DNA from: Pseudomonadota bacterium
GTDB taxonomy: Bacteria > Desulfobacterota > Desulfovibrionia > Desulfovibrionales > Desulfovibrionaceae
Reading direction: 5' to 3'
NCBI GenBank assembly: GCA_018816865.1
Contig: JAHIUW010000016.1
Span: forward strand, 1-64,000
DNA length: 64,000 nt
Of the stretch, positions 1 to 64,000 are shown piece after piece; within the stretch, counting starts at the first letter, position 1; the number at the start of each line of letters is the position of its first letter. Under the pieces are notes generated by a model that made no database searches, was not told the origin of the DNA, and saw only the letters and a program-made list of their open reading frames with translations. The position numbers and the translations under genes were made by a program.

Positions 1-142
1 TCAATGGCCTGTTCCAGGCAGCGAGGGCCAGAGCCAGGGGATACCGGAACGTGGAGAATTTTATCACCATGGTCTACCTGATTGCGGCCCCGATTCAGGT
101 CGTGGTGGCTTCATGATTTCCACGTCAAACGACGAAGAACCC
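1..142 (+). mobile_element. Right end of an ISL3-family insertion sequence
   Basis: The first 142 bases hold the last codons of a transposase followed at once by a probable terminal inverted repeat at 117-142. Read on the minus strand, that repeat starts GGGTTCTTCGTC and ends GTGGAAA, the pattern of ISL3-family ends. The next 8 bases, 143-150, would be the target duplication, since ISL3 elements make 8-bp duplications. The left end is outside the window, so neither the other repeat nor the duplication can be checked here. Confidence 0.7.
3..116 (+). pseudogene. C-terminus of ISL3-type transposase (cut by window edge)
   Basis: Frame 3 is open from the window edge to TGA at 114-116 and ends in a stretch with [20 protein letters not shown]. 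This matches the conserved tail of ISL3-group (IS204/IS1001/IS1096/IS1165) DDE transposases, which read roughly A-x-ARG-[FY]-R-x-x-x-N-[FY]. Only about 37 codons are visible, so whether the whole transposase is intact is unknown. Its stop codon overlaps the ATG of the chemoreceptor reading frame. Confidence 0.65.
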
Positions 143-2332
143 TTTTTCTACTTCTACCTCTCCTTCGATTTCCGCCAATTTTCCAAGGAACAGGCCGCGG
201 AAACGAAGGACTTCATCTATGCCAAGGAACAGTACAGCCTGCGCGACGTCGTGGCGATGGCCTCCACCATGGCTGAAAAGTTCTACGATCAGTCCATGGA
301 CGTGGAGAGCTTGAAGCAGCAGAAGGCTCAAGAACTGAAGATGATCATCGATTCCACCCACAGCCTGGTCACGAATTATTATAGGGAAATGAAGGGCACC
401 ATCCCCGCAAATGAGCTGAAGGCCGAACTCAAGGACATCGTCTCCAAGATCCGCTACGAGGGTGACAACTACCTCTGGATCAACGACACCCTCCCCAGAA
501 TGGTCATGCATCCCATCAAGCCCGCCCTCGACGGTCAGGACCTTTCGGACTTCAAGGACCCCAAGGGCAAGAAGCTGTTCGTGGAAATGACCAAGGCCGT
601 GCAGAACGATGCCGGTGAGGGCATGGTGGACTACCTCTGGTCCAAGCCCGGGGAAAAGGATCCCAAGCTCAAGGTCTCCTATGTCAAGCTCGTGCCCGAG
701 TTGGGCTGGATCATCGGCACGGGGTCCTGGGTCGAGGATATCACCCAAGAACTCCAGCAGGATGCCCTTGCGCAGATCGGCAAGATGCGTCTGGCCGACG
801 GCAACTACCTCTGGGTCAACGACATCCATCCCCGGATGATCATGCACCCCATCAAGCCAGACCTGAACGGCCAGGACCTGACGGAGTTCAAGGACCCCAA
901 AGGCAAGGCCCTGTTCGTGGAAATGGCCCAGAAGGCCAAGGATGAGGGCGAAGGCTACGTCGAATACGTCTGGGGCAAGCCCGGCAAGGAAGGCGACTTT
1001 CCCAAGCTGTCCTACGTCAAACTGTTCAAGCCCTGGGGCTGGGTCATCGGCATGGGCGTCTACATGGACGAAGTGGAAAACACCGTCCAGAAGCAACGGT
1101 TGGACTTTGACACGGCCATCACCAGCCTCTTGAACAACGCAGCCTTGTTCGGAGGCCTGTTCGTGATCCTGTGCATCATCGGTATCGCCTTCTTCATGCG
1201 CCAGGGCCTGAAAAAGCCCCTGGACACCGTGGTCGCCTACGCGGGCCATGTGGCCCAGGGCGACCTGGATGCCAGCATGACCGGCACCTTCAAGGGCGAG
1301 GTATTGAAGCTCAAGGACGCCATCGAGGCCATGGTGGACAGCCTGAAGGCCAAGATGGGCGAGGCCGAAGCCAAGAGTGAAGAGGCGGCCAAGGAAGCCG
1401 GGCGCGCTCACGTCGCCATGGGTCAGGCCGAGGAGGCCCAGCGCAAGGCCGAGACGGCCAAACAGGAAGGCATGCTCATGGCCGCGGGCACCCTGGACGG
1501 CATCGTGGCCCGCGTGTCCACGGCCTCCGAGGAGATGTCCGCCCAGGCCCAGGAGATCAACAACGGCACTTCCCAGCAGAAGCAACGCATCAGCGAGACC
1601 GCCACAGCCATGGAGGAGATGAACGCCACCGTGCTCGAAGTGGCTCGCAACGCCTCCAGCGCGGCGGAGAACGCCGAAGCCGCCAAGTCCAAGGCCATTG
1701 AAGGCCGTGGCGTGGTGGCCAAGTCCATTGAAGCCATCTCATCCATCCACGAGATGGCCATGACCCTGAAGGGCGACATGGACCAACTGGGCGGCCAGGC
1801 CGAGGCCATCGGCCAGATCATGACCACCATTACCGACATTGCGGACCAGACCAACCTCCTGGCGCTCAACGCCGCCATTGAGGCCGCCCGGGCGGGCGAC
1901 GCCGGACGCGGATTCGCGGTGGTGGCGGACGAGGTCCGCAAGCTGGCTGAAAAGACCATGACCGCCACCAAGGAGGTGGGCGATTCCATCAAGGCCATCC
2001 AGGAATCAGCGCGCAAGAACACGGCCAATGTAGACAAGGCCGTGACCGCGGTGGAAGAGGCCAACAAGCTGGCCGACACCTCCGGCCAGTCCCTGGACGA
2101 GATCGTGATGCTGTCCGAAGGCACGGCCGATCAGGTGCGCAACATCGCCACGGCCTCCGAGGAGCAATCCGCAGCCAGCGAGGAGATCAACCGGGTGGTC
2201 GAGGAGATTGACGAACTGTCAACCAACATCTCCGGGGCCATGGAGCAGTCCTACCAGGCGCTGAACGAGCTCGCCAGCCAGGCCAGCGAACTCTCGGGGC
2301 TGATCCAAAAGATCAAGGACGAGAACTCCTAA
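113..2332 (+). CDS. Methyl-accepting chemotaxis protein, 5' end replaced by IS
   Basis: This is a membrane chemoreceptor that would signal to CheA/CheW. Two related Cache-type ligand units follow each other, each with a YLW[IV]ND...HPIKP...GQDL...DPKGK block (about residues 120-160 and 235-275). A membrane helix follows at about 345-366, then a HAMP segment, then the MCP signalling domain with its hairpin tip around [20 protein letters not shown] near residue 580. The usual N-terminal cytoplasmic tail and first membrane helix are missing. Codons 1 to about 10 come from the IS end (to base 142), so the ATG at 113 lies inside the insertion element. Any product would be topologically wrong because the Cache units would no longer be anchored on the N-side. 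It is best read as a gene broken by IS insertion, with its true start upstream of the window. Confidence 0.85.
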
Positions 2333-2372
2333 ACCGACATCAACCCCCAAGCAGAACCAAGGCGGGGTGGGC

Positions 2373-3632
2373 TTAAGGCCGCCCCGCCTTCTTGCGCCCA
2401 AGGATCCCGGCAAAAAGCTTTTCGAGCTTTTCACGATCGTCGGCAATGGTCCGCACGGCAGGGACATTGGCCCCCAGGCGTTCGAGCAGTCCGGGTTCGC
2501 CAACGATGCGGGCCAGGGTCATTGTCAGGGCGGCGGCGTCTGCCGGCGGAAACAGCAGACCGTTGATCTCGTGGTCCACGGCTTCCTCAAGGGCCGGCAG
2601 CCTGGAGGCAACCACAGGCAACCCGGCGTGAAAGGCCTCGCGCACCACCAGGGAATAGCTCTCCTCGCGCGAAGGCACGATCACGGCGTCCAGCCCCGCC
2701 AGGATGCCCGGCAATTCCAGGGGCCGATACGGTCCGTAGAGGTTCACGCCAAGGGCCTCGGCCAATCCGGCCAGCATCCGGAACCACTCGGGCTGGATCA
2801 CCGCCCCGTACACGGAGAGTTCGGCCACTCCGCGCGGCAACCCCGCGAAGGCCTCCAGCAGCACATCCAGTCCCTTCTTGATGGAGATATTGCCCAGATA
2901 GCCCAGGCGCAACGGCCCGGAACCTCTGAGGATGGCCTCCTGCGGTTCAAACCCGGGAATGCCAAGGGGAGCCAGGATGATCTTCTCCTCGGGCAACCCG
3001 GCGCGCAAGAGGTTCTCCCGGGTATACCAGGATGCGGCCAGCAAGGCATCGGCCCTGGCCAGGGCCTTGGTCAGGAACGCCGTGCGCGCGCCCATGATCT
3101 TGGCCACGGTCGGGTGCGGATATACGGACTTCAGGCTGGGCACCCTCTCCATCAGACAGGTGGCGCACAGCTCATCGCTTGGGGGGCCGTCCACACAGGT
3201 CTGCCCATCCCAGCGCACGAAATGGCATTGGTTGCAGCAGAACCAGGCATCATGCACGGTCATCACCACGGGCAGGCCAACGTCGGCCATGGCCATCAGC
3301 GCGCTGCCCGTAAAACCGATAAGATGGTGTACGTGCACCAGCTGTGCCCCGCTGCGCTCCAGGTATCCGGCCAGGGCCTGGCCGATCTCTTCATCCATGA
3401 AACGGGCCACCAGATCGGATTTCACGGGCACGGAAAACGCCGTAAAGGATACCCCGTCCACCTCTTCGCTGTGCACGGTGCCCAGCGGCTCGCCGCTGCG
3501 TGGATCGGGATGGATGCACTCCACGTCCCAACCGGCACGCTGAAACTCGCGCGCCAGATTCAGGACATACAGCTCCACTCCGGCGGTTCGTTGGACGGGG
3601 GACTCGTGCAGGACAAAGGCGATTCGCTTCAC
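2373..3632 (-). CDS. Glycosyltransferase family 4
   Basis: A GT-B fold retaining glycosyltransferase of 419 residues. The N-terminal Rossmann half starts MKRIAFVLHE with a TAGVE loop (glycine-rich acceptor site). The C-terminal half has LGYLGNISIKKGLDVLLEAF (nucleotide-sugar binding) and the E-x7-E type segment around VPSREESYSLVVREAF near residue 330. A cysteine-rich insert (CCNQC, then C...CATC) lies at about residues 130-165 and is seen in many GT4 enzymes of anaerobes, where it may bind metal. The gene is followed by a GT2 gene on the same strand, pointing to surface polysaccharide or glycoprotein work. The donor and acceptor cannot be told from sequence. Confidence 0.85.
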   Translation of the reverse strand: MKRIAFVLHESPVQRTAGVELYVLNLAREFQRAGWDVECIHPDPRSGEPLGTVHSEEVDGVSFTAFSVPVKSDLVARFMDEEIGQALAGYLERSGAQLVHVHHLIGFTGSALMAMADVGLPVVMTVHDAWFCCNQCHFVRWDGQTCVDGPPSDELCATCLMERVPSLKSVYPHPTVAKIMGARTAFLTKALARADALLAASWYTRENLLRAGLPEEKIILAPLGIPGFEPQEAILRGSGPLRLGYLGNISIKKGLDVLLEAFAGLPRGVAELSVYGAVIQPEWFRMLAGLAEALGVNLYGPYRPLELPGILAGLDAVIVPSREESYSLVVREAFHAGLPVVASRLPALEEAVDHEINGLLFPPADAAALTMTLARIVGEPGLLERLGANVPAVRTIADDREKLEKLFAGILGRKKAGRP

Positions 3633-3702
3633 GGCTTGCTCCGGGTTGAAAAATGAGGAGATTCACGCAGTATGTCACCACCACGAGGCAGGGACAAGGA
3701 CT

Positions 3703-4728
3703 CTACGCCGCCGGGATATAGTCCCTACCAAGACGAAATCCGCGCGACTGCAAATACGCGGCGATGTCCTCGCGCGCACCCACGCTGGCCACAAACGGCA
3801 GGGCAAAGCACTCGTCCGGCCCCGGGATATCCTTGCGCGCCAAGACGGGCAGACCGCGAATGGTCTTGCCGATCTTGCGCGGGTCCACGTCGCAATAGGC
3901 CCGGATACGTATCCCATACTCCTCCAGCAGATCGGCTCGCTTGCGCGTGGTGCGGCCCGACCCCATGACCAGCACCTCGGGATGATGCGGGTTGTGCTCG
4001 GCCAACCAGCGCGCAAGATAACGGGCCTTGATCCGATAGAAGGCCTCGGGGGAATAGCGCTGGTCCACGCGCGAGGCGCGGTCCGGGGGATCGTTCCAGA
4101 CCAGCAAATCCTGGGGCAGTTTCTCCATGACCACTCCGTGGTCCAGCCAGCGCAACCACATCTCATAATCCTCGGGAAAGTCGCCCTGCAGGGCCCCGCC
4201 GTGTTCCTCGACCAGGGCGCGACGAAACATGACCGAGGGATTGGCGATGGGCGCGTCCACGAATCGCCCCAGGGCGATGTCTTCCCTGCTAGTCAGGGTA
4301 TTGGTCCAATCCACATGTCTGGCGTAACCGGCCTGTCCCTTGCGATCACCGCCAAATTTGACCCGGCAGGCCACCAACCCCACATCCGGGTGATCGCGCA
4401 GATGCGCGGCCTGGCGTTCCAGACGCTCGGGCAGACACAGGTCATCGGCGTCCATACGCGCCACAAACTCGCCCCGAGCGGCCTCGATCCCCGCATTGAA
4501 GGCCTCGGCCACGCCCCTGTGCCCGAGCAGCAACGGGCACACCCGGGCATCCCGGGCTGCATACTCGGCAATGATCCTGGCCGTGGCATCCGTAGAGCCG
4601 TCGTCCACAACCAGGATTTCGAACGAGGGATGGGTCTGCTCCAGCAGGCTCGTGAGGGCGGGGCCAATACCGCCGGCGGCATTGTAGGCAGGCATGACGA
4701 CGGATATTTCAGGGATACGGACGGACAT
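3703..4728 (-). CDS. Glycosyltransferase family 2
   Basis: A GT-A fold enzyme that transfers a sugar from a nucleotide-sugar donor. The N-terminus carries the classical ISVVMPAYNA and VVDDGSTDAT motifs, and the metal-binding DxD region appears as ARMDADDLCLPERL near residue 90. The C-terminal 110 residues hold a Rossmann-like region (VLVMGSGRTTRKRADLLEEY) that may bind a nucleotide or act as an accessory module. I chose the ATG at 4728 because AGAGGA precedes it at good spacing and the GT2 fold begins within eight codons. A longer frame to 4785 adds 19 unconvincing residues. It lies upstream of the GT4 gene, 70 bases away, and is probably co-transcribed with it. Confidence 0.85.
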   Translation of the reverse strand: MSVRIPEISVVMPAYNAAGGIGPALTSLLEQTHPSFEILVVDDGSTDATARIIAEYAARDARVCPLLLGHRGVAEAFNAGIEAARGEFVARMDADDLCLPERLERQAAHLRDHPDVGLVACRVKFGGDRKGQAGYARHVDWTNTLTSREDIALGRFVDAPIANPSVMFRRALVEEHGGALQGDFPEDYEMWLRWLDHGVVMEKLPQDLLVWNDPPDRASRVDQRYSPEAFYRIKARYLARWLAEHNPHHPEVLVMGSGRTTRKRADLLEEYGIRIRAYCDVDPRKIGKTIRGLPVLARKDIPGPDECFALPFVASVGAREDIAAYLQSRGFRLGRDYIPAA

Positions 4729-4795
4729 GGATTCCTCTTTCGCAATAGGGGCGGCGTAGCCTCCTCTACCTGCAGCGAGGGACAAACGCCAGAAC

Positions 4796-4829
4796 GAAAA
4801 ACCCCGTCCGCCTTACGGCAGACGGGGTC
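4796..4829 (-). terminator. Rho-independent terminator of the lipoprotein gene
   Basis: Bases 4801-4812 and 4817-4828 form a 12-bp stem (one mismatch) around a 4-base loop. On the minus strand it is followed by five T residues. It lies 25 bases past the lipoprotein stop, so it separates that gene from the glycosyltransferase pair. Confidence 0.8.
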
Positions 4830-4853
4830 ACGACATTCGTTTTTTCGATCGGG

Positions 4854-5237
4854 CTAGATTTGCGACATCTGGCTGCGGATTTCCTCCATCAGGCCAGTCA
4901 GCTTATAGCTGTCCACCTTGTCCTCGGAGAACAGGCGCAACTCGGACACGTCCACGGTCCGGAAAGAGATGGTGATGCGGATGGTTTCGCCCTCGGCGGT
5001 GAAGGTCTGGAGCACGGCAACAAGGTTGTCCTTCTTGTCAAAGGAGACCGGCAGTTCCAAGGCGGTCAGGGCCTTCAGGGTCGCAGTATGGATCTCCGTA
5101 ATGGTCCCGGGCTCCTCGGCGGACATCGAACCAGTGATCAAATTCCGGCTTGCACCTTCGGGCTTGGCCCCGGCACAGGCGGTGAGCATGGACAGCATGA
5201 ACACTGCAACCAGTGCATATGCAAAAGATTTACGCAT
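4854..5237 (-). CDS. Small lipoprotein of unknown function
   Basis: A 127-residue protein with a lipoprotein signal: a basic start, a hydrophobic run, and the lipobox LTAC at about residue 20. It should therefore be exported by Sec, lipidated and anchored in a membrane. The mature part has an alternating pattern (ETIRITISFRTVD) suggesting a small alpha/beta domain like those of DUF/BamC-type lipoproteins, but I cannot place it in a named family. Two ATGs are adjacent (5240 and 5237). The second sits at a better distance from the GGGGGG ribosome site. It is monocistronic, with its own terminator. Confidence 0.7.
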   Translation of the reverse strand: MRKSFAYALVAVFMLSMLTACAGAKPEGASRNLITGSMSAEEPGTITEIHTATLKALTALELPVSFDKKDNLVAVLQTFTAEGETIRITISFRTVDVSELRLFSEDKVDSYKLTGLMEEIRSQMSQI

Positions 5238-5349
5238 CATTCCCCCCTTGAGAGATCGCAGTTTGATTATTTCACATGCAGGGCTTCATACCATGTGGAT
5301 ATATAAACGCAATACATGAAAACCATCTGTCAAGCAAGATGTCAGGCGC

Positions 5350-5399
5350 AAAAAAGGCAGCGCCGACTTCCGAGGGTACAGAGGAAGCTGCGGCACTGC
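5350..5399 (-). terminator. Terminator after the ttuA-like gene
   Basis: Arms 5356-5371 and 5382-5399 pair imperfectly (one bulge). On the minus strand the hairpin runs into six T residues at 5350-5355. It ends the sulfur-carrier/thiolase operon. Confidence 0.65.
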
Positions 5400-5434
5400 T
5401 TGTGCGCAGCAGGCAAGCGGCCCGGCCAAAAGGC

Positions 5435-6331
5435 CTATTCCAGCATCTCCCGCACCCGACAAACCCCGCAAATCTCGGCGGAAGTCGGGTAGCCACAGCG
5501 CTGACACGGCTCCAGGGTCCGGCCCTCCTCCTTCTCAACCGCAGCAAAGGCAGGCCGTCCCTGCTTCAGAAAACCCTCGTAGAAGGCCCGCTTGCTGCCG
5601 GGGCTATTGCGTTCCAACAGATTCATCAACTCCTTGCGCACCGTGAAGCTGGCCCCCTTGGAATACGGACATGCGGACACGTGATGGTCGATGCCGTTGA
5701 AGAAACAGTAGGCCGCAGTCTCGAATTCCGTAAGTCTGTAAAGTGGCCGACATTTGGAGGCAAACCCTCCGGCAGCGGGCAACAGCGGTCCCTGGTCGGA
5801 CAGATAGGACACATCCCAGCGCAGGGTGTTGGCAAACAGTCGCCCCACCTCATCGTCCAGATTATGCCCGGTGCACAGTGCGGAATAACCCTCGTCCAGG
5901 GCCACCTTGTTGAAGAAATAGCGTTTGATCTTGCCGCACATGGAGCAGATGGGGCGACGCACCTTGTCCCTGACCAGGGGGATGGGCAGGCCCTCACCCT
6001 CCATCTCCACGACTCTGAGCGTGCCGCCGACCCTCTCGCAAAAGCCCTCCACCTTGGCCCGGGCCGGCCCCGAAGAGCCGGGGATGCCCAAGTCGATATG
6101 CAGGCCGGTGACGTCATAGCCCTGCCGCACCAGTTCCAGGAACAGGGCCAGGGAATCCTTGCCGCCGGACAGGGCCACCAACACCTTGTCGTCCTTGGTG
6201 AACATCCTGTGCTTGTGGATGGCCCGTTCCACCTGGCGGGCAAAGAAACCCTGAAAACAGTCGGGGCAAAATCCGCCATGATGGCTGGGCAAGGCCACCT
6301 GGGCGGGGGCCTTGCATCGAGAACATTTCAT
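5435..6331 (-). CDS. TtuA/CTU1-type tRNA 2-thiolation enzyme
   Basis: An ATP-pyrophosphatase that would put sulfur on a tRNA base (TtuA thiolates T54 in thermophiles; CTU1 acts on U34). Layout: an N-terminal zinc knuckle (MKCSRCKAPA...CPDC), the PP-loop LVALSGGKDSLALF at about residues 50-63, a central CSMCGKIKR pair that with a later Cys can hold an Fe-S cluster, CTGHNLDDEV, and a C-terminal zinc ribbon with CQRCGYPT...CGVC. The ATG at 6331 has GAGGGG ahead of it. The frame reaches 6376, but those extra codons overlap the upstream gene. It lies four bases after a ThiS/MoaD-like gene, which fits a dedicated sulfur carrier as in the TtuB-TtuA pair. The exact tRNA position modified is not shown by sequence. 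Confidence 0.85.
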   Translation of the reverse strand: MKCSRCKAPAQVALPSHHGGFCPDCFQGFFARQVERAIHKHRMFTKDDKVLVALSGGKDSLALFLELVRQGYDVTGLHIDLGIPGSSGPARAKVEGFCERVGGTLRVVEMEGEGLPIPLVRDKVRRPICSMCGKIKRYFFNKVALDEGYSALCTGHNLDDEVGRLFANTLRWDVSYLSDQGPLLPAAGGFASKCRPLYRLTEFETAAYCFFNGIDHHVSACPYSKGASFTVRKELMNLLERNSPGSKRAFYEGFLKQGRPAFAAVEKEEGRTLEPCQRCGYPTSAEICGVCRVREMLE

Positions 6332-6335
6332 ACGG

Positions 6336-6548
6336 CTATCCCCTCGACACCACGGTACGCACAATGATGTCGTCACCGGTATGTATTTTACGGTCCGGGG
6401 TCAGCAGCTCGTCCCCCCGGATGATCAGCGCGTCGTTGACGCCGAGCCCCAGCTTGTTCAGGAGCTGCAATGCTGTGTTTAATTTTGGAAATTCGAGGGT
6501 TTCCCCTTCCCTTTCCATGACCACGGTCACCGGCTTCCAGTTATTCAT
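6336..6548 (-). CDS. ThiS/MoaD-like sulfur carrier protein
   Basis: A 70-residue beta-grasp protein (ubiquitin-like), beginning MNNWKPVTVVMEREG and ending DDIIVRTVVSRG. Carriers of this kind are adenylated at the C-terminal glycine and loaded as thiocarboxylate. Position next to the TtuA-like thiolase makes a TtuB role likely. The tail is unusual: it ends Arg-Gly where the usual pair is Gly-Gly. The ATG at 6548 has GAGG at good spacing; a start at 6581 is less likely. No E1-like activator is nearby, so a shared one would be needed. Confidence 0.7.
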   Translation of the reverse strand: MNNWKPVTVVMEREGETLEFPKLNTALQLLNKLGLGVNDALIIRGDELLTPDRKIHTGDDIIVRTVVSRG

Positions 6549-6774
6549 AGTAATATCCTCGGGAATACCGTCTAACAGCACCCCGGCGTGTGGAGCAAGA
6601 GGATTCTCTCTTCTTTTGAGTTGCCATTTGGGCGTATCCGTTCCATTATAAATGGTCTTTGAAGTGTTACGTCCGGCGTGGCCCCACAGAGGAAGCCGAC
6701 TGACCGAACTCCGTACAGGCTAACCCTTTCCCGGCGGCCCCGCAATGCACCCGCCGGTGACGGAGGACTTGAGA

Positions 6775-7140
6775 ATGAACCAACGCAAGATTCTTGTCGT
6801 TGACGACGAGAAGCACATTCGTTTGTTGTACCAGGAAGAACTGCAGGCCGAAGGCTATGCCGTGGCCACTTCAGACGGTGTCGAAGACATCCTGGAGACC
6901 CTGGCGCGCGAGGCTCCAGACGTCGTGATCCTGGACATCAAGCTTGGCCCCAACCGCTCCGGATTGGATCTGCTGCAACAAATCCGCAGCCAGGAGCAGA
7001 ATCTGCCGGTGATCCTGTGCACCGCCTACGACAGTTTCCAGCACGACCTAAAGTCCATCGCTGCAGACTATTACGTGGTCAAGGCCGTCGACCTCACGGA
7101 GTTGAAGTCCAAAATTTCCGCAGCCTTGAAGACAGCCTAA
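6775..7140 (+). CDS. Single-domain response regulator receiver
   Basis: A 121-residue CheY-like receiver with no output domain. Visible landmarks are the acidic pair D10-D11 (LVVDDE), the phospho-acceptor D54 (VILDIKL), the switch threonine in LCTAYDSF and the conserved lysine in YYVVKAVDL. The ATG at 6775 follows GGAGG by eight bases; an earlier ATG at 6745 has no such site. It is divergent from the sulfur-carrier gene and stands alone, with no kinase beside it. Its partner could be any kinase, including the orphan symporter-kinase at 15.7-19.4 kb, but nothing in the sequence links them. Confidence 0.9.
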   Translation: MNQRKILVVDDEKHIRLLYQEELQAEGYAVATSDGVEDILETLAREAPDVVILDIKLGPNRSGLDLLQQIRSQEQNLPVILCTAYDSFQHDLKSIAADYYVVKAVDLTELKSKISAALKTA

Positions 7141-7306
7141 CCCCGGGTCCTCACCAAGCCGTACGAGAATGCCCCTCGCGCCGAGGTTGCATCGTACGGT
7201 TCTGTCGATCCCTGAACGCACCCACAGCCGCAACGGCCTGAACCGCTGGGCACTGCCCTTGACGCAGCTTGCCCGCCAACCACGCATATGGTAATCCGCA
7301 AAACCC

Positions 7307-7954
7307 ATGTTCGACATATCAGAAAGCATCATCCGCATCAGCATCCTGGCCGTGCCCTTCATGCTGGCAGTCACCTGCCACGAAGTGGCCCATGGACTGA
7401 CCTCGTATTGGTTCGGGGATCCCACCGCAAAAATGATGGGCCGGCTGACGCTGAACCCCATCAAGCACCTGGACCCCATGGGCTCCCTGGTCTTCATCTT
7501 GACGGCCATGACCGGCGGTTTCATCATCGGCTGGGCCAAGCCCGTGCCCATCAATCCGCGCTACTACAAGAATGCCCGCCTGGGGATCATCGTGGTCTCG
7601 GCCGCAGGTGCTTTCGTGAATTTCGTCCTGGCCGGGTTGTTCCTGGCCGCATACAAGCTCATGCAGGCCAACCCGCCCCTGGCCCAGAGCCAGATGGCCT
7701 ATTTTTTCGAACCAGTGTTCATCATCTGCCAATACGGGGTGGTCATCAACGTCATTCTGGGCGTCTTCAACCTGCTGCCCATCCCGCCCCTTGACGGCAG
7801 CAAGATCCTGGCTGAACTCCTGCCTGCGAACCTTGCGTTCAAATACCTGCAGATCGAACGCTACGGGTTCATCATCCTCATCGTTCTGGTGATGAGCGGC
7901 GGGCTGCGCTTCGTGTTCAACCCCATCTGGCGACTGTTGATGGCGATCCTCTAA
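7307..7954 (+). CDS. M50-family site-2-type membrane protease
   Basis: A multi-pass zinc metalloprotease of the small, PDZ-less S2P group. The active-site helix carries HEVAH at about residues 26-30, and the third ligand lies in the LPIPPLDGSKIL motif near residue 160. Four to five hydrophobic segments are visible. Such proteins cut substrates inside the membrane; the substrate here is unknown. It is followed by trpS after only 23 bases, an arrangement common in this bacterial group, so the two are probably co-transcribed. Confidence 0.85.
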   Translation: MFDISESIIRISILAVPFMLAVTCHEVAHGLTSYWFGDPTAKMMGRLTLNPIKHLDPMGSLVFILTAMTGGFIIGWAKPVPINPRYYKNARLGIIVVSAAGAFVNFVLAGLFLAAYKLMQANPPLAQSQMAYFFEPVFIICQYGVVINVILGVFNLLPIPPLDGSKILAELLPANLAFKYLQIERYGFIILIVLVMSGGLRFVFNPIWRLLMAIL

Positions 7955-7977
7955 CCCTTTCCCTGGACAAGAAGACC

Positions 7978-8982
7978 ATGATCACAAACAAACGCATCGT
8001 CTCCGGCATGCGGCCCACCGGGCCGCTGCACCTCGGCCACCATTTCGGCGTACTCGCCAACTGGCTCAAGCTCCAGGATGAATACGACTGCTACTTCTTC
8101 GTGGCGGACTGGCACGCCATGACCAGCGAATACGCCGATCCGCGGCGCATCAAGCAGTTCGTTCCGGAGCTGGCCAAGGACTGGCTGGCCGCAGGGCTGG
8201 ACCCAGAAAAGTGCGTGATCTACCAGCAGTCCCAGATCAAGGAGATCGCGGAACTGCACCTCATCCTGTCCATGATCACCCCCTTGGGCTGGCTGGAGCG
8301 TTGCCCCACCTACAAGGACCAGAAGGAACAGCTGGCCGCCAAGGACCTGAACACCTACGGTTTTCTGGGCTACCCGGTGCTGATGACCTCGGACATCATT
8401 ATGTTCCGACCGGTCGCCGTGCCCGTGGGCGAGGACCAGCTGCCGCACCTGGAGCTGAACCGCGAGATCGCGCGCCGCTTCAATTACCTGAACTGTCCCG
8501 AGGACAAGCCCTTTTTCCCCGAAGCCCAGGCCCTGCTGACCAAGGAGTCCAAGCTTCCCGGCCTGGACGGACGCAAGATGTCCAAGAGCTACGGCAATTC
8601 CATCGCCCTGGGCGAGGACCTGGACTCCGTGCGCAAAAAGGTCATGAGCATGCTCACGGACACGGGCCGCATGCGCAAGGCCGACCCCGGCGACCCTCAG
8701 ATCTGCAACCTCTTCCCCTACCACAAGCTGATGACCGACGCCGGGCGTCTGCCCGAGATCGAAGCAGGCTGCCGCGACGCCTCCTGGGGTTGTGTGGACT
8801 GCAAACGCCTGCTGATGGAGTCCATGGAGCGTTTCCTGACCCCCATCCACGAGCGCCGCGCCCAGTACGACAAGGACCCCGACCTGTTGTGGGACGTGCT
8901 GAACCAGGGCAATGCCAAGGCTCGTGCCGCAGCCCAGGAGACCATGGCCGCCGTGCGCGAACTCGTGGGCTTCGACTTCTAG
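7978..8982 (+). CDS. trpS: Tryptophan-tRNA ligase
   Basis: A class I aminoacyl-tRNA synthetase that charges tRNA-Trp in the cytoplasm. The HIGH-type motif appears as GPLHLGHHFG near residues 14-23, and the KMSKS loop as DGRKMSKSYGN near residue 200. Length (334 residues) and the TSDIIMFRPVAVPVGEDQ segment are typical of bacterial TrpS. The gene follows the M50 protease closely and is closed by a strong terminator. Confidence 0.95.
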   Translation: MITNKRIVSGMRPTGPLHLGHHFGVLANWLKLQDEYDCYFFVADWHAMTSEYADPRRIKQFVPELAKDWLAAGLDPEKCVIYQQSQIKEIAELHLILSMITPLGWLERCPTYKDQKEQLAAKDLNTYGFLGYPVLMTSDIIMFRPVAVPVGEDQLPHLELNREIARRFNYLNCPEDKPFFPEAQALLTKESKLPGLDGRKMSKSYGNSIALGEDLDSVRKKVMSMLTDTGRMRKADPGDPQICNLFPYHKLMTDAGRLPEIEAGCRDASWGCVDCKRLLMESMERFLTPIHERRAQYDKDPDLLWDVLNQGNAKARAAAQETMAAVRELVGFDF

Positions 8983-9018
8983 CCTCCCGGCTGCACTGCA
9001 GATTCCAAAGACCATTCA

Positions 9019-9050
9019 GGCCGGACTCCATCAAGGGGTCCGGCCTTTTG
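9019..9050 (+). terminator. Terminator after trpS
   Basis: An 8-bp perfect stem GGCCGGAC (9019-9026) with GTCCGGCC (9038-9045) is followed by TTTT. It lies 37 bases beyond the trpS stop. Confidence 0.85.
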
Positions 9051-9173
9051 TTGCACTTCAGGTCCAAGGATTCTTGGAATACCCGGGGCCTCCGACCAAA
9101 AGACGACAACCAGAGTTCCTTGGCCTGACCAAGGATCGGCCCCTGCTCACATCCGGCAGATCTGCGCCACCGA

Positions 9174-11750
9174 TCAATCCATGACAGCGGACAACCGGGT
9201 CTCAAGACTCAACCCGTGTTCGGATTCAGACCACGTCAAGCGCACCTGACCGCAGGTCCCGGTGTCCAGAACAGGCACCCCGCGCAGCCCCAGCGCAGCC
9301 AGGACCTCGGGATGCGGGAACCCCAGATGATTCAGGAAACCAGTGGCCGCCAGAGCCAGGCGCGGGGAACAGCGGGCATACAGCCCCGGGTGCAGGGCAT
9401 CGCGCGCACCGTGGTGCGGCAGCAGCAGGACGTCCGCCTCAAGGTCGGCGTCCGAGGCCAGCAACTCTTCCAGAGCCGGACCTTCGGCGTCTCCGGGGAT
9501 CAACACCAGCCCATGCCCGTGCCAAGTCAGGCGCAGCACCAGTGAACCGTCGTTGTTGCCCGCGTAACGCGCCGGATCCCGGGGATGCAGTACCTCCAGG
9601 TCCACGCCAGGGGCCAGTTCACGGCGCATGCCCGCCCCCCAGACCTCAACGGGCACGCCCCGCTCCTCCAGAATCCACCGCAGCTCATCCCCCTCCTCGC
9701 CCTCGGGCCAGCGACCGTTGTGGGCAAACCCCCTCACCGTGCAGTGCCGCAACGGATGCAGCAACCCCCGGTAATGGTCGTGATCCGGATGGCTGAGCAC
9801 CACCAGGTCCAGACGCGGCAGTCTGCCCCAGGCCACCTGGGGCGTGACCACGGCCCGGCCCACGTCAAAGGATTTGGACCAGGCCCCACCGCCGTCGATG
9901 AGCGCCCTGTGCCCACCCGGGGCCTCGATGAGCACGGCCTGCCCCTGGCCCACATCAAGCAAGGTCAGGCGCAGGACATCATCCGCACCCATCAGTCCCC
10001 GCTGCGCCACGGGCCAGAGCAGCAACCCAACGGCCAGGGCCACGCCGGCCCAGGCCGCCGGATGTCGGGTGCGCCACAGCACCAGCGCCCCCAGAACCAG
10101 AGCATACAGCCCCAGGATCTGCGGCCAGAGCAGGCGCATGGGCGTCAACACCGGCAGCAGGCCGGCCCCGTCCAGAGCCAGCACCCCACGGGCGCAAGCG
10201 TCTAACAGCCGGGCATCCAGAACCAGCAGGCCCTGCCCCAGCCAGGACAGCCCCGGCAAGGTGGACAGCAACGCACCCATCAGCCCGGCAGGCACGACGA
10301 ACATCCCCAGCAGCGGCAGCCAGAGCACATTGGTCCACAGACTCAGGGCCACCTGCCCGAAATACCAGCTGCTCAGCGGCAAGAGCGCCAACGTGGCCGC
10401 AAAACTCACGGCCAGCACTCCCAGCGCACTGCGCAGGATTGACCCGATGCCCAGCGATGCCCAGCGACCGATTCCGGCCCTGAATCCTTCCCCCGCCGGA
10501 GCCCCAGTCAAAGGGACACGCCGCTCACCCGGCAGGCGCACCTTGAGTATCAAACGCCACAGAGGAGGCCCCAGAATGGCGATGCCCGCCACCGCCACCA
10601 CGGAGAACTGCAGACGGATATCGAACAGGGACAGGGGTGAGGCCAGCAGGATCAGGGCCACGGCCACAAACAACCCATCCAGCAACGGGCGCTCGCGGTC
10701 CAGCCAGAGCATCAGGCCCCAGGTGGCCAGCATCAACGCCGCGCGCACCAGACTTGGCGAGGCTCCACCCAACCAGAGATAGAACCCCGCAAAAGGCATG
10801 GCCAGCAACACACCCAGCTTCAAGTACGGACAACGCAGATAGATGGCCGGACGCACCCGGCCCAACAGCCAGGCCAAACCGAAGCCCATGGCCGCAGCGA
10901 ACCCCAGGTGCAGCCCGGACAGGGCCAAGCTGTGCCCCAGGGCGGCGTCCTGCACCGCCGCATAGAGGTCCTCGTTCAGCAGCAGGCGGTCCCCCAGCAC
11001 CAGGGCCGCCAGCAGCGCACGGCCATGGGCGGCGGGTTCCCCGGACGCTTCCCAAAACGCGGACGAGTCCCTGACTTGCTCCTCGGGGCTTTCCAACTCT
11101 CCGACCACAGCCCGGCGCATGGCCTCATGCCAGCGCGCCAACACCCCGGGCGCAGGCCCGGACACCTCGGGATCGCCTTGCCCCCCATGGGTCCATCCCC
11201 GCTGAAAAACGCCTTGGCGACGCCAGTGGAACGCCGTGTCCCAGCCACCCTCATTGACATACCCGCGCACAGGGCGCACCCGCAGGCGCACACGAGCATC
11301 TTGCCCCACAACAGGGCGCACAAGCGGGGAATGCCAATTCCAGAGCAGCAGACCGGGGATCGGCCCCTGTTCACCGCTGTCCAGGACATACCGGGCTTCG
11401 GCCAGGAACACGCGCAACACCCCCCCTGGGCGGGACTCCACCTGTGCCACGCGGCCCAGGACCACGGCCGGTGTCCGCTCCAGCATCCAGGGGGCAGGCG
11501 ACGGCACAGGTCCGGGCAAGGCCCAGACGGCGTAGCCCCAGCCCGCAAGAAAACACGCGGCCACGACCACGCGGGCGCTTGTCCCCAGGCCCGAGGCCCG
11601 GGACAGCAGAAAGATCAGGATCAGGGAACAACAGGCGGGAACGGGAAAACACAGCCCCAGGATTCCGGCAGCCAAACCCAGGACGCCATACTGCCAGGGC
11701 AAAAGCCCCGGCGGGATGAGACGTCCCTGGTGCAGTTCGGTACGGTGCAT
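9174..11750 (-). CDS. comEC: ComEC/Rec2-family DNA uptake channel
   Basis: An 858-residue inner-membrane protein of the family that carries single-stranded DNA across the membrane during natural transformation. Order: two or three membrane helices and a DUF4131-like outer domain (residues 1 to about 210), the Competence membrane domain with HSLALSGLHLG near residue 275 and many further helices, then a cytoplasmic metallo-beta-lactamase domain from about residue 595 with LLDVGQGQAVLIE and LSHPDHDHYRG. The metal-binding His/Asp set looks complete, so nuclease function is possible. It lies 23 bases downstream of lpxB on the same strand. No other competence genes are in view. Confidence 0.9.
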   Translation of the reverse strand: MHRTELHQGRLIPPGLLPWQYGVLGLAAGILGLCFPVPACCSLILIFLLSRASGLGTSARVVVAACFLAGWGYAVWALPGPVPSPAPWMLERTPAVVLGRVAQVESRPGGVLRVFLAEARYVLDSGEQGPIPGLLLWNWHSPLVRPVVGQDARVRLRVRPVRGYVNEGGWDTAFHWRRQGVFQRGWTHGGQGDPEVSGPAPGVLARWHEAMRRAVVGELESPEEQVRDSSAFWEASGEPAAHGRALLAALVLGDRLLLNEDLYAAVQDAALGHSLALSGLHLGFAAAMGFGLAWLLGRVRPAIYLRCPYLKLGVLLAMPFAGFYLWLGGASPSLVRAALMLATWGLMLWLDRERPLLDGLFVAVALILLASPLSLFDIRLQFSVVAVAGIAILGPPLWRLILKVRLPGERRVPLTGAPAGEGFRAGIGRWASLGIGSILRSALGVLAVSFAATLALLPLSSWYFGQVALSLWTNVLWLPLLGMFVVPAGLMGALLSTLPGLSWLGQGLLVLDARLLDACARGVLALDGAGLLPVLTPMRLLWPQILGLYALVLGALVLWRTRHPAAWAGVALAVGLLLWPVAQRGLMGADDVLRLTLLDVGQGQAVLIEAPGGHRALIDGGGAWSKSFDVGRAVVTPQVAWGRLPRLDLVVLSHPDHDHYRGLLHPLRHCTVRGFAHNGRWPEGEEGDELRWILEERGVPVEVWGAGMRRELAPGVDLEVLHPRDPARYAGNNDGSLVLRLTWHGHGLVLIPGDAEGPALEELLASDADLEADVLLLPHHGARDALHPGLYARCSPRLALAATGFLNHLGFPHPEVLAALGLRGVPVLDTGTCGQVRLTWSESEHGLSLETRLSAVMD

Positions 11751-11772
11751 GGCCTTCCCCCAGGCTCTGCAA

Positions 11773-12918
11773 TCAGTTCAGGGCAGTAAGGGTCTCCAGG
11801 TCATCCAGGATGATGCCCACCGCACGGTCCGGGGCTCCAGGCTCGCCCACCAGCCCCGCCAGCCGCTCCAAACGGCTGTGCACGGCGGCCATGGCGGCCT
11901 CGTCCGTGAGCCAGGCCAGGGCCTTGTGCGCAATGGCCTCGCCGCTGACCTCCTCCTGGAGCAACTCCGGAAAGGCCTCCTCGCCCAGGATCAGGTTGGG
12001 CAGACTCATGAACTCCACCTTCACCAGAGCCCTGCCGATGCGATAGGACAGGGGCGAAATCTTATAGGCCACCACCGTGGGCGTCCCCAACAGCGCGGTT
12101 TCCAGAGTCACGGTGCCCGAGGCGGCCAGGATGACCTCGCACTGGCGCATGAAACGGTAACGGTCCTCGGGCGGCAGGATCTCCACCTCCAGGTCGTCGG
12201 GCAGATACGGGGCCAGTTTGGCCTCGCTCACGCCCGGGGCGCGCACCAGGGCGAAGCTGGCCTCGGGCAGGCGGGCCTTGATTCGCCGCGCAGCAGCCAC
12301 GAACTCCGGCAGCAGGGACTCGATTTCCCGGGTGCGACTGCCCGGCAGGATGCCCACCCGGCCCTTGATCCGAGGCACGGCGTCGAGCTCGTCCAAAGGG
12401 ATCTGGTCCATCAGCGGATGGCCGACAAAGTCGGCATCCAGCCCATGGGCGGCCAGAAAAGGCTTCTCAAAGGGCAGAATGCACAGCACCCGACGCACGA
12501 ACCGCTTCAGGAACTCCACGCGACCGGTGCGCCAGGCCCAGACCTGGGGGCAGATGTAATAGTAGACCGGAATGCCCAATCGCCGGGCCATGCGCGCCAC
12601 GAAAAAATTGAAGTCCGGCGAGTCGATGAGCACCACCGCGTCCGGGCGTTCCTCTTTCAGACGCAGATACAGCCTACGCATCAGTCCCAGAACCCGGGGC
12701 AGATGCGCCAGGACCTCAAACAGCCCCAGCAGCGACAACTCGCTGATATTGAATTCCTCCTGGAATCCGGCCTCGGCCATGGCCGAGCCGCCCATGCCCA
12801 GGCAGCGTACGTTCGAAGCCCTGCGTCTCAGGGCCTTGACCAGCAACGCCCCGTGCAGATCTCCCGACACCTCTCCCGCGTTGATCCAGATTCGATTGGC
12901 TTTTTTTGCTTTATTCAT
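11773..12918 (-). CDS. lpxB: Lipid-A-disaccharide synthase
   Basis: A GT19 glycosyltransferase that joins lipid X and UDP-2,3-diacylglucosamine to form the lipid A disaccharide at the inner membrane. It has the family start WINAGEVSGDLHGALLVKAL, LIDSPDFNFFVAR, YYICPQVWAWR and the LPGSRTREIE motif near residue 205, with a C-terminal ASGTVTLETALLGTPTVVAYK. The frame runs to 12990, but the ATG at 12918 places the GEVSGD motif where other LpxB proteins have it. The ribosome site there is weak. It shares a promoter region with the divergent dehydrogenase gene and is followed by comEC. Confidence 0.92.
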   Translation of the reverse strand: MNKAKKANRIWINAGEVSGDLHGALLVKALRRRASNVRCLGMGGSAMAEAGFQEEFNISELSLLGLFEVLAHLPRVLGLMRRLYLRLKEERPDAVVLIDSPDFNFFVARMARRLGIPVYYYICPQVWAWRTGRVEFLKRFVRRVLCILPFEKPFLAAHGLDADFVGHPLMDQIPLDELDAVPRIKGRVGILPGSRTREIESLLPEFVAAARRIKARLPEASFALVRAPGVSEAKLAPYLPDDLEVEILPPEDRYRFMRQCEVILAASGTVTLETALLGTPTVVAYKISPLSYRIGRALVKVEFMSLPNLILGEEAFPELLQEEVSGEAIAHKALAWLTDEAAMAAVHSRLERLAGLVGEPGAPDRAVGIILDDLETLTALN

Positions 12919-13056
12919 GCTGTCCGGGGGCGTATTGAGGTTTTGGCAGACGCGGCAAAATATGTTAGTCGCCACGCGAACGTAAGCCAATCATCGGCCG
13001 GAAGCAACGGGGACTCCCCCCCGGCCATAAGATCATACCCCCCAAGGAATACCGCC

Positions 13057-13998
13057 ATGAGCAACAAGAACAACATCATGAACGTCGGCGTCATCGGGCT
13101 GGGCTGGATGGGCAAGCTGCACCTGCGCGTCTACTCCGAGCTGGCCGGCGTCAATGTCGTGGGCGTCATGGACTCGGATCAGACAGCGCTGACCGAGGTC
13201 AGGGAACGCTTCGGCGTCCCGACCTTCGACAACCTGGACGAACTGCTGGCCCAGCCCCTGGATGCCGTAAGCGTCTGCGTGCCCACCGTGTATCATCTGC
13301 CCGTAGGGCTGAAGGTCATGGAGGCCGGTGTGCCGCTGCTCATCGAAAAGCCCCTGGCCGCTTCGGCCGCCGAGGGCCGCCAGTTGCTGGACAAGGCCCG
13401 CGAGAAAAATCTGCCCCTGATGGTGGGCCACATCGAGCGCTTCAACCCCGCCGTGCGCCGGGTCAAGGAACTGGTGGAGGACAACGGCGTCATCTCCATC
13501 CAGATCGAGCGCGTGGGTCCCTACCCACCACGCATCCAGGACGTAGGCGTGATGCGCGACCTGGGCTCCCACGACATCGACTTGGTACGTTTCATCACCG
13601 GCTCGGAATACAAGCACGCCTTTGCCGTGACCTCGACCACCATCGGCAAACACGAAGACACCGCACTGATCACCGCGGAGATGGAAAATGGGGTCCTGGC
13701 CCACATCAACACCAACTGGGTCACCCCATACAAATCGCGCTTCATCCATATCGCCACCAAGGACCGCTACATCGCCGCCGACCTGATCACTCAGCAGGTC
13801 AAGGCCTACAGCAAGTTCGAAGGCTACGACGCCCACTATTCCATCAAGGAATGGCCCGTGATGTACCGCGAGCCCGTGGTGGAAGAACTGAAGGCCTTCC
13901 TGGCGGCCGTAAAGGACGGCACCCCCGTGCCCATCAGCGGCGAGGACGGCCTGATCGTCCTGGAGACCATCGAACGCCTGGAGCAGTGCGCCGGCTAG
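13057..13998 (+). CDS. Gfo/Idh/MocA-family oxidoreductase
   Basis: An NAD(P)-dependent sugar or nucleotide-sugar dehydrogenase, 313 residues. The N-terminal Rossmann domain has VGVIGLGWMGKLH, and the catalytic EKP motif appears as LLIEKPLAAS near residue 97, followed by the family C-terminal domain with DLGSHDIDLVRF. The ATG at 13057 follows AAGGA. Placement opposite lpxB suggests a role in envelope sugar synthesis. One known precedent is GnnA, which oxidises UDP-GlcNAc for amide-linked lipid A, but its partner aminotransferase GnnB is not in this window, so this remains a guess. Confidence 0.85.
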   Translation: MSNKNNIMNVGVIGLGWMGKLHLRVYSELAGVNVVGVMDSDQTALTEVRERFGVPTFDNLDELLAQPLDAVSVCVPTVYHLPVGLKVMEAGVPLLIEKPLAASAAEGRQLLDKAREKNLPLMVGHIERFNPAVRRVKELVEDNGVISIQIERVGPYPPRIQDVGVMRDLGSHDIDLVRFITGSEYKHAFAVTSTTIGKHEDTALITAEMENGVLAHINTNWVTPYKSRFIHIATKDRYIAADLITQQVKAYSKFEGYDAHYSIKEWPVMYREPVVEELKAFLAAVKDGTPVPISGEDGLIVLETIERLEQCAG

Positions 13999-14022
13999 CC
14001 GCACTTGCCCCCACAGCAAATC

Positions 14023-14056
14023 AAAGGCCCCGGTCCGATGGACCGGGGCCTTTTTC
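14023..14056 (+). terminator. Terminator after the dehydrogenase gene
   Basis: A near-perfect stem pairs GGCCCCGGTC with GACCGGGGCC (14026-14050) and is followed by TTTTT. The reverse strand also shows AAA next to the stem but has a poorer T-run, so it mainly serves the plus strand. Confidence 0.9.
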
Positions 14057-14242
14057 CTAGACAGAAACCTGACTCAGGCCTCCTCCTCTCCCAACGGATG
14101 GATCGGCATGAATAGGCACCATGTTCACGCGTTTCGTCTCATCATGCCTTCGGCTTTTGACGAAATCAGCGTTGGGAAAGATTAGGGGGAAAAGGGCACG
14201 GCCCCGGAGGGGAAGGCAGAGAAGGGCGGTATGTCCTGGCTA

Positions 14243-15277
14243 TCAGTCCGTATTCCGGCAAGCCCAGACTTCGTCCGCAGTCATTTCCACGCCTTCAAGA
14301 GTGACCGTAGTGCCATTAAAGGAGAGGATCGTATTCCCGTTGTTGGTAGCAACCTTCAGATCACTTTGGGATAATCCGGAAAATTCAAACGTGTCGGTTC
14401 CCGGGGTGAAGTCCGTGATGGTATCCGAGCCTTCATTCGCGCCAAACACGAAGACGTCACTGCCAGCGCCACCTGTGAGGAGGTCATTGCCACTGCCGCC
14501 ATGCATTGTGTCGTTGCCATCGCCGCCAGTCATAGTGTCGTCCCAGCTACCGCCGTCCATGTAGTCGTTGCCAGCGCCGCCACTCATCGTGTCGTTGTGA
14601 GATCCGCCATTCATTATGTCGTCGCCAGCGTCGCCATTCATTATGTCGTCGCCAGATCCGCCATACATTATGTCGCTGCCAGAGCCGCCAGACATTGTGT
14701 CTTCTTGAGAACCACCATCCATAGTGTCGTTGCCAAGGCCGCCAATCATTGTGTCGAAGCCAGAGCCACCATACATCATATCATTGCCAGAACCTCCATC
14801 CATATAGTCGCTTTGACAGCTACCATCTTCACTGTCTGCATGCTTTAAACCGCCGTACATTGTATCATTGCCTGAGCCTCCATACAGGTCGTCGTGTCCG
14901 TCCCCGCCCTGCATTGAATCATCACCATTTAGGCCAAAAAGTGTATCGTGGCCAGCACCACCTTCTAAGTAGTTACTGCCAAAAAAATAATCATCGATTA
15001 AAACATCGTCATCTCCTCCAAATACTGTATTATCACCAATACTACAGACCTTTCCGCCGATCACCGCTTCCAACTCCTGATCAGACAATTCCCTCTCGGG
15101 AGAGGTCATGACCTGGCGAATGTCCTCAACACTCACACACAGACCACGCGCCTTGCCGTATTTCTGGATCTCGGTAACCAGTACTTCCCGCGAGGGGATG
15201 CCCGTCAATTGGGATAGAAAATCAGAGTCGTCCATAAGTTGTGCGTACAGAGTGCGAGCGTTGGTCGATGTGGGCAT
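14243..15277 (-). CDS. RTX calcium-binding repeat protein with Nif11-type double-glycine leader
   Basis: A 344-residue protein in three parts. Residues 1-75 resemble a Nif11/NHLP leader: a helical stretch with DDSDFLSQLTGIPSREVLV, then the pre-cleavage block ELSDQELEAVIGG, ending in Gly-Gly at 74-75. Residues from about 90 to 270 are some 18 to 20 GGxGxDxxx nonapeptides that should form a calcium-bound beta roll. The C-terminus has DVFVFGANEGSDTITDFTPGTDTFEF, the usual end of type I secretion substrates. The double-glycine leader predicts cleavage by a C39-peptidase ABC exporter, whereas ordinary RTX proteins use an uncleaved C-terminal signal. I start at 15277 because AAGGA lies eight bases ahead; the ATG at 15283 is almost on top of it. 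No exporter gene is near. Function is unknown; adhesin, matrix protein or carrier are options. Confidence 0.8.
   Translation of the reverse strand: MPTSTNARTLYAQLMDDSDFLSQLTGIPSREVLVTEIQKYGKARGLCVSVEDIRQVMTSPERELSDQELEAVIGGKVCSIGDNTVFGGDDDVLIDDYFFGSNYLEGGAGHDTLFGLNGDDSMQGGDGHDDLYGGSGNDTMYGGLKHADSEDGSCQSDYMDGGSGNDMMYGGSGFDTMIGGLGNDTMDGGSQEDTMSGGSGSDIMYGGSGDDIMNGDAGDDIMNGGSHNDTMSGGAGNDYMDGGSWDDTMTGGDGNDTMHGGSGNDLLTGGAGSDVFVFGANEGSDTITDFTPGTDTFEFSGLSQSDLKVATNNGNTILSFNGTTVTLEGVEMTADEVWACRNTD
14445..14950 (-). repeat. 27-base tandem repeats encoding RTX nonapeptides
   Basis: This stretch is built from degenerate 27-base units (GGN-rich, encoding G-G-x-G-x-D-x-[ILM]-x). Many units include methionine codons, giving D-T/I-M, which is less usual than the common leucine or isoleucine. 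Repeat number can change by recombination. A short non-repeat insert encoding LKHADSEDGSCQS breaks the array near 14830. Confidence 0.85.
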
Positions 15278-15283
15278 GGACAT

Positions 15284-15706
15284 TTTCCTTGTAGAACGAG
15301 CTGTTGAACTTCAGGAATTGAATCTCATTAACCTACAGACGCCGTGGCGGACAAAATAGTTTCAAAAATCAAAAAATAGTTATTCATGAAACGTAACATC
15401 CTTATTTCACTGTAATTTAATCGACTTGGTATCAAGAGCAATAATCATCTTGCTCTATGCCCTGTCAATGCTTTTAGGTAGGCTCGCTCTCCATCAAGGC
15501 CATCACGACTTGCGTCGTAGGGGAAAAGACAGGCAGACGGTTGGTCTACAACGTCCGGGTCGCCGCCAGGGGCAAGAGGACACGGCAAGGTGTTTTGAAA
15601 TCTAGCATTAGTAGGAGGCGGGGCAAAAGAACGCTGAGTCGGATGAGCCAAATTGAAGAGGCCTCTGCCGCTCGGACCGGGGCCTTTTCTTGCGCACCGG
15701 GCTGAA
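15284..15706. other. Gene-free gap: promoter side of the RTX gene, downstream side of the kinase
   Basis: The part 15300-15450 is strongly AT-rich and would hold the leftward promoter of the RTX gene. No clear -35/-10 pair stands out. The part 15450-15706 is GC-richer and lies downstream of the kinase. A weak hairpin with GGCC arms near 15655-15690 may end that transcript. A 170-codon open frame here is out of frame with the kinase and has no family features. Confidence 0.5.
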
Positions 15707-18700
15707 TCAAGGCTCATCCACCTCCAACGAGCGAACCGGCAGGCGAATGATGAACGTGGTGCCATGCCCGGGAGCCGACTCCACGCTGAACTCGCCACCG
15801 TGCTTGGTGGTGATGATGAAATACGACACCGACAGGCCCAGTCCCGTCCCTTCTCCGGCCTCCTTGGTGGTGAAAAACGGCTCGAAGACCCGTTTGCGAG
15901 TGGCCGCATCCATGCCGGGACCGTTGTCTTCAACCTCGATGCGCACCCAGTCGCCATCCCGGCGGGTGCGTAGCGTGATCTGCGGCCAAAGGGACTCGTC
16001 GCCTTCCTTGGGCAGGGCCTGGGCCGCGTTCCGCAAGAGGTTCAGCAGGACCTGCTCGATCTCGGAGGGCGTACAGCTGATCGCGGGCAACGTGGGATCG
16101 AAGTCTCTCTTGATCCTGATGTTGCGAAAATCATAGCTCTTTTTGAGACCATAATCCTTGGAAGCCAGTTCCACAGTGGTGTTGAGCAGGTTCGCCATAT
16201 CCACCCGGGTCTTCTCCGAGGCGCTACGGCGGCTGAATTCCAGCATGTTGGTCACGATCTCTGCCGCGCGCAGACCTGAATCCCTGATGCCCTCGATCAT
16301 GGAGAGGATCTTGCGCCGCTCAAGATATTCCCTGATCTTGGACAAGGGCACGCCCGTCTTCTCGGAGGCCTCGATATTGCCGGGGAGTTCGTCGGAAACC
16401 CGCCGGAGAATATTCTGCACGGCCTGCAGGATACCCCCCAGGGGATTGTTGATCTCATGGGCCATGCCCGCAGCCAGACCACCCACCGACATCATCTTCT
16501 CAGTCTGGACCATCATCTCTTCCATGCGCACCCGATCGGTGATGTCATCCACGCGCATCACCGCCTGCTCACCATCGCTCGTGCCACCCACCAGGGGGTA
16601 GACCATCACGTCCTCATAGCGGACCTGGCCATCAACCTCGCGCACGACCTTGGGCAGATGCTGCGGCATACGCATATTCATGGCCCGCTGGAACACCTCG
16701 GAATAGGGCTGGGTCTCGGGAAACACCTCGGACAGACAGAGGGTGTCCGTCTTGACCCCGGGCAGGCCCAACTGCCGCACGGCGGCAGAATTCCAATTGG
16801 TGATGTGGCCGCGCCTGTCCAGGCCGATCACGGCCGAAGGCATGGAGTCGATGACGTCCTTGACGTAGCGATTGACGCCCAGGATCTTCTCCTCGGCCAT
16901 CTTTCTGTCGTGGATATCCTCCAAAATCCCCTCGAAGTGATCGACTTGCCCCTGTTCATCGAGGATGGCGCGCGCATGCAGCGCCCCCCAGCGCTGGCCC
17001 CGCTCCCGACAGTTGAACAGCACCTCAAACCCGGAGACCCGGTTTTTCTCCCGCATTGCAACCACGAACCTGTCGCGCACTGCAGGGTCGGCATAATGCT
17101 GAACCCGCATGTCCTTGACCTCCCGCATGAGCTGTTCTGCGGATTCGTACCCGAAAAACCTGGCGAAGGCCGGATTGGCTCCCAGAATCCGGCCGTCTGG
17201 GGTGCTCTGGAAGATGCCCTCCGTGGCGTTTTCAAAGATACCCCGGTAATTGCTCTCGGCCGCCGCCAATTCCTTCTCGGTCCGCCTGCGTTCGGCGACC
17301 TCTTCCACCAGTTGACGGTTGGCCTGGATCAACTCATCCGCATGATTCTTGAGCAGAACTTCACGCTCCTGATAGTAATCGATGCGCTTGGCCAGATCCT
17401 CGGGCGACAATTTCAGGTCCGCCAGAATGCAGGCATAGACCTCCGACAGCTCCATGGTCTCCCGGGTGGAATACAGACTGCCTTCGCGCAGGGTCTTGTA
17501 GGCGGCAGCGGAACCGATCACCCCGGCGAGCACCCGCTCAGCCTCGGCATACAGGGCCATCAATTGCCGGATGTTGACCAACTCCATGCCTTCCAAACCG
17601 GCGGCCGCCGCGCAACGCTTGGACAGTTCCACGGCCTTGTGCGCCGGATAATAGGCTGAGAACTGGCGCGCCATGAGTCGGCGCTTGTCCTCCAGACTGA
17701 TATGCGAGTCCCATGTTCTCCCCTCCCCCCCGGACTCATCGCACCCGACCACGTCTCCCAATGATCGCGGCGCCCTTTCCTCCTGAGGCTCGCCCATGAA
17801 CACCGAAACCGCCCCATACAGCCCGGCATTGAGCAGCATGGACCAGAACAGGGTGTGGGTCAGCGGGTCCAGGACCTCCAGGCCCTGCAGGGCCTCGGGC
17901 CGCAGCCAGGCCAACCCGAACGGCCCGACTTCCAGGAGGCTCGCCGCCAACCAACCGCTGCGCACAAAGGCGGGGATCAGCACTGTCCAACCCCAGACGA
18001 CAAACCCCGCCCCCAGCCCGACAAGGGCACCCTCCCGGGTCCCTCCCTTCCAGAAAAGACCGCCCAAAACAACGGGGGCGAATTGGAAGGCCGCAGCAAA
18101 GGAGATGATCCCCATGTTCACGAGGATATAGGAATCGCCGACCATGACGTTGAAGGCGTAGCCAAGGCCCAAAAACACGATGACCACGGCCCAGCGCCCC
18201 TGCAGCAGAAAACGTCTGAAGATATTGAGCCGGGGGAACAGATCCAGCGCGGGCAGCAACAGGTGGTTGGTGATCATCGTGGCCAAGGTCACGGTGCTGA
18301 TGACGATCATGCTCATCCCGGCGGACAGCCCTCCGAGGAAGGCCAGAATGCCCAACCATCCTGCACCGCTCATGAACGGCAGCCGCAACACAAAGGAATC
18401 CGCCGCTTCGCGGGGCAGGCCATAGACCAGCCCTCCCAGGGCGATGGGCATCACAAAGAGCTGGAGCACAAAGACATAGAGGGGGAACAGCCACATGGCC
18501 GTCAGGATGTGCCGTTCGTCGGAATTCTCGACCACGGCCACATGGAACTGCCGGGGCAGGAGCAGCCCGGCGAACATGGTCAGAAAAAGCATGCTGACCC
18601 AGGTCATGTAGGCGCTGGAGCTGCCGTCCCCCACCCCCAGGAGCACCTCGAAGGGCAGCTCCTCGACGCGGGCGTAGATGTCGTCCAGTCCATCGAACAG

Positions 18701-19357
18701 GCTCCAGGTCACGTAAGCGCCCACGGCGGTCAGGGCCACCAGCTTGACCACGGATTCCACCGCCACTGCGGCGATCATCCCCTGGTGCCGTTCCGTGGGG
18801 TCCAAGCGGCGCACGCCGACCAGGATCGTGAAGACGCTCATGAACACGACCAATGCAGGACCGGCTGCGTCAAGCCAGAGGGGGCGCAAGACGGGGCCAT
18901 GCCCCGAGGGAAAGGTGGCGGCGATCTCCAGGGTCGACAGGATGGCCTTCATCTGCAAGGCCACATAGGGCAGGCTGCCCACCAGCGCCATAACGGTCAC
19001 CAGGGCAGCCACCAACTGCGAGTGGTCGTAACGCGCGGAGATGAAGTCCGCGATGCTGGTCACTCGGCGCTCGGTCTTGAAGCGGACCATACGCCGCAGC
19101 ACAATCCACCACACGGTGGCCGAGAGCAGGATGCCAAAAGTGATCGGCGCATACATGTAGCCTGTCCGAGCCGCCAGACCCACGCTGCCGTAGAACGACC
19201 AGGTGCTGCTGTAGACGGCCAGGGCCAGGGCGTAGATATGCGGGCTGGACTCGACCCGTTTGCGCCAGGAAGGGGATTCCTCCACGAACAGGGCAATGGC
19301 GAAGATGATGGCCGCATAGATGGCGATGATGCCCAACAGGACTCCGGAAGCTCCCAT
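15707..19357 (-). CDS. Sodium/solute symporter fused to PAS-histidine kinase (CbrA-like)
   Basis: A 1,216-residue sensor. Residues 1 to about 500 are a sodium:solute symporter (SSS) domain with some 12 to 13 helices. A linker follows, then two PAS domains at about 700-820 and 830-945, a HisKA domain with phospho-acceptor His at about 967 (GMAHEINNPLGG), and an HATPase domain with EVEDNGPGMD and GTGLGLSVSYFI. No receiver domain is attached, unlike many relatives, so it must pass phosphate to a separate regulator. In the CbrA group the transporter part can sense or carry a nutrient (histidine in Pseudomonas); the ligand here is unknown. The ATG at 19357 has GAGGAG ahead. The TTG at 19360 is less likely. 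It overlaps the stop of the small upstream gene. Confidence 0.9.
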   Translation of the reverse strand: MGASGVLLGIIAIYAAIIFAIALFVEESPSWRKRVESSPHIYALALAVYSSTWSFYGSVGLAARTGYMYAPITFGILLSATVWWIVLRRMVRFKTERRVTSIADFISARYDHSQLVAALVTVMALVGSLPYVALQMKAILSTLEIAATFPSGHGPVLRPLWLDAAGPALVVFMSVFTILVGVRRLDPTERHQGMIAAVAVESVVKLVALTAVGAYVTWSLFDGLDDIYARVEELPFEVLLGVGDGSSSAYMTWVSMLFLTMFAGLLLPRQFHVAVVENSDERHILTAMWLFPLYVFVLQLFVMPIALGGLVYGLPREAADSFVLRLPFMSGAGWLGILAFLGGLSAGMSMIVISTVTLATMITNHLLLPALDLFPRLNIFRRFLLQGRWAVVIVFLGLGYAFNVMVGDSYILVNMGIISFAAAFQFAPVVLGGLFWKGGTREGALVGLGAGFVVWGWTVLIPAFVRSGWLAASLLEVGPFGLAWLRPEALQGLEVLDPLTHTLFWSMLLNAGLYGAVSVFMGEPQEERAPRSLGDVVGCDESGGEGRTWDSHISLEDKRRLMARQFSAYYPAHKAVELSKRCAAAAGLEGMELVNIRQLMALYAEAERVLAGVIGSAAAYKTLREGSLYSTRETMELSEVYACILADLKLSPEDLAKRIDYYQEREVLLKNHADELIQANRQLVEEVAERRRTEKELAAAESNYRGIFENATEGIFQSTPDGRILGANPAFARFFGYESAEQLMREVKDMRVQHYADPAVRDRFVVAMREKNRVSGFEVLFNCRERGQRWGALHARAILDEQGQVDHFEGILEDIHDRKMAEEKILGVNRYVKDVIDSMPSAVIGLDRRGHITNWNSAAVRQLGLPGVKTDTLCLSEVFPETQPYSEVFQRAMNMRMPQHLPKVVREVDGQVRYEDVMVYPLVGGTSDGEQAVMRVDDITDRVRMEEMMVQTEKMMSVGGLAAGMAHEINNPLGGILQAVQNILRRVSDELPGNIEASEKTGVPLSKIREYLERRKILSMIEGIRDSGLRAAEIVTNMLEFSRRSASEKTRVDMANLLNTTVELASKDYGLKKSYDFRNIRIKRDFDPTLPAISCTPSEIEQVLLNLLRNAAQALPKEGDESLWPQITLRTRRDGDWVRIEVEDNGPGMDAATRKRVFEPFFTTKEAGEGTGLGLSVSYFIITTKHGGEFSVESAPGHGTTFIIRLPVRSLEVDEP

Positions 19358-19572
19358 CAATGCTCCTCTTTCCTGACATCATCCCTGCCGTGTGCCATGG
19401 CGACCAGGATCAGCAGGCCGATGATCACTGCACCCCCAACAGTCAGATAAAGGAAAAGTCCCTGTCCGCGGCCCGCCACAGTGATCAGTGGCCAGCCAAA
19501 GAGCAGCCCGGCCAGGACGAACAGCAGCAGCAGGCTGGGTTCCCGCTCGAGAAAGGATTTCATTCGTTTCAT
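19357..19572 (-). CDS. Small two-helix membrane protein, coupled to symporter-kinase
   Basis: 71 residues with two clear membrane helices (LLLLFVLAGLLFGWPLITVA and LTVGGAVIIGLLILVAMA) and charged ends. Its TGA overlaps the kinase ATG (TGATG), so translation is coupled and roughly equal amounts of both are expected. Small two-helix subunits are known partners of some SSS transporters (for example DUF4212 proteins), and a similar accessory role is plausible. I do not recognise a named family. Confidence 0.7.
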   Translation of the reverse strand: MKRMKSFLEREPSLLLLFVLAGLLFGWPLITVAGRGQGLFLYLTVGGAVIIGLLILVAMAHGRDDVRKEEH

Positions 19573-19673
19573 TCCTTGCTCCGAAAGTTACGGACGGCAC
19601 GGACTATGCTCTATAATGCACTTATTTTACGTATATTTCAAGGGAGTGCAGCAAATCATACTACATCGTTACA

Positions 19674-19713
19674 GAAAATGAAAAGCCCCGGTTCCAACGT
19701 GGAAACCGGGGCT
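19674..19713 (-). terminator. Terminator after murA
   Basis: Inverted arms AGCCCCGGTT and AACCGGGGCT (19684-19713) are followed on the minus strand by TTTT and an AT-rich tract. Confidence 0.85.
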
Positions 19714-19764
19714 GATGAATTGAATATTTTGGGACGATCCGCAGAGCGCTCCCTGGGTCAGGGG

Positions 19765-21018
19765 CTACTCCTTTTCACGGCGGATGCACGCGCCCACGGC
19801 CTGCAACTTATCCTCGATACGTTCATAGCCCCTGTCCAGGTGGTAGATGCGCTGAACCTCGGTCACGCCCCTGGCTGCCAGTCCGGCCAGCACCAGCGAG
19901 GCCGAGGCCCGCAGATCCGAGGCCATGACCGGCGCGCCGCGCAGTTCAGAGACGCCACGCACCATGGCCGTACGACCATCCAGGGTGATGTCCGCGCCCA
20001 TGCGCCGAAGTTCCTGGACATGCATGAAGCGGTTTTCGAAGATGGTCTCCTTGATCATGCCTGCGCCCTGGGCCACACACATGGTGGCCATGATCTGGGC
20101 CTGCATGTCCGTGGGATAGCCGGGGAACGGCAGAGTGGTCACGTTGACCCCTCGCAGACCATTGCCGCGATAGCAGCGCACACCGCCGGGGGCCTCCTCG
20201 ATGGTCATGCCCATCTCCCTGAGCTTCTGGACCACGGCCTCCAGCTCAAACAGCGGGCAATCGCCCACAATCAGGTCGCCATCGGTAATGGCGGCCGCGC
20301 AAAGGAAGGTCCCGGCCTCGATGCGATCGGGCATGATGCGATATTCACAGCCCGTCAAGCTGTCCACCCCCTGCACGGTGATCACGCTGGTGCCGTGGCC
20401 GGAGATCCTGGCCCCGCAAGCGATCAGAAACTCGGCCAGATCGACCACCTCCGGCTCGCGCGCGGCGTTGACCAGCACGGTCTCGCCCTGGGCCAGGGCC
20501 GCGGCCATGAGCAGGTTCTCGGTACCACCCACGGTGGGGAAGTCGAACTGGATATGCGCACCCTTCAAGCCGTCCTTGCAAGTGCCGTGGATGTATCCGG
20601 CGTCCAGGTCGAAGGTTGCGCCCATGGCCTCCAGGCCCTTCAGATGCAGGTCCACGGGACGCGCCCCAATGGCGCAGCCACCGGGCAGGGAGACCTTGGC
20701 CTCGCCCATGCGGGCCAAGAGCGGTCCGAGGCATAACACCGAAGCGCGCATGGTCTTCACCAAATCATAGGGGGCCTCGATCTTCAGGTCGCACATTTCG
20801 ACCTTGGCGGTATTGCCATCGAAGGAGGCCTCGCAGCCAAGGATCTGCAAAAGTTTCAGCGTGGTGTGAATATCCCGCAGCCGGGGCACATTGGTGTAGG
20901 TGATGGGCCCCTCCACCGCCAGCGCCGCCAGCAGGATGGGCAATGCGGCATTCTTGGCGCCGCTGACCTGAATGGTACCGGAAAGGGGTCTGCCCCCTTC
21001 AATCACGAGTTTGTCCAT
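19765..21018 (-). CDS. murA: UDP-N-acetylglucosamine 1-carboxyvinyltransferase
   Basis: This is the first committed enzyme of peptidoglycan synthesis: it adds enolpyruvate from PEP to UDP-GlcNAc in the cytoplasm. It has the family start [25 protein letters not shown], the catalytic cysteine C115 in [15 protein letters not shown] (the fosfomycin target), and the C-terminal [13 protein letters not shown]. Length is 417 residues, as usual. The ATG at 21018 is better placed than the GTG at 21027. C115 is present, so the protein should be fosfomycin-sensitive by that criterion alone. Confidence 0.96.
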
Positions 21019-21108
21019 GCACTCCACCTTGAATGGGAATTAAGTATTGCCTGAATGAAAAACACTTGACCGGCAACCGGCCCTCGGGTAAATCAACCTT
21101 CCTCGTGC

Positions 21109-21185
21109 GGTGGGTGTAGCTCAGTTGGTAGAGCACCTGGTTGTGGCCCAGGTGGCCGTGGGTTCAAGTCCCATCACTCACCCCA
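21109..21185 (+). tRNA. tRNA-His (GTG)
   Basis: A complete cloverleaf. The acceptor stem pairs 21110-21116 with 21175-21181; the anticodon loop TTGTGGC gives GTG; the T-loop is GGTTCAAGTC; and CCA is encoded at 21183-21185. Base 21109 is G and faces discriminator C, as expected for the extra G-1 of tRNA-His. Confidence 0.97.
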
Positions 21186-21199
21186 TCAGAGAAGATCAT

Positions 21200-21227
21200 G
21201 CCCCGCTTATGCGGGGCTTTTCTTTTG
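21200..21227 (+). terminator. Terminator after tRNA-His
   Basis: Stem CCCCGC/GCGGGG with loop TTAT (21201-21216), followed by CTTTTCTTTT. Confidence 0.9.
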
Positions 21228-21467
21228 CCGGGTCCCGACCTGGCAGCCCCGCCCGCAAAGGGCTGGGGACTTATACCCCGCCCGGGTCCAAAATAAAAGA
21301 AGATTCCCCCCGCCCACAGCGCACCAAACCTCTACGTCATAAAACATCCACATCACAGGCAGTTGTATGCAACAAACATTCGACAGAGCAGGGCAGCAAT
21401 TGGCCGGTAGTGCAGCGAATGTGGCGGCTGAGCATTCACATCCCCCCATGATGAAGAAAGGACTCGT

Positions 21468-21932
21468 ATGAAATCCATTCCGCAAAGCGTTGCGGTCTGC
21501 CTGCTTGGCACAGCCCTTTTTGCCTGCACTATGGCTCCAGGCTTCGGGCCGAATGCGGCCATGGCGGCCAGCGTTGTCCCCATGCACTATCAACTTCCGG
21601 AAAACCCGAGCAACGCCGTCACCCTGTCGTCTGAGGACCGCGCCGCCATCGCCGACACCCTGTCCGGCTTCTACAAGACCCTCGCCGAGGCCAGGGTCAT
21701 CATGCGGGGCTTCGATATCGATCCCTACCTGACGGAAAATCACACCGGCCGCATGACGGAATTTTCCCTGAACCTGACGCTCAGGAACGGAAGCCGCTTG
21801 AGTTCGAAGCCGCGCAAGGTCCCGGAAAACAAGCTTGGGAACTGCATCCGGAACTGCATCAGGCACTGCATTGGGCAGTATCAGAAAAGAGTCACCGACA
21901 AAGAATCGAAATTGAACCTGACAAACCTCTGA
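21468..21932 (+). CDS. Small secreted protein of unknown function
   Basis: 154 residues beginning with a Sec signal: a basic start, VCLLGTALFACTMAPGF, and a probable cut after AAMAA near residue 34. An internal FAC could alternatively be read as a weak lipobox. The middle (SSEDRAAIADTLSGFYKTLAEA) is likely helical. Near the end the peptide repeats a four-residue unit (NCIR-NCIR-HCIG), matching a 12-base repeat in the DNA at about 21838-21876. This puts three cysteines in step. AAAGGA precedes the ATG. A longer open frame on the other strand (21207-21974) lacks these signs. I do not recognise the family. Confidence 0.6.
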   Translation: MKSIPQSVAVCLLGTALFACTMAPGFGPNAAMAASVVPMHYQLPENPSNAVTLSSEDRAAIADTLSGFYKTLAEARVIMRGFDIDPYLTENHTGRMTEFSLNLTLRNGSRLSSKPRKVPENKLGNCIRNCIRHCIGQYQKRVTDKESKLNLTNL

Positions 21933-21942
21933 TTCCACCCAC

Positions 21943-21969
21943 AAAAAAAAGACCGCAGGGGCGGCCTTG
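21943..21969 (-). terminator. Terminator of the 79-codon gene
   Basis: Arms AAGGCCGC and GCGGTCTT (one G-T pair) around a 4-base loop are followed on the minus strand by a run of T residues at 21943-21950. Confidence 0.75.
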
Positions 21970-22001
21970 GACATCTGTGGGCATCACTGCCCCACTATGG
22001 A

Positions 22002-22241
22002 CTAGAGAAATCCGACCTCGACCATGGCCACCTTCAGATAACGCCAGGCCTCGGAACTGCTGACATTCTTGAAGTTCTCCTGAAGATCGCTTTTGGCGAA
22101 CGCGCCAATACGCCAGTGCCCCTTCACGAAGACCATGGTCTCGTGCAGTTCAGCGGAGTAGACCATCACCCTGTCCGTTTCGGTATCCACCATGGCCAGG
22201 GGTGTGGTCGAGAAGCGCGTGGCTAATAATTTTTTAGTCAT
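22002..22241 (-). CDS. Hypothetical protein, 79 residues
   Basis: A small cytoplasmic-looking protein (MTKKLLATRFSTTPLAMVDT...) with no signal peptide or membrane helix. The presence of a good terminator directly downstream and normal codon use support a real gene. No family is recognised. The upstream 286 bases to selB show no other gene; in particular, no tRNA-Sec is visible there. Confidence 0.55.
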   Translation of the reverse strand: MTKKLLATRFSTTPLAMVDTETDRVMVYSAELHETMVFVKGHWRIGAFAKSDLQENFKNVSSSEAWRYLKVAMVEVGFL

Positions 22242-22527
22242 ATTGGGTAGTTATAAGAATCTGTCTGCTGATACTATCGGGACTGAAGCGATCAGGCAAG
22301 CCTGAAGCTGTGGAAAAACGAAACCCTCGCGCCCAGTTTCCACGTAATCAGAAAAAAAACGACTGCGGGCTGGGCCTTTTCGTAATTTCTGCATCGCAAA
22401 TACTGGTCCTTCCCTGAACCCGTCCAGGCATTCAGGTTGCCGCCCTGCGCACCGGACAGGAGCCGACGCCCCGGCCCATGCAAACCTTGCACAGGCCGCT
22501 TCGCAACGAATGGCTGCACCCAGGCCC

Positions 22528-24435
22528 TCAACGCTTGCGAAGGATGCGCTTGTCGCCCACCCGCACAGTGAGCTTCTCCTTGTCGAAATGCTCCAGCAGC
22601 GGAATGGCGAACTTGCGCGAAAGTCCGGTGAGGGTCTTGAAATCCGGTGCGCCCATCTCGCCACTCTGCTCCAGAAAGCCCACCACCTTGGCGCGAATGG
22701 AGTCCAGGGCCGTGGCGTGGAAGTACATGTCTTCATTGATCTTGACCAACTGGCCCTGCTCCATGAGCAGCCGAAAAACCCCCGCGGACTCCTTGGCGTT
22801 CACCCCCAGCGGCTCCAACACATCCTTCAGATTGGGCGGGGTTTCCCCGCCTGCGGCGTAGGCGGTGAGCACCGCGCTCCTCAGCTTTTCCTGATCCGCC
22901 GCCAGGCTCACCTTGTGGTCCTTCAGGCGCAGGACCTCGGCCTCGGCCACCAGCTCGCCGCGTTTCAACAGCCGCTCCACGAGGGCATGGAACAGGCGCT
23001 CGGGCAAGGCACGGCCCCAGGTGGAGGCCAGCTCGCCTCGCAGAATGCCCTGCTTCATGGGCCCGACCTTGTGGAACCGGCCCATAAACACCAAGGCGGA
23101 CTCGCACAGCTCGTCCACCACCGCGCCCGAGGCGTAGAGACGCGCATCGCGGTCGAACAGGAAAGCCTCGCCCCGGCTGAGCAGTGCCTGCAAGGCCTTT
23201 TCCAGAGCCTTGGCCTCCAGCTCGGCCATGGTTCGCAGTTGCGCCAGGGACAAGCCCTCGGACCCGGCCAGGGTCAGCTGCATCCCGAGCACCGCTTCCT
23301 GGTCGTCCCCGGCCAGCACGGCCATCTGCACCAAGGCGGACTCGTCGAAACGCTTCACCTTGTGCCCCAGCGGGCTCAGGATGCGCCCGCCGGCAATGGT
23401 CCGCAATGGCGAAAACGAGCGCAGCACCACGCGATCACCAAAGACCCCGGGCAAGGGTTCCGGCAGGCGGAGTTGGCAAATGGCCTTCTCACCCGGACGC
23501 AGGGCGTCACGATCCAGCAGATGAATGCGCGCCAGAATCTCGCGCGTTCCGTGGTGCAGATGCACCTCGCGCCGGTGCTTCAGCTCACGCCCGGCCGAGG
23601 GCAAATAGTTCAGTTCCACGTCCCACACCTGGCTGGGAAACAGGGAGCCCGGCCGAGCCAGAACATCGCCCCGGGAGATATCATCGACCTCCAGCCCGGA
23701 CAGGTTCACGGCCGTCCGCCGTCCGGCAGGGGCCTCGGTCACGGATTGGCCGTGGGATTGCAATCCGCGCACCTTGGTGGGGGTGCCCTTGGGGTACAGC
23801 AGTACGGCCTCACCCTCACAGATGCTGCCCGAGACCAGCGTACCCGTAACCACGGTGCCATGCCCCCTCATGGTGAAGACGCGGTCCACGGGCAGACGGA
23901 ACAGGTCCGAGCGGCGACGGCTGCTGTAGCTCGCAGCCAGGGCTGCGATGGCGGCACGCAGTTCATCCAATCCCTGGCCCGTGTGCGCGGATACCGGAAT
24001 CAGCGGAGCCTCGGCCAGGAACGTGCCCGCCAGCGCGGCAGAGACATCGTCGCTGACCATCTCCAGCCAGTCCTCGTCCACCATGTCGGTCTTGGTCAGG
24101 GCCACCAGCCCGTGCTCGATGCCCAGCAAGGCGCAAATTTCCAGGTGTTCGCGGGTCTGAGGCATCACGCCCTCGTCCGCGGCCACCACCAGTAGCGCGA
24201 AGTCCACGCCCGCAGCCCCGGCCACCATGTTCTTCACGAAACGTTCATGACCAGGCACGTCGATGACGCCCAGCCGCCCACCATCGGGCAGGTCCAGAAA
24301 GGCGAAACCCAATTCGATGGTGATGCCGCGCTTCTTCTCTTCCTTCAACCGGTCGCAGTCGATCCCCGTGAGGGCCTTGACGAGGGTCGTCTTGCCATGG
24401 TCGATGTGTCCGGCGGTGCCCATGATGAGCGGCAT
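22528..24435 (-). CDS. selB: Selenocysteine-specific elongation factor
   Basis: A GTPase that brings Sec-tRNA(Sec) to UGA codons marked by a SECIS hairpin. The N-terminal EF-Tu-like part has [19 protein letters not shown] (P-loop), [23 protein letters not shown] and TKTDMVD. Two beta-barrel domains follow, then a C-terminal half of winged-helix domains that bind the mRNA hairpin. The 635 residues match the full bacterial length. AAAGGAG precedes the start. Together with selA at 26.8 kb it shows that the host makes selenoproteins. Confidence 0.95.
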
Positions 24436-24593
24436 GCGCAGTCTCCTTTGATTCCATATTGCGATCCGTCAAATCAGCGTAGGTGAAATCGCCCAAGCCC
24501 TCAAGCTATCCGTACTTGCTGATGATCCGTCATCGGGTCTGGCCCTTGGCAAGGAAAATGGGTAGGATGCCCAAAACCATGAGGGGATCAACG

Positions 24594-25079
24594 ATGAGCA
24601 TCCGCTTCGAAGGGCCTGCCGTGTTCGTGGAAAACATGGGCGTGGCCAGAAAATTCTACGAGGGGCTCCTGGGCCTGGAAGTGCAATTCGCCGTGGCCGA
24701 CGCCTACACGGCCTATGTGGGCGGCATGTCGCTCTGGTCCGCGTCCAGCGCCAGCGAATTGATCCATGGCCGCACCCCGACTGAACCGCCCGGCCCCCAG
24801 GGCCGAGGCAATTTCGAACTGTATTTCGAGTCCGACGCCATCGTCGAGGCCTGGGACACCATCGAGGCCGCCGGGGCCCCCGTGGTGCACGGCGTGCGTG
24901 AGATGCCCTGGAGCCAGCGCTGCTTCCGCATCCAGGACCCGGACGGCCATCTGGTGGAAGTAGGCGAACCCATGCCCCTGGTCATCCGCCGCCTGCTGGA
25001 CACGGGCCTCTCGGCCCAAGAAGTGGCTGACCGCACCATGGCCCCGCTGGAAATGGTCCAGGCCGTGGCCAAGGGCTAG
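24594..25079 (+). CDS. VOC (glyoxalase/bleomycin-resistance fold) protein
   Basis: 161 residues. The first 125 form a vicinal-oxygen-chelate module (MSIRFEGPAVFVENMGVARKFYEGLLGLEV... to IQDPDGHLVEVGEP). The paired beta-alpha-beta units are visible, and metal ligands are possible at the His and Glu positions. The last 35 residues (RRLLDTGLSAQEVADRTMAP) read like a small helix-turn-helix, an uncommon addition. The ATG at 24594 follows GAGGGG; the frame extends to 24483 without support. The substrate is unknown. It is divergent from selB. Confidence 0.8.
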   Translation: MSIRFEGPAVFVENMGVARKFYEGLLGLEVQFAVADAYTAYVGGMSLWSASSASELIHGRTPTEPPGPQGRGNFELYFESDAIVEAWDTIEAAGAPVVHGVREMPWSQRCFRIQDPDGHLVEVGEPMPLVIRRLLDTGLSAQEVADRTMAPLEMVQAVAKG

Positions 25080-25114
25080 CCTGATTACAAACCCGACTGT
25101 TCCGACGACAATGA

Positions 25115-25144
25115 AGCCGCCTCCCAAACGGGAGGCGGCTTTTC
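25115..25144 (+). terminator. Terminator after the VOC gene
   Basis: A perfect 10-bp stem GCCGCCTCCC/GGGAGGCGGC with loop AAAC, followed by TTTT. Confidence 0.92.
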
Positions 25145-25193
25145 ATCAATTTGAAGATGATCATCCCCTCAGGGAAAAGGCTTTCAGCCTCCC

Positions 25194-25392
25194 CCAGCGG
25201 GCGTTCAATCACTGCAAGGTTTTGAAATAACACAGCCCTCGCGGATGAGTGGACGTCCGTCTTCAGGGCGTTCAAAAATGGTCGGATGCAAGGCGCAAGA
25301 AACGCCCGGGCTCGACGCGTATATGCCAATACGCGAGAGTCCGGGCGTTTTGAAGTAACAACGCAGACGGCCGTTTTTCAACGCCCGCTGCC
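25194..25392. repeat. Structured intergenic repeat element
   Basis: CAGCGGGCGTTCAA near 25196 and its inverse TTCAACGCCCGCTG near 25377 bound a 200-base gene-free unit. Inside is a strong hairpin (ACGCCCGG... with ...CCGGGCGT, 25301-25351) whose loop holds the palindrome-like CGCGTATATGCCAATACGCG. Two related pieces (GTTTTGAAATAACA and GTTTTGAAGTAACA) occur at 25217 and 25351. It looks like a dispersed intergenic repeat of the REP/BIME type and may also end transcripts from the M18 gene. Confidence 0.65.
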
Positions 25393-25400
25393 ATTAGCCA

Positions 25401-26792
25401 TTAGCTTTCGAGGAAGGCTTTGTACGCCAGCATAGCGGCATACACATCCATCTTGGACGAGACCTCGAACGGGCTGTGCATGGACAGCACTCCAGGGCCG
25501 AAGTCAATGACATCCATGCCGTACACGGCCAGGAACTTGGCCACGGTGCCGCCGCCGCCAACGTCCACCTTGCCCAGTTCGGCCATCTGCCAGGGCACGC
25601 CAGCCGCGTTCAGCAGGCCGCGCAGCCAGCCTACATACTCGGGATGAGCGTCGTTGGCCCCCACCTTACCGCGATGCCCGGTGAACTTGCAGAATACAGG
25701 GCCGTAGCCCAGCACAGAGGAATTGAGCTTCTCGTGCACGTCCTGATAGTCAGGGTCCAGGGCACCATGCACGTCGGCGGACACGGCCTTGGTATTCAAA
25801 AAGACCTCGGACAGGCGCGTCTTGGGTTCCCATTCGCGCAGCAGGTCCTCCATGCAATATTCAAAGAACAGGCTCTTGGCCCCGGTGGCGCCCTCGGAGC
25901 CGATCTCCTCCTTGTCCCAGTACAGCGCGATCTGCGTGTGCTCGGGCTGCTCGGTACTGGTCAGGAAGGCTTCCATGGTGGCGAAGCTGCAGATGCGGTC
26001 ATCCTGGCCGTAGCCACCGATAAGCGAACCGTCCAGCCCCACGGAACGGGCAGGCCCGGCGGGCACGACCTGCATCTCGGCGGAGAACAGGTCCTCCTCG
26101 ATCAGGCCGTATTTCTCGTGCAGCAGTTCCAGGACGCGCTGCTTGATGGGGTCCTTGGGCTTCTCGCCGTCCTTCTTGGACTTGGCCGGGGCGTGACCCA
26201 GGACGATATTCAACTTCTCGGCCTCAAAGGCCTTAGTCACGGTCTTTTCCATCTGGCCCTGGGCCAGATGCGGCAGCAAGTCGAGCACGGTGAGCACCGG
26301 GTCGGTGGGGGCCTCGCCGATGTTCACGCGCACGGTGGTGCCGTCGGCCTTCACGGCCACGCCGTGCAGGGCCAGGGGCCGCGCCAGCCATTGGTGCTTG
26401 CGGATGCCGCCGTAGTAATGGGTCTTGGCCAGGCCCACGGCGCAGTCCTCGTAGAGCGGATGCTGTTTCAGATCCAGGCGCGGGGTATCCACATGGGCCC
26501 CCACCAGACGCACGCCCTCGGACAGGGGACGCTTGCCGCGCCGGGCCAAGAACACGGTCTTGCCGCGCATCACGCGCACGGCCCTGTCCTTGGCGTAGCC
26601 CTCGGCAAACCCGGCGGCCAGCAGCTTTTCCTGGATGAAATCCACGGTCTCGCGCTCGGTCTTGCACTGCGAAAGAAAGTCGATGTAACGGGCGGCCAGG
26701 TCGTCCATGGCCGCGAGGTCCTTCTTGGAGGTATAAACGTCCCAGCAGTTCTTGGGCTCGTAGTTCAGTTCGGGCTTCTTGGCCTTGGTCAT
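25401..26792 (-). CDS. M18-family aminopeptidase
   Basis: A zinc aminopeptidase of 463 residues, cytoplasmic, acting on peptides with acidic or neutral N-termini in known relatives. Metal and catalytic signatures are VGAHVDTPRLDLK near residue 93, DKEEIGSEGATGA near residue 295, and a late HSPFEVSSKMDVYA. The start has AAGGAG ahead. It lies 30 bases downstream of selA on the same strand and may be co-transcribed with it. The link to selenium is probably only positional. Confidence 0.9.
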   Translation of the reverse strand: MTKAKKPELNYEPKNCWDVYTSKKDLAAMDDLAARYIDFLSQCKTERETVDFIQEKLLAAGFAEGYAKDRAVRVMRGKTVFLARRGKRPLSEGVRLVGAHVDTPRLDLKQHPLYEDCAVGLAKTHYYGGIRKHQWLARPLALHGVAVKADGTTVRVNIGEAPTDPVLTVLDLLPHLAQGQMEKTVTKAFEAEKLNIVLGHAPAKSKKDGEKPKDPIKQRVLELLHEKYGLIEEDLFSAEMQVVPAGPARSVGLDGSLIGGYGQDDRICSFATMEAFLTSTEQPEHTQIALYWDKEEIGSEGATGAKSLFFEYCMEDLLREWEPKTRLSEVFLNTKAVSADVHGALDPDYQDVHEKLNSSVLGYGPVFCKFTGHRGKVGANDAHPEYVGWLRGLLNAAGVPWQMAELGKVDVGGGGTVAKFLAVYGMDVIDFGPGVLSMHSPFEVSSKMDVYAAMLAYKAFLES

Positions 26793-26822
26793 GTGTATGG
26801 ATCTCCTTGGGAATGCGTGTCG

Positions 26823-28223
26823 TTATTCGGCGTTCAGGGCTTGCAGCAGGGCTGCGGAAACCAGGGGAAATTCCTTGTCGTCCAGGGTTCGCGGATCCAG
26901 ACAGAAACGGTCGTCCTCGATGCGCCCCACAAGCGGCAGGGCCAAGTTCAGCAGCCGCGCCTTGAGCTCATCGGCGGTCATCCCTCCGGAGGGCGTCAGC
27001 GCCACCAGGGTGGTGGGCAGGTCGCGCTCCGGGAAAGAGCCGCCGCCCACGCGCGAGGAACCGGGCAGCAGGGCTAATTCAGCAGCCGCACCCAGGTCCT
27101 TGCCCAGGCGATTCCTGAGCCGCCGGGCCCTGACCTTGAGCTCGTCGGGCGTGGCCGTGATCATCTTCAAGGTGGGTACGGTCCGGCTCGCCGTCAAGGG
27201 GTCCAGGTACAGGCGCAGGGTGGCTTCCAGGGCGGCCAGGGTCATCTTGTCGATGCGCAGGGCCCGGTTCATGGGGTTCTTCCTGATCTTGTCGATCCAG
27301 AGTTTTTTGCCCACGATGATCCCGGCCTGCGGCCCGCCCAGGACCTTGTCCCCCGAGAAGGAGACCACATCCAGCCCGGCGGCCACGACCTGCTGCACAG
27401 TGGGCTCGTCCAATGCGCCGCCCCCGAAATCAACCAGGCTGCCGCTGCCCAGGTCCTCGATCACGGGCAGGCCGTGTTTTTGGCCCAGCGCGGCCAGCTC
27501 GGAGGCCGAGACCTCCTTGGTGAAGCCGATGATCCTGAAATTGGAGCAGTGGACCTTCATCAGCGCCCCGGTGTCCCCGGTGATGGCATCCTCGTAGTCG
27601 CGCAGGTGGGTACGATTGGTGGCCCCAACCTCGCGCAGCACGGCCCCGCTCTTCTCCATGACCTCAGGGATGCGGAACGAGCCGCCGATCTCCACCAGTT
27701 GCCCGCGGGAGACGATGACCTCGCGACCCTTGGCCATGGTGTCCAGGACCAGCATCACGGCGGCGGCGTTGTTGTTGACCACCAGCGCGGCCTCGGCCCC
27801 GGTCAGACGGCACAGGAGCGGCTCCACATGGCTGTAGCGGCTTCCTCGCTCACCGGATTCCAGGGAAAACTCAAGATTGGAATAATGGGCGCAAGCGTCG
27901 CGCACGGCGTCCATGGCCTGGGGCGCAAGCACGGATCGGCCAAGGTTGGTGTGGATGACCACACCCGTGGCGTTCAGGACGCGGCGGAAATGCGGCCGAG
28001 CCCCACTCCGCACGGCGGCACGCAGGCCCGGCAACAGCACATCGAGCTTCAGCCCGGCGGGGTCCGCGATGCGCTCATCGCGGATATCCTCGCGCAGGGC
28101 CTCGAAATAACCGTTCACCAGATCCTTGAGCAGCGGCCTGGGCAGGGCCATCAGCTCACGGTCCTCCAGGAGTGCCGCCAGGGCAGCGTCCACAGACGGC
28201 AGATGCCGGAACAGATTCGCCAT
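26823..28223 (-). CDS. selA: L-seryl-tRNA(Sec) selenium transferase
   Basis: A PLP enzyme that turns Ser-tRNA(Sec) into Sec-tRNA(Sec) using selenophosphate. It has LNATGVVIHTNLGRSVL, TGAEAALVVNNNAAAVML, and the PLP lysine at about K293 in SFSGDKVLGGPQAG. 466 residues is full length. The ATG at 28223 has AAGG ahead and places the conserved LPSVDA start correctly; the open frame to 28334 is not supported. selB is on the same strand 2.4 kb downstream, with the M18 and VOC genes between. Confidence 0.95.
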   Translation of the reverse strand: MANLFRHLPSVDAALAALLEDRELMALPRPLLKDLVNGYFEALREDIRDERIADPAGLKLDVLLPGLRAAVRSGARPHFRRVLNATGVVIHTNLGRSVLAPQAMDAVRDACAHYSNLEFSLESGERGSRYSHVEPLLCRLTGAEAALVVNNNAAAVMLVLDTMAKGREVIVSRGQLVEIGGSFRIPEVMEKSGAVLREVGATNRTHLRDYEDAITGDTGALMKVHCSNFRIIGFTKEVSASELAALGQKHGLPVIEDLGSGSLVDFGGGALDEPTVQQVVAAGLDVVSFSGDKVLGGPQAGIIVGKKLWIDKIRKNPMNRALRIDKMTLAALEATLRLYLDPLTASRTVPTLKMITATPDELKVRARRLRNRLGKDLGAAAELALLPGSSRVGGGSFPERDLPTTLVALTPSGGMTADELKARLLNLALPLVGRIEDDRFCLDPRTLDDKEFPLVSAALLQALNAE

Positions 28224-28580
28224 GTTCGCCTTCCGTATGGGTAATGGTCTTGTCGTCTTCCAACCAGCTGGGAATGCTACCCGTTCACCCGTCCTGCCGC
28301 AACCCCTGGCACCTTCATCACCCCGGGGCAGCACTCTTTACGGCACGGGCACGAGCACAGCCCAGATCGTGGGCCGCTATGCCCACACAAGGCCGTTGGC
28401 CCAGGCGACGAGGGACTGAGACAGGCCCGCAAGCACCTCCAATGAAAACGGGGCCGAGCCCCTCACTCCCAGGCATGGCTCGAATCGCGCCCAACCACGG
28501 GGTTGGATCAGCCGTCAGTTGGTGCGTAGCATCAAGACCGCCCGAGGGAATCACGATGAATACGATGCCGGGACATGGTG
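28224..28580. other. Gene-free gap between folC and selA
   Basis: This gap holds the folC terminator at 28444-28462 and, nearer 28223, the probable leftward promoter of selA. No gene or repeat is seen in the rest. Confidence 0.5.
28444..28462 (-). terminator. Terminator after folC
   Basis: A 5-bp GGGGC/GCCCC stem with a 3-base loop, followed on the minus strand by G and TTTT. It is short but well formed. Confidence 0.55.
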
Positions 28581-29798
28581 TTAGACGGAGATATCCGGCC
28601 CTGACAAGCCCAGGTGCTCGGGATGCAGGACGTAGTATTCCCCCAGCAGATACAGCGAGCCACAGATCAGCACCGGCCCGTCCTGAGCGACCAAACTCTC
28701 CAGAGCCTGTCCCATGTCGCGGGCCTGGCGGGCACGTCCGCCCAGGGCGGCGGCCAGCGGGCCGGGGGCCATGGCCCGCTCCATGTCCGGCAGACCCGTG
28801 GCCAGGATTGGTCCCGAGGTCAGGCCCAGCACCTGCGGGATCATGGAGGCCAGATCCTTGTCCTGCATGCAGCCGAAAACCACGGCCCGGGGTTGGATAC
28901 CCTCGACGTGCAGGGTTGCGGCCAGGGCATCCATGGCCTGGGGGTTGTGCGCCCCGTCCAGAATCAGCTCCGGCTTGCCAGGTATTTCCTGAAACCGCCC
29001 CGGCAGCCGAGCCTGCGACACCGCCCGGGCACAAGCGTCCATGTCCAGCGGCAGATGCATGGATCGGGTCAGGAGTTTCCAGGCAGCCAGGGCCAGACGG
29101 GCGTTGGCAATCTGATGCGGCCCGCGCATCCCCGGCATCGGGACCGGTCCGCCAGAACCCAGCACCATGCCCACGTCCAGCAGCGCCGTTCTCAGGCGTG
29201 CGGCCACATCCATGATCGCGGCCTTGGCCTCCGGGTGCTGCTTGGCGGTCACTGCCAGGGTGCCCGGGCGCATGGCCCCGGCCTTGTCGCGGGCAATGGC
29301 ATCCAGGGTCTTGCCCAGAATGTGGGTATGGTCCAGGCCCACGGGGGTCAAGATCGTAAGGTCCGTAACCAAGGCCGTGGAGGCATCAAAGCGTCCGCCA
29401 AGACCGGCCTCCATCACGGCCACGTCCACGCCCGCCCGGGCAAAGGCCAGCACGGCCAGCACGGTGATGAACTCGAAATAGGTCAGACCATCGCCTGACG
29501 AAACCCCCATGACCTCGTTGGCCAGATTCGTCCAGGATTCTTCGCTGAGCATGCGCCCGTCCACGAGGACACGCTCGCGCGGGGTCACGAAATGAGGGGA
29601 GGAATACAGCCCAGTGCGCTGCCCATGGGCCGAGGCGATCTGTGCCAGGTAGCGGGACGTGGACCCCTTGCCGTTGGTGCCCACCACATGCGCCACCTTG
29701 TACGGCGGGCGGGTCAAGCCCAGCGCAGCTAAAGCCTTGGCCACCCTTGAGAGACCAAGCTCCATATGGAACATGCCCAGTCCGTCCAGATGGGTCAT
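28581..29798 (-). CDS. folC: Folylpolyglutamate / dihydrofolate synthase
   Basis: A Mur-ligase-fold enzyme that adds glutamate to folates and, in bacteria, often also makes dihydrofolate from dihydropteroate. It has HVVGTNGKGSTSRYLAQ (ATP loop, about residue 38), FEFITVLA, EAGLGGRFDAST, LDHTHILG and the C-terminal ILDGAHNPQAMDAL. 405 residues is normal. It follows the MBL-fold gene by 22 bases and is probably in one transcript with it. Confidence 0.92.
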   Translation of the reverse strand: MTHLDGLGMFHMELGLSRVAKALAALGLTRPPYKVAHVVGTNGKGSTSRYLAQIASAHGQRTGLYSSPHFVTPRERVLVDGRMLSEESWTNLANEVMGVSSGDGLTYFEFITVLAVLAFARAGVDVAVMEAGLGGRFDASTALVTDLTILTPVGLDHTHILGKTLDAIARDKAGAMRPGTLAVTAKQHPEAKAAIMDVAARLRTALLDVGMVLGSGGPVPMPGMRGPHQIANARLALAAWKLLTRSMHLPLDMDACARAVSQARLPGRFQEIPGKPELILDGAHNPQAMDALAATLHVEGIQPRAVVFGCMQDKDLASMIPQVLGLTSGPILATGLPDMERAMAPGPLAAALGGRARQARDMGQALESLVAQDGPVLICGSLYLLGEYYVLHPEHLGLSGPDISV

Positions 29799-29820
29799 GA
29801 CCTCATTATAGTCATCGAAC

Positions 29821-30606
29821 CTAGAAATTGTAGACCACCCCTTTCCGAGGAAGATGATACTGGTACCCGGCCAGTTCCCGCTGAAGCTCTTCTTGAATCT
29901 GGCGGGTGTATAGGGCCTTCAAGTGGGTCACGTAAAGCACTGGTTTTTCATCCAGCCGCTCGATTTTCTGTCTGAGCAGGCGCGGAGTCAGATGGTCCGA
30001 GGTCAGTGCCAGCCCTTCAAGATCGTTGGGGAAAGAGCATTCAACAACCAGATTCTTCACCGGGAAAGGCAATTCATTGACAAACGTGGTCCAGCCCCCG
30101 TTGGGGCCTGTATCGCCCGTGACCACGACATGCTCCTCGGGGTTATCACCATACAAGGCATACCCCGTGGATCCCGAGGAATGGGGCACCGGGAAGGCCA
30201 CGATATTCAACCCGGCCAAGCGGAACGGCACCCCAAATTCAAGGGGGTCCAGGATCAGCGTGGGCCGCTCAACCGAGGGAATGGCGGTGAAGTCCGGCCA
30301 AATGTCGTTGTTGAAGAGGTGTTTCTTCAGGCTCTGGAGCACACGGATCTGCGAGCAGACCCGCAGGGGGTCCTTGCGACCAGCCAAAACAGCACCCGCC
30401 AGATTGTCTGCCATAAACAGCAGATCCTTGGTGTGGTCGAGGTTGGCGTGGGAAATCAGGATGTGCGTGATGCGCTCCTGGCCCTCAATATCCAGGTAGC
30501 CACAGACCGCCCCGGCGTCGAGAAGCAGGGTGTCGTTGATACAATAGGACGTCAGGCTGTGTCCCGGCTGCCTGGAACCGGAACACCCCAGCACCTTGAA
30601 CTTCAT
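29821..30606 (-). CDS. MBL-fold protein, cyclic-nucleotide phosphodiesterase II-like
   Basis: 261 residues with the metallo-beta-lactamase fold: a start MKFKVLGCSGS, ligand motif SHANLDHTKDLLF near residue 55, VPHSSGSTGYALYGD, VVTGDTGPN, and a late YVTHLKALYT. The pattern fits class II 3',5'-cyclic-nucleotide phosphodiesterases better than lactamases or RNase Z. The first His of the usual HxHxDH reads as HxNxDH here. Substrate is not certain. GGGAG precedes the ATG. It is upstream of folC. Confidence 0.7.
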   Translation of the reverse strand: MKFKVLGCSGSRQPGHSLTSYCINDTLLLDAGAVCGYLDIEGQERITHILISHANLDHTKDLLFMADNLAGAVLAGRKDPLRVCSQIRVLQSLKKHLFNNDIWPDFTAIPSVERPTLILDPLEFGVPFRLAGLNIVAFPVPHSSGSTGYALYGDNPEEHVVVTGDTGPNGGWTTFVNELPFPVKNLVVECSFPNDLEGLALTSDHLTPRLLRQKIERLDEKPVLYVTHLKALYTRQIQEELQRELAGYQYHLPRKGVVYNF

Positions 30607-30845
30607 GCGCAGAACTCCCTTGCGCCGACCGGAATGGAGCTCTCGCCATCACGGATACAACGCCATATGTTTCGCCGATATCGTGGAAGATATCACAGCA
30701 CAAAGGAATTCAAAACACCCAAGCCAGCAGCACTTTCGATTCCATATTCCCGCGGGGGACAGAGGAATCTCCAGCCCTCCGGCACCCTGAACACATCGCC
30801 TTGACCCCCCGGCCCATCGTGGCGTATAAGACGCATCCTTCAAGT

Positions 30846-30922
30846 GCGCCAGTAGCTCAGTTGGATAGAGCATCGGCCTTCTAAGCCGACGGCCGGGGGT
30901 TCGAATCCTCCCTGGCGCACCA
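30846..30922 (+). tRNA. tRNA-Arg (TCT), prophage attachment gene
   Basis: The acceptor stem GCGCCAG pairs with CTGGCGC; the anticodon loop CTTCTAA gives TCT; CCA is encoded at 30920-30922. The gene is intact and the integrase begins 107 bases downstream. The 3' half of this tRNA is therefore the likely left attachment core. The second copy (attR) is not in the window. Confidence 0.97.
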
Positions 30923-31028
30923 AAGATTTCAAGGGGTTACGGTCACACACCGTAGCCCCTTCCTCGTTTCTGGATAAGTTATGGATAAGTAGGTTGCGAA
31001 CCCACCTCGCATCGCTTATCCGTGGGGC

Positions 31029-32231
31029 ATGGCAGCCCGCAAATTCCTCAAGACCCGCTATCGCGGCGTCTACTACCGTGAATCCCCCAACCGCCGCCCT
31101 CACCGAGGGCATGCGGACCGCTGCTATGCGGTCTGGTACAAGGGCGCGGACGGCAAAGGTCACTGGGAGACCATCGGTTGGGCCTCCGAAGGTGTTACGC
31201 CCGAATACGCCAGCCAGAAGCGCAACGACCTGGTCAACACCATCCGCGACGGCAAGCCCATCCCCGTCAAGGGTGCCCAGCGCTTCACCGTGGGCCAGGC
31301 CGTGGAATCCTATGAGGCCTGGGCACAGACCGAGGGCAAGTTCATCGACAAGGAGATGAACCGATGGAACAAGCACATGCGCGCCAGCTTCGCCGCCCTG
31401 CCCATCGACTCCATCACCGTGGCCATCCTGGTGTCGCACAAAACCAAGCTCGCGCTTCGCATGTCCGCGCAATCGGTCAATCATTGTTTCTCCTTTGTCC
31501 GCCGCGCCATCAACCACGCCATCGGCATGGAGCTCTACTCCGGCCCCAATCCGATGAACTCGCGGCGCAACTCGAAATTTTCCCTGTCCCAGCCCGACAA
31601 CGAATCCAACCGCTACCTCACCCCCCAGGAGGCCAAGGCCCTGCTGGCGAATCTGCGCAACCGCTCCAAGCAGTTGCACGACATGAGCCTGCTGTCCCTC
31701 AAGACGGGCCTGCGCGCGGTGGAGATCTTCAGCATCACCGGCGCGGACCTGGACGCCCCTGCAGGCGTAATCCGCTTCACGGCCAAGGGTGGCCGCCGCG
31801 ACTCGATCCCCGCCCCTGCGGACATGATCGAGTTGCTGCAGTCCTATGGCCGCGCCCCGGGGGAGCACATCTTCCAGGCGCGCAATGGCGGCCCCATCAC
31901 CAGAGGCATCAGCTCCGCCTTTGGCCGCGCCGTGGCCGACCTGAAACTCAACGAGGGCTGGCCCCGCTCCTGCGACCACGTGATCTTCCATACCTTGCGA
32001 CACACGTTCGCCAGTTGGCTGGCCCAGTCCCGCCAGGTCACGCTGCAGGAGCTCAAGGAACTGATGCGCCACGAAAAGATCAGCATGACCCTGCGCTACG
32101 CCAAACTCATCCCCGGTCACGAGCGCGACCGCCAGGCTATCATCGCTGACGTACTGAGGGCCGCAGACCTCGCCGCCGACGTTGCCGCAGACCTTGCCGC
32201 AGACACGGACGCGGACTTGATCAGCGACTGA
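31029..32231 (+). CDS. int: Tyrosine-recombinase phage integrase
   Basis: 400 residues. An N-terminal arm-binding region leads to a core-binding SAM-like domain (about 95-190) and the catalytic domain, with Arg in KTGLRAVEIF, the HTLRHTFASWL box and the Tyr nucleophile in MTLRYAKLIPG. The set R-H-R-Y appears complete. The C-terminus ends in an Ala-Asp repeat (AADLAADVAADLAADTDAD) encoded by short direct DNA repeats at 32155-32215. Its position beside tRNA-Arg fits integration there. The ribosome site is weak. Confidence 0.93.
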   Translation: MAARKFLKTRYRGVYYRESPNRRPHRGHADRCYAVWYKGADGKGHWETIGWASEGVTPEYASQKRNDLVNTIRDGKPIPVKGAQRFTVGQAVESYEAWAQTEGKFIDKEMNRWNKHMRASFAALPIDSITVAILVSHKTKLALRMSAQSVNHCFSFVRRAINHAIGMELYSGPNPMNSRRNSKFSLSQPDNESNRYLTPQEAKALLANLRNRSKQLHDMSLLSLKTGLRAVEIFSITGADLDAPAGVIRFTAKGGRRDSIPAPADMIELLQSYGRAPGEHIFQARNGGPITRGISSAFGRAVADLKLNEGWPRSCDHVIFHTLRHTFASWLAQSRQVTLQELKELMRHEKISMTLRYAKLIPGHERDRQAIIADVLRAADLAADVAADLAADTDADLISD

Positions 32232-32235
32232 CCGC

Positions 32236-32562
32236 CTACAGCAAGCCATCATCATCCACCGTCAGCACGGCCTGTTTGACGAAGAAATTATCCAGCGCCG
32301 CGCGCGGATACAGCACCTGCTTGCCATGGCGCGTATACCGAGGCCCGCGCCCTTCCATGCGCCACAGCTCCAGCGTCCGCCTGGACACGCCATAGAGCTT
32401 GGCCACCTCCTGCGTCGTGAACGCCTGGCGATGCCGGTACGGATCCTCCGCCTCGCGCACGAACACAATCTGCCCATTCTGCGCGAGGGCGGCCAAGGCG
32501 TCCTGGATCGCCACTGTGGCGATGTCCCTGAACCCTTTGCCCAACAAATTCTCACCATTCAT
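32236..32562 (-). CDS. MerR/excisionase-type HTH protein
   Basis: 108 residues with a winged-helix DNA-binding motif FTTQEVAKLYGVSRRTLELW near residue 50, followed by GRGPRYTRHGKQVLYPRAALDNFF. This is the HTH_17/excisionase fold. As the last gene of the early operon and convergent with the integrase, an excisionase (Xis) or regulator role is likely. The ATG at 32562 has GGAGG ahead and overlaps the stop of the upstream gene (ATGA). Confidence 0.8.
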   Translation of the reverse strand: MNGENLLGKGFRDIATVAIQDALAALAQNGQIVFVREAEDPYRHRQAFTTQEVAKLYGVSRRTLELWRMEGRGPRYTRHGKQVLYPRAALDNFFVKQAVLTVDDDGLL

Positions 32563-32807
32563 ATCGCTCCCTCCTCGCATTCAATTTCCGCCACCAGCAC
32601 ACCTGGCAGCACTCGCTGAAAACCCTCCGGCACGCGCACGGCCTGCACCTCTGTCCCGCGAAAGGTCCGCAGGTGGTCTGGACGCACGCGCCCACGCACA
32701 TGCTGAAAACCTATCCAAAAGCCCCGCGCATCGTGGCGATGCACCCGCACCACGACGGGCGACTGCCTTCCGCGCTGCATCACTATGTCCATGCCAGGTC
32801 GCAACAT
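32559..32807 (-). CDS. Early-operon small protein, 82 residues
   Basis: A basic protein (MLRPGMDIVMQRGRQSPVVV...) with a likely small beta-fold in its first 60 residues. Stop-start overlap with the HTH gene shows translational coupling. GGGAG lies ahead of the ATG. No family is recognised. Confidence 0.65.
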   Translation of the reverse strand: MLRPGMDIVMQRGRQSPVVVRVHRHDARGFWIGFQHVRGRVRPDHLRTFRGTEVQAVRVPEGFQRVLPGVLVAEIECEEGAI

Positions 32808-32810
32808 CCC

Positions 32811-33026
32811 TCATCTCCCAAGGCTGACGAACAGCCCATTGCTCCAGGCAAACGTGTACCAGAGCGACAGGGCGAACATCCCCCACTGCCGAGCCCGATA
32901 CGTTTCCCGGATCCAAAACGGTTGGGCGGCAAGACCAAGGATGCAGCCCGCAAAAAGGCTCCCCTGAGCAATAAGGAAAATCCCGCTGCCAGAGAGCACG
33001 GCAAGGATGATCTGCGGCCAGTTCAT
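32811..33026 (-). CDS. Early-operon small membrane protein, 71 residues
   Basis: Two hydrophobic segments (IILAVLSGSGIFLIAQGSLF and WGMFALSLWYTFAW) predict a two-pass inner-membrane protein. GGAGGGG precedes the ATG, and it overlaps the preceding gene by ATGA. Role unknown; superinfection exclusion is one common job of such prophage proteins, but nothing here proves it. Confidence 0.65.
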   Translation of the reverse strand: MNWPQIILAVLSGSGIFLIAQGSLFAGCILGLAAQPFWIRETYRARQWGMFALSLWYTFAWSNGLFVSLGR

Positions 33027-33307
33027 GCGAGCCCCTCCTGAGTGTCACCACGGCCATCATCAGTCACCCTGCACAGGGCCTCCAGCGAGCCCAACTCACT
33101 GACCAGCAGCTCAGCCCGACGACGCAGGCGCGAGGCTTCGCCCTGCTCGCCCGAAAATTTTTTGATGGAGTTGAACAGAGACAACGCCGTCATGGCGGAG
33201 CACAGCACAACCGCCCTGCACTCCCGCGCCACGAGATCCGGATCCATGGCCTGCTGGGCGCGCGCCAGAGCCCGCAGGATTCCAGGGGAGACTGACGTAC
33301 CACTCAT
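33023..33307 (-). CDS. Early-operon protein, 94 residues
   Basis: Helical, soluble-looking (SPGILRALARAQQAMDPDLV...). It is coupled on both sides by ATGA overlaps, at 33304-33307 and 33023-33026. No family is recognised. Confidence 0.6.
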   Translation of the reverse strand: MSGTSVSPGILRALARAQQAMDPDLVARECRAVVLCSAMTALSLFNSIKKFSGEQGEASRLRRRAELLVSELGSLEALCRVTDDGRGDTQEGLA

Positions 33308-33432
33308 TGCTCTCCCCTCTTAGCCAAACCCTGCGCTAGGCGCAGCACCTCGCTCAGCACGGCGACGACCAGCCACAGCCCCAGGGCGAAATACCCCAGC
33401 CCAAGAACATCGGCCCACAGTACGCCGCTCAT
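33304..33432 (-). CDS. 42-residue membrane peptide in the early operon
   Basis: A short frame starting MSGVLWADVLGLGYFALGLW and ending QGLAKRGEQ. It has one membrane helix and a basic C-terminal tail. It fills the gap between two coupled genes exactly, overlapping each by four bases (ATGA), which argues strongly that it is translated. Confidence 0.65.
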   Translation of the reverse strand: MSGVLWADVLGLGYFALGLWLVVAVLSEVLRLAQGLAKRGEQ

Positions 33433-33647
33433 TGTTCCACCTTGCGCAGCACGATCCCCCGGTAGCCACAGCGCCGCAGGTCGGCCAGCAGGCGCGCAAA
33501 CTCGGGCAGGCCTGGCTCAAGGTCCAACCGACGCTCAACGAGCTCTCCGTGGCGGTTCTCGGCCACGATCACCACACCTGCGGGCCAGGCATTCTCTGGC
33601 GTGGCGGCAGGGGGAACAATCGGGTTTCGAAGGGTATCCACAAGCAT
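33429..33647 (-). CDS. Early-operon protein, 72 residues
   Basis: Starts MLVDTLRNPIVPPAATPENA, with a compact alpha/beta second half ending GIVLRKVEQ. The ATG at 33647 has AGAGGA ahead; the longer frame to 33734 overlaps the upstream gene. Family unknown. Confidence 0.6.
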   Translation of the reverse strand: MLVDTLRNPIVPPAATPENAWPAGVVIVAENRHGELVERRLDLEPGLPEFARLLADLRRCGYRGIVLRKVEQ

Positions 33648-33657
33648 GGCGTCCTCT

Positions 33658-33888
33658 TTATCTGTCCCCGGCAGGGAGCTGACGTTCGCGCCAATCCGCG
33701 CCCGGGGGAGGGGTTGCAACACCACGAGCCACATTGCAGCGCATCCGACGGCCCACCATCTCCAACATGGCCAGCGCCGTGGTCACGCAGGATTCATCCT
33801 CCTCACGGCAGACCTGCTCACTGCGCAGGTCCAAGGCGATCTGCTTCATCCCGCGCAGTGTGCTCTCGAATCGGTTCAAGGCGTTCAT
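33658..33888 (-). CDS. Early-operon protein, 76 residues
   Basis: Starts MNALNRFESTLRGMKQIALD; mostly helical with three cysteines. The ATG at 33888 follows GGGAGGA. Family unknown. Confidence 0.6.
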   Translation of the reverse strand: MNALNRFESTLRGMKQIALDLRSEQVCREEDESCVTTALAMLEMVGRRMRCNVARGVATPPPGADWRERQLPAGDR

Positions 33889-33958
33889 GACTTCCTCCCT
33901 GCGGTTTTGGGGTGGGGCTCGTCCGGCCCACATCCCCTGTTGAGGAGATGGTGAATGC

Positions 33959-34056
33959 TCGTTGCGCCAGGGGATGCGGGGAAGCCGCCTTTCGGCAATG
34001 GGGGTTGCGACCTCCCCGCGTTGGAGGGGGGATACGGATACTCCCCTGGGGCAACG
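33959..34056. repeat. Long-range inverted repeat in the early operon
   Basis: CGTTGCGCCAGGGGA (33959-33973) and TCCCCTGGGGCAACG (34042-34056) are inverted copies, 14 of 15 bases. They lie around a 68-base GC-rich loop that itself can fold (GGGGA ... TCCCC). It lies in the only gene-free gap (33889-34074) of an otherwise tightly packed operon. It could be a structured RNA leader, a partial terminator or a protein site. Confidence 0.6.
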
Positions 34057-34074
34057 AACAATTCCCGCTCAGCC

Positions 34075-34536
34075 TTACTGGGCCATATCGCGCACGGCAT
34101 GCAGCCCGGAGAGCGTGCCCATTGCCTCCTCAATCAGCTCATACAGCTCCCTGATGAGCCTGCGGGCCTCGTCCGGGCTGATTTTGTTGTCGGCCACGCT
34201 CCGCTCGCCCACGCGGGCGACGTCGCCCAGCTCGCGGAACATGCGGCCCATGGAAAGCACCAGGTCGGCAGCGTCCATGGGTTCGGGGTCGAACTTCAGC
34301 CCACCCAAGCGCACCTGGACCTGCAACCAATCCAACAGCAGCGTGTTGCCGCAGGCCACGCAGAACCGCGCCACGGTGGGCAGGCTCGGCCAGTAGTTCT
34401 CGGAGGAAAAAATGCGGTTGGCATTGGACGCCGCCCAGCCGACCTCGGCGGCGATCTCGTCGCGCGTTTTGCCAGACTTGCTCACAGACAGCTGGATTGC
34501 GTCGTACAGGCTCAATTTTTCAAACTTCAAGGTCAT
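34075..34536 (-). CDS. Phage CII-like regulatory protein
   Basis: 153 residues. It opens with an HTH region: YDAIQLSVSKSGKTRDEIAAEVG, then ASNANRIFSSENYWPSLPTVARFC. The C-terminal half is helical and resembles the Phage_CII family that activates lysogeny genes. The ATG at 34536 has AAGGGG ahead. It is the second gene of the leftward operon after the Cro-like gene. Confidence 0.75.
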   Translation of the reverse strand: MTLKFEKLSLYDAIQLSVSKSGKTRDEIAAEVGWAASNANRIFSSENYWPSLPTVARFCVACGNTLLLDWLQVQVRLGGLKFDPEPMDAADLVLSMGRMFRELGDVARVGERSVADNKISPDEARRLIRELYELIEEAMGTLSGLHAVRDMAQ

Positions 34537-34607
34537 GATGTAATTCCCCTTCATTTCTCACGTTGTCGGCACGGGCCAACACCTTCATTGATTTAATGTA
34601 GGCAGGA

Positions 34608-34880
34608 TCAGACGGCAGACGAACTGGAGCTGCGCTTCCCCTCCGACGGCTCAGGAAGCAAATCCCGAGGCACTCCAGCAAGCACCAACCGCTCAATGCG
34701 TTCGCGCGGAGCGCGACGACCTGCAATGATCATGGACATCATCTGCGGACTGACCCCTGCTGCACGCGCCAAACCGCGTGCCTCGATGCCGTAGGTCGCC
34801 ATCCACGCCTTGAGACGCGCTTGACGCGTAGGTTTTTGGGGGTGTAGGGATTCACATAAGTTAACAATTATCTTTTCCAT
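34608..34880 (-). CDS. Cro-like HTH repressor
   Basis: 90 residues. A lambda-repressor-type HTH with RLKAWMATYGIEARGLARAAGVSPQMMSMIIAGRRAP at residues 23-58, and a serine-rich tail. It is the first gene of the leftward early operon and divergent from the CI-like gene, exactly where Cro would be. GGAGACC is ahead of the ATG. Confidence 0.75.
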   Translation of the reverse strand: MEKIIVNLCESLHPQKPTRQARLKAWMATYGIEARGLARAAGVSPQMMSMIIAGRRAPRERIERLVLAGVPRDLLPEPSEGKRSSSSSAV

Positions 34881-34990
34881 AAATGGTCTCCAGAGCTGGC
34901 GTTTGCTGTTTCACCCAGTCGTCAAGTGAAGTGATACTCTGAAAAGTCTAACTGAGCAAGTATAAATCTAATTGAAAGTAGAATTTTTAT
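34881..34990. promoter_or_regulatory. Divergent lysogeny control region
   Basis: 110 AT-rich bases lie between the Cro-like and CI-like genes. They hold two near-identical 12-mers 20 bases apart, AAGTCTAACTGA (34944) and AAATCTAATTGA (34964), matching at 10 of 12 positions. These are good candidates for CI/Cro operators. Promoters in both directions must lie here. Confidence 0.6.
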
Positions 34991-35425
34991 ATGCCCCCTA
35001 AAACAAGAAAACCCGAGCTCCAGCCATTTAGTCAAAGACTAAGGGATGTTATCGTTGAGCTCGGCGTAGAACAAAAAGAACTCGCTGCTATTGCAGAAAT
35101 CCAAGCGCCAACAGTCACAGCCTACTTGAAGGCTGAAAGTCAGCCTTCAATGCTTGTTCTGTCGAAATGGGCCGAGAAATATCGAATTGATATGAACTGG
35201 CTTGTTCTTGGCGAAGGCCCCATGTTCCGAGACGAACAGGAGCAGCCCAGAAACGAAGACGCCGGGACAAAGACCGAGCTGGGAAAGGAACTCGCAGACA
35301 TCAAGGCAGCGCTCAAATCGGTTGAAACCAGTGAGGAAGAAATCAAGCAGGCTCTGCTCGATTACATCGGGGGAGGTAGATCTCCACTGAAACCCGCCAC
35401 AGGCACCGACGACGGCTCACGCTAA
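34991..35425 (+). CDS. CI-like prophage repressor
   Basis: 144 residues. The N-terminal HTH runs FSQRLRDVIVELGVEQKELAAIAEIQAPTV, then YLKAESQPSMLVLSKWAEKYRIDMNWLVLGEGPMF, typical of phage CI N-terminal domains. A charged coiled-coil follows in place of the S24 LexA-type peptidase domain. It therefore lacks the self-cleavage site, and induction may work through an antirepressor or a partner. Low GC compared with the operon opposite. The ribosome site is weak. Confidence 0.8.
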   Translation: MPPKTRKPELQPFSQRLRDVIVELGVEQKELAAIAEIQAPTVTAYLKAESQPSMLVLSKWAEKYRIDMNWLVLGEGPMFRDEQEQPRNEDAGTKTELGKELADIKAALKSVETSEEEIKQALLDYIGGGRSPLKPATGTDDGSR

Positions 35426-35744
35426 TAGCAGGTAAATGCAAAGGCGACGGCATCCCACGCGGGACACTGACGCCTCTTTTTTGAACAACTCACAATGGCA
35501 AACCGATATATCCTACTAAGGCACGAGAGTACACAAACCAACAGATATTCACCGGGTTTTTTTTTCTGCCATTGACGACAGGTGAGCCAACTAATGACAT
35601 TACCGTTTGCCCCTTTCCTCTCTGGACAAACGCCAGTTGGCCTTCAAACGAGCCCCTTTATCTTGAGTTTTCATATCGAACGAGGTAACCACTCAGGGGT
35701 TGAAGACTTCACCCCTTTTTTAGCCAGACAATAGCGAGAAACCG
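35426..35744. other. Gap between repressor and dnd cassette
   Basis: A terminator at 35440-35482 closes the repressor gene. The remaining 260 AT-rich bases are the upstream region of the dnd cassette and should contain its promoter. No small gene is seen. Confidence 0.5.
35440..35482 (+). terminator. Terminator after the repressor gene
   Basis: A bipartite hairpin: outer GGCG/CGCC and inner TCCC-ACGC-GGGA, followed by CTTTTTT. Confidence 0.75.
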
Positions 35745-36902
35745 TTGAATCACGCATGCAATATTGAAGAAAATCTCCAAGGGACCATCGATGGCCTCCC
35801 TATTGATGAATGCTGGAGAACGGTTATTGATGAAATCAAGGAAGAATACCTTGATCCAACAAACAACCACCCTTGGGTTATTGGCTTCTCTGGAGGCAAA
35901 GACAGCACAGTAGTTGCCCATGCCGTATTTGAAGCTATCCTCGAGGTCTCCCCATTCAAGCGCACCCGACATATTTACTTAGTTTCTAACGACACGCTTG
36001 TGGAAAGCCCTCTGGTAATCAACCACTTGGATAATGTAACAAGTCGGATTGATGAGGCAGCACGCAGCCTGGGCCTTCCAATCACAGTAGCTAGAACAAA
36101 ACCCGATATCCATCACTCCTTTTGGGTACTTCTCATCGGAAAAGGTTACCCAAGCCCCAACTCTACAATGCGTTGGTGCACTGATCGTTTAAAAATCCTC
36201 CCGACCAACGGTTTTATCAAAGAACAAGTTTCACGATCAGGTGCAGTAATTGTCGTACTGGGAGTTCGACGTGACGAGAGCAGTTCCCGGCGTCGATCCA
36301 TCGACAAATACAGGAACATCAGAGGTGGACGACTCACGGAACACGAAAAACTCCCAGGTGCTTATATTTATCGCCCAATTGTCGACCTAACAACAGCTGA
36401 TATATGGGAAATACTTTTGAGCTACCACGCACCTTGGGGAGGATCACACGCTGATCTCGTTCAGCTTTATAAAGATGCAAAAGGTGGAGAATGCCCAGTT
36501 ATGCTCACCTCTGATGAGGCTGCAGGTTGCGGCACGACCAGTAGTAGATTTGGCTGCTGGACCTGTACGGTAGTTGAAAAAGACAAAAGTCTTCAAGGCT
36601 TTGTTGATGCTGGAAAACACCAATACGTACCACTTGTCGACTTCCGAGACTGGCTTAGGGCAATTCGAAATGACCTAACCATGCGGCAAGCTATACGTCG
36701 CAATGGAAAACTGACATTCGGAGCAACTGGTAATCATATCCCTGGACCATTCACCATCCAAGCGCGAAAACAAATTCTTGACCGCCTACTATTAGTTCAG
36801 AAGGCCTATGGGCACCAATTAATTTCGGCTGAAGAAATTGACCTCATCCATCAACACTGGGCAACAGAGCTCCAGGAAGAGAAGGGACTGGCCAATGGAT
36901 AG
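35745..36902 (+). CDS. dndC: DndC, PAPS-reductase-type DNA phosphorothioation protein
   Basis: 385 residues. The ATP-pyrophosphatase loop SGGKDST is at residues 49-55. Cysteines in STMRWCTDRLK, GGECPVM and GCGTTSSRFGCWTCTV probably hold an Fe-S cluster. In Dnd systems DndC activates the DNA backbone with ATP so that sulfur can replace a non-bridging phosphate oxygen. It normally works with a cysteine desulfurase (DndA or IscS), DndD and DndE. No dndA is here, so a host desulfurase would be used. The apparent start is TTG; no better in-frame ATG with a ribosome site is seen. AT-rich and unlike the phage genes around it. Confidence 0.9.
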   Translation: MNHACNIEENLQGTIDGLPIDECWRTVIDEIKEEYLDPTNNHPWVIGFSGGKDSTVVAHAVFEAILEVSPFKRTRHIYLVSNDTLVESPLVINHLDNVTSRIDEAARSLGLPITVARTKPDIHHSFWVLLIGKGYPSPNSTMRWCTDRLKILPTNGFIKEQVSRSGAVIVVLGVRRDESSSRRRSIDKYRNIRGGRLTEHEKLPGAYIYRPIVDLTTADIWEILLSYHAPWGGSHADLVQLYKDAKGGECPVMLTSDEAAGCGTTSSRFGCWTCTVVEKDKSLQGFVDAGKHQYVPLVDFRDWLRAIRNDLTMRQAIRRNGKLTFGATGNHIPGPFTIQARKQILDRLLLVQKAYGHQLISAEEIDLIHQHWATELQEEKGLANG

Positions 36903-37095
36903 TTCTTACTTAAACGACCTTCCACTTTGGGCCGATGACGAAGCCCATACAATCCTTGAGAATATATGCAAGGAGGCCAACGTCCCCGTGGAAGTAATCA
37001 CACAGTTGGTCATGCTCCAACGAGAACGCCAGCACCAAGAACGAGCTGCGGGCATTTACCCCCGAATTGAAGAAATACTTGGTCTGATCGACTAA
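36895..37095 (+). CDS. Small DNA-modification-associated protein
   Basis: 66 acidic residues (MDSSYLNDLPLWADDEAHTI...) with a likely two-helix body. Its ATG overlaps the end of dndC by eight bases, so it is translated with it. Small proteins at this place between dndC and dndD are seen in other modification cassettes. Its role is unknown; a subunit or chaperone of the complex is a reasonable guess. Confidence 0.75.
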   Translation: MDSSYLNDLPLWADDEAHTILENICKEANVPVEVITQLVMLQRERQHQERAAGIYPRIEEILGLID

Positions 37096-37116
37096 CCACC
37101 GACTTGGGGAACGACT

Positions 37117-39189
37117 ATGTGGATATCTAAAATTGAACTGACCAACTTTAAGTCTTACGAACACCAAGTCTTTACCTTCCCAGAAGCGTGTGACGGTAAA
37201 AATATTGTCCTCATTGGAGGCATGAATGGGTATGGCAAAACTTCAATTTTAGAAGCCCTATACCTCTGCCTTTATGGTAAAGACGCCATAAACCACTTGG
37301 CCCGCGCCGGACTAAAAACTGAAGATTTGAAAGGTTATCCAACTTTTTTGGAACGCGCCTTCAATGGTGAAGCTTTTCGCAAGGGAAGCGACATGATGAT
37401 GCTCCGAGTCGTCATTAACAAGACCAAGACAGTGGCCTTTGATATTTCACGAAAGTGGTACTTTCGCTCTAATGGGACGTGGACTGCTGAAGAAGAAACC
37501 GTAGTTCGCGAGTTGGACCGAGATGTGCCAGGCACTCCAAAACTCGATGGTAGAAACAATTTTCATCTTTCAGACATGTTGGATGATTTTTTTGTACCCG
37601 CGCACATTGCTCCTTTTTTCTTTTTTGATGGCGAAGAAGTGAAAAAACTGGCGGATCAAGGCCGCGTGGAGCAAGTGAAGCAAGGACTCGAAGGACTACT
37701 TGGCGTGGTTCTTCTCCGGATGCTTTCCGACCGGCTTCGCACTTTTGCAGGTCAAAAACGTAACGGCGTTGTAACTGTTGATGAAAACAAGCTGAATAAG
37801 TTATTAGATACATTATTGGAAGACCAGGCGTCACTAAACACGTCGCGTGAAAAGATCTTTATCGCCACAGAAAAGGAATCCGAGCTAAGAATTGAACGCG
37901 AGTCATTGCTAAACCGCATCACTACAATTGGAGGCGGAGGTGGTGATATCGCTACTGTAAAAGACTTGGTTGAAGAGCGAGAGCAATTTAGAAATAAAAT
38001 AAAAGAGTGTCGGAAAAAATTAGAAGAATTGCTTACTGGTCGACTCCCCTTCCACTTAGCATCTAAAGATATTTTGAACAAATTCAAAAATCAAATTGAA
38101 GGGGAAATTCGTTATTATAAATGGGAAGCAGACAAAGGTTCATTAGAACCTCGTAAAATTGAGTTCAAAACAGCCTTCAACAATGAAAGAACACCTGAGA
38201 TCAATCCAAATCTTACTGAGGCACAGGTTGAAGCCATTCATCAACGCATTGATTCTGCGTGGGCTAGCCTTTTCTACCCTCCACCGGAAGACTGTGCTAC
38301 TGTAATCATCCACAGTTATCTACATGAATTATTACGCCATAAGATTTTGGAGTTCATGGACAGTATATCTCTTGGTCGCCAAGAAATTCATTCTCTCTTG
38401 CGCGAGGAAAAGCAGCTATCCAAGCACATCGATGAACTTGCCAGAAGGATCTACAAAATAGAAGGAATTGATCGAGACGGCACGCTTGCCACCCTTAAAG
38501 ACGAGTTAAAAGAAATCCAAGACCGACTTGACCATCTGCAAGAGCAAATGAGAATTGATGACAGAGCTGGAATCGCTCTTGAAGCTAAAGTGTCTTCACA
38601 AAAAGCTGAATACGAAAGAGAAAAGAAAAAACTGGACGACTCCAGCCCTGCTCGCACTATCATTGAGAAATCAGAACGCGTACGAAAAGTGATTGATCAA
38701 TTAATTCCGGCTCTCTTCCCACTTAAGGTCAAAGAACTGGGAGCCGCAATGACAAAATTTTACAAGCAACTTGCGCACAAAGACCAAGTGGCTAAGATCG
38801 AAATCTTAGACAACGGTCAATCTCGCATTCTCGGAAAATCCAATAAAGAAATTACTTTTGATCGTTCGGCAGGCGAAAACCAAATCTTCGCTACGGCACT
38901 TCTCGCAGGCCTCGCGCAAGTTTCTGGAGTCAACGCCCCTATGGTCGTAGACACCCCCCTGGGCCGCCTTGACAGCACACATCGACTAAATATTCTCAAT
39001 TTCTGGACAGACGACAAGCAACGTCAAGTCATCCTTCTCTCCCAAGACGAAGAAATCCACTACGATTTTTTCCAGCAAATCAAGGGAAGTGTCATTAAAA
39101 CTTACCTCCTTGAGTATCAAGATGTAGGGGATGGCATAGGTAGGACTACGGCCAAAGAAGGCTGCTATTTTGAAGGAAAAAGGCAATGA
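37117..39189 (+). CDS. dndD: DndD, SMC/RecN-like ATPase of DNA phosphorothioation
   Basis: 690 residues. N-terminal ABC half with IELTNFKSYEHQVF and Walker A GGMNGYGKTSILEAL near residue 35. The DndD mark PFFFFDGEEVKKLADQ is near residue 165. Long coiled coils occupy about 210-530. The C-terminal half has signature SAGENQIFATALL and Walker B PMVVDTPLGRLD. DndD hydrolyses ATP and is thought to open or position DNA for sulfur insertion. Downstream it overlaps the next gene by four bases (ATGA). Confidence 0.92.
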   Translation: MWISKIELTNFKSYEHQVFTFPEACDGKNIVLIGGMNGYGKTSILEALYLCLYGKDAINHLARAGLKTEDLKGYPTFLERAFNGEAFRKGSDMMMLRVVINKTKTVAFDISRKWYFRSNGTWTAEEETVVRELDRDVPGTPKLDGRNNFHLSDMLDDFFVPAHIAPFFFFDGEEVKKLADQGRVEQVKQGLEGLLGVVLLRMLSDRLRTFAGQKRNGVVTVDENKLNKLLDTLLEDQASLNTSREKIFIATEKESELRIERESLLNRITTIGGGGGDIATVKDLVEEREQFRNKIKECRKKLEELLTGRLPFHLASKDILNKFKNQIEGEIRYYKWEADKGSLEPRKIEFKTAFNNERTPEINPNLTEAQVEAIHQRIDSAWASLFYPPPEDCATVIIHSYLHELLRHKILEFMDSISLGRQEIHSLLREEKQLSKHIDELARRIYKIEGIDRDGTLATLKDELKEIQDRLDHLQEQMRIDDRAGIALEAKVSSQKAEYEREKKKLDDSSPARTIIEKSERVRKVIDQLIPALFPLKVKELGAAMTKFYKQLAHKDQVAKIEILDNGQSRILGKSNKEITFDRSAGENQIFATALLAGLAQVSGVNAPMVVDTPLGRLDSTHRLNILNFWTDDKQRQVILLSQDEEIHYDFFQQIKGSVIKTYLLEYQDVGDGIGRTTAKEGCYFEGKRQ

Positions 39190-40715
39190 GCGGATTATCT
39201 ATTCAGCAGATTCTGAGTGCTCGATACCGCACTAGTAAAACTGCAGACGAATTTACTATGTCTTTAATGGACGTGTTAGGCTTATCCACCAAAGCCAGCG
39301 TTGCGAGGTTAGCAATCGGCCGCTCTCTTGCCCTCGGGGCCATAAGCGGAGACAATATCGATGCAAAAGGCCTTGAGATTCCTGGAACTTCATTGTTCAC
39401 CCAGCAAGATGTACCCATATGGATTGGCATGCTAGTCACTCATTCTATCATGTACAGCAATGTGCCGATTGAAGCCATGGACACCTTCCGCAACCAGATT
39501 CGACATCACTGGCACCGCGGCGTGACCCTACTAATGGAGGATTGGCAATCTCAGGATGAAGATTTCGACCGTTTCTTGGAGACACTGATTAATCGCCGAG
39601 CCGAACTTCCAGAAACAGCACCAGAGCCAACCACGACGCCCGAGCCAACGACTGTTGACGCACCACAAGATATCTCCACTCAACTGGTCAAGGCGCTCGC
39701 CGACATCGGCGTTAAAGTTGAGGTGAAAGACACCATCCATGGCCCACGAGTCACCCGCTATAAAGTGCTGATGTCGGATGTAAACCAACTAGACAAACTG
39801 AAAAAAGGGCTTGAGCGACTCAGCTTGCTACTCAGTCTCCAGCAGGCACGTCCTAGTTTGAGTCATGGGGACGAAGCCAAGACTGTTTTCTTAGACATCC
39901 CGCGCCCCAAAAAAACCTGGATTTATAATTCATTTGATCAGCTCGACAAGTGGATTCAGACAATTCCACATGACCAAGATCGTTTACTCGTCTTTCCAGG
40001 TGTTAATGCCATGGGGATACCCTTTTCCTTTGATTTAGCTGAAGCACCACACCTTTTGGTTGGTGGAGCCACCGGACAGGGTAAAAGTGTATGCCTTCAT
40101 GCACTGATCCTGTCTCTAATTTTACAGCATTCGCCTGATAATTTGCAACTAGCACTCCTTGACCCCAAACAAGTGGAGCTCTCTGTCTATAGAGGATCAA
40201 AATACCTCTACGGTGGAGATGTCGCCACAGGAAACGACCCGTCTAAAGAACGTCTTATGGACTTGGTCGAGGAAATGGACCGAAGATATTCGATGCTTGA
40301 GGGGTTACATGTTACCAACATAAAGGAAGCTCGAAAAAAGGGCGTCAACTTACCTTATATCGTGGTTGTTATCGAAGAATTGGCAGACTTAGTACTCCAA
40401 GACCACGACCTCGAACAAAGTATCGTCCGACTTGCCCAACTAGCTCGTGCCGCAGGCATCCATTTGGTAATGGCAACGCAACGTCCCGATGCAAAAACGT
40501 TCAGTGGTCTTATTCGCAGTAACATCCCAGCCCGTATAGCGTTGACAGTACAGAAACGCACAGAATCATCCATCATCCTTGACGAAACTGGCGCTGAAAC
40601 ACTACTTGGAGCAGGGGACATGCTGATAAAAACAACCAACAACCCAACGACACGAGTTCATGGCGTCTATATATCTAGACAGGACGTTGAGGGTGTTCTT
40701 TTGCGTAAGTCATAA
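39186..40715 (+). CDS. DndE domain fused to FtsK-type DNA translocase
   Basis: 509 residues. Residues 1 to about 125 match the small DndE protein (YRTSKTADEFTMSLMDVLGL...ARLAIGRSLALG...DAKGLEIPGTSLFTQQD), which binds nicked DNA. A Pro/Thr linker follows at about 140-158. Then comes an FtsK alpha-beta translocase: Walker A GGATGQGKS at 293-301, Walker B VVVIEELADLVL, and LARAAGIHLVMATQRPDAKT. No gamma (KOPS-reading) domain or membrane part is present. Normally DndE stands alone and FtsK/HerA-type motors are separate restriction genes (DndH). This fusion would couple modification to DNA tracking. It ends the cassette. Confidence 0.85.
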   Translation: MSGLSIQQILSARYRTSKTADEFTMSLMDVLGLSTKASVARLAIGRSLALGAISGDNIDAKGLEIPGTSLFTQQDVPIWIGMLVTHSIMYSNVPIEAMDTFRNQIRHHWHRGVTLLMEDWQSQDEDFDRFLETLINRRAELPETAPEPTTTPEPTTVDAPQDISTQLVKALADIGVKVEVKDTIHGPRVTRYKVLMSDVNQLDKLKKGLERLSLLLSLQQARPSLSHGDEAKTVFLDIPRPKKTWIYNSFDQLDKWIQTIPHDQDRLLVFPGVNAMGIPFSFDLAEAPHLLVGGATGQGKSVCLHALILSLILQHSPDNLQLALLDPKQVELSVYRGSKYLYGGDVATGNDPSKERLMDLVEEMDRRYSMLEGLHVTNIKEARKKGVNLPYIVVVIEELADLVLQDHDLEQSIVRLAQLARAAGIHLVMATQRPDAKTFSGLIRSNIPARIALTVQKRTESSIILDETGAETLLGAGDMLIKTTNNPTTRVHGVYISRQDVEGVLLRKS

Positions 40716-41050
40716 TGAGAAATCATTCCTTACTTCACCTTCAGCATTTCAAACACCACCATCGAGGGTAGTCCAACCACGTTGATCAGCTATTTTGAGC
40801 TGCAACTATTTGTAGTCATTGCCCCAGGCACACCCTTGGTGGGGAGTTTATCTGGAACATACCGCGAATGTACAATTTTTCAGCCTTGCCTTGGAACGAC
40901 CCCCAAGATGCTTAGACTTCTAACACACGAGCCAAGGGCAATCCGACGACGTTGATCAAATAGGTTAAAAGATAATGCTTTGTCGTCGTTAAGGATTTAC
41001 TTCACCATGCGCAGGTGAGTGGGGAGTTGTGTGGGACTATTGAGCGAGGT
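40716..41050. other. Gene-free stretch with decayed repeats
   Basis: 335 bases with no usable frame. Two related 45-base blocks (about 40744-40790 and 40912-40960) share the ending CC-ACGACGTTGATCA with small changes. A third relative lies at 42258-42307. On the minus strand each encodes a piece like LINVVGLP. They look like leftovers of repeated insertions at one place. Confidence 0.5.
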
Positions 41051-42009
41051 TTAACACTTATGGTTATAGAGTTTATCTGTCATGTCATCATCGCTCAAAA
41101 ATACTATTCTATTAACAAGATAATGATCTTGCATCATTGCATGAGAGTGCAATGCGTTTTCTTTACCCACAAAAATTTTCATTTTTAAATGTCGATATAT
41201 TGAATTGGCAATCAAGTCTGCTGCAAAGGTCATTGCTACGTCGTCTGTCAGACTTAACCCCTTGACATGTTGCACTGCCAAATCCGGATAGTCACATTTA
41301 AACACTATTGATGTCTTAATTTCCTTCTTCTCTTGTTTATCAATTGCCTTGTATGTATAAACATGCTGATCTTTGGAAAGGTGGGTGATCTTCTGTCTTG
41401 CCTTCCGCAGGATTGATTTATCCATATTGTCTGAAATCATTTCTGATGAGTGATCACCTTCGATCTTACATATCTCGTCTAATTTTATTACCACTCGCTC
41501 AAAAACAGAATGATAGATGTCATTTTGCTGTGATTTAGTCACTCTAACGAAGTTATCATTCTTAGGCACAGAAAATTTCTGTTTTATGAATTCACTTTCT
41601 TGCATGTTAATATAAGCACCAGATAGGCAAATAGCTTCATAGACTATCAATATCTCGCTATGCAGAAAGAACTCTAAGTATTCGTTTAGCACTCTTTCAT
41701 TTCGGTCTCCGACAAAAACAAATGCAGACCTAACTTTAGAACAGTTTTCTTTGTCTAAACTGGAGTATAATTTGTTTAGTACACTTGAATAGTCACTTAA
41801 GTGCCGAGTGGGGAATGCAAAGCCTGCGACAACCCCAAACGATCCCGGTTTGGGCTCTTTTTCAAGATACCCAAAATCACCAGACTCATCAAAATAGAAT
41901 AAGACATCATGATCCGACATATGATCCTCGCTACTTGTTGCCCTGGCTAAAGACATGCCCACAAAAGTCTATTCACCAGGCGCAATTGCGTGGGTGCTTG
42001 TGTGGGAGC
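41001..42009. repeat. Imperfect direct repeats around the DUF3800 gene
   Basis: The 38-base segments at 41001-41038 and 41972-42009 are direct copies with roughly 30 identical bases, both ending TTGTGTGGGA-x-x. They bracket the DUF3800 gene. The right copy lies inside the tail of an integrase remnant. They may be old attachment-site duplicates of a small integrated element. Confidence 0.55.
41051..41920 (-). CDS. DUF3800 protein
   Basis: 289 residues. The N-terminal motif FYFDESGDFGYL is the hallmark of DUF3800, an RNase H-like fold with Asp-Glu active-site candidates. The C-terminal TFAADLIANSIYRHL carries a further conserved Asp. The ATG at 41920 follows GAGGA; the frame to 41962 is not needed. 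AT-rich, and opposite in direction to the dnd cassette. DUF3800 genes are frequent in mobile elements and defence islands. No activity is proven for this one. Confidence 0.8.
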   Translation of the reverse strand: MSDHDVLFYFDESGDFGYLEKEPKPGSFGVVAGFAFPTRHLSDYSSVLNKLYSSLDKENCSKVRSAFVFVGDRNERVLNEYLEFFLHSEILIVYEAICLSGAYINMQESEFIKQKFSVPKNDNFVRVTKSQQNDIYHSVFERVVIKLDEICKIEGDHSSEMISDNMDKSILRKARQKITHLSKDQHVYTYKAIDKQEKKEIKTSIVFKCDYPDLAVQHVKGLSLTDDVAMTFAADLIANSIYRHLKMKIFVGKENALHSHAMMQDHYLVNRIVFLSDDDMTDKLYNHKC

Positions 42010-42201
42010 ATCCAGGACAATGCTCTGCTCAATCGTACTGATGGTGCTACTCATGTCAACACCAAGCCCACGCACATTTTTCTCGGTGTGGGCCAGCGAC
42101 TTGTGGTGCAGGATCCTCTGGATGACCTTCATGGATACACCAGACTTGGCCAGAATACTTCCGACATAACTGCGCATACTATTGAATCCGAAACGCATCA
42201 C
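41947..42201 (-). pseudogene. C-terminal remnant of a second tyrosine integrase
   Basis: 84 codons with SGVSMKVIQRILHHKSLAHTEK, the end part of a tyrosine recombinase. The catalytic HxLRH box is decayed (NSMRSYVGSIL) and the nucleophile region reads HTEKNVRGLG, without the Tyr. There is no N-terminal part. It is the trace of another element that once sat here, and it may have brought the DUF3800 or dnd genes. Confidence 0.75.
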
Positions 42202-42401
42202 CCCAGCCTTGGTGGGGAATTTTCAGTCCTGTACTGGAATGATAATGCCCCAACTTCCTAAGACGTCTACTACTTCAACCCAGGGCAGGCCGACCGCATT
42301 GGTCACCTCCCGGCTCAGTTGATTTTTTTTCTAAACACTAGACGAATTTTAACGTCAGCAATTCCGATGGAGCACAACAACCGAGTAGGTAATCAAAATT
42401 C
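42202..42401. other. Gap between integrase remnant and phage gene D
   Basis: It contains the third copy (42258-42307) of the block seen at 40744 and 40912, and a CCTTGGTGGGGA segment also found near 40834. No gene. The late operon transcript ends somewhere here, but no convincing hairpin is seen. Confidence 0.45.
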
Positions 42402-43397
42402 TTAAATCCCTTCCCCATCCATGCTCAACACCAGCCCACCGCCACCCAGGCTGTGAACCACCCGCGTCACGCTCCATTCCCTGGCCATGCCCTCGCGGAA
42501 GCCACCGCCCAGGACAAGGCGACTCTCCGCCATGACCCCCGGGCGACCAGGAAGACTCAGGGAAAGGCTCGCCTTGCCACGCTGGAAGGCCTCCAGCTTC
42601 GCGCGTGCGGCCTGCTGAGCAGCGTCTCGTGTCGGGAAGGCATGACGAATCCGGCAGGTGGGCTCGCCCTCGCCTGCGCATTCCTCCACGTCTCTGGCGG
42701 CGTCTACATCGCGCCAGGTGGCCACAACGGTCTTATAATTTTGACGGCCCGAGATGGTCACGCTGCAACTGGTGACGTCCCCGGGCACGAGCGAGATCCG
42801 CTCCAGCTCCTTGCCGGAGGCGGTCTGGCCCTGTCCCTTTTTCACAAAGATCAAGCTCCCGCCATTGGCCTTGGCCACGGCGTCCATGTCCATGGCCAGG
42901 CGCGTCAGCAGGTGCATATTTGATTCGTTGATCTGGTCCACGTGCGGCAATGTAATCTTGCCGATCTCCGGGCCAACCGCAGGCGTCAGGCCATGCTCGG
43001 AGGCAATCGCTTCCACCAATTCTCGCACCGTGCGCGGCGTCCAGGAACGTGTCTGCTGTGTTTGCAGCTCCCGGTAGGCCGTGCTTTTCTCAAAGGGCGC
43101 ACCCGCCGCCTTGATGGTCATGCGTGCCGGCGATAGGCTCAGCCCGATCTCGTCCACCACATACAGCCCCATGAACCGGACCGACGGCTCATAGCCGAGC
43201 CAGACACGCAGCTCCGCCCCCTGGGCCGGGAGCCTGATATGCGGCGGGGAGTCGTCCAGGACCAGTGACAGGCTGTCGGACTGCATCCCGGCCTCGTCGG
43301 TGATGGACAGGGAAATGAACCGCTTGCGGATGGTCGCGGTGATGTCGTCGCCATTGGCCACGATGCGGAATGCGGGCTTGTGCAGTTTCGCTTCCAT
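42402..43397 (-). CDS. D: Tail protein D (baseplate hub, gpD/VgrG type)
   Basis: 331 residues, P2 gpD family (late control protein D), which forms the hub to which the spike binds. It shows the beta-barrel start FRIVANGDDITATIRKRFIS and the central segment ITLPHVDQINESNMHLLTRLAMD. It is the last gene of the tail operon, as in P2. Confidence 0.9.
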   Translation of the reverse strand: MEAKLHKPAFRIVANGDDITATIRKRFISLSITDEAGMQSDSLSLVLDDSPPHIRLPAQGAELRVWLGYEPSVRFMGLYVVDEIGLSLSPARMTIKAAGAPFEKSTAYRELQTQQTRSWTPRTVRELVEAIASEHGLTPAVGPEIGKITLPHVDQINESNMHLLTRLAMDMDAVAKANGGSLIFVKKGQGQTASGKELERISLVPGDVTSCSVTISGRQNYKTVVATWRDVDAARDVEECAGEGEPTCRIRHAFPTRDAAQQAARAKLEAFQRGKASLSLSLPGRPGVMAESRLVLGGGFREGMAREWSVTRVVHSLGGGGLVLSMDGEGI

Positions 43398-43400
43398 CGC

Positions 43401-43607
43401 CTAATCCCAAAGGCTAATGCCCGTCTCCGGCTCCGGATCGGGCAGGTCAGGTAGGTTGATGACCACCCCGGCCCCAAGCACCGGCCCCAGGTCCGCCAGC
43501 CCCAGGTTGGCCTTCAACACGGCCTCGACCGTGCCGTCTGTCCGGCCATAGTGGCGGTGGCAGATGTCGTCGATCATGTCGCCGTCCTTGCTGCGATAGC
43601 GGAGCAT
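43401..43607 (-). CDS. X: Tail protein X (LysM-like)
   Basis: 68 residues. The P2 gpX family has a LysM-like fold: MIDDICHRHYGRTDGTVEAVLKANLGLADLGPVL. It sits between U and D as in P2 and probably helps attach the baseplate. Confidence 0.9.
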   Translation of the reverse strand: MLRYRSKDGDMIDDICHRHYGRTDGTVEAVLKANLGLADLGPVLGAGVVINLPDLPDPEPETGISLWD

Positions 43608-43997
43608 TTAGGCCTCCCCGAAGTAACGAAGCTTGAGGGAAAATTCGATCTTGCGCGGCACGCCATCGGCAAAGAACACGCGCTGCGTCTCGGTGACCAT
43701 CAGGATCGCCCACTTGCCGTGGATCCTCCCCAGGCCATCCACCAACAACAGCGGCTCGCCCTGAGCGGCCTCCGCGCGCATGTCCTCCACCTGGTCAACC
43801 GCACCCGCAAACTGCGGATAGATCACACCGGACAGAGAGAGGGAGTCCTCACCCGGCCCAAGATACTGCAAGGCAGCGTGCTGGCCATGGCGCTCCTGGG
43901 CGGCCCAGCGATAGGCGCCAGAGCGCTGCAGCTCCTGATACGCGGCGGTGTTCAGGGAGAAGGCATACCGCCCGAGCTTCATCATGATTTTTGGCAT
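43608..43997 (-). CDS. U: Tail protein U
   Basis: 129 residues of the P2 gpU family (tail completion or baseplate part): KLGRYAFSLNTAAYQELQRS and WAILMVTETQRVFFADG. It is followed directly by X. Position and length fit. Confidence 0.88.
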   Translation of the reverse strand: MPKIMMKLGRYAFSLNTAAYQELQRSGAYRWAAQERHGQHAALQYLGPGEDSLSLSGVIYPQFAGAVDQVEDMRAEAAQGEPLLLVDGLGRIHGKWAILMVTETQRVFFADGVPRKIEFSLKLRYFGEA

Positions 43998-44000
43998 AGG

Positions 44001-45860
44001 TTAGTCATAGAGAGCGCCACGCCGGGCATCGCGCGTGCGCTCGTCGAGTTTGCGCATGACCGCATCGGCAATCTCGTCGGCAGACTGCCCGGGCGCGGCA
44101 TACACGTGGATGCCCTCGACACGCTGCGTGATCTGCGCACCGCCGGACATGGAAGGAAGATCAGGGATGGAGAGCGCACCCGCCATGGCCGGGACGGAAA
44201 CCCCACCGCCACCGGCAGCACCCCCGGGGCCGGGGGTCTTGGCCGCCTCATCGCCCCCAAAGAAATCGAAGTAGCGCCCCACCGCCCCAAGGAACCCACC
44301 CTCCGCAAACGACTTCTTCAAATCGTCCCAGATGGTGATCAGCCGGACCACAGCCAGCGTGATGCCGGTGAGGACCAGACCGATGGGGTTGGAGGCAAAG
44401 GCGATGCCCACAGCCTTGATGCCCGCCACAAGCCCGGGCAACGCCATGGCGATGATCGGTTGCAGGGCCGCCCCCGCCGCCCAAAGCGACTGCCCGAACT
44501 GCACGACGCTGAGCATGGTCTTTGCGCCCAGGGTCACGGCCACGGCAATGGCCAGGTTGTCGAAGCCGCCAAGCATCCCTGCGGTCCAGGAGATGACCGT
44601 GCCCACGGTCCTGAAGACGGAGGCCAGGCCACTGCCGAAGGACACGACAGCGGGCACCAGCTCCTTGACCGTGGTCCCGATCTCGGAGAAGGCGCTCCGG
44701 TTCTCGCGCACCCAATCCGCCAGCTTCGGCCCCCATTCCTCAATCACCGGGGCCAGCGCCCCGCCAATCAACCCGGAGATCTCCTGCGTGGTGGAGGCAA
44801 TGACCGTGGAGAACTTGGCAAAGGCCACATTGTACTTCTGCGCCCCGGCCCGCCCTTCGTCGGACAGGACGTTGAGCTGCTTCTGCTGGGCAAGCAGCTC
44901 GTCCACGCCCTCCTTGCGGCTGCGCAGATAGCCGAAGAATTTGTTCGCCTCGCCACCCATGAGGATATCGGCGGCGGAAACAGCGGCCTGGTGGTCGTCC
45001 AACTCCTTGACGGCCTCGGCCACACGCCGGAATTGTTCCTCCGGGGAGAGGTTCTGCAACTCCTCAAAGGTCAGGCCGAGGATCTGCAGGCTTTCGGTGA
45101 CCGCCGTGATCTCCTCGAGCCCTGCGGATTCGCCAATCTTGTTGTTCAGCTCCTCCATCAAGTCGCCGACGTTGTCGACCTCGAAGCCCATCTCCTTGGC
45201 CAAGCCACCCCAGGCCGCCAAACCATCGGCGGAGACGTTCAGGGACTGCGCCAGGGCGGTCTGCTCCCCCGTCATCTTGTTGGTCATGGTCACCGCCGCA
45301 CCCACCGCGCCGACGCTTGCGCCGACAACGGCGGTGAAGCGCGCGGCGTGCCCGGCCATGTTCCGGAAGCTGCCACCCACGTCGGCACGCACCACGCCCT
45401 GGAAGGCCTTCATGCGCCGCTCGGCCTTGGCGACCCCCTCCGACAGGCGGTCGAATTCGCCCTCGAGGTCATGGGTATTGACCCCGGCCTTCTTCAACTC
45501 GTGATTGAGGATGGAGAGCTGGCCCTTCTGGCGGCCGTAGGCCTTGGCGGTCTTGTCCGCCTTGCGCTGCGCCCGCTCGAATTCGGCCCGCAGCTTTCTG
45601 TTGGGGTTGGCGGTCTGGGCAAGCTGCTCACCAAGGCGCTGGGCCTCCCCGCGCGACTCAACCATCTCGCGCTTGGCCCGGCCCAAGGCCTTCATGTCGA
45701 ACCCGGCGAACTTGTGCAGCTTGTCCTGCTTGGCCTTGATGTCCTGAAAGGCAGAGCTGATGCCGGACAAATCACCCTGTACGGCCTTGGTCGCCGTGCT
45801 GAAGGAACTGCCCACGGCGGCCCCGAATTCGACGACTGCGGATAATCGCTGCTTGGTCAC
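44001..45860 (-). CDS. T: Tail tape measure protein T
   Basis: 619 residues. A long helical N-terminus (coiled coil, about 70-200) leads to a hydrophobic core with several membrane-like helices (about 430-530) and a Gly/Pro-rich region near the end. Such proteins set tail length and may enter the cell envelope at injection. The start is GTG at 45860, with GGAG ahead. It is placed directly after the E' stop, so it is read together with the frameshift region. Confidence 0.9.
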   Translation of the reverse strand: MTKQRLSAVVEFGAAVGSSFSTATKAVQGDLSGISSAFQDIKAKQDKLHKFAGFDMKALGRAKREMVESRGEAQRLGEQLAQTANPNRKLRAEFERAQRKADKTAKAYGRQKGQLSILNHELKKAGVNTHDLEGEFDRLSEGVAKAERRMKAFQGVVRADVGGSFRNMAGHAARFTAVVGASVGAVGAAVTMTNKMTGEQTALAQSLNVSADGLAAWGGLAKEMGFEVDNVGDLMEELNNKIGESAGLEEITAVTESLQILGLTFEELQNLSPEEQFRRVAEAVKELDDHQAAVSAADILMGGEANKFFGYLRSRKEGVDELLAQQKQLNVLSDEGRAGAQKYNVAFAKFSTVIASTTQEISGLIGGALAPVIEEWGPKLADWVRENRSAFSEIGTTVKELVPAVVSFGSGLASVFRTVGTVISWTAGMLGGFDNLAIAVAVTLGAKTMLSVVQFGQSLWAAGAALQPIIAMALPGLVAGIKAVGIAFASNPIGLVLTGITLAVVRLITIWDDLKKSFAEGGFLGAVGRYFDFFGGDEAAKTPGPGGAAGGGGVSVPAMAGALSIPDLPSMSGGAQITQRVEGIHVYAAPGQSADEIADAVMRKLDERTRDARRGALYD

Positions 45861-46228
45861 TTACTTGCTCCGGGGAAGGTGCGAGATCCAGATCAGGAAC
45901 TCCTCAACGTCCAGCGCCAGGAGTTCGGCCCGGCTCCAGCCCGTGTAATAGGCCAGGGCCAACATGCCGCGCCGGGCCGTCTCCTCGTCTATGACAAAAA
46001 ACCCGTGTAGACCGCCTGCAGTTTCTTGTAGTCCTTCATGTCCAAGGCCTGGATGACCTCGGGGGTCACCTCGCAGAGGTTGGAGAAGGTGACGGACTCC
46101 TTCTGCAGGTCACTGCCGCCCTTCTTCTCGGCAACCAGCATGTCCCGGAGCACAGGCCGCCGCATGGACAGTTCGCTGTAGTTCTTGCCATTGTTCTCCA
46201 CCGGATATTCAAGAGTGATCTTTTCCAT
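45861..46228 (-). CDS. E+E' tail chaperone, -1 frameshift product
   Basis: At 46001-45995 the minus strand reads T TTT TTG, a classic slippery heptamer, just before the E stop. A -1 slip enters a 45-codon frame that reads VIDEETARRGMLALAYYTGW onward and ends SHLPRSK at 45861-45863. The tape-measure start follows at once. In P2 the same place and signal yield E+E'. The long form is expected at a few to tens of percent of E and should help load tail tube subunits on the tape measure. Confidence 0.8.
45989..46228 (-). CDS. E: Tail assembly chaperone E
   Basis: 79 residues, P2 gpE / Mu gp41 type (MEKITLEYPVENNGKNYSEL...). The short product of the frameshift pair. A ribosome site (AAAGGAG) precedes the ATG. 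Confidence 0.85.
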   Translation of the reverse strand: MEKITLEYPVENNGKNYSELSMRRPVLRDMLVAEKKGGSDLQKESVTFSNLCEVTPEVIQALDMKDYKKLQAVYTGFLS

Positions 46229-46249
46229 CTTGTCGTGCTCCTTTCAGGG

Positions 46250-46759
46250 TTAGATGCCGCAGGCATCGCGAATCGCGGCCAGGCGATCCGTGCCGCCGAT
46301 GATCCGCTTCATGTTCAGCACATCGATCTCGTGCAGGACGCTGCCGTTCTGTTCGCGCTTGTAATAAGTCAGGGACACGGTCACGGAGAGTGTGGACTTC
46401 TCGCCCGGCTTCCAGGATCCAAGCTCGATCTTCACGACCGTGCCGCGCATGTTCAGGGCCACGGGGATGACGGTGCCGTCCAAGCTCTCGAGCGCCCCAC
46501 GGGCAGTCAGCTGCACGCCGTTGTTCGCGGATACGCCGAACTGCCCCAGCAGATGTTCGCACTGCTTGGACACGGTGAACGAGCACTCCAGCTTCTCCAT
46601 GCCCATATCCAGGGAAATGGGCGCGTCCATGCCCCCGGCGCGATAGTCCTCGGTCACCAGGGCCAGGCTGGGCGGCTGCAGCTCATCGCAGTTGCCGACG
46701 TAGCCACGACCGTCCACGAACAGCGCAAAGTTTTTCAGAATGTGATCAGCGGCGGACAT
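46250..46759 (-). CDS. FII: Major tail tube protein FII
   Basis: 169 residues, P2 FII family. It forms the inner tube of the contractile tail. It has the conserved MDAPISLDMGMEKLECSFTV segment. The ATG overlaps the sheath gene's TAA. Confidence 0.93.
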   Translation of the reverse strand: MSAADHILKNFALFVDGRGYVGNCDELQPPSLALVTEDYRAGGMDAPISLDMGMEKLECSFTVSKQCEHLLGQFGVSANNGVQLTARGALESLDGTVIPVALNMRGTVVKIELGSWKPGEKSTLSVTVSLTYYKREQNGSVLHEIDVLNMKRIIGGTDRLAAIRDACGI

Positions 46760-47967
46760 TATTTGAAGACCTCCTCGATATAGTCATCCACCAGGTGCGA
46801 CCTGAAGGTGACGTGTTCAGCCGGGTACGGGGTGGAGAAGTCGAAATCGAAATAGACCTTGCCCTGCGTCGTTTGGTCCGAGGTATTGAGCTCAGGATCC
46901 GCCCAACACGTTCCACCCAGGATCGCGCCCACAGCGGTGAGGTGCCGAAGGTAGGCGTTGACCCCCTCGATGACGTCCTGGACATAGGTCTTGGTGATGT
47001 TGCGATCGACGGCCCACAGATGCGCCTGCAGGATGGACTCGTTGATCATGTCGGCGATGCGGCGCACGGACAGAAAGGCCCACTTGGGATCGGACGACGC
47101 GGTGCGGTTGCCCCACAGGCGGTAGCCATCCTCGTTGATGATGGTGGCCACATTCTTCTCGTTCAGCAGGTTGGCCCGGCAGGACGAATCACCCAGGGTA
47201 AAATCAACCGGGCGCGCGGTGCCGGAGATGCCAAGCACCTGCTGATTGGACGGCGACCACCAGAAGCCCTTCTCGTTGTCGATCAGGGCGATCAACCCGG
47301 CCACGCGGGGCGACGCCGGTTCGGTGACGTACACGCCATCGCGGAAGACCTTGACCCACGGATCCACCATGTAGACACGGGCCGTGCCGTAATCACCGAT
47401 GGCGTTGATGGCGGCCGCATCGTTGGAGTTCGGACCATCAACGATGATCACCGCACGCAGGCGGTTGGCGATGCCTTCCAGTTCGGCCACCACGGGGTTC
47501 TTGAGGTAGGTGCCGGGGTTCTCCGCATCCTCATGGCGCTGATGCGAGAAGCCAGGCGCGATGAGCAGGCGCGGCATAAACCCGAGCACGGACTTGCAGG
47601 CCAGCAGCGCATGCACGCCCTCATACTGGCCCGTTGCCGCGTCCACGCCACCGATGACGTTGGTCAGGGTGGCGGCCTCGTCCGCCCCTTCGGCCACGCG
47701 GATCACGACGACAACGGCCCCGCAATGGTCGAAGATCCCATCCAGGGCAGCGGGCAGCGTGCCCTTGCCATCGCCCACCATGTCCAGCTTGGCTGCCTCG
47801 CGGCGATTGCCCGCGATGAGCACAGGCGTGTTCAGGGGAAAGGCCGCGGCATCCGCATCCGGAGCCGTGCCCACAATGCCGATGGTCGCCGAGCGGACGG
47901 TCTTGATGGGGCGCGGTCCCGAATCGATCTCAAGGATCTCCACGCCGTGCAGAAACAGTTCAGACAT
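46759..47967 (-). CDS. FI: Tail sheath protein FI
   Basis: 402 residues. The sheath family start HGVEILEIDSGPRPIKTVRSA matches P2 FI, and the C-terminus FDFSTPYPAEHVTFRSHLVDDYI is conserved. A strong AAAGGAGG lies ahead of the ATG. It contracts to drive the tube through the envelope. Confidence 0.95.
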   Translation of the reverse strand: MSELFLHGVEILEIDSGPRPIKTVRSATIGIVGTAPDADAAAFPLNTPVLIAGNRREAAKLDMVGDGKGTLPAALDGIFDHCGAVVVVIRVAEGADEAATLTNVIGGVDAATGQYEGVHALLACKSVLGFMPRLLIAPGFSHQRHEDAENPGTYLKNPVVAELEGIANRLRAVIIVDGPNSNDAAAINAIGDYGTARVYMVDPWVKVFRDGVYVTEPASPRVAGLIALIDNEKGFWWSPSNQQVLGISGTARPVDFTLGDSSCRANLLNEKNVATIINEDGYRLWGNRTASSDPKWAFLSVRRIADMINESILQAHLWAVDRNITKTYVQDVIEGVNAYLRHLTAVGAILGGTCWADPELNTSDQTTQGKVYFDFDFSTPYPAEHVTFRSHLVDDYIEEVFK

Positions 47968-47979
47968 CAGGGTCCTCCT

Positions 47980-48585
47980 TTATGCGGTTCTGGTCGCAGG
48001 GGGTTCAGGCCAGGGCACGGCCAAATCATTGGGCCCTTGCCAGGGGAATCCGGATTGCTCCGGCAGACTGCAAAGCTCGTCGACAAACACGTCCCATTCG
48101 GCAATCAGCGCATCGATGGCCGTCAGGTCCGCCCCCGCCGCAACGGCCCTGCGGCGCTCGCGCAGCAGCTGCATCACAGCGGCGTCGTAGACCTCGCGCA
48201 CGCGGCGATCGCGTTCGGCACGAAGGGCTGTTGCATACAGAGCGGTCAGGGCCTGCACATCATCAGCCCAGGCCCCTGCAGCGGCGTCCCAATTCTGGAA
48301 ATCGCCGGGCGCGGTGCCGGTCAGCCCGGCGGGGAGCGCCCCCAGCTCCTCGATGATCAGCGGCTCGCCAGTTGCCGTGGAATAATGGACCTCGCCCCGG
48401 TGGTCCTCCACCAGGTCCCAGCCCTCGCCCGTCCAGACAACGGCCTGGCCTTGGCCCGGCTCTAGTGGTGCGACCTCGGCGGCGTGGGCAGGGATCAGAA
48501 AGCGCCCGTCTTCCAGGGGGTCAGGGCGGGCGATCCCGCTGCCCAGATATTCGCCGGTGCCGGGGTGGAAATTATAGATCTGCAT
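47980..48585 (-). CDS. Tail fibre assembly-like protein
   Basis: 201 residues. The N-terminus (YNFHPGTGEYLGSGIARPDP) is the usual motif of tail fibre assembly or chaperone proteins. The C-terminal half is helical (ALRAERDRRVREVYDAAVMQL). It lies between the fibre and sheath genes. It may help fold the fibre. Confidence 0.75.
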   Translation of the reverse strand: MQIYNFHPGTGEYLGSGIARPDPLEDGRFLIPAHAAEVAPLEPGQGQAVVWTGEGWDLVEDHRGEVHYSTATGEPLIIEELGALPAGLTGTAPGDFQNWDAAAGAWADDVQALTALYATALRAERDRRVREVYDAAVMQLLRERRRAVAAGADLTAIDALIAEWDVFVDELCSLPEQSGFPWQGPNDLAVPWPEPPATRTA

Positions 48586-48595
48586 TGGGTTCCCC

Positions 48596-49579
48596 CTAGT
48601 ATTTGATGATGAACATCAGGGCCACGTTGCGCGGGCGGGTTTCCGTGCCACCAGCAGCGCCAGTGCTGCCTGATTTGGCCCCGTAGCCAGCACCTTCATT
48701 CACGTTAGCTGGATGTGATGTATCAACGGCGGCGGCGGAATGACTGTGACTCTTGAAAGCGTCCGTCTGGGCACTGCCGAACACACGACCAGAATCAACC
48801 CCCCGGCTATGGTCCCAACCACGCACGAACTCGCCGCGCAGGTCGGGCAGCTTGAAGGTGCCGGTTCCAGAACCGAAGACGGTCCCGATAATGGCGTGCA
48901 GGGTGGCATAGGTCGTGGTGGACAGGCTTGCGCCATTGCACTCCAGCCAGCTGCTGGGCACGTCGGTGCCCGCAATGGCAACGACGGTTCCTGCGGGGGT
49001 GTCCGGCGGATGAGTATGGTTGGCGGGAGCGGCTCCGATATCTTCCGGGGTCAGTTCGGTCAGGCTGCCCTGGACCGTGGCAGCCATGGCCGCCATTTGC
49101 TGCACAAGGGCCGCGATGGCGGCGTCCACGTACTTGCTCGTCGCCAGTACGATGGTGGGGTCAACACTCAGGTTGACGACGCCGCTTGCGGTCACTTCCA
49201 ACAGGACCACGACCTTCAACTCGCGGGCCGAACCCTCGGAAAGCTGGGGCTTGTAGGTGTCGGGGAAGTTGCCCACGGCAAAGAGCTTGCCCGTGTCGTC
49301 GAACACGCCCACCTCGCGGGCGGTCCAACCGCCCACCGTGGTGGGCACGATCAATTCCACCCGCATGATGCTCGGGCTTTCAATCTCAACGGCGATATTG
49401 TTGATGTCCGCTCGGTAGACCTCGCGAACCAGGGCCGTCATTTCCGCTGTGGGGGTCATCGCCACCCCGCCGCCGTCGCCAAGGGCCATTTCAGCGAGAT
49501 TGATCGATGTTCCAAGGGCGGTTGCATTCGCCACCGCCGCCGCGCCAACTTTTGTCAAAACAGTAAAGAAATCAGCCAT
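48596..49579 (-). CDS. Tail fibre with collar domain (short gpH-like)
   Basis: 327 residues. The N-terminal baseplate-binding part is VGAAAVANATALGTSINLAEMALGDGGG. A helical linker follows, then a phage tail-collar fold with PSSWLECNGASLSTTTYATL and LPDLRGEFVRGWDHSRG. It ends with ETRPRNVALMFIIKY, where most receptor-binding change occurs. It is shorter than P2 H, so it may be the only host-range protein in view. Confidence 0.88.
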   Translation of the reverse strand: MADFFTVLTKVGAAAVANATALGTSINLAEMALGDGGGVAMTPTAEMTALVREVYRADINNIAVEIESPSIMRVELIVPTTVGGWTAREVGVFDDTGKLFAVGNFPDTYKPQLSEGSARELKVVVLLEVTASGVVNLSVDPTIVLATSKYVDAAIAALVQQMAAMAATVQGSLTELTPEDIGAAPANHTHPPDTPAGTVVAIAGTDVPSSWLECNGASLSTTTYATLHAIIGTVFGSGTGTFKLPDLRGEFVRGWDHSRGVDSGRVFGSAQTDAFKSHSHSAAAVDTSHPANVNEGAGYGAKSGSTGAAGGTETRPRNVALMFIIKY

Positions 49580-50202
49580 TATGCCCCCAGGGGGTTGATG
49601 GTCACGGAATCATAGCCAACCGTCGCCAGGGCAAAACAGGGCTTGCCGCTGCACTGGCGTTCGCCAATGGCCCAGGGGCTCACGGTCACAATGTCGCCGC
49701 TCAAGGCCGTACCGCCCACAAAGAGCGTCCCAGCCACGCGCGCGGCCACGGTAATGCCCGCCAGATGTGAACGGGTGTTTTTCGCCTTGTTGACCACCCG
49801 CTCCAGGGACTTGAGCAAGGCATCATCGATGCCCCGGTCATCGACCTCGATGGTCAGGCGGAAAGTGAAAGGCTCCCCGGTCGGTTCGGCCTCGAACCAC
49901 TCGGTCACGCGGACGCTGTAGCCCAACGCTGAGATCGCGCGGTTCAGAGCCCCGCGCGTGCCCTTGATGCGATGCACGGCCACGGCGGCGGCGATGGTGG
50001 CCCGCTTCTGTTTCCCGGACCAGGTGACGTCCCATTCATCCACGGACAGCGCCCAGGCCAGCCAGGGCAACAAGGGTTCAGGACAGGTGGCCGAATTCCA
50101 GAGAGAGCGAATCGGCACCGGCACCGCAGAGAGGCGGGAACAGGCCTCGGAAAGCGCCCGCTCCCGTGGGGTGGAATTCGGAGGCAGCAGGTGATTAGAC
50201 AC
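49579..50202 (-). CDS. I: Baseplate protein I
   Basis: 207 residues, P2 gpI family. It has the LLPWLAWALSVDEWD segment and IKGTRGALNRAISALGY. The start is GTG at 50202 with GGAGG ahead, overlapping the J stop; an upstream ATG in the frame has no ribosome site. Confidence 0.88.
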   Translation of the reverse strand: MSNHLLPPNSTPRERALSEACSRLSAVPVPIRSLWNSATCPEPLLPWLAWALSVDEWDVTWSGKQKRATIAAAVAVHRIKGTRGALNRAISALGYSVRVTEWFEAEPTGEPFTFRLTIEVDDRGIDDALLKSLERVVNKAKNTRSHLAGITVAARVAGTLFVGGTALSGDIVTVSPWAIGERQCSGKPCFALATVGYDSVTINPLGA

Positions 50203-51082
50203 CGGCCACCTCCAGGACGATGCCCGTGCAATACGCCGCCTGATGCGGCTCACAACTCACGTCCACGGCGGGCGAGGTCAGCTCCACACGGGCCACCCCC
50301 TCGACATGCAACGCGGCGTAAACGGCGGACAGCGGCATCCCCGCTCCCAGCACGTGCCGCTCACTCGCCAGGGCGGTCATGGCGTTCAGCGCGGTCGCCT
50401 GCACGGCCTCGGTGCTCGGTCCGGAGCGCACATGCAACCGGGCCTGCACGCTGTAGTTGACGGCCTGCGCCGCCAGGACCGTCACATGATCGGTCAGGGG
50501 CCGCGTCTCGGATGCCGAGAGCACCAACTGCACGGCGGCCAGGACGTCCGCCTCCGGGACGCCATCTCCAGTGCGCCCAAGGACATGCACCACGACCTCG
50601 CCCGGCGTCGGGCTGGACACGGCTGCGTCCTTGACCTCGGGCACGACCAGGGCATGAAAGATATACGCACCGTCCGGCCCGGCCACGGAGAAACCCTCGG
50701 GCGCGAGCTGAACGCGGCGGCGAAAATCCTCATCACCTTCATAACTTGGGAGGACAGGCGGGTAAGCGTCCGGATCCCCGGGGTCGACAAGCTTACGCTG
50801 CAGAGGCACGAAGGCAGCCAGGTTATCGAGATCCACACCCGAGGCGTAGGCCAACATGACGGCACAGGCCGCCTCGTTCACCCGCTGCCGCAGGAGCAGC
50901 TCACGGTGCGCCGCCGTTTCAAGGACCTTGTAGGCCGGATCGGACTCGACCGGGGCGGTGTGGTCCGGATCCCGCGCCAGATAGTCGGCAAGGATTGCTG
51001 CCAGGATCTGCTCGAAGCTGAGTTCTTCGATCAGCGACGGCGCAGGAAGCCTGGAAAGATCGATCTTTTCAAAGCTGCTCAC
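50195..51082 (-). CDS. J: Baseplate protein J
   Basis: 295 residues, P2 gpJ / Mu gp47 family, wedge part of the baseplate. It has ETAAHRELLLRQRVNEAACAVMLAYASG and a C-terminal core. It overlaps W by four bases (ATGA). Confidence 0.92.
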   Translation of the reverse strand: MSSFEKIDLSRLPAPSLIEELSFEQILAAILADYLARDPDHTAPVESDPAYKVLETAAHRELLLRQRVNEAACAVMLAYASGVDLDNLAAFVPLQRKLVDPGDPDAYPPVLPSYEGDEDFRRRVQLAPEGFSVAGPDGAYIFHALVVPEVKDAAVSSPTPGEVVVHVLGRTGDGVPEADVLAAVQLVLSASETRPLTDHVTVLAAQAVNYSVQARLHVRSGPSTEAVQATALNAMTALASERHVLGAGMPLSAVYAALHVEGVARVELTSPAVDVSCEPHQAAYCTGIVLEVAGV

Positions 51083-51414
51083 AGGATGATGCCCTCCATG
51101 GTCACGGCCTTGCCCTCGGGCAGATAGGTGCCGGTCAGAGCAAGCACGACGCGCCCTGCCTCGCCGCGTTCGGCCTCAACACTGGAGAGCCGAAAACGTG
51201 GTTCCCACCTGGCGATGGCCTCCGCCGTGGCCGCGTAAAGTTCGATGAGCGTTCCATCGTTCAAGGGGGCATCCACCAGCCGGGGCAGGCGGCTGCCATA
51301 CTCCCGCCGGTGGACACGCGACCCGAGGGGGGTGGTCAGGATATCCCGGATGGACTGGCGCAGATGCTCAATGCCCTGCAAAGACTTGCCGCTTTCGGCG
51401 CACATGCCGCGCAT
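51079..51414 (-). CDS. W: Baseplate protein W (gp25-like)
   Basis: 111 residues, gp25/lysozyme-like wedge family, with IRDILTTPLGSRVHRREYGS and EAIARWEPRFRLSSVE. It forms the wedge core and starts sheath assembly. GGAGG is ahead of the ATG, which overlaps the V stop. Confidence 0.93.
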   Translation of the reverse strand: MRGMCAESGKSLQGIEHLRQSIRDILTTPLGSRVHRREYGSRLPRLVDAPLNDGTLIELYAATAEAIARWEPRFRLSSVEAERGEAGRVVLALTGTYLPEGKAVTMEGIIL

Positions 51415-52094
51415 TATTTGGGGCCTCCCGTCTCGCCACCGTGCGGGCAGTCATGCACATGGCCGGTCAGGGAGATGCCGGACGCCTTCACGTCGTGATT
51501 TTCGTTCACGAAGTCGCCGCCCGTCTGGGTGGCCGGTCCGTTCAGTTCCACCGGGTGGGTCTCGCCACCCCGGCCGCCGGTCTGGATGGCCCCGATCAGG
51601 TGGATCAGCGCCGCGTCCAATTCAATTAGGGGAGCGCTGACGGTGACGCGCATCCCCGCCTGGACGTCGATGCTCTTCCCGGCCTGGGCGGTGATGTCGC
51701 CGGAGGCCTCCACAAAGGCGTCTCCCGGGATCAGGGCATGCAGCCTGTGGCTCTCGGTGTCGTAGTCAATGACCGCGCCATCGGAATAGACGCGGCGGTC
51801 GATATGCGGAGAAGCCGCTGGTGCGGGATATTTCGTCTGGAAGATGCTGCCCAGAATCACGCCCTGGGCGCATTCGCCGGACGGGGACAGAACCACCACC
51901 TGCTCCCCGATGTTCGGTGCCCACCAGGAGCGATCATTCCCGGCGCGTTGCGTCAGCCAGGGCAACCAGGCGGAGAGCGCCTTGCCCATGCGCACACGCA
52001 CCCGGGCCGCCGGATAGTCCGCCTCCTCCACCGTGCCGAAGCAGATCAGGCGGGCCACGCGGCGCTCAAGATCAGAGTGGTTGAACGATTCCAT
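51414..52094 (-). CDS. V: Baseplate spike protein V
   Basis: 226 residues, P2 gpV family. An OB-fold near the start, with ARVRVRMGKALSAWLPWLTQ and GEQVVVLSPSGE, then a beta-helix, and a tip with GHVHDCPHGG. The His-x-His at the tip fits the iron-binding needle point known from P2. The ATG at 52094 has GGAGG ahead. Confidence 0.92.
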   Translation of the reverse strand: MESFNHSDLERRVARLICFGTVEEADYPAARVRVRMGKALSAWLPWLTQRAGNDRSWWAPNIGEQVVVLSPSGECAQGVILGSIFQTKYPAPAASPHIDRRVYSDGAVIDYDTESHRLHALIPGDAFVEASGDITAQAGKSIDVQAGMRVTVSAPLIELDAALIHLIGAIQTGGRGGETHPVELNGPATQTGGDFVNENHDVKASGISLTGHVHDCPHGGETGGPK

Positions 52095-52596
52095 CCGTGA
52101 CCTCCTGGTACTCTGCCTCATGTTCCGCACCGATCAGCGGCGTGTAAGACACCATGAGTTGCTCGGGCAGCACGCCGTCGCCCTCCCAAACAGACTCGCC
52201 AAACAGCAGGACCTGCTCGAATTCAACGCGCCAGCATTTGGCCCCTTTGAAATGGGGTTCGAACTCATTGGGCTCCGCCAGGATGAACCTTGCGGGTGGC
52301 GCCTCAAGCCCGAAGCGATGGCCATGCACAAGGGTGCCGACCGCTGCCGCCAGCTCGCGCAGCCGCCCCTCGTATTTGGCCCGGTCAGGCACGACCAAAA
52401 AGACTTCCCACCGGCAGCACAGGGCGATCTTGCCGGAGCCGTCCTCCGGGTTTTCGTCGGGTTCGAGGTGGGCAAGGTTCAGGACGGCCGCAGGGGTATT
52501 GAGCGTTGTCTCACGCCCATAATCCAGGACATCCTGCAAGCCGGGGCAACCCGCGCGCAACGCGGTGACGATCCCTTCGCGAGCGGCCTCGATCAT
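52072..52596 (-). CDS. Tail completion-type protein (gp37-like)
   Basis: 174 residues (MIEAAREGIVTALRAGCPGL...), like the Mu gp37 / phage tail terminator group. It sits between V and the minor tail gene. It overlaps both neighbours. A tail-terminator function is inferred from place and fold. Confidence 0.65.
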   Translation of the reverse strand: MIEAAREGIVTALRAGCPGLQDVLDYGRETTLNTPAAVLNLAHLEPDENPEDGSGKIALCCRWEVFLVVPDRAKYEGRLRELAAAVGTLVHGHRFGLEAPPARFILAEPNEFEPHFKGAKCWRVEFEQVLLFGESVWEGDGVLPEQLMVSYTPLIGAEHEAEYQEVTDGIVQPL

Positions 52597-53120
52597 GCGG
52601 CCCTCCGGACTTCCCAGCGCAGTTCCTGCTCGAAATACTTGCTAAACATCCGCTCGAAACGCGGGTTGATGTCCGTCAGCAGGACGCGCCGAAACTCGTC
52701 GGCGATGTTTTCATACTGCACGGCCAGGGGCAGGCGCTGGTCCCGATGCACACGGCGATAGACCTGACCCTTGGCCCCATGGTGGACGATGAAGGCATGG
52801 CGGCGTTCGACAGGCCCGGCAGTGACGCCGGTCGCGGTCTGCTTCGGTTCCAAGGCGGAGAGCGGGATGGCATTCAGCCCATACCAGACCCGGGCTGTAA
52901 ACTGGCCGCCCGTCATGCTCATGCGCAGACGATGGGCAAGGATCTTGCGCTTGATCCCGGTGTCGCGAGAGGCCTCGCGCAGGGAGCTCGACTGCACCCA
53001 GCGGACCAGCTTGCGCACGGCCCGCCGGGCGGCCTTTTCCACCTGGGTCTTGGTCGCCGCGAATTGCTGGGCAATGCGCTCGACATCCAGGGTGTTGGTT
53101 TGCAAATAGACCGAGGCCAT
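52593..53120 (-). CDS. Minor tail protein Z-like
   Basis: 175 residues. A basic helical start (VEKAARRAVRKLVRWVQSSSLRE) and FIVHHGAKGQVYRRV resemble prophage minor tail protein Z. The ATG at 53120 shares bases with the stop of the upstream gene; the frame to 53252 is not used. It should help join tail to head. Confidence 0.75.
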   Translation of the reverse strand: MASVYLQTNTLDVERIAQQFAATKTQVEKAARRAVRKLVRWVQSSSLREASRDTGIKRKILAHRLRMSMTGGQFTARVWYGLNAIPLSALEPKQTATGVTAGPVERRHAFIVHHGAKGQVYRRVHRDQRLPLAVQYENIADEFRRVLLTDINPRFERMFSKYFEQELRWEVRRAA

Positions 53121-53452
53121 CAGCCCATGACCTCCACGATTGCATCGGCCTTGGTCAGGTCGAGAACAACGACTCCGGCACCGTCGGGCCGGACGTCCTC
53201 GACGTCGTACTCCGTTCCGGCCACGGTAAGGACGCAGCCCCGCATGAGCCACGCCGCGTCCGAGGCCTTGCAGATCAGCTTGTGCGTTGCCGTCTCCAGG
53301 GCAAAACCGTCCCCAAGCCCATGCAGGGCAAACGGCGCGTCGAGATACCCCTGGAAGTCGCGCGTGCTGCCGTCCAACAACACGGCGGTCACTTCCTGGG
53401 CATCCAGCCCCGCGAAGAAGAAATCCAGATCATCCACGAACAGGGAGTCCAC
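53120..53452 (-). CDS. Head-tail joining protein
   Basis: 110 residues starting with GTG (VDSLFVDDLDFFFAGLDAQE...), like the lambda FII-type head-tail connector. The GTG at 53452 overlaps the holin stop TAG. The second half (LTVAGTEYDVEDVRPDGAG) is characteristic of these connectors. Confidence 0.7.
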   Translation of the reverse strand: MDSLFVDDLDFFFAGLDAQEVTAVLLDGSTRDFQGYLDAPFALHGLGDGFALETATHKLICKASDAAWLMRGCVLTVAGTEYDVEDVRPDGAGVVVLDLTKADAIVEVMG

Positions 53453-53988
53453 TAGGCAACCCTCCTGCCGCGATCGCCGAACCACCAGGCCACGCACAAG
53501 GTGGCCAGATAGAGGATGGTGCACACGATGCGTTTTTGCAGGTCCATGGCCATGGCGATATCAATGCGCTCGATGCCTGCGGCCTCCAGCGCCGCCTGGA
53601 CCTCGCAGCGGGTGTCCCAGATCAGCCAGAGCATGAAGATTGTCAGCCCTGGACGCGTGAGTCCGCGCACCACATCCACCAGCACCAGCAGGGTACGGTT
53701 GACCGCCAGCTTGACCTTGAACCCACGCGAGTAAGTCGCCTGGTCGTGCTCGTAGGACGCGGCCTGCAGATCGTCGGCGGACTCCTGCATGCGGACCTCG
53801 CCCTCACGCGCGGCGGCGCGGTCGCGGTATTCCCATTCCTTGTCCATCAACTCCATATCCAGCCTGCGCATCTCGCACTCGTGGCTCATCTCCTGGCGGC
53901 GCTTGAAGTAGTCACCGACTCCCTTGAACAGGGAACCGAGCAGGCCCGTTGCACCGCCCGAGATGATGGAAAACAAAAACTCAAGCAT
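53452..53988 (-). CDS. Probable holin, three-helix type
   Basis: 178 residues. A first hydrophobic stretch (FLFSIISGGATGLLGSLF), a charged coiled coil (about 30-95), then two membrane helices (LVLVDVVRGLTRPGLTIFML and CTILYLATLCVAWWFG). This order matches the GTA-type 3TM holins. It would open the inner membrane at lysis. The ATG at 53988 has a poor ribosome site and overlaps the upstream stop, so it depends on coupling. Confidence 0.7.
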   Translation of the reverse strand: MLEFLFSIISGGATGLLGSLFKGVGDYFKRRQEMSHECEMRRLDMELMDKEWEYRDRAAAREGEVRMQESADDLQAASYEHDQATYSRGFKVKLAVNRTLLVLVDVVRGLTRPGLTIFMLWLIWDTRCEVQAALEAAGIERIDIAMAMDLQKRIVCTILYLATLCVAWWFGDRGRRVA

Positions 53989-54409
53989 GGGGGAAAGCCT
54001 CCCGAACTTTGAGGATGAAGGGTTGACCACCCAGGGCCGCCATGAACCTGCCCAGAGCGGGGCGCGAACAAAGAACGGCACGCTGGTCACCCAGGCGGCC
54101 CTGGTGCAGGCCGGGCAGGATGCAGCCGTGGGAATGCGTGCGCCAGCCGCGCTCCGAATCCCCCGCCAAGTTGCCGCCGTGGATCAGCACACCCGTGCGT
54201 CCGGGCACTTCCCCCACGTGGTAGACTGTGCCGAAGCGCGGGGAACGCACCAGGTTGCAAGGGTAATCCCCCACGGGGATGCAGGAGACGTTGCAGCGGT
54301 TGCCATGGTCCGGCAGTTCCGCCGTGCGCAGCAGCTGGCCCGCAAAGGCCAACGAGCCGAACGTCCCCTGCTCACCCGTGCTGGAGCGGGTCAGAAGCAC
54401 CGTCTTCAT
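53981..54409 (-). CDS. DUF5675-like lysis protein
   Basis: 142 residues. The C-terminal part has LIHGGNLAGDSERGWRTHSH and then GCI, the His-Gly...Ser-His-Gly-Cys layout of YkuD (L,D-transpeptidase-like) folds. DUF5675 proteins often stand in phage lysis modules. With the holin next to it, a peptidoglycan-acting function is likely but not proven. ATGA overlap with the gene upstream. Confidence 0.65.
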   Translation of the reverse strand: MKTVLLTRSSTGEQGTFGSLAFAGQLLRTAELPDHGNRCNVSCIPVGDYPCNLVRSPRFGTVYHVGEVPGRTGVLIHGGNLAGDSERGWRTHSHGCILPGLHQGRLGDQRAVLCSRPALGRFMAALGGQPFILKVREAFPHA

Positions 54410-54669
54410 CGGTCCACACCCCGCTCGTTGAGGATCTCTTCCTTCTTCTCCGTCGGCAGATCCGAATGAAGGATCAACGCGCGCAGCATCCGGAACTGGA
54501 TGTCCAGCTTGCGCTGGATGCTGCCGTTGGTGCGGCATTCCTGATCATGGTTGAGCCTGCACTGGACCTTGGTCACAAAGGAGCCGCCCAGGACCAGACG
54601 CACGGACAGGGCGGTGATGATCGAGATTATGGCGCTGCCGAGCAGGGTTTCTAGCGGGGTCAGTGTCAT
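54406..54669 (-). CDS. Small membrane protein of lysis group
   Basis: 87 residues. An N-terminal helix (LLGSAIISIITALSVRLVLG) followed by a helical charged tail. It may be a holin partner or an i-spanin-like protein. Coupled by ATGA to the next gene. Confidence 0.65.
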   Translation of the reverse strand: MTLTPLETLLGSAIISIITALSVRLVLGGSFVTKVQCRLNHDQECRTNGSIQRKLDIQFRMLRALILHSDLPTEKKEEILNERGVDR

Positions 54670-54695
54670 CGCGCTTTCCTGTTTGGAATGTCCGG

Positions 54696-55076
54696 TTACT
54701 TTCCGGCCTTCTTCGTGTCCTTGTCCCCGTCCGCTTCGCCGCCCTGCCCCGCTTCCTGTAGCCGGGCCTCAAGGCCTTCGGCGTATTCCTGGGCCTGCCC
54801 CAGCTTGGCGTCGAAATCGGCCTGCGCGGTATGAAGCGCTTCATCCCTGGCAGCGAGCTGCTGGTGCAGTTCGGCCACCTGGGCTTTCAGCGATTCGACC
54901 TCGGGATTGATCAGGGAAGGGGCATCGGCCTCCGCCGCATACTCCCGGGCCAACCCCTGTGCGATGAGGTCCCGGGCTTCCGCCTCAGGCAGGGGCACGG
55001 CCTTCCCGGCGGGCACCTGGCCCGCCTTGCCGCTGTAGGTGACGGCCATAACAACCTTGATAGTCTTCTTCGCCAT
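54696..55076 (-). CDS. Head-region protein with coiled coil
   Basis: 126 residues. A basic N-terminal part (MAKKTIKVVMAVTYSGKAGQ) and a coiled-coil second half (ESLKAQVAELHQQLAARDEA), with a charged tail. This matches small proteins often placed after lambda-type capsid genes. Role unknown. Confidence 0.65.
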   Translation of the reverse strand: MAKKTIKVVMAVTYSGKAGQVPAGKAVPLPEAEARDLIAQGLAREYAAEADAPSLINPEVESLKAQVAELHQQLAARDEALHTAQADFDAKLGQAQEYAEGLEARLQEAGQGGEADGDKDTKKAGK

Positions 55077-55085
55077 GACGACCTC

Positions 55086-56111
55086 CTAGAGCACTTTGGC
55101 GTAGACGAACCCGCCGGACTGTTTGGGGAACGGAAGCGGGCGGGACTCGACACCCATCCAATAGGCGGAGGGGTTTTCCTCTTCCCAGGCCTTGGCGAAA
55201 TACTCGTTGGGCTTGCCGTGGTTCTTGAGATCCTCGGGCACGCCGAACTCGATGCTGCACCTGGCGGAGGTGGAGCCCAGCAGGACATAGTCGGGGTGCA
55301 GCAGATGCTGAACCGTGCCGTCCAGATCCTCGTACTCCCCGCCGTAGGAGTAGATATCCAGGCCGTTGTATTCGCCCTTGCGCAGCTTGTTCACGTCCGG
55401 GGAAAGGCTGCCGATCTCGATGCGACGGCGATCCAGATCATCCTTGATCTTGGCGTTGCCCTTGAAGGCGCGCCAGGCGTTGGTGCCCATGACGCACACA
55501 TCCGCACCGACCCCAGCGGCATTGAGGATGAGCGCGGCCCAATCCTCGAAGTTGGCTTCGGGGTCGCCGTCGTCCTGGTTCCATCTCACCCCGTCACCGA
55601 GGACGATCTTGTGCTCGCTGGGCATGAGGAAATCGATGTCCAGGACCTTGATCCCTTCCTGAACAACGGACAGCCCGCCCTTGACCGCCTGGGCGCACAT
55701 GAACTCGATGGTCAGCTCGATGTCGTCCTTGATGGCGTCCAGGTCGCGGACGATGGTCTCCTCGATGGCCGCGTCCAGATCCTCCGGCGTATTGCGATAG
55801 GGGCCCTGCCCCGGGCGGCTGACGTCGATCAGCTCCGGCGCGGAGAAGCGCTCGATGGGGTTCATGCGCGGGGTCTTGACCGTACGCAGCTCGCGCTTGG
55901 TCTTGGGAGACAGGGTTCCGCCCTCGTAGTCGGTCACGAACGGGACCAGGGAGCGCCCGCGCACCAGCACTTCCAGCTCGGCGAACTTGCTGGGCAGCTT
56001 GTTGCGAGTCCGGAAAAAGAGCTCCTTGAACAGGCCCGGGAGCGGCTTGCGGGCGGTGATGACCTCGGTCAGAGTCCGAGCATCGAACTGATGAGGCAGT
56101 TGAGTGGGCAT
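55086..56111 (-). CDS. Major capsid protein (lambda E family)
   Basis: 341 residues with lambda gpE/Phage_cap_E features: RNKLPSKFAELEVLVRGRSLVPFV, RPGQGPYRNTPEDLDA and the HK97-fold C-terminus. It forms the shell, with the decoration protein just upstream. Confidence 0.93.
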   Translation of the reverse strand: MPTQLPHQFDARTLTEVITARKPLPGLFKELFFRTRNKLPSKFAELEVLVRGRSLVPFVTDYEGGTLSPKTKRELRTVKTPRMNPIERFSAPELIDVSRPGQGPYRNTPEDLDAAIEETIVRDLDAIKDDIELTIEFMCAQAVKGGLSVVQEGIKVLDIDFLMPSEHKIVLGDGVRWNQDDGDPEANFEDWAALILNAAGVGADVCVMGTNAWRAFKGNAKIKDDLDRRRIEIGSLSPDVNKLRKGEYNGLDIYSYGGEYEDLDGTVQHLLHPDYVLLGSTSARCSIEFGVPEDLKNHGKPNEYFAKAWEEENPSAYWMGVESRPLPFPKQSGGFVYAKVL

Positions 56112-56130
56112 ATCGAATTCTCCTTGCTAG

Positions 56131-56490
56131 TTACTTGACGTACAGGCCCTTGGCGGCCAGGGCTGCCACGGCGGCGGCCTTCTGCTCGTCGGTCGCGGCA
56201 TCGGGCCAACCGAGGCCTTTGCGCAAAAACTCACCATGCACGTACACGTTTGCACTGATGTCACCCGCGATGGGCAGGCGAACGTCCTCCACCAGAATCA
56301 GGGCGGCCACCTGACTGCCATCGGCGGCGGCGGGGCTCCAGGCCACGGCCTTGCCAGTGGCGGTGACGAGTCCGAGCACCGTCCCGGCGACGAGGTCCAC
56401 TTCCGCGCCGCTGGAGGCCAGCACGCAATGCTTCATGATCGAGGGGTGACTGCCCACAAAGTTCGGGGCCTGATAGCTTGCAACGTGCAT
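56131..56490 (-). CDS. Head decoration protein (lambda D family)
   Basis: 119 residues. The lambda gpD family, with LASSGAEVDLVAGTVLGLVTA and VAALILVEDVRLPIAG. It stabilises the expanded capsid. Length and position fit. Confidence 0.9.
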   Translation of the reverse strand: MHVASYQAPNFVGSHPSIMKHCVLASSGAEVDLVAGTVLGLVTATGKAVAWSPAAADGSQVAALILVEDVRLPIAGDISANVYVHGEFLRKGLGWPDAATDEQKAAAVAALAAKGLYVK

Positions 56491-56493
56491 GGC

Positions 56494-56898
56494 CTACCTC
56501 CTTTCCAGATTTTTCATGCGTTCAGCCGAGGCCGCCCGCTTCATGTCGGGGGTCTCGGGCTGGGGCTGCCGGGTGGCATGGACGGGGGACGGGCCGCTGT
56601 CCTGCAGGGCCTGCAGGATCTTCTTGCGGGATTCGCTGTCATCCCCGCCTTCGCCTTCGGGCTTCTGCGCGGACGCGGCGAAGAGCGGCGCAAGGGCCTC
56701 CATCTGCTTGGCGGAGACTCCGGCCTCGGTCAGGGCCTGGAAACGGTCGGCGGCTTCGTCACCGGCCACGGTGCGGATCAGGGTAGCTGCTTCAGCCATG
56801 GCCTGCTTGCGGCCTTGCTCCTGTGCAGCGTCCCTGGCCTCGGTTTCGATCTGCGCGAGCAGTTCAGGGTGCTGGGCTTCCAGCTCCTTTCTGGTCAT
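56494..56898 (-). CDS. Nested capsid scaffold (Nu3-like)
   Basis: An in-frame ATG at 56898 has its own ribosome site (AGGAG, ten bases ahead) and starts a 134-residue helical protein (MTRKELEAQHPELLAQIETE...). It is the same as the C-terminus of the S49 gene. Lambda makes its scaffold Nu3 in exactly this way from within gene C. It would guide capsid assembly and be removed on maturation. Confidence 0.7.
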   Translation of the reverse strand: MTRKELEAQHPELLAQIETEARDAAQEQGRKQAMAEAATLIRTVAGDEAADRFQALTEAGVSAKQMEALAPLFAASAQKPEGEGGDDSESRKKILQALQDSGPSPVHATRQPQPETPDMKRAASAERMKNLERR

Positions 56899-57693
56899 GG
56901 GAGATGACTCCTGGGTTAGACGTTCGATGAGTTCCTCACGGCCTGCGACGATGCCGCTGACAAGCCCCAGCTGCTGGGCCTTCTCAGCGAAAAATGTTTT
57001 GCCGTCCGCCCACTGGTCCGCGCCCGACGCATCAAGGCCCATACCCCGGGCCACGTCCTCGGTGAACATGGCGTAGAGGGTGGCGCACTGCTCCTGCAGG
57101 CAGGCTTGGTCCTCCTCGGACAGGGGATTGTCCGGGTTGCCCACGACCTTCCATTTGCCCGCGTGGACGTAGGTGACGTTCACACCGAGCTTGTCGTTGT
57201 ACTTGGACCAGTCCAGGTGCTGCATGACCACGCCCACGGAGCCGACCTCGGCAGTCTTGGGCGCGTAGATCCTGCCCGTGGCCGCGCCGATCCAGTAGGC
57301 GGCGGACATCATGGTGCCGTCGGCATAGGCGCACATGGGCTTTGCACCCCGGACCGAATAGATCCAGTCGGCCAGGACCTTCACGCCGTCCGCGCCGCCG
57401 CCCGGGCTGTCCACATTCAACAGGATGCAGCGCACGGAGCCGTCGGCCAGGGCGGCCTGGATGTCCTCGCGGATCTGCTCGTAGCCCTGCGCCCACCAGC
57501 CGCCGCGCTTGGCCAAAACGCCCCGCACGTTGATCACGGCCACGCCGCTGATGACGTCGTAAGAGGCGCGAGCCTGCTCGGACTGACGACCAAACAGGCC
57601 CGCGCCTGCCGAGGGATGGCGGGTTTCAAGATAGATTCGTTCCACGGCGGTGGGCGCGACGGCCCACAACCGCTGCCCCAAGAGCTCAAACAT
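56494..57693 (-). CDS. Capsid S49 (ClpP-fold) protease with scaffold domain
   Basis: 399 residues, lambda gpC type. The serine protease domain carries the nucleophile near TMMSAAYWIG and a general-base Lys around VGVVMQHLDWSKYNDKLG. The scaffold part occupies residues 266-399. The ATG at 57693 has AGGAG ahead; the frame to 57786 overlaps portal. It cuts the head proteins during maturation. Confidence 0.9.
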   Translation of the reverse strand: MFELLGQRLWAVAPTAVERIYLETRHPSAGAGLFGRQSEQARASYDVISGVAVINVRGVLAKRGGWWAQGYEQIREDIQAALADGSVRCILLNVDSPGGGADGVKVLADWIYSVRGAKPMCAYADGTMMSAAYWIGAATGRIYAPKTAEVGSVGVVMQHLDWSKYNDKLGVNVTYVHAGKWKVVGNPDNPLSEEDQACLQEQCATLYAMFTEDVARGMGLDASGADQWADGKTFFAEKAQQLGLVSGIVAGREELIERLTQESSPMTRKELEAQHPELLAQIETEARDAAQEQGRKQAMAEAATLIRTVAGDEAADRFQALTEAGVSAKQMEALAPLFAASAQKPEGEGGDDSESRKKILQALQDSGPSPVHATRQPQPETPDMKRAASAERMKNLERR

Positions 57694-59209
57694 CGGCGAT
57701 CTCCTGTTGCTGTTGCTGGGGACCCAGCTCCCGCAAGCGCGCTTCTTCCACCTCGCGCTGGTTCCAGACCTCCTCGATGTCGCCACCGCGCTCGGCGATG
57801 ACGTCGGCGTAAGTGGTCAAGCGGGCTTCCAGAGCCTTGGTCGAGGCCACGACTTCCTTGACCGGGTCCACATAGCCCCGGGCGGGGCCGATCCAGGCGG
57901 CGTTGGTATAGGCGTATTGCGCGTCGTAAAAATCGGGAGCGCCCTTGGGCAGCGTGATGATGCCACGCAGCCAGGCCTCTTCTTGGACCATGTTCCAGAT
58001 GGGCTGGCAGTAGTGGCGCACCAGCCAGGTGCGGTAGAGCAGGAAGATGCGCCAGGCCTCCAGCAAGGCGGCCCGGGCGGAGGAATAGTTGGTCTTGGAG
58101 AAGTCCTTGGCCAGGACCTCGTAGGGCATGCCCACGGACGCGGCCATGGAACGCATGATCAGCTCGGCGAACGAGGTGAAGTTGTTGCCGGGCCGTTTGC
58201 TTTCGATGGGGATGGGCTCCTCGCCCGGGTTGCCGTAGGCCACCGTGCCAGGGGGCAGGTTCTGATAATAACGGCGCTGGTCTTCCTCGCCCTCCCCCGG
58301 CTGGGGCTGAGCCCACTGGCGGGCGACGGCCTGGGGATCCTTGGTGGCGATAAACACAGGGAAGGACGCGGAGACGATCTGCGCCATGAGCTCATAGTCG
58401 AAGGAATCGTTCAGGTGCCGGAACAGTTTCATGCCCGGGGCGAGCTTGGGCACGCCGCGCACCTGTTCGTCCTCCTCCGCACGGAAGCAGTGGAACACGC
58501 CGGGGCGATGCCCGGTCAGCGCCGGACGCCGGACGAAATGGGCCGAACCAAGGAGGGAGAACGGTTGGTTCAGGCCCACTCCCCGGCTCGGCTCGGGGCT
58601 GGCGATCCAATAGGCGAGGGGACGACCTATGGACGACAGCTCCACGCCGTCTCGCAGGGACGGATCCATGGTGCGGTCGGAGGGGGTGCAGAGACGCGCC
58701 GGATGCACATCCTGAAAAGCCAGAGAAAAGGTACGGCTCGGATCATCGAGCATCAGCGGCAGATGCACCAGCTCGCCCATGCGCAGCAGCGAGCGCATGC
58801 CGAGAAAGACCAAGTCGTCGAAATGGAGCTTGCCCGAGACGTGCGCCTCGACAGACCACAGCCGCCAGGCCCACTCCATCTGCTCGTTCAGGTCTTTGGC
58901 CGCTTCCTGCGAGATGCCCAGGCGCTTCCAGTTCACACGCGCCTGGGGCTTAATGCCGGAGCCGACCGTGTTCACGGTCATGGAATCGACGACCGAGGCG
59001 GCAGCCCAGTCGTTGGCGGTCAGATCCTCGGAGCGGGACTGCGCGGTGCCGCGCTCAAAGGCCTCATGGGAGATGGTCGTGCGGGTGGGCCGATAGTTGC
59101 TGAGAGTGCCGCGATGCCGCCCGGCGTCGCGAGAAATGGACGGCATGGCGCGCCCCAGGGCGGAGGCCATGCACAGGGAACGCTTGCGCGTCAGCGCCGG
59201 GGCCCTCAT
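57686..59209 (-). CDS. Portal protein (lambda B family)
   Basis: 507 residues. The lambda-type portal has MASALGRAMPSISRDAGRHR near the start, SGIKPQARVNWKRLGIS, AELIMRSMAASVGMPYEVLA and FSKTNYSSARAALLE. It forms the ring by which DNA enters the head. It overlaps the S49 gene by eight bases and gpW by four. Confidence 0.93.
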   Translation of the reverse strand: MRAPALTRKRSLCMASALGRAMPSISRDAGRHRGTLSNYRPTRTTISHEAFERGTAQSRSEDLTANDWAAASVVDSMTVNTVGSGIKPQARVNWKRLGISQEAAKDLNEQMEWAWRLWSVEAHVSGKLHFDDLVFLGMRSLLRMGELVHLPLMLDDPSRTFSLAFQDVHPARLCTPSDRTMDPSLRDGVELSSIGRPLAYWIASPEPSRGVGLNQPFSLLGSAHFVRRPALTGHRPGVFHCFRAEEDEQVRGVPKLAPGMKLFRHLNDSFDYELMAQIVSASFPVFIATKDPQAVARQWAQPQPGEGEEDQRRYYQNLPPGTVAYGNPGEEPIPIESKRPGNNFTSFAELIMRSMAASVGMPYEVLAKDFSKTNYSSARAALLEAWRIFLLYRTWLVRHYCQPIWNMVQEEAWLRGIITLPKGAPDFYDAQYAYTNAAWIGPARGYVDPVKEVVASTKALEARLTTYADVIAERGGDIEEVWNQREVEEARLRELGPQQQQQEIADV

Positions 59210-59427
59210 CGCACCACCCGCCCGGTGACGAACACGGGGCCGGACTGGCCAATGAGCTTGCGGCGCTCGGAATCAAGCCACTCGATGGTGGTGCGGATCT
59301 CCGCCACGTCCTGCAGCGTGAGCGTGCGCCCGGCAATGGAGTACGCCTTGCCCCTCGACACAGAAAGAAGCGCCTTCTTCCAGGCGGCTATCTGCTGCTC
59401 AAGCTCTTCTTTTGACCAAATAGACAT
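59206..59427 (-). CDS. gpW-like head-tail joining protein
   Basis: 73 residues. The lambda gpW family: a helical start (SIWSKEELEQQIAAWKKALL) and LTLQDVAEIRTTIEWLDSER. It plugs the portal so that the tail can attach. Lambda places it between terminase and portal; here a cargo block intervenes on the terminase side. Confidence 0.88.
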   Translation of the reverse strand: MSIWSKEELEQQIAAWKKALLSVSRGKAYSIAGRTLTLQDVAEIRTTIEWLDSERRKLIGQSGPVFVTGRVVR

Positions 59428-59979
59428 GCCCGGCAGGATAGAACGGGCCGGGCATCATGTCGTGGACGTGGTGGACGTGGTGGACGGAAAATTCACAAGG
59501 GATTATTGAATACTCATCTTTTCGAAAGCCACAGATTATCTTTGGCTAAAATGTAGCTTTGTGATATTAAATCATATAACAATTAATGCTTTACCGTTTA
59601 ACAGATGTAAATGAAAATTAGCAATAACTCGGCTCTCGGGATTACTCCTCAACGATCTGCCAAGCCGGAGATGACCTGGACCCACCACCAAACGACTCAT
59701 CCGGGTCAAGAGCTTTTTTGACAAAACGAGAGGACATGGCTGGTTTTCGCCTCGCCTAAAGCCCGTTGACGACTAAACGTCGATTACTGGTGTCAGTAAG
59801 TTTATTGGCTGAATTAAAAATTGGCATTTTCAACTTCCCGTGAGGGCTGCTTTGCGCAAACCTATGCTTAGAAAATCGGTCCGGTGCGAAGAACCCCGTC
59901 TCTTTAAACTCCTTACACATGTGCATGTGAAAGAGCTCCTCAAACTAAAATCTGGGCTTGTGCAACTTGGAGGAAAATA
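59428..59979. other. Gene-free gap at left border of the defence cargo
   Basis: A GTGGACGTG 9-base unit is repeated three times at 59462-59488, next to gpW. From about 59500 the sequence turns AT-rich, marking the cargo border. A 31-codon frame on the minus strand (59642-59737) is of phage-like composition and may be a torn end of a gene. The promoter of the DUF262 gene should lie near 59800-59970. Confidence 0.55.
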
Positions 59980-62130
59980 ATGACGATTGAATCCGGACAT
60001 AAAGACATTAAAAAATTGATTATTGGCGATAACGCACAATTCCAAATTCCAACATATCAGCGCACCTATACTTGGGAAGCAAAGAAACATGTTGAAAAAT
60101 TGATCAATGATATTATTGAATTCGGTCGAGAATATGATGAAAACACAAAATCTGAATACTATATTGGGAATATAATTGTAAAAAATCGAACTCGTGCTTT
60201 TCAAGACGAGCGTGTGATTATTGATGGCCAACAGCGCATCACAACAACTATTCTCGTGTTATGTGCGATCCGCGACATATACTTAAATATTATTAAAACA
60301 AATGAAGCTATACAAGCTGCAAAAAATATTAGCAGAGCATTATTTACGGATAATGATGGCATCGTGAAACTAAAGCTCAACAACATGGAGAATCAGAATT
60401 CGTTAAGCAAACTATTAACTGGCGCAATAGACACAATCACAGCAGATGACAAAAAGACTAAATATTTTGAAAACTATCAGTATCTTCTCAAAAGACTTGG
60501 TGGAATGAAACCAGATGATTTTATATCATTTGTAAATATTCTTGATAGAGTCAAGGTAGTTATAATATTCCTAGATGATGCACAAGATGAAAACTCCGTA
60601 TTTGAATCTATAAATTCACTTGGCAAACCGCTTTCTAGTTCTGATTTGATAAAAAATTTCATTTTTACATTTAAGAATAATCATTTCAGTACAACAGAAA
60701 AGGAACAGCTAACAAATCTTTACATAAAAAATTTTGAATCATTATTTTCTAATGAAAAAAAAGTAGAAGATGAGTTAGAATTATTTTTTCGTCAATACAT
60801 AGCAGTAAAAACATTTGTACTTGTAAATCGTGATCCAAAAATTATATATTATACTTTTAAAACATTTGTTGGCGAAATTGAAGGATTTAAACAATGCAAA
60901 GAATTAATATTTGACATTACAAAATGGGCGATTATTTATCAAACAATTCGTGTAAATTCACATAAAGATATCGATCAAAACAGTATTGAGTATTTGCGAT
61001 CTTCGTTTTCAACATACTCGACACTTTTAATGGATATTATTGATAAGCATGCTACAATTGAAAATGGAAGTATTATTGTTGATGACGTTAATGGCTTGAA
61101 TAGGGCTTTGAAAAAGGTTGTAGCTTACGACGCGTGTCGTTTACTTGGAGGGCTTCCTACGAAGCAAATCACAAGGTTTATACCCACGATCCCAAAGAAA
61201 CTAAAAAATGAATTTTCTGATTATCGCCGCGACTATGCTGTCGCATTTGAAAAGCTAGTTACTTCAGCACCAGAAGGCTATCGGCAGCCTAGTCTCAAGC
61301 AGTTAACGCGTAACGTTGTTGAAATTGACCTCTACAACAGGTTAAAGAAGCAAACATTAAAATTCTTAATATTGATTGAAAACATTAATAAAAAAGAACT
61401 TCTTTCATTCGAGCGAGATTTGGAAAAGTGTCAGATTGAGCATATTATGCCTCAGACTTTGTCGCCAGAATGGAAAATTCCTAAAGATGTCCACGAAAGA
61501 TATCTACATACATTAGGAAATCTTTCTATAACGCTTGACAACCAAGGCCTTAGCAATAAGTCCTTTGTCGAGAAAAAAAAGATACTTAGTGATGTATCAC
61601 GGATTAACTTAAATAAACTTCTTCTTGGCTATGAAACATTCGGCGAAGAAGAGATTCGTGACAGGGCGCTTAAACTTTTGAATGTATTTATTGATGCCTA
61701 TGGAATCAAATCATACTCAGAAGAGCACAATAAAAATGATTTGCTAAATGGTGAAGTAAATATATTCAGTGTTGACTCTCCAACGCACAGAAAATTAGAG
61801 TATGCAATTTTTCTTGGTGTCAAAATTCGGGTAAGTAATATTACTGAATTATATGTAAGTGTATTCAAAAAATTATATGAGATTTTGCCAGACGAATTTA
61901 TAAAACCGCATATAGCGGAGATGTTCAATTTGAAGACTGATGAAAATGAACTACGAGAGCCAAAAGAAATTTCAAGTTCTCATTTTATCGAGACTAACAA
62001 GAACAGTACAGATAAGTTCAAAATAATTAAGGAGGCCCTTTCTGTTTTCGGTTTGGAGGATCAACTCACAGTTAAATTCGTTGAACCTATTGATGCTGAA
62101 AAACTACTTGCTGAACTTGATTCTTTATAA
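59980..62130 (+). CDS. DUF262-DUF1524 protein (GmrSD-type restriction-like)
   Basis: 716 residues. The N-terminal DUF262 domain has IPTYQRTYTWE (23-33) and the nucleotide-binding IDGQQRITTT (81-90). The C-terminal DUF1524 domain has the HNH-like QIEHIMPQTLSPEW near residue 488 and LGNLSITL with a following Asn. In GmrSD, such proteins use NTP and cut modified phage DNA. The gene is opposite to the late phage genes and far more AT-rich. GGAGG precedes the ATG. An anti-phage role is likely by family. Confidence 0.88.
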   Translation: MTIESGHKDIKKLIIGDNAQFQIPTYQRTYTWEAKKHVEKLINDIIEFGREYDENTKSEYYIGNIIVKNRTRAFQDERVIIDGQQRITTTILVLCAIRDIYLNIIKTNEAIQAAKNISRALFTDNDGIVKLKLNNMENQNSLSKLLTGAIDTITADDKKTKYFENYQYLLKRLGGMKPDDFISFVNILDRVKVVIIFLDDAQDENSVFESINSLGKPLSSSDLIKNFIFTFKNNHFSTTEKEQLTNLYIKNFESLFSNEKKVEDELELFFRQYIAVKTFVLVNRDPKIIYYTFKTFVGEIEGFKQCKELIFDITKWAIIYQTIRVNSHKDIDQNSIEYLRSSFSTYSTLLMDIIDKHATIENGSIIVDDVNGLNRALKKVVAYDACRLLGGLPTKQITRFIPTIPKKLKNEFSDYRRDYAVAFEKLVTSAPEGYRQPSLKQLTRNVVEIDLYNRLKKQTLKFLILIENINKKELLSFERDLEKCQIEHIMPQTLSPEWKIPKDVHERYLHTLGNLSITLDNQGLSNKSFVEKKKILSDVSRINLNKLLLGYETFGEEEIRDRALKLLNVFIDAYGIKSYSEEHNKNDLLNGEVNIFSVDSPTHRKLEYAIFLGVKIRVSNITELYVSVFKKLYEILPDEFIKPHIAEMFNLKTDENELREPKEISSSHFIETNKNSTDKFKIIKEALSVFGLEDQLTVKFVEPIDAEKLLAELDSL

Positions 62131-62264
62131 TTTGAGCAGATTGTACAGAGTTTACAGAGACAGTATTTACCTGACACTTGCCGCCCTCGGCTTTATTTTT
62201 GGCTCATGCAAGGCACTAAAACTTTTTCGGACTCAGGGGACTCTCCTATCCTGCCAGGGGGGAG

Positions 62265-62293
62265 TTGACATTGCCTTTTTTAGGCACTAAAAA
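62265..62293 (+). promoter_or_regulatory. Sigma70-like promoter of the toxin-antitoxin pair
   Basis: TTGACA at 62265-62270 and TAAAAA at 62288-62293 are 17 bases apart. Repeated TAGCAT pieces just downstream (62294, 62304) could be operators for the antitoxin. Confidence 0.65.
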
Positions 62294-62328
62294 TAGCATT
62301 AAATATAGCATCTAAAAAAGAGGTTGCC

Positions 62329-62574
62329 ATGCAAACCATCTACGCCAGCAATACCGTGAGCGTCACCGAACTAAAGCGGAATCTGGCCTCCGTCTTGAAC
62401 CAAGCAGGGAACGACCCTGTGGCCGTGCTCAACCACAACAAGCCGGAAGCCTACCTGCTCTCCGCCGCACACTACGAGCAGTTGCTGGAGCGCTTAGAGG
62501 ACCTTGAGGACGCACAGCTGACGCATGGGCGCGCGGGTGGACCTTTTGTGGAAGTAAATATCGATGAGCTTTAG
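62329..62574 (+). CDS. Phd/YefM-family antitoxin
   Basis: 81 residues. The N-terminus SVTELKRNLASVLNQAGNDPVAV is the Phd/YefM DNA-binding and dimer fold; the C-terminus wraps the toxin. GAGG precedes the ATG. Its stop overlaps the toxin start by 11 bases. Confidence 0.9.
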   Translation: MQTIYASNTVSVTELKRNLASVLNQAGNDPVAVLNHNKPEAYLLSAAHYEQLLERLEDLEDAQLTHGRAGGPFVEVNIDEL

Positions 62575-62854
62575 ACTTCGCTTCCACGAATTAGCCCTGA
62601 AGGAGTGGAAGAAGCTGGACGCGGACCTCCGCGAACAGTTCAAAAAGAAACTCACCGAGCGCCTGGAACACCCCCGCATCCCGTCAGCAGCGCTCTCGGG
62701 AATGCAGGACTGCTACAAAATCAAGCTGCGCAAGGTGGGCTACAGGCTGGTCTACCGTGTCGATGAAGACGTGATCTACGTGACCGTCATCGCAGTGGGC
62801 AGGCGCGACAAGTTGCGCGTCTACGCAGCCGCTCAGGGCCGTAAGTCTGAGTAA
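62564..62854 (+). CDS. RelE-family toxin
   Basis: 96 residues, RelE/ParE fold (FHELALKEWKKLDADLREQF...), with the GYRLVYRVDEDVIYVTVIAVGRRD core and Arg/Lys residues suited to ribosome-dependent mRNA cutting. It pairs with the gene before it. Confidence 0.9.
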   Translation: MSFRLRFHELALKEWKKLDADLREQFKKKLTERLEHPRIPSAALSGMQDCYKIKLRKVGYRLVYRVDEDVIYVTVIAVGRRDKLRVYAAAQGRKSE

Positions 62855-62887
62855 ACTCAGACGATGAATTTCAGGCTTTTCTACAGC

Positions 62888-62916
62888 AAAAAGGCGGCAT
62901 CCAAGACCGCCTTTCT
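62888..62916. terminator. Bidirectional terminator between toxin and phage HTH gene
   Basis: Stem AAAGGCGG/CCGCCTTT (62890-62914) with T-rich flanks on both sides. It separates the plus-strand cargo from the minus-strand phage operon. Confidence 0.75.
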
Positions 62917-62927
62917 AATCGCCCCAA

Positions 62928-63131
62928 TCACAGTGCCACTGCCTCCAAACAATCACGCACATCCCCCTCCCACACCCACACCCCGCGCACTTTTCCTGCC
63001 CGAAAAGCCGGGAGCTTACCCTCGTTGATCAGGTTATAGAAATGGCTCTTGGAGCAATTCAGAATCTCGCAGGCCTGTCTCCAGTTCAACTTCCGTCCTT
63101 TATGCATCTCCACGCTCCTGTCCATTTTCAT
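62928..63131 (-). CDS. Small AlpA/HTH-type DNA-binding protein
   Basis: 67 residues. An HTH_17-like motif LNWRQACEILNCSKSHFYNLINEGKLPAFR is visible, with a basic start. It directly follows the terminase gene by two bases, so it is part of the late operon. A regulator of phage genes is likely. Confidence 0.75.
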   Translation of the reverse strand: MKMDRSVEMHKGRKLNWRQACEILNCSKSHFYNLINEGKLPAFRAGKVRGVWVWEGDVRDCLEAVAL

Positions 63132-63133
63132 GG

Positions 63134-64000
63134 CTATCTCCTATTGAACCAGTCCGGGCGGGAACCGTATCCGGCATTTATGTTGGGGTGGGGGATCATT
63201 TGCTGCTTGCGCTCGTTCGCTTGTTTCGGCTTTGCCCTTGGTCGCTTCCAGTTACGTATATTCAATTCATAGGCGGCCACCAGGGCCATGACCTCGCAGT
63301 CCCAAAAGTGGTTGTCCTTGCCCTTGGGGCACTGCCAGCAGAGCTGCTCATCGTCGTAGTATTCGGCCACCATCTCCTGGGCATACTCGGTGGTAATGCC
63401 CGCATGCAGATGAAACGCCCCGGGGTCGGTGGGCTCGACCTGCAACTTGGCGGCGAGGTCGTTCTTGAAGAAGGTGGTGTCCACCTTCCACAGCACAAGG
63501 CCACCAGGAATGCGCGACTTGGTGCCGGGATAGAACTCCTGCGGCGCATACTGCACAGGCGCGGAGAGCGTGCGCTTCCCCTGATAGGGGAAGACTCGCC
63601 CCCGGTTCTTGACGCAGAACTGGTAGACCTCCTTGGTGCGCGTGCCCATGGCGTCCTGCACCGCCAGCCGCACACGGTGCTCGTTGCCATCCGCATCGCA
63701 GTAGGTGTTTTTGCAAAGCACCTGCTCCAGGGCCTCGAAGCTGGGCACGCTCCCGGCCTGCACCAACCAGCTCTCCTCATCCTCGCCCCAGCCGATGGCC
63801 CGGATCACATAGCGGAAATAGCGCTTCTGGGAGTCCACCCCGGCCACCAGGGCGGCCACGCGCGGGGTGCCGTCCTCCAGCGCCCCGGGCACGATGCCGC
63901 GCGGGCGGTCGTCGCACAGGGCCAGGATCGCATCCTCGCTGCGCTGCACCTCATAGGCCCGCCACGGCTCGGCCTTGTACTGGTTCATGAAGTCCTTCAG
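63134..64000 (-). CDS. Large terminase subunit, C-terminal part (cut by window edge)
   Basis: The frame is open through the window edge, so only the last 288 codons are visible. They match the nuclease end of lambda gpA-type terminases: an early VAALVAGVDSQKRYFRYVIR, with its acidic residue, and the late DNHFWDCEVMALVAAYEL. It cuts and packages phage DNA. The ATPase part lies outside the window. Confidence 0.88.
   Translation of the reverse strand: MKDFMNQYKAEPWRAYEVQRSEDAILALCDDRPRGIVPGALEDGTPRVAALVAGVDSQKRYFRYVIRAIGWGEDEESWLVQAGSVPSFEALEQVLCKNTYCDADGNEHRVRLAVQDAMGTRTKEVYQFCVKNRGRVFPYQGKRTLSAPVQYAPQEFYPGTKSRIPGGLVLWKVDTTFFKNDLAAKLQVEPTDPGAFHLHAGITTEYAQEMVAEYYDDEQLCWQCPKGKDNHFWDCEVMALVAAYELNIRNWKRPRAKPKQANERKQQMIPHPNINAGYGSRPDWFNRR

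What the first reader, a model, noticed from the sequence alone, without database searches (positions are those of the whole stretch)
39186..40715. DndE fused to an FtsK-type DNA translocase
The N-terminal 125 residues match the small DndE protein, and the rest is an FtsK motor with intact Walker A (GGATGQGKS) and Walker B. The gamma and membrane parts are missing. In known Dnd systems DndE is a separate protein of about 110 residues, and motor ATPases occur as separate restriction genes. A fused form suggests that sulfur insertion, or detection of unmodified DNA, is coupled to movement along DNA.
Basis: partly seen in the sequence, partly recalled or inferred. Interest (0 to 1): 0.8.

Follow-up and report, generated by a model that had tools for sequence, protein, structure and literature searches.

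The report
Sulfur-marking protein fused to DNA motor
A virus dormant in a bacterial chromosome carries a set of genes that probably puts sulfur into the DNA backbone, and one of their proteins, DndE, is truly joined to an FtsK-type DNA-pumping motor; such fusions have been mentioned in print before but, as far as I could find, never tested, and this one sits in a slot where a sister virus carries an ordinary sulfur system with an unfused DndE.

Summary
ORF 39186-40715 encodes a DndE domain (residues 1-138) joined by a low-confidence linker to a complete alpha-beta FtsK motor (about 160-509). It is the last gene of a tight operon dndC / small protein / dndD / dndE-ftsK. An assembly error is excluded: the same-length fusion, at the same place after dndD, occurs in other genomes of the bacterial family, on plasmids, and in about half of 80 dndD loci fetched. 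[quoted passage not shown]

Most likely mechanism, inferred and untested: the motor moves the DndCDE writer along DNA. Main rival: a motor that reads DNA for missing sulfur, like DndH.

The parts
39186..40715 (+). dndE-ftsK fusion (509 aa): DndE domain residues 1-138, low-confidence linker about 140-160, FtsK alpha-beta motor about 160-509
37117..39189 (+). dndD (690 aa), ABC-type ATPase with coiled coil; no CxC hook motif in its sequence
   Evidence: TIGR03185 269.5 bits, cutoff 245.85; best PADLOC model is named PbeC
36895..37095 (+). small protein Sp-DndD / PbeB (66 aa), homologous to the DndD-docking C-terminal segment of canonical DndC
   Evidence: PF20306 E 1e-14; profile-profile comparison with DndC tails 98%, E 2e-13; PF20306 and PADLOC PbeB also hit the tail of a canonical DndC
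35745..36902 (+). dndC (385 aa, TTG start), PP-loop sulfurtransferase core without the C-terminal docking tail; SGGKDST motif, conserved Cys 145, 250, 262, 271, 274; specificity loop N-S-T
   Evidence: TIGR03183 373 bits, cutoff 290; alignment; loop survey
35442..35482 (+). stem-loop plus T-run behind the repressor gene, nearly identical in the sister prophage; left edge of the exchanged cargo segment
   Evidence: sequences printed; blastn breakpoints
34991..35425 (+). phage repressor-like HTH gene directly upstream of the dnd operon, same direction
   Evidence: HTH_3 E 7e-7; RstR/DicA-like
41051..41962 (-). DUF3800 gene in the same cargo segment, role unknown
   Evidence: PF12686 21.7 bits, cutoff 21
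31029..32231 (+). prophage tyrosine integrase beside tRNA-Arg
   Evidence: phrog_1 E 3e-44
30846..30922 (+). tRNA-Arg(tct); its 3' part from 30874 is repeated from contig position 71327 (presumed attachment sites of a 40.4-kb prophage)
42402..59209 (-). P2-like tail and head genes: hub D, tape measure, small tail protein at 46250-46759 (PHROG name 'head closure'), sheath, fibre, major head protein, portal
   Evidence: PHROGs

Best explanation
This is the DndE subunit of a prophage-borne phosphorothioation (PT) operon, permanently joined to an FtsK-type double-stranded DNA translocase. Shown: the domain make-up, the operon dndC-Sp-dndD-dndE.ftsK, the conserved motor residues, the recurrence of the fusion and its cargo position. 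Inferred: Sp replaces the missing C-terminal tail of DndC and docks DndC on the DndD ATPase head; DndD's coiled coil holds DndE; the FtsK motors assemble, probably as a hexamer around DNA, and drive the writer complex along the duplex so that its sites are reached by movement instead of by random binding. Sulfur would come from a host cysteine desulfurase. The prophage would express the operon in the lysogen, marking host and phage DNA; a partner that attacks unmarked DNA, if there is one, is not in the operon. My confidence is about 0.97 for the anatomy and about 0.5 for the motor-driven writer; the number given is for the whole statement.
For: DndE fold and FtsK motor fold with invariant catalytic residues. 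The operon passes curated cutoffs for DndC and DndD. Only one DndE-like stretch was found in the genome with a DndE profile (E <= 1e-6), so the fusion should be the DndE that a writer needs. The ATGA overlap with dndD is kept in most fused relatives. The small protein matches DndC segment 439-484 of Salmonella, which corresponds to E. coli DndC 433-482, a predicted and pull-down-tested DndD interface (PMC12193691); that work also models DndCDE as a ring around DNA with DndE on the DndD coiled coil. Different motors (FtsK, HerA-like, RuvB-like) occupy the same place after DndE, which suggests that DNA movement itself is what is selected. No nuclease gene recurs beside the FtsK-type operons. An IscS/NifS-like desulfurase lies elsewhere in the genome.
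Against: I found no PT data and no biochemistry for any fused member. In L072-L074 and L079 a standalone DndE accompanies DndC-DndD while a second, divergent DndD is followed by DndE-FtsK; there the motor pair may be separate from the writer. HerA-type DndE also occurs with DndD but without DndC, beside N6-methylase genes. In the published DndFGH system the translocase belongs to the restriction side (PMC11662687). Canonical DndCDE needs no motor.
Confidence: 0.55

Rival explanations
1. The fused motor is a reader or effector. Like DndH in DndFGH, it translocates on DNA lacking PT, is stalled by PT, and blocks or exposes foreign DNA; DndE targets it to the sites that the writer uses.
For: In DndFGH, PT represses ATP hydrolysis and impedes translocation (PMC11662687). 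The best PADLOC match of the motor is the FtsK part of SspH, and PMC10853773 puts some DndH and the DndE-fused HerA/FtsK domains in one clade. In L072-L074 and L079 the motor-fused pair is separate from a complete writer.
Against: There is no nuclease in the protein or the operon, and none recurs in relatives of the FtsK type. In the window this is the only DndE found, so a pure reader would leave the writer without its DndE.
Confidence: 0.3
2. The fusion is an assembly error or a decaying gene.
For: The gene lies in a draft assembly of 42 contigs.
Against: Fusions of the same length at the same operon position occur in many independent genomes and plasmids; catalytic residues are invariant; the frame is open.
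Confidence: 0.01
3. The motor serves the phage or plasmid itself (segregation, packaging or DNA transfer), and the DndE part only tethers it to DNA.
For: The operon is on a prophage here and on plasmids in L014-L016; the DndE fold resembles F-plasmid relaxosome entries at Z 9.
Against: The operon moves as a unit with dndC and dndD and is also found outside phages and plasmids; the P2-like prophage has its own portal and head genes; the sister prophage lacks the motor.
Confidence: 0.06
4. The operon is PT-inactive and DndD-DndE-FtsK works as a DNA-manipulating complex without chemistry.
For: DndDE cores without DndC are reported (PMC10853773) and were seen here (L084, L092-L095).
Against: dndC is present, passes its cutoff and keeps the PP-loop and cysteines in all five aligned sequences.
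Confidence: 0.08

Closest known systems
DndE-HerA/FtsK fusions of the 'clade-3' HerA/FtsK group (Rakesh, Aravind and Krishnan 2024, PMC10853773)
   Same: DndE and a HerA/FtsK motor in one polypeptide, next to a DndD-related ATPase, in Dnd modification neighbourhoods.
   Different: Mentioned there in one sentence with no mechanism or experiment; prophage carriage, the split DndC and fusions to RuvB-like or exonuclease domains are not mentioned in the text I read or searched.
Canonical DndABCDE phosphorothioation system (E. coli B7A, Salmonella Cerro 87)
   Same: DndC core, DndD and the DndE fold.
   Different: DndE fused to a motor; DndC split into core and docking piece; no DndB found in the genome; no dedicated DndA in the operon.
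DndFGH / SspFGH restriction modules (DndH/SspH with a HerA/FtsK domain)
   Same: A HerA/FtsK translocase associated with PT.
   Different: DndH is a large multi-domain restriction protein; here the motor is on the writer subunit and no nuclease is attached.
PbeABCD (CxC ABC-ATPase-DndE system)
   Same: The small protein equals PbeB and the ATPase scores best with a PbeC model.
   Different: No PbeA nuclease-helicase; DndC present; no CxC hook in the ATPase; DndE loops are of the DndD-associated type.
Bacterial FtsK motor (6t8b, 2iut)
   Same: Alpha-beta motor fold, Z 43, 35% identity.
   Different: No gamma domain found and no long N-terminal part; branches apart from the host's own FtsK.

Membership tests
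DndE | Pfam PF08870 gathering score | tested here: met
   25.2 bits (26.1 for the N-domain alone) against 25: only just
DndE | NCBIfam TIGR03184 equivalog cutoff | tested here: not met
   19.6-21.6 bits against 71.85; it is a divergent DndE, not an equivalog by this model
DndE | Double ribbon-helix-helix fold of solved DndE | tested here: met
   7x4e Z 15.4, 4lrv Z 12.3
DndE | Clade-1 loop lengths as in PMC10853773 (3-5 residues between H1a and H2a, short C-terminal extension) | tested here: met
   helices 18-31 and 36-48 (4-residue loop), 76-91 and 98-122 (6-residue loop), C-terminal helix 127-138 (criteria)
DndE | Small separate protein of about 110 residues | tested here: not met
   fused, 509 aa
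Dnd phosphorothioation system | DndC and DndD above curated cutoffs, in one operon with DndE | tested here: met
Dnd phosphorothioation system | Cysteine desulfurase (DndA or housekeeping IscS) | tested here: inconclusive
   none in the operon; an IscS-like protein at contig C26 scores 380 bits, below the IscS cutoff of 643
Dnd phosphorothioation system | Phosphorothioate in DNA | not testable with these tools
   needs LC-MS/MS or iodine cleavage
DndFGH restriction partner | dnd_assoc_1/2/3 genes in the genome | tested here: inconclusive
   no match, but the control genomes were silent too
FtsK/SpoIIIE translocase | Alpha-beta motor with Walker A/B | tested here: met
FtsK (cell-division translocase) | Gamma (KOPS-reading) domain | tested here: not met
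   no Pfam match to it; the protein ends with the motor
DndE-HerA/FtsK fusion class (PMC10853773) | DndE fused to the motor next to a DndD-related ATPase | tested here: met
DndE-HerA/FtsK fusion class (PMC10853773) | Motor falls in their clade 3 with DndH domains | not tested
   their alignment was not available; the tree held no DndH
PbeABCD | PbeA nuclease-helicase and a CxC hook in PbeC | tested here: not met
   no PbeA among the genes of 34991-41962 scanned; no CxC in the translated ATPase

The most novel reading that the evidence does not exclude
The DndD-DndE core is a modular platform that has been equipped repeatedly with different DNA motors (FtsK, HerA-like, RuvB-like), making a processive, motor-driven DNA-backbone writer: a modification enzyme that marks DNA while translocating, here carried by a temperate phage.
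Probability: 0.35. Interest if true: 0.78.

Novelty: new member of a known kind. Interest (0 to 1): 0.48.

Why it matters
How Dnd writers come to modify only a fraction of their possible sites (10-15% of GAAC/GTTC in one Salmonella, PMC11662687) is an open puzzle. A natural fusion of the DNA-binding subunit to a translocase gives a direct handle: break the motor with one residue and ask whether PT level, site choice or defence changes. Two prophages of one genus with a fused and an unfused system in the same slot are a ready natural comparison, and the small protein explains how a writer can be split from, and perhaps exchanged on, its DndD scaffold.

Tried and rejected
phmmer of the single N-domain against PDB sequences gave only chance hits; the family profile was needed. 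Tail length of DndC or presence of Sp does not track motor fusion strictly: L087 and L091 have full-length DndC with HerA-fused DndE, and L072-L074 and L079 have a short DndC without a detected Sp. The IMG/VR contig with an identical operon begins exactly at the integrase start of this prophage and may come from the same organism's sequence, so it is not counted as independent support. Phage records gave no full-length fusion. The dnd_assoc searches cannot be used as evidence of absence. A sigma-70 scan found no promoter-like site between 35425 and 35745. Papers on TdpABC, a PT system with a HerA-like motor that I know from memory, were not in the library, so it is not used as evidence. Origin of the FtsK motor from the host's own FtsK is not supported: the host copy groups with other cellular FtsK (quick tree, rooting unsure).

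Full report
Observation. The ORF at 39186-40715 is real, open and in an operon of four closely packed genes on the + strand: dndC (35745-36902), a 66-residue small protein (36895-37095), dndD (37117-39189) and the fusion (39186-40715), whose ATG overlaps the dndD stop. DndC and DndD pass their NCBIfam cutoffs. The N-terminal part scores weakly with single-family models (PF08870 25.2 bits at a cutoff of 25; TIGR03184 far below its cutoff), so I tested it three other ways. A profile of 36 homologous N-domains finds one PDB chain, DndE 7x4e, E 1.2e-7. The predicted fold (pLDDT 90) matches two DndE structures at Z 15.4 and 12.3, clear of the next entry at Z 9.0. In alignment it runs together with the standalone 141-145-residue DndE proteins of L072, L073 and L079. 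The rest of the protein is an alpha-beta FtsK motor: Z 43 to the translocating FtsK structure over 350 residues, with P-loop, catalytic glutamate and TQ residues invariant in 36 sequences. Pfam finds no gamma domain.

Not an artefact. The same fusion was found at 66% identity in another genome of the family, at 53-57% on plasmids of Rhizobium, Aureimonas and Burkholderia, where the gene order dndC, small protein, dndD, 'DNA translocase FtsK' is the same, and in about 40 of 80 dndD loci from GTDB genomes. In 348 genomes of the class, 12 had a DndE-like stretch: eight in frames of 513-546 codons, four in frames of 128-140 (the profile was built mostly from fusions, so the ratio is biased). Of the eight, four are of the FtsK type (G000, G148, G341, G262), three are of the HerA-like type (G195, G264, G346), and G228 was not resolved.

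Already known.

The partner of DndE changes. On a tree of 89 DndD sequences the ORF after dndD is DndE-FtsK in 45 rows, DndE-HerA-like in 28, DndE-RuvB-like in one (L075: DndE 46.6 bits, RuvB_C 69 bits), DndE plus a DEDD exonuclease in one (L061), and DndE alone in a few. The labels need at least nine changes (shuffled mean 30.6), and well-supported branches force at least four changes for the FtsK label. It is a quick tree with several long branches, so the exact number is uncertain. In the motor tree each FtsK-fused DndD group has its own motor clade, apart from cellular FtsK. The 2024 paper mentions HerA/FtsK; RuvB does not occur in its main text.

The small protein is the docking end of DndC. 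Full-length DndC proteins have 87-142 residues after the catalytic core; in the split systems there are 0-22. The small-protein family aligns with those tails (98% probability, E 2e-13) and hits Salmonella DndC at 439-484. Independently, Pfam's own Sp-DndD model passes its cutoff on the tail of a canonical DndC (residues 424-462) and PADLOC's PbeB model hits the same place. In E. coli B7A, DndC residues 433-482 are a predicted DndD interface, supported by pull-down (PMC12193691). So Sp most likely docks DndC on DndD. Five loci (L084, L092-L095) have DndD, HerA-fused DndE and no DndC match; four of these have a Sp match, and a family of large N6-methylases lies upstream in four of the five, consistent with an adaptor that can serve another modification enzyme.

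Prophage cargo and a natural swap. The operon lies in a P2-like prophage: integrase next to tRNA-Arg, hub D, tape measure, sheath, fibre, head and portal genes, with the tRNA 3' part repeated 40.4 kb downstream. A same-genus genome (G002) has a prophage 82-89% identical on both sides, but between the terminator-like stem-loop behind the repressor gene and gene D it carries 10 kb of other DNA instead: DndB, a 506-residue DndC with tail, DndD and a standalone 118-residue DndE, plus PbeA and a PbeC-like ATPase. The slot thus holds alternative Dnd cassettes.

Mechanism. Because this is the only DndE-like stretch found in the genome, it should be the writer's DndE. The best-supported reading is that the FtsK motor carries the writer along DNA. 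No data at hand separate the two; a Walker A mutant would.

Limits. PT was not measured; absence of DndFGH in the host could not be shown because the controls were silent; DndB was not found by a search whose controls worked; the sulfur donor is a guess based on one desulfurase-like match.

Noticed in passing
L113 4891-14924 (G002, same genus): Sister prophage carries canonical DndBCDE plus PbeA and a PbeC-like ATPase in the slot that holds dndC-Sp-dndD-dndE.ftsK in the window.
   Followed up: yes
window 36895-37095 and DndC tails in L077, L087, L089-L091, L096, L097, L112, L113: The Sp-DndD/PbeB small protein is homologous to the C-terminal DndD-docking segment of full-length DndC.
   Followed up: yes
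L075 3983-5416: DndE domain fused to a RuvB-like AAA+ motor with the RuvB winged helix, in a planctomycete operon with DndC.
   Followed up: partly
L061 10037-11074: DndE domain fused to a DEDD-type 3'-5' exonuclease (PF00929 93 bits) in Candidatus Parabeggiatoa.
   Followed up: partly
L041-L050, L052, L053, L055-L057, L069, L071, L076, L080, L084, L086-L088, L091-L095: DndE fused to a HerA-like ATPase at the same position after dndD.
   Followed up: partly
L084, L092-L095: DndD plus DndE-HerA without DndC; most have Sp, and an N6-methylase (with a TaqI_C-like specificity protein in some) lies upstream.
   Followed up: partly
L014, L015, L030, L031, L039, L040: A TusA-family sulfur carrier gene directly follows the fusion in six alphaproteobacterial loci.
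   Followed up: no
L014, L023 and others; L047 and others: Two families of small, hydrophobic-looking proteins (about 181 and 158 aa) recur near the fused genes in 14 and 11 loci; a DndB/DGQHR-like gene recurs in 30 of 84.
   Followed up: no
L072-L074, L079: Standalone DndE with DndC-DndD, followed by a second divergent DndD, a DndE-FtsK and two more conserved genes.
   Followed up: partly
L017 8412-8813 and 14674-15072: Two closely similar ORFs flank the dnd operon in the same orientation in G148.
   Followed up: no
window 41051-41962: DUF3800 gene next to the operon in the same exchanged segment.
   Followed up: no
IMGVR_UViG_3300014656_006081 (L098, L104): 39.8-kb viral contig that holds the same operon at 100% identity and starts at the same integrase base as this prophage.
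   Followed up: partly
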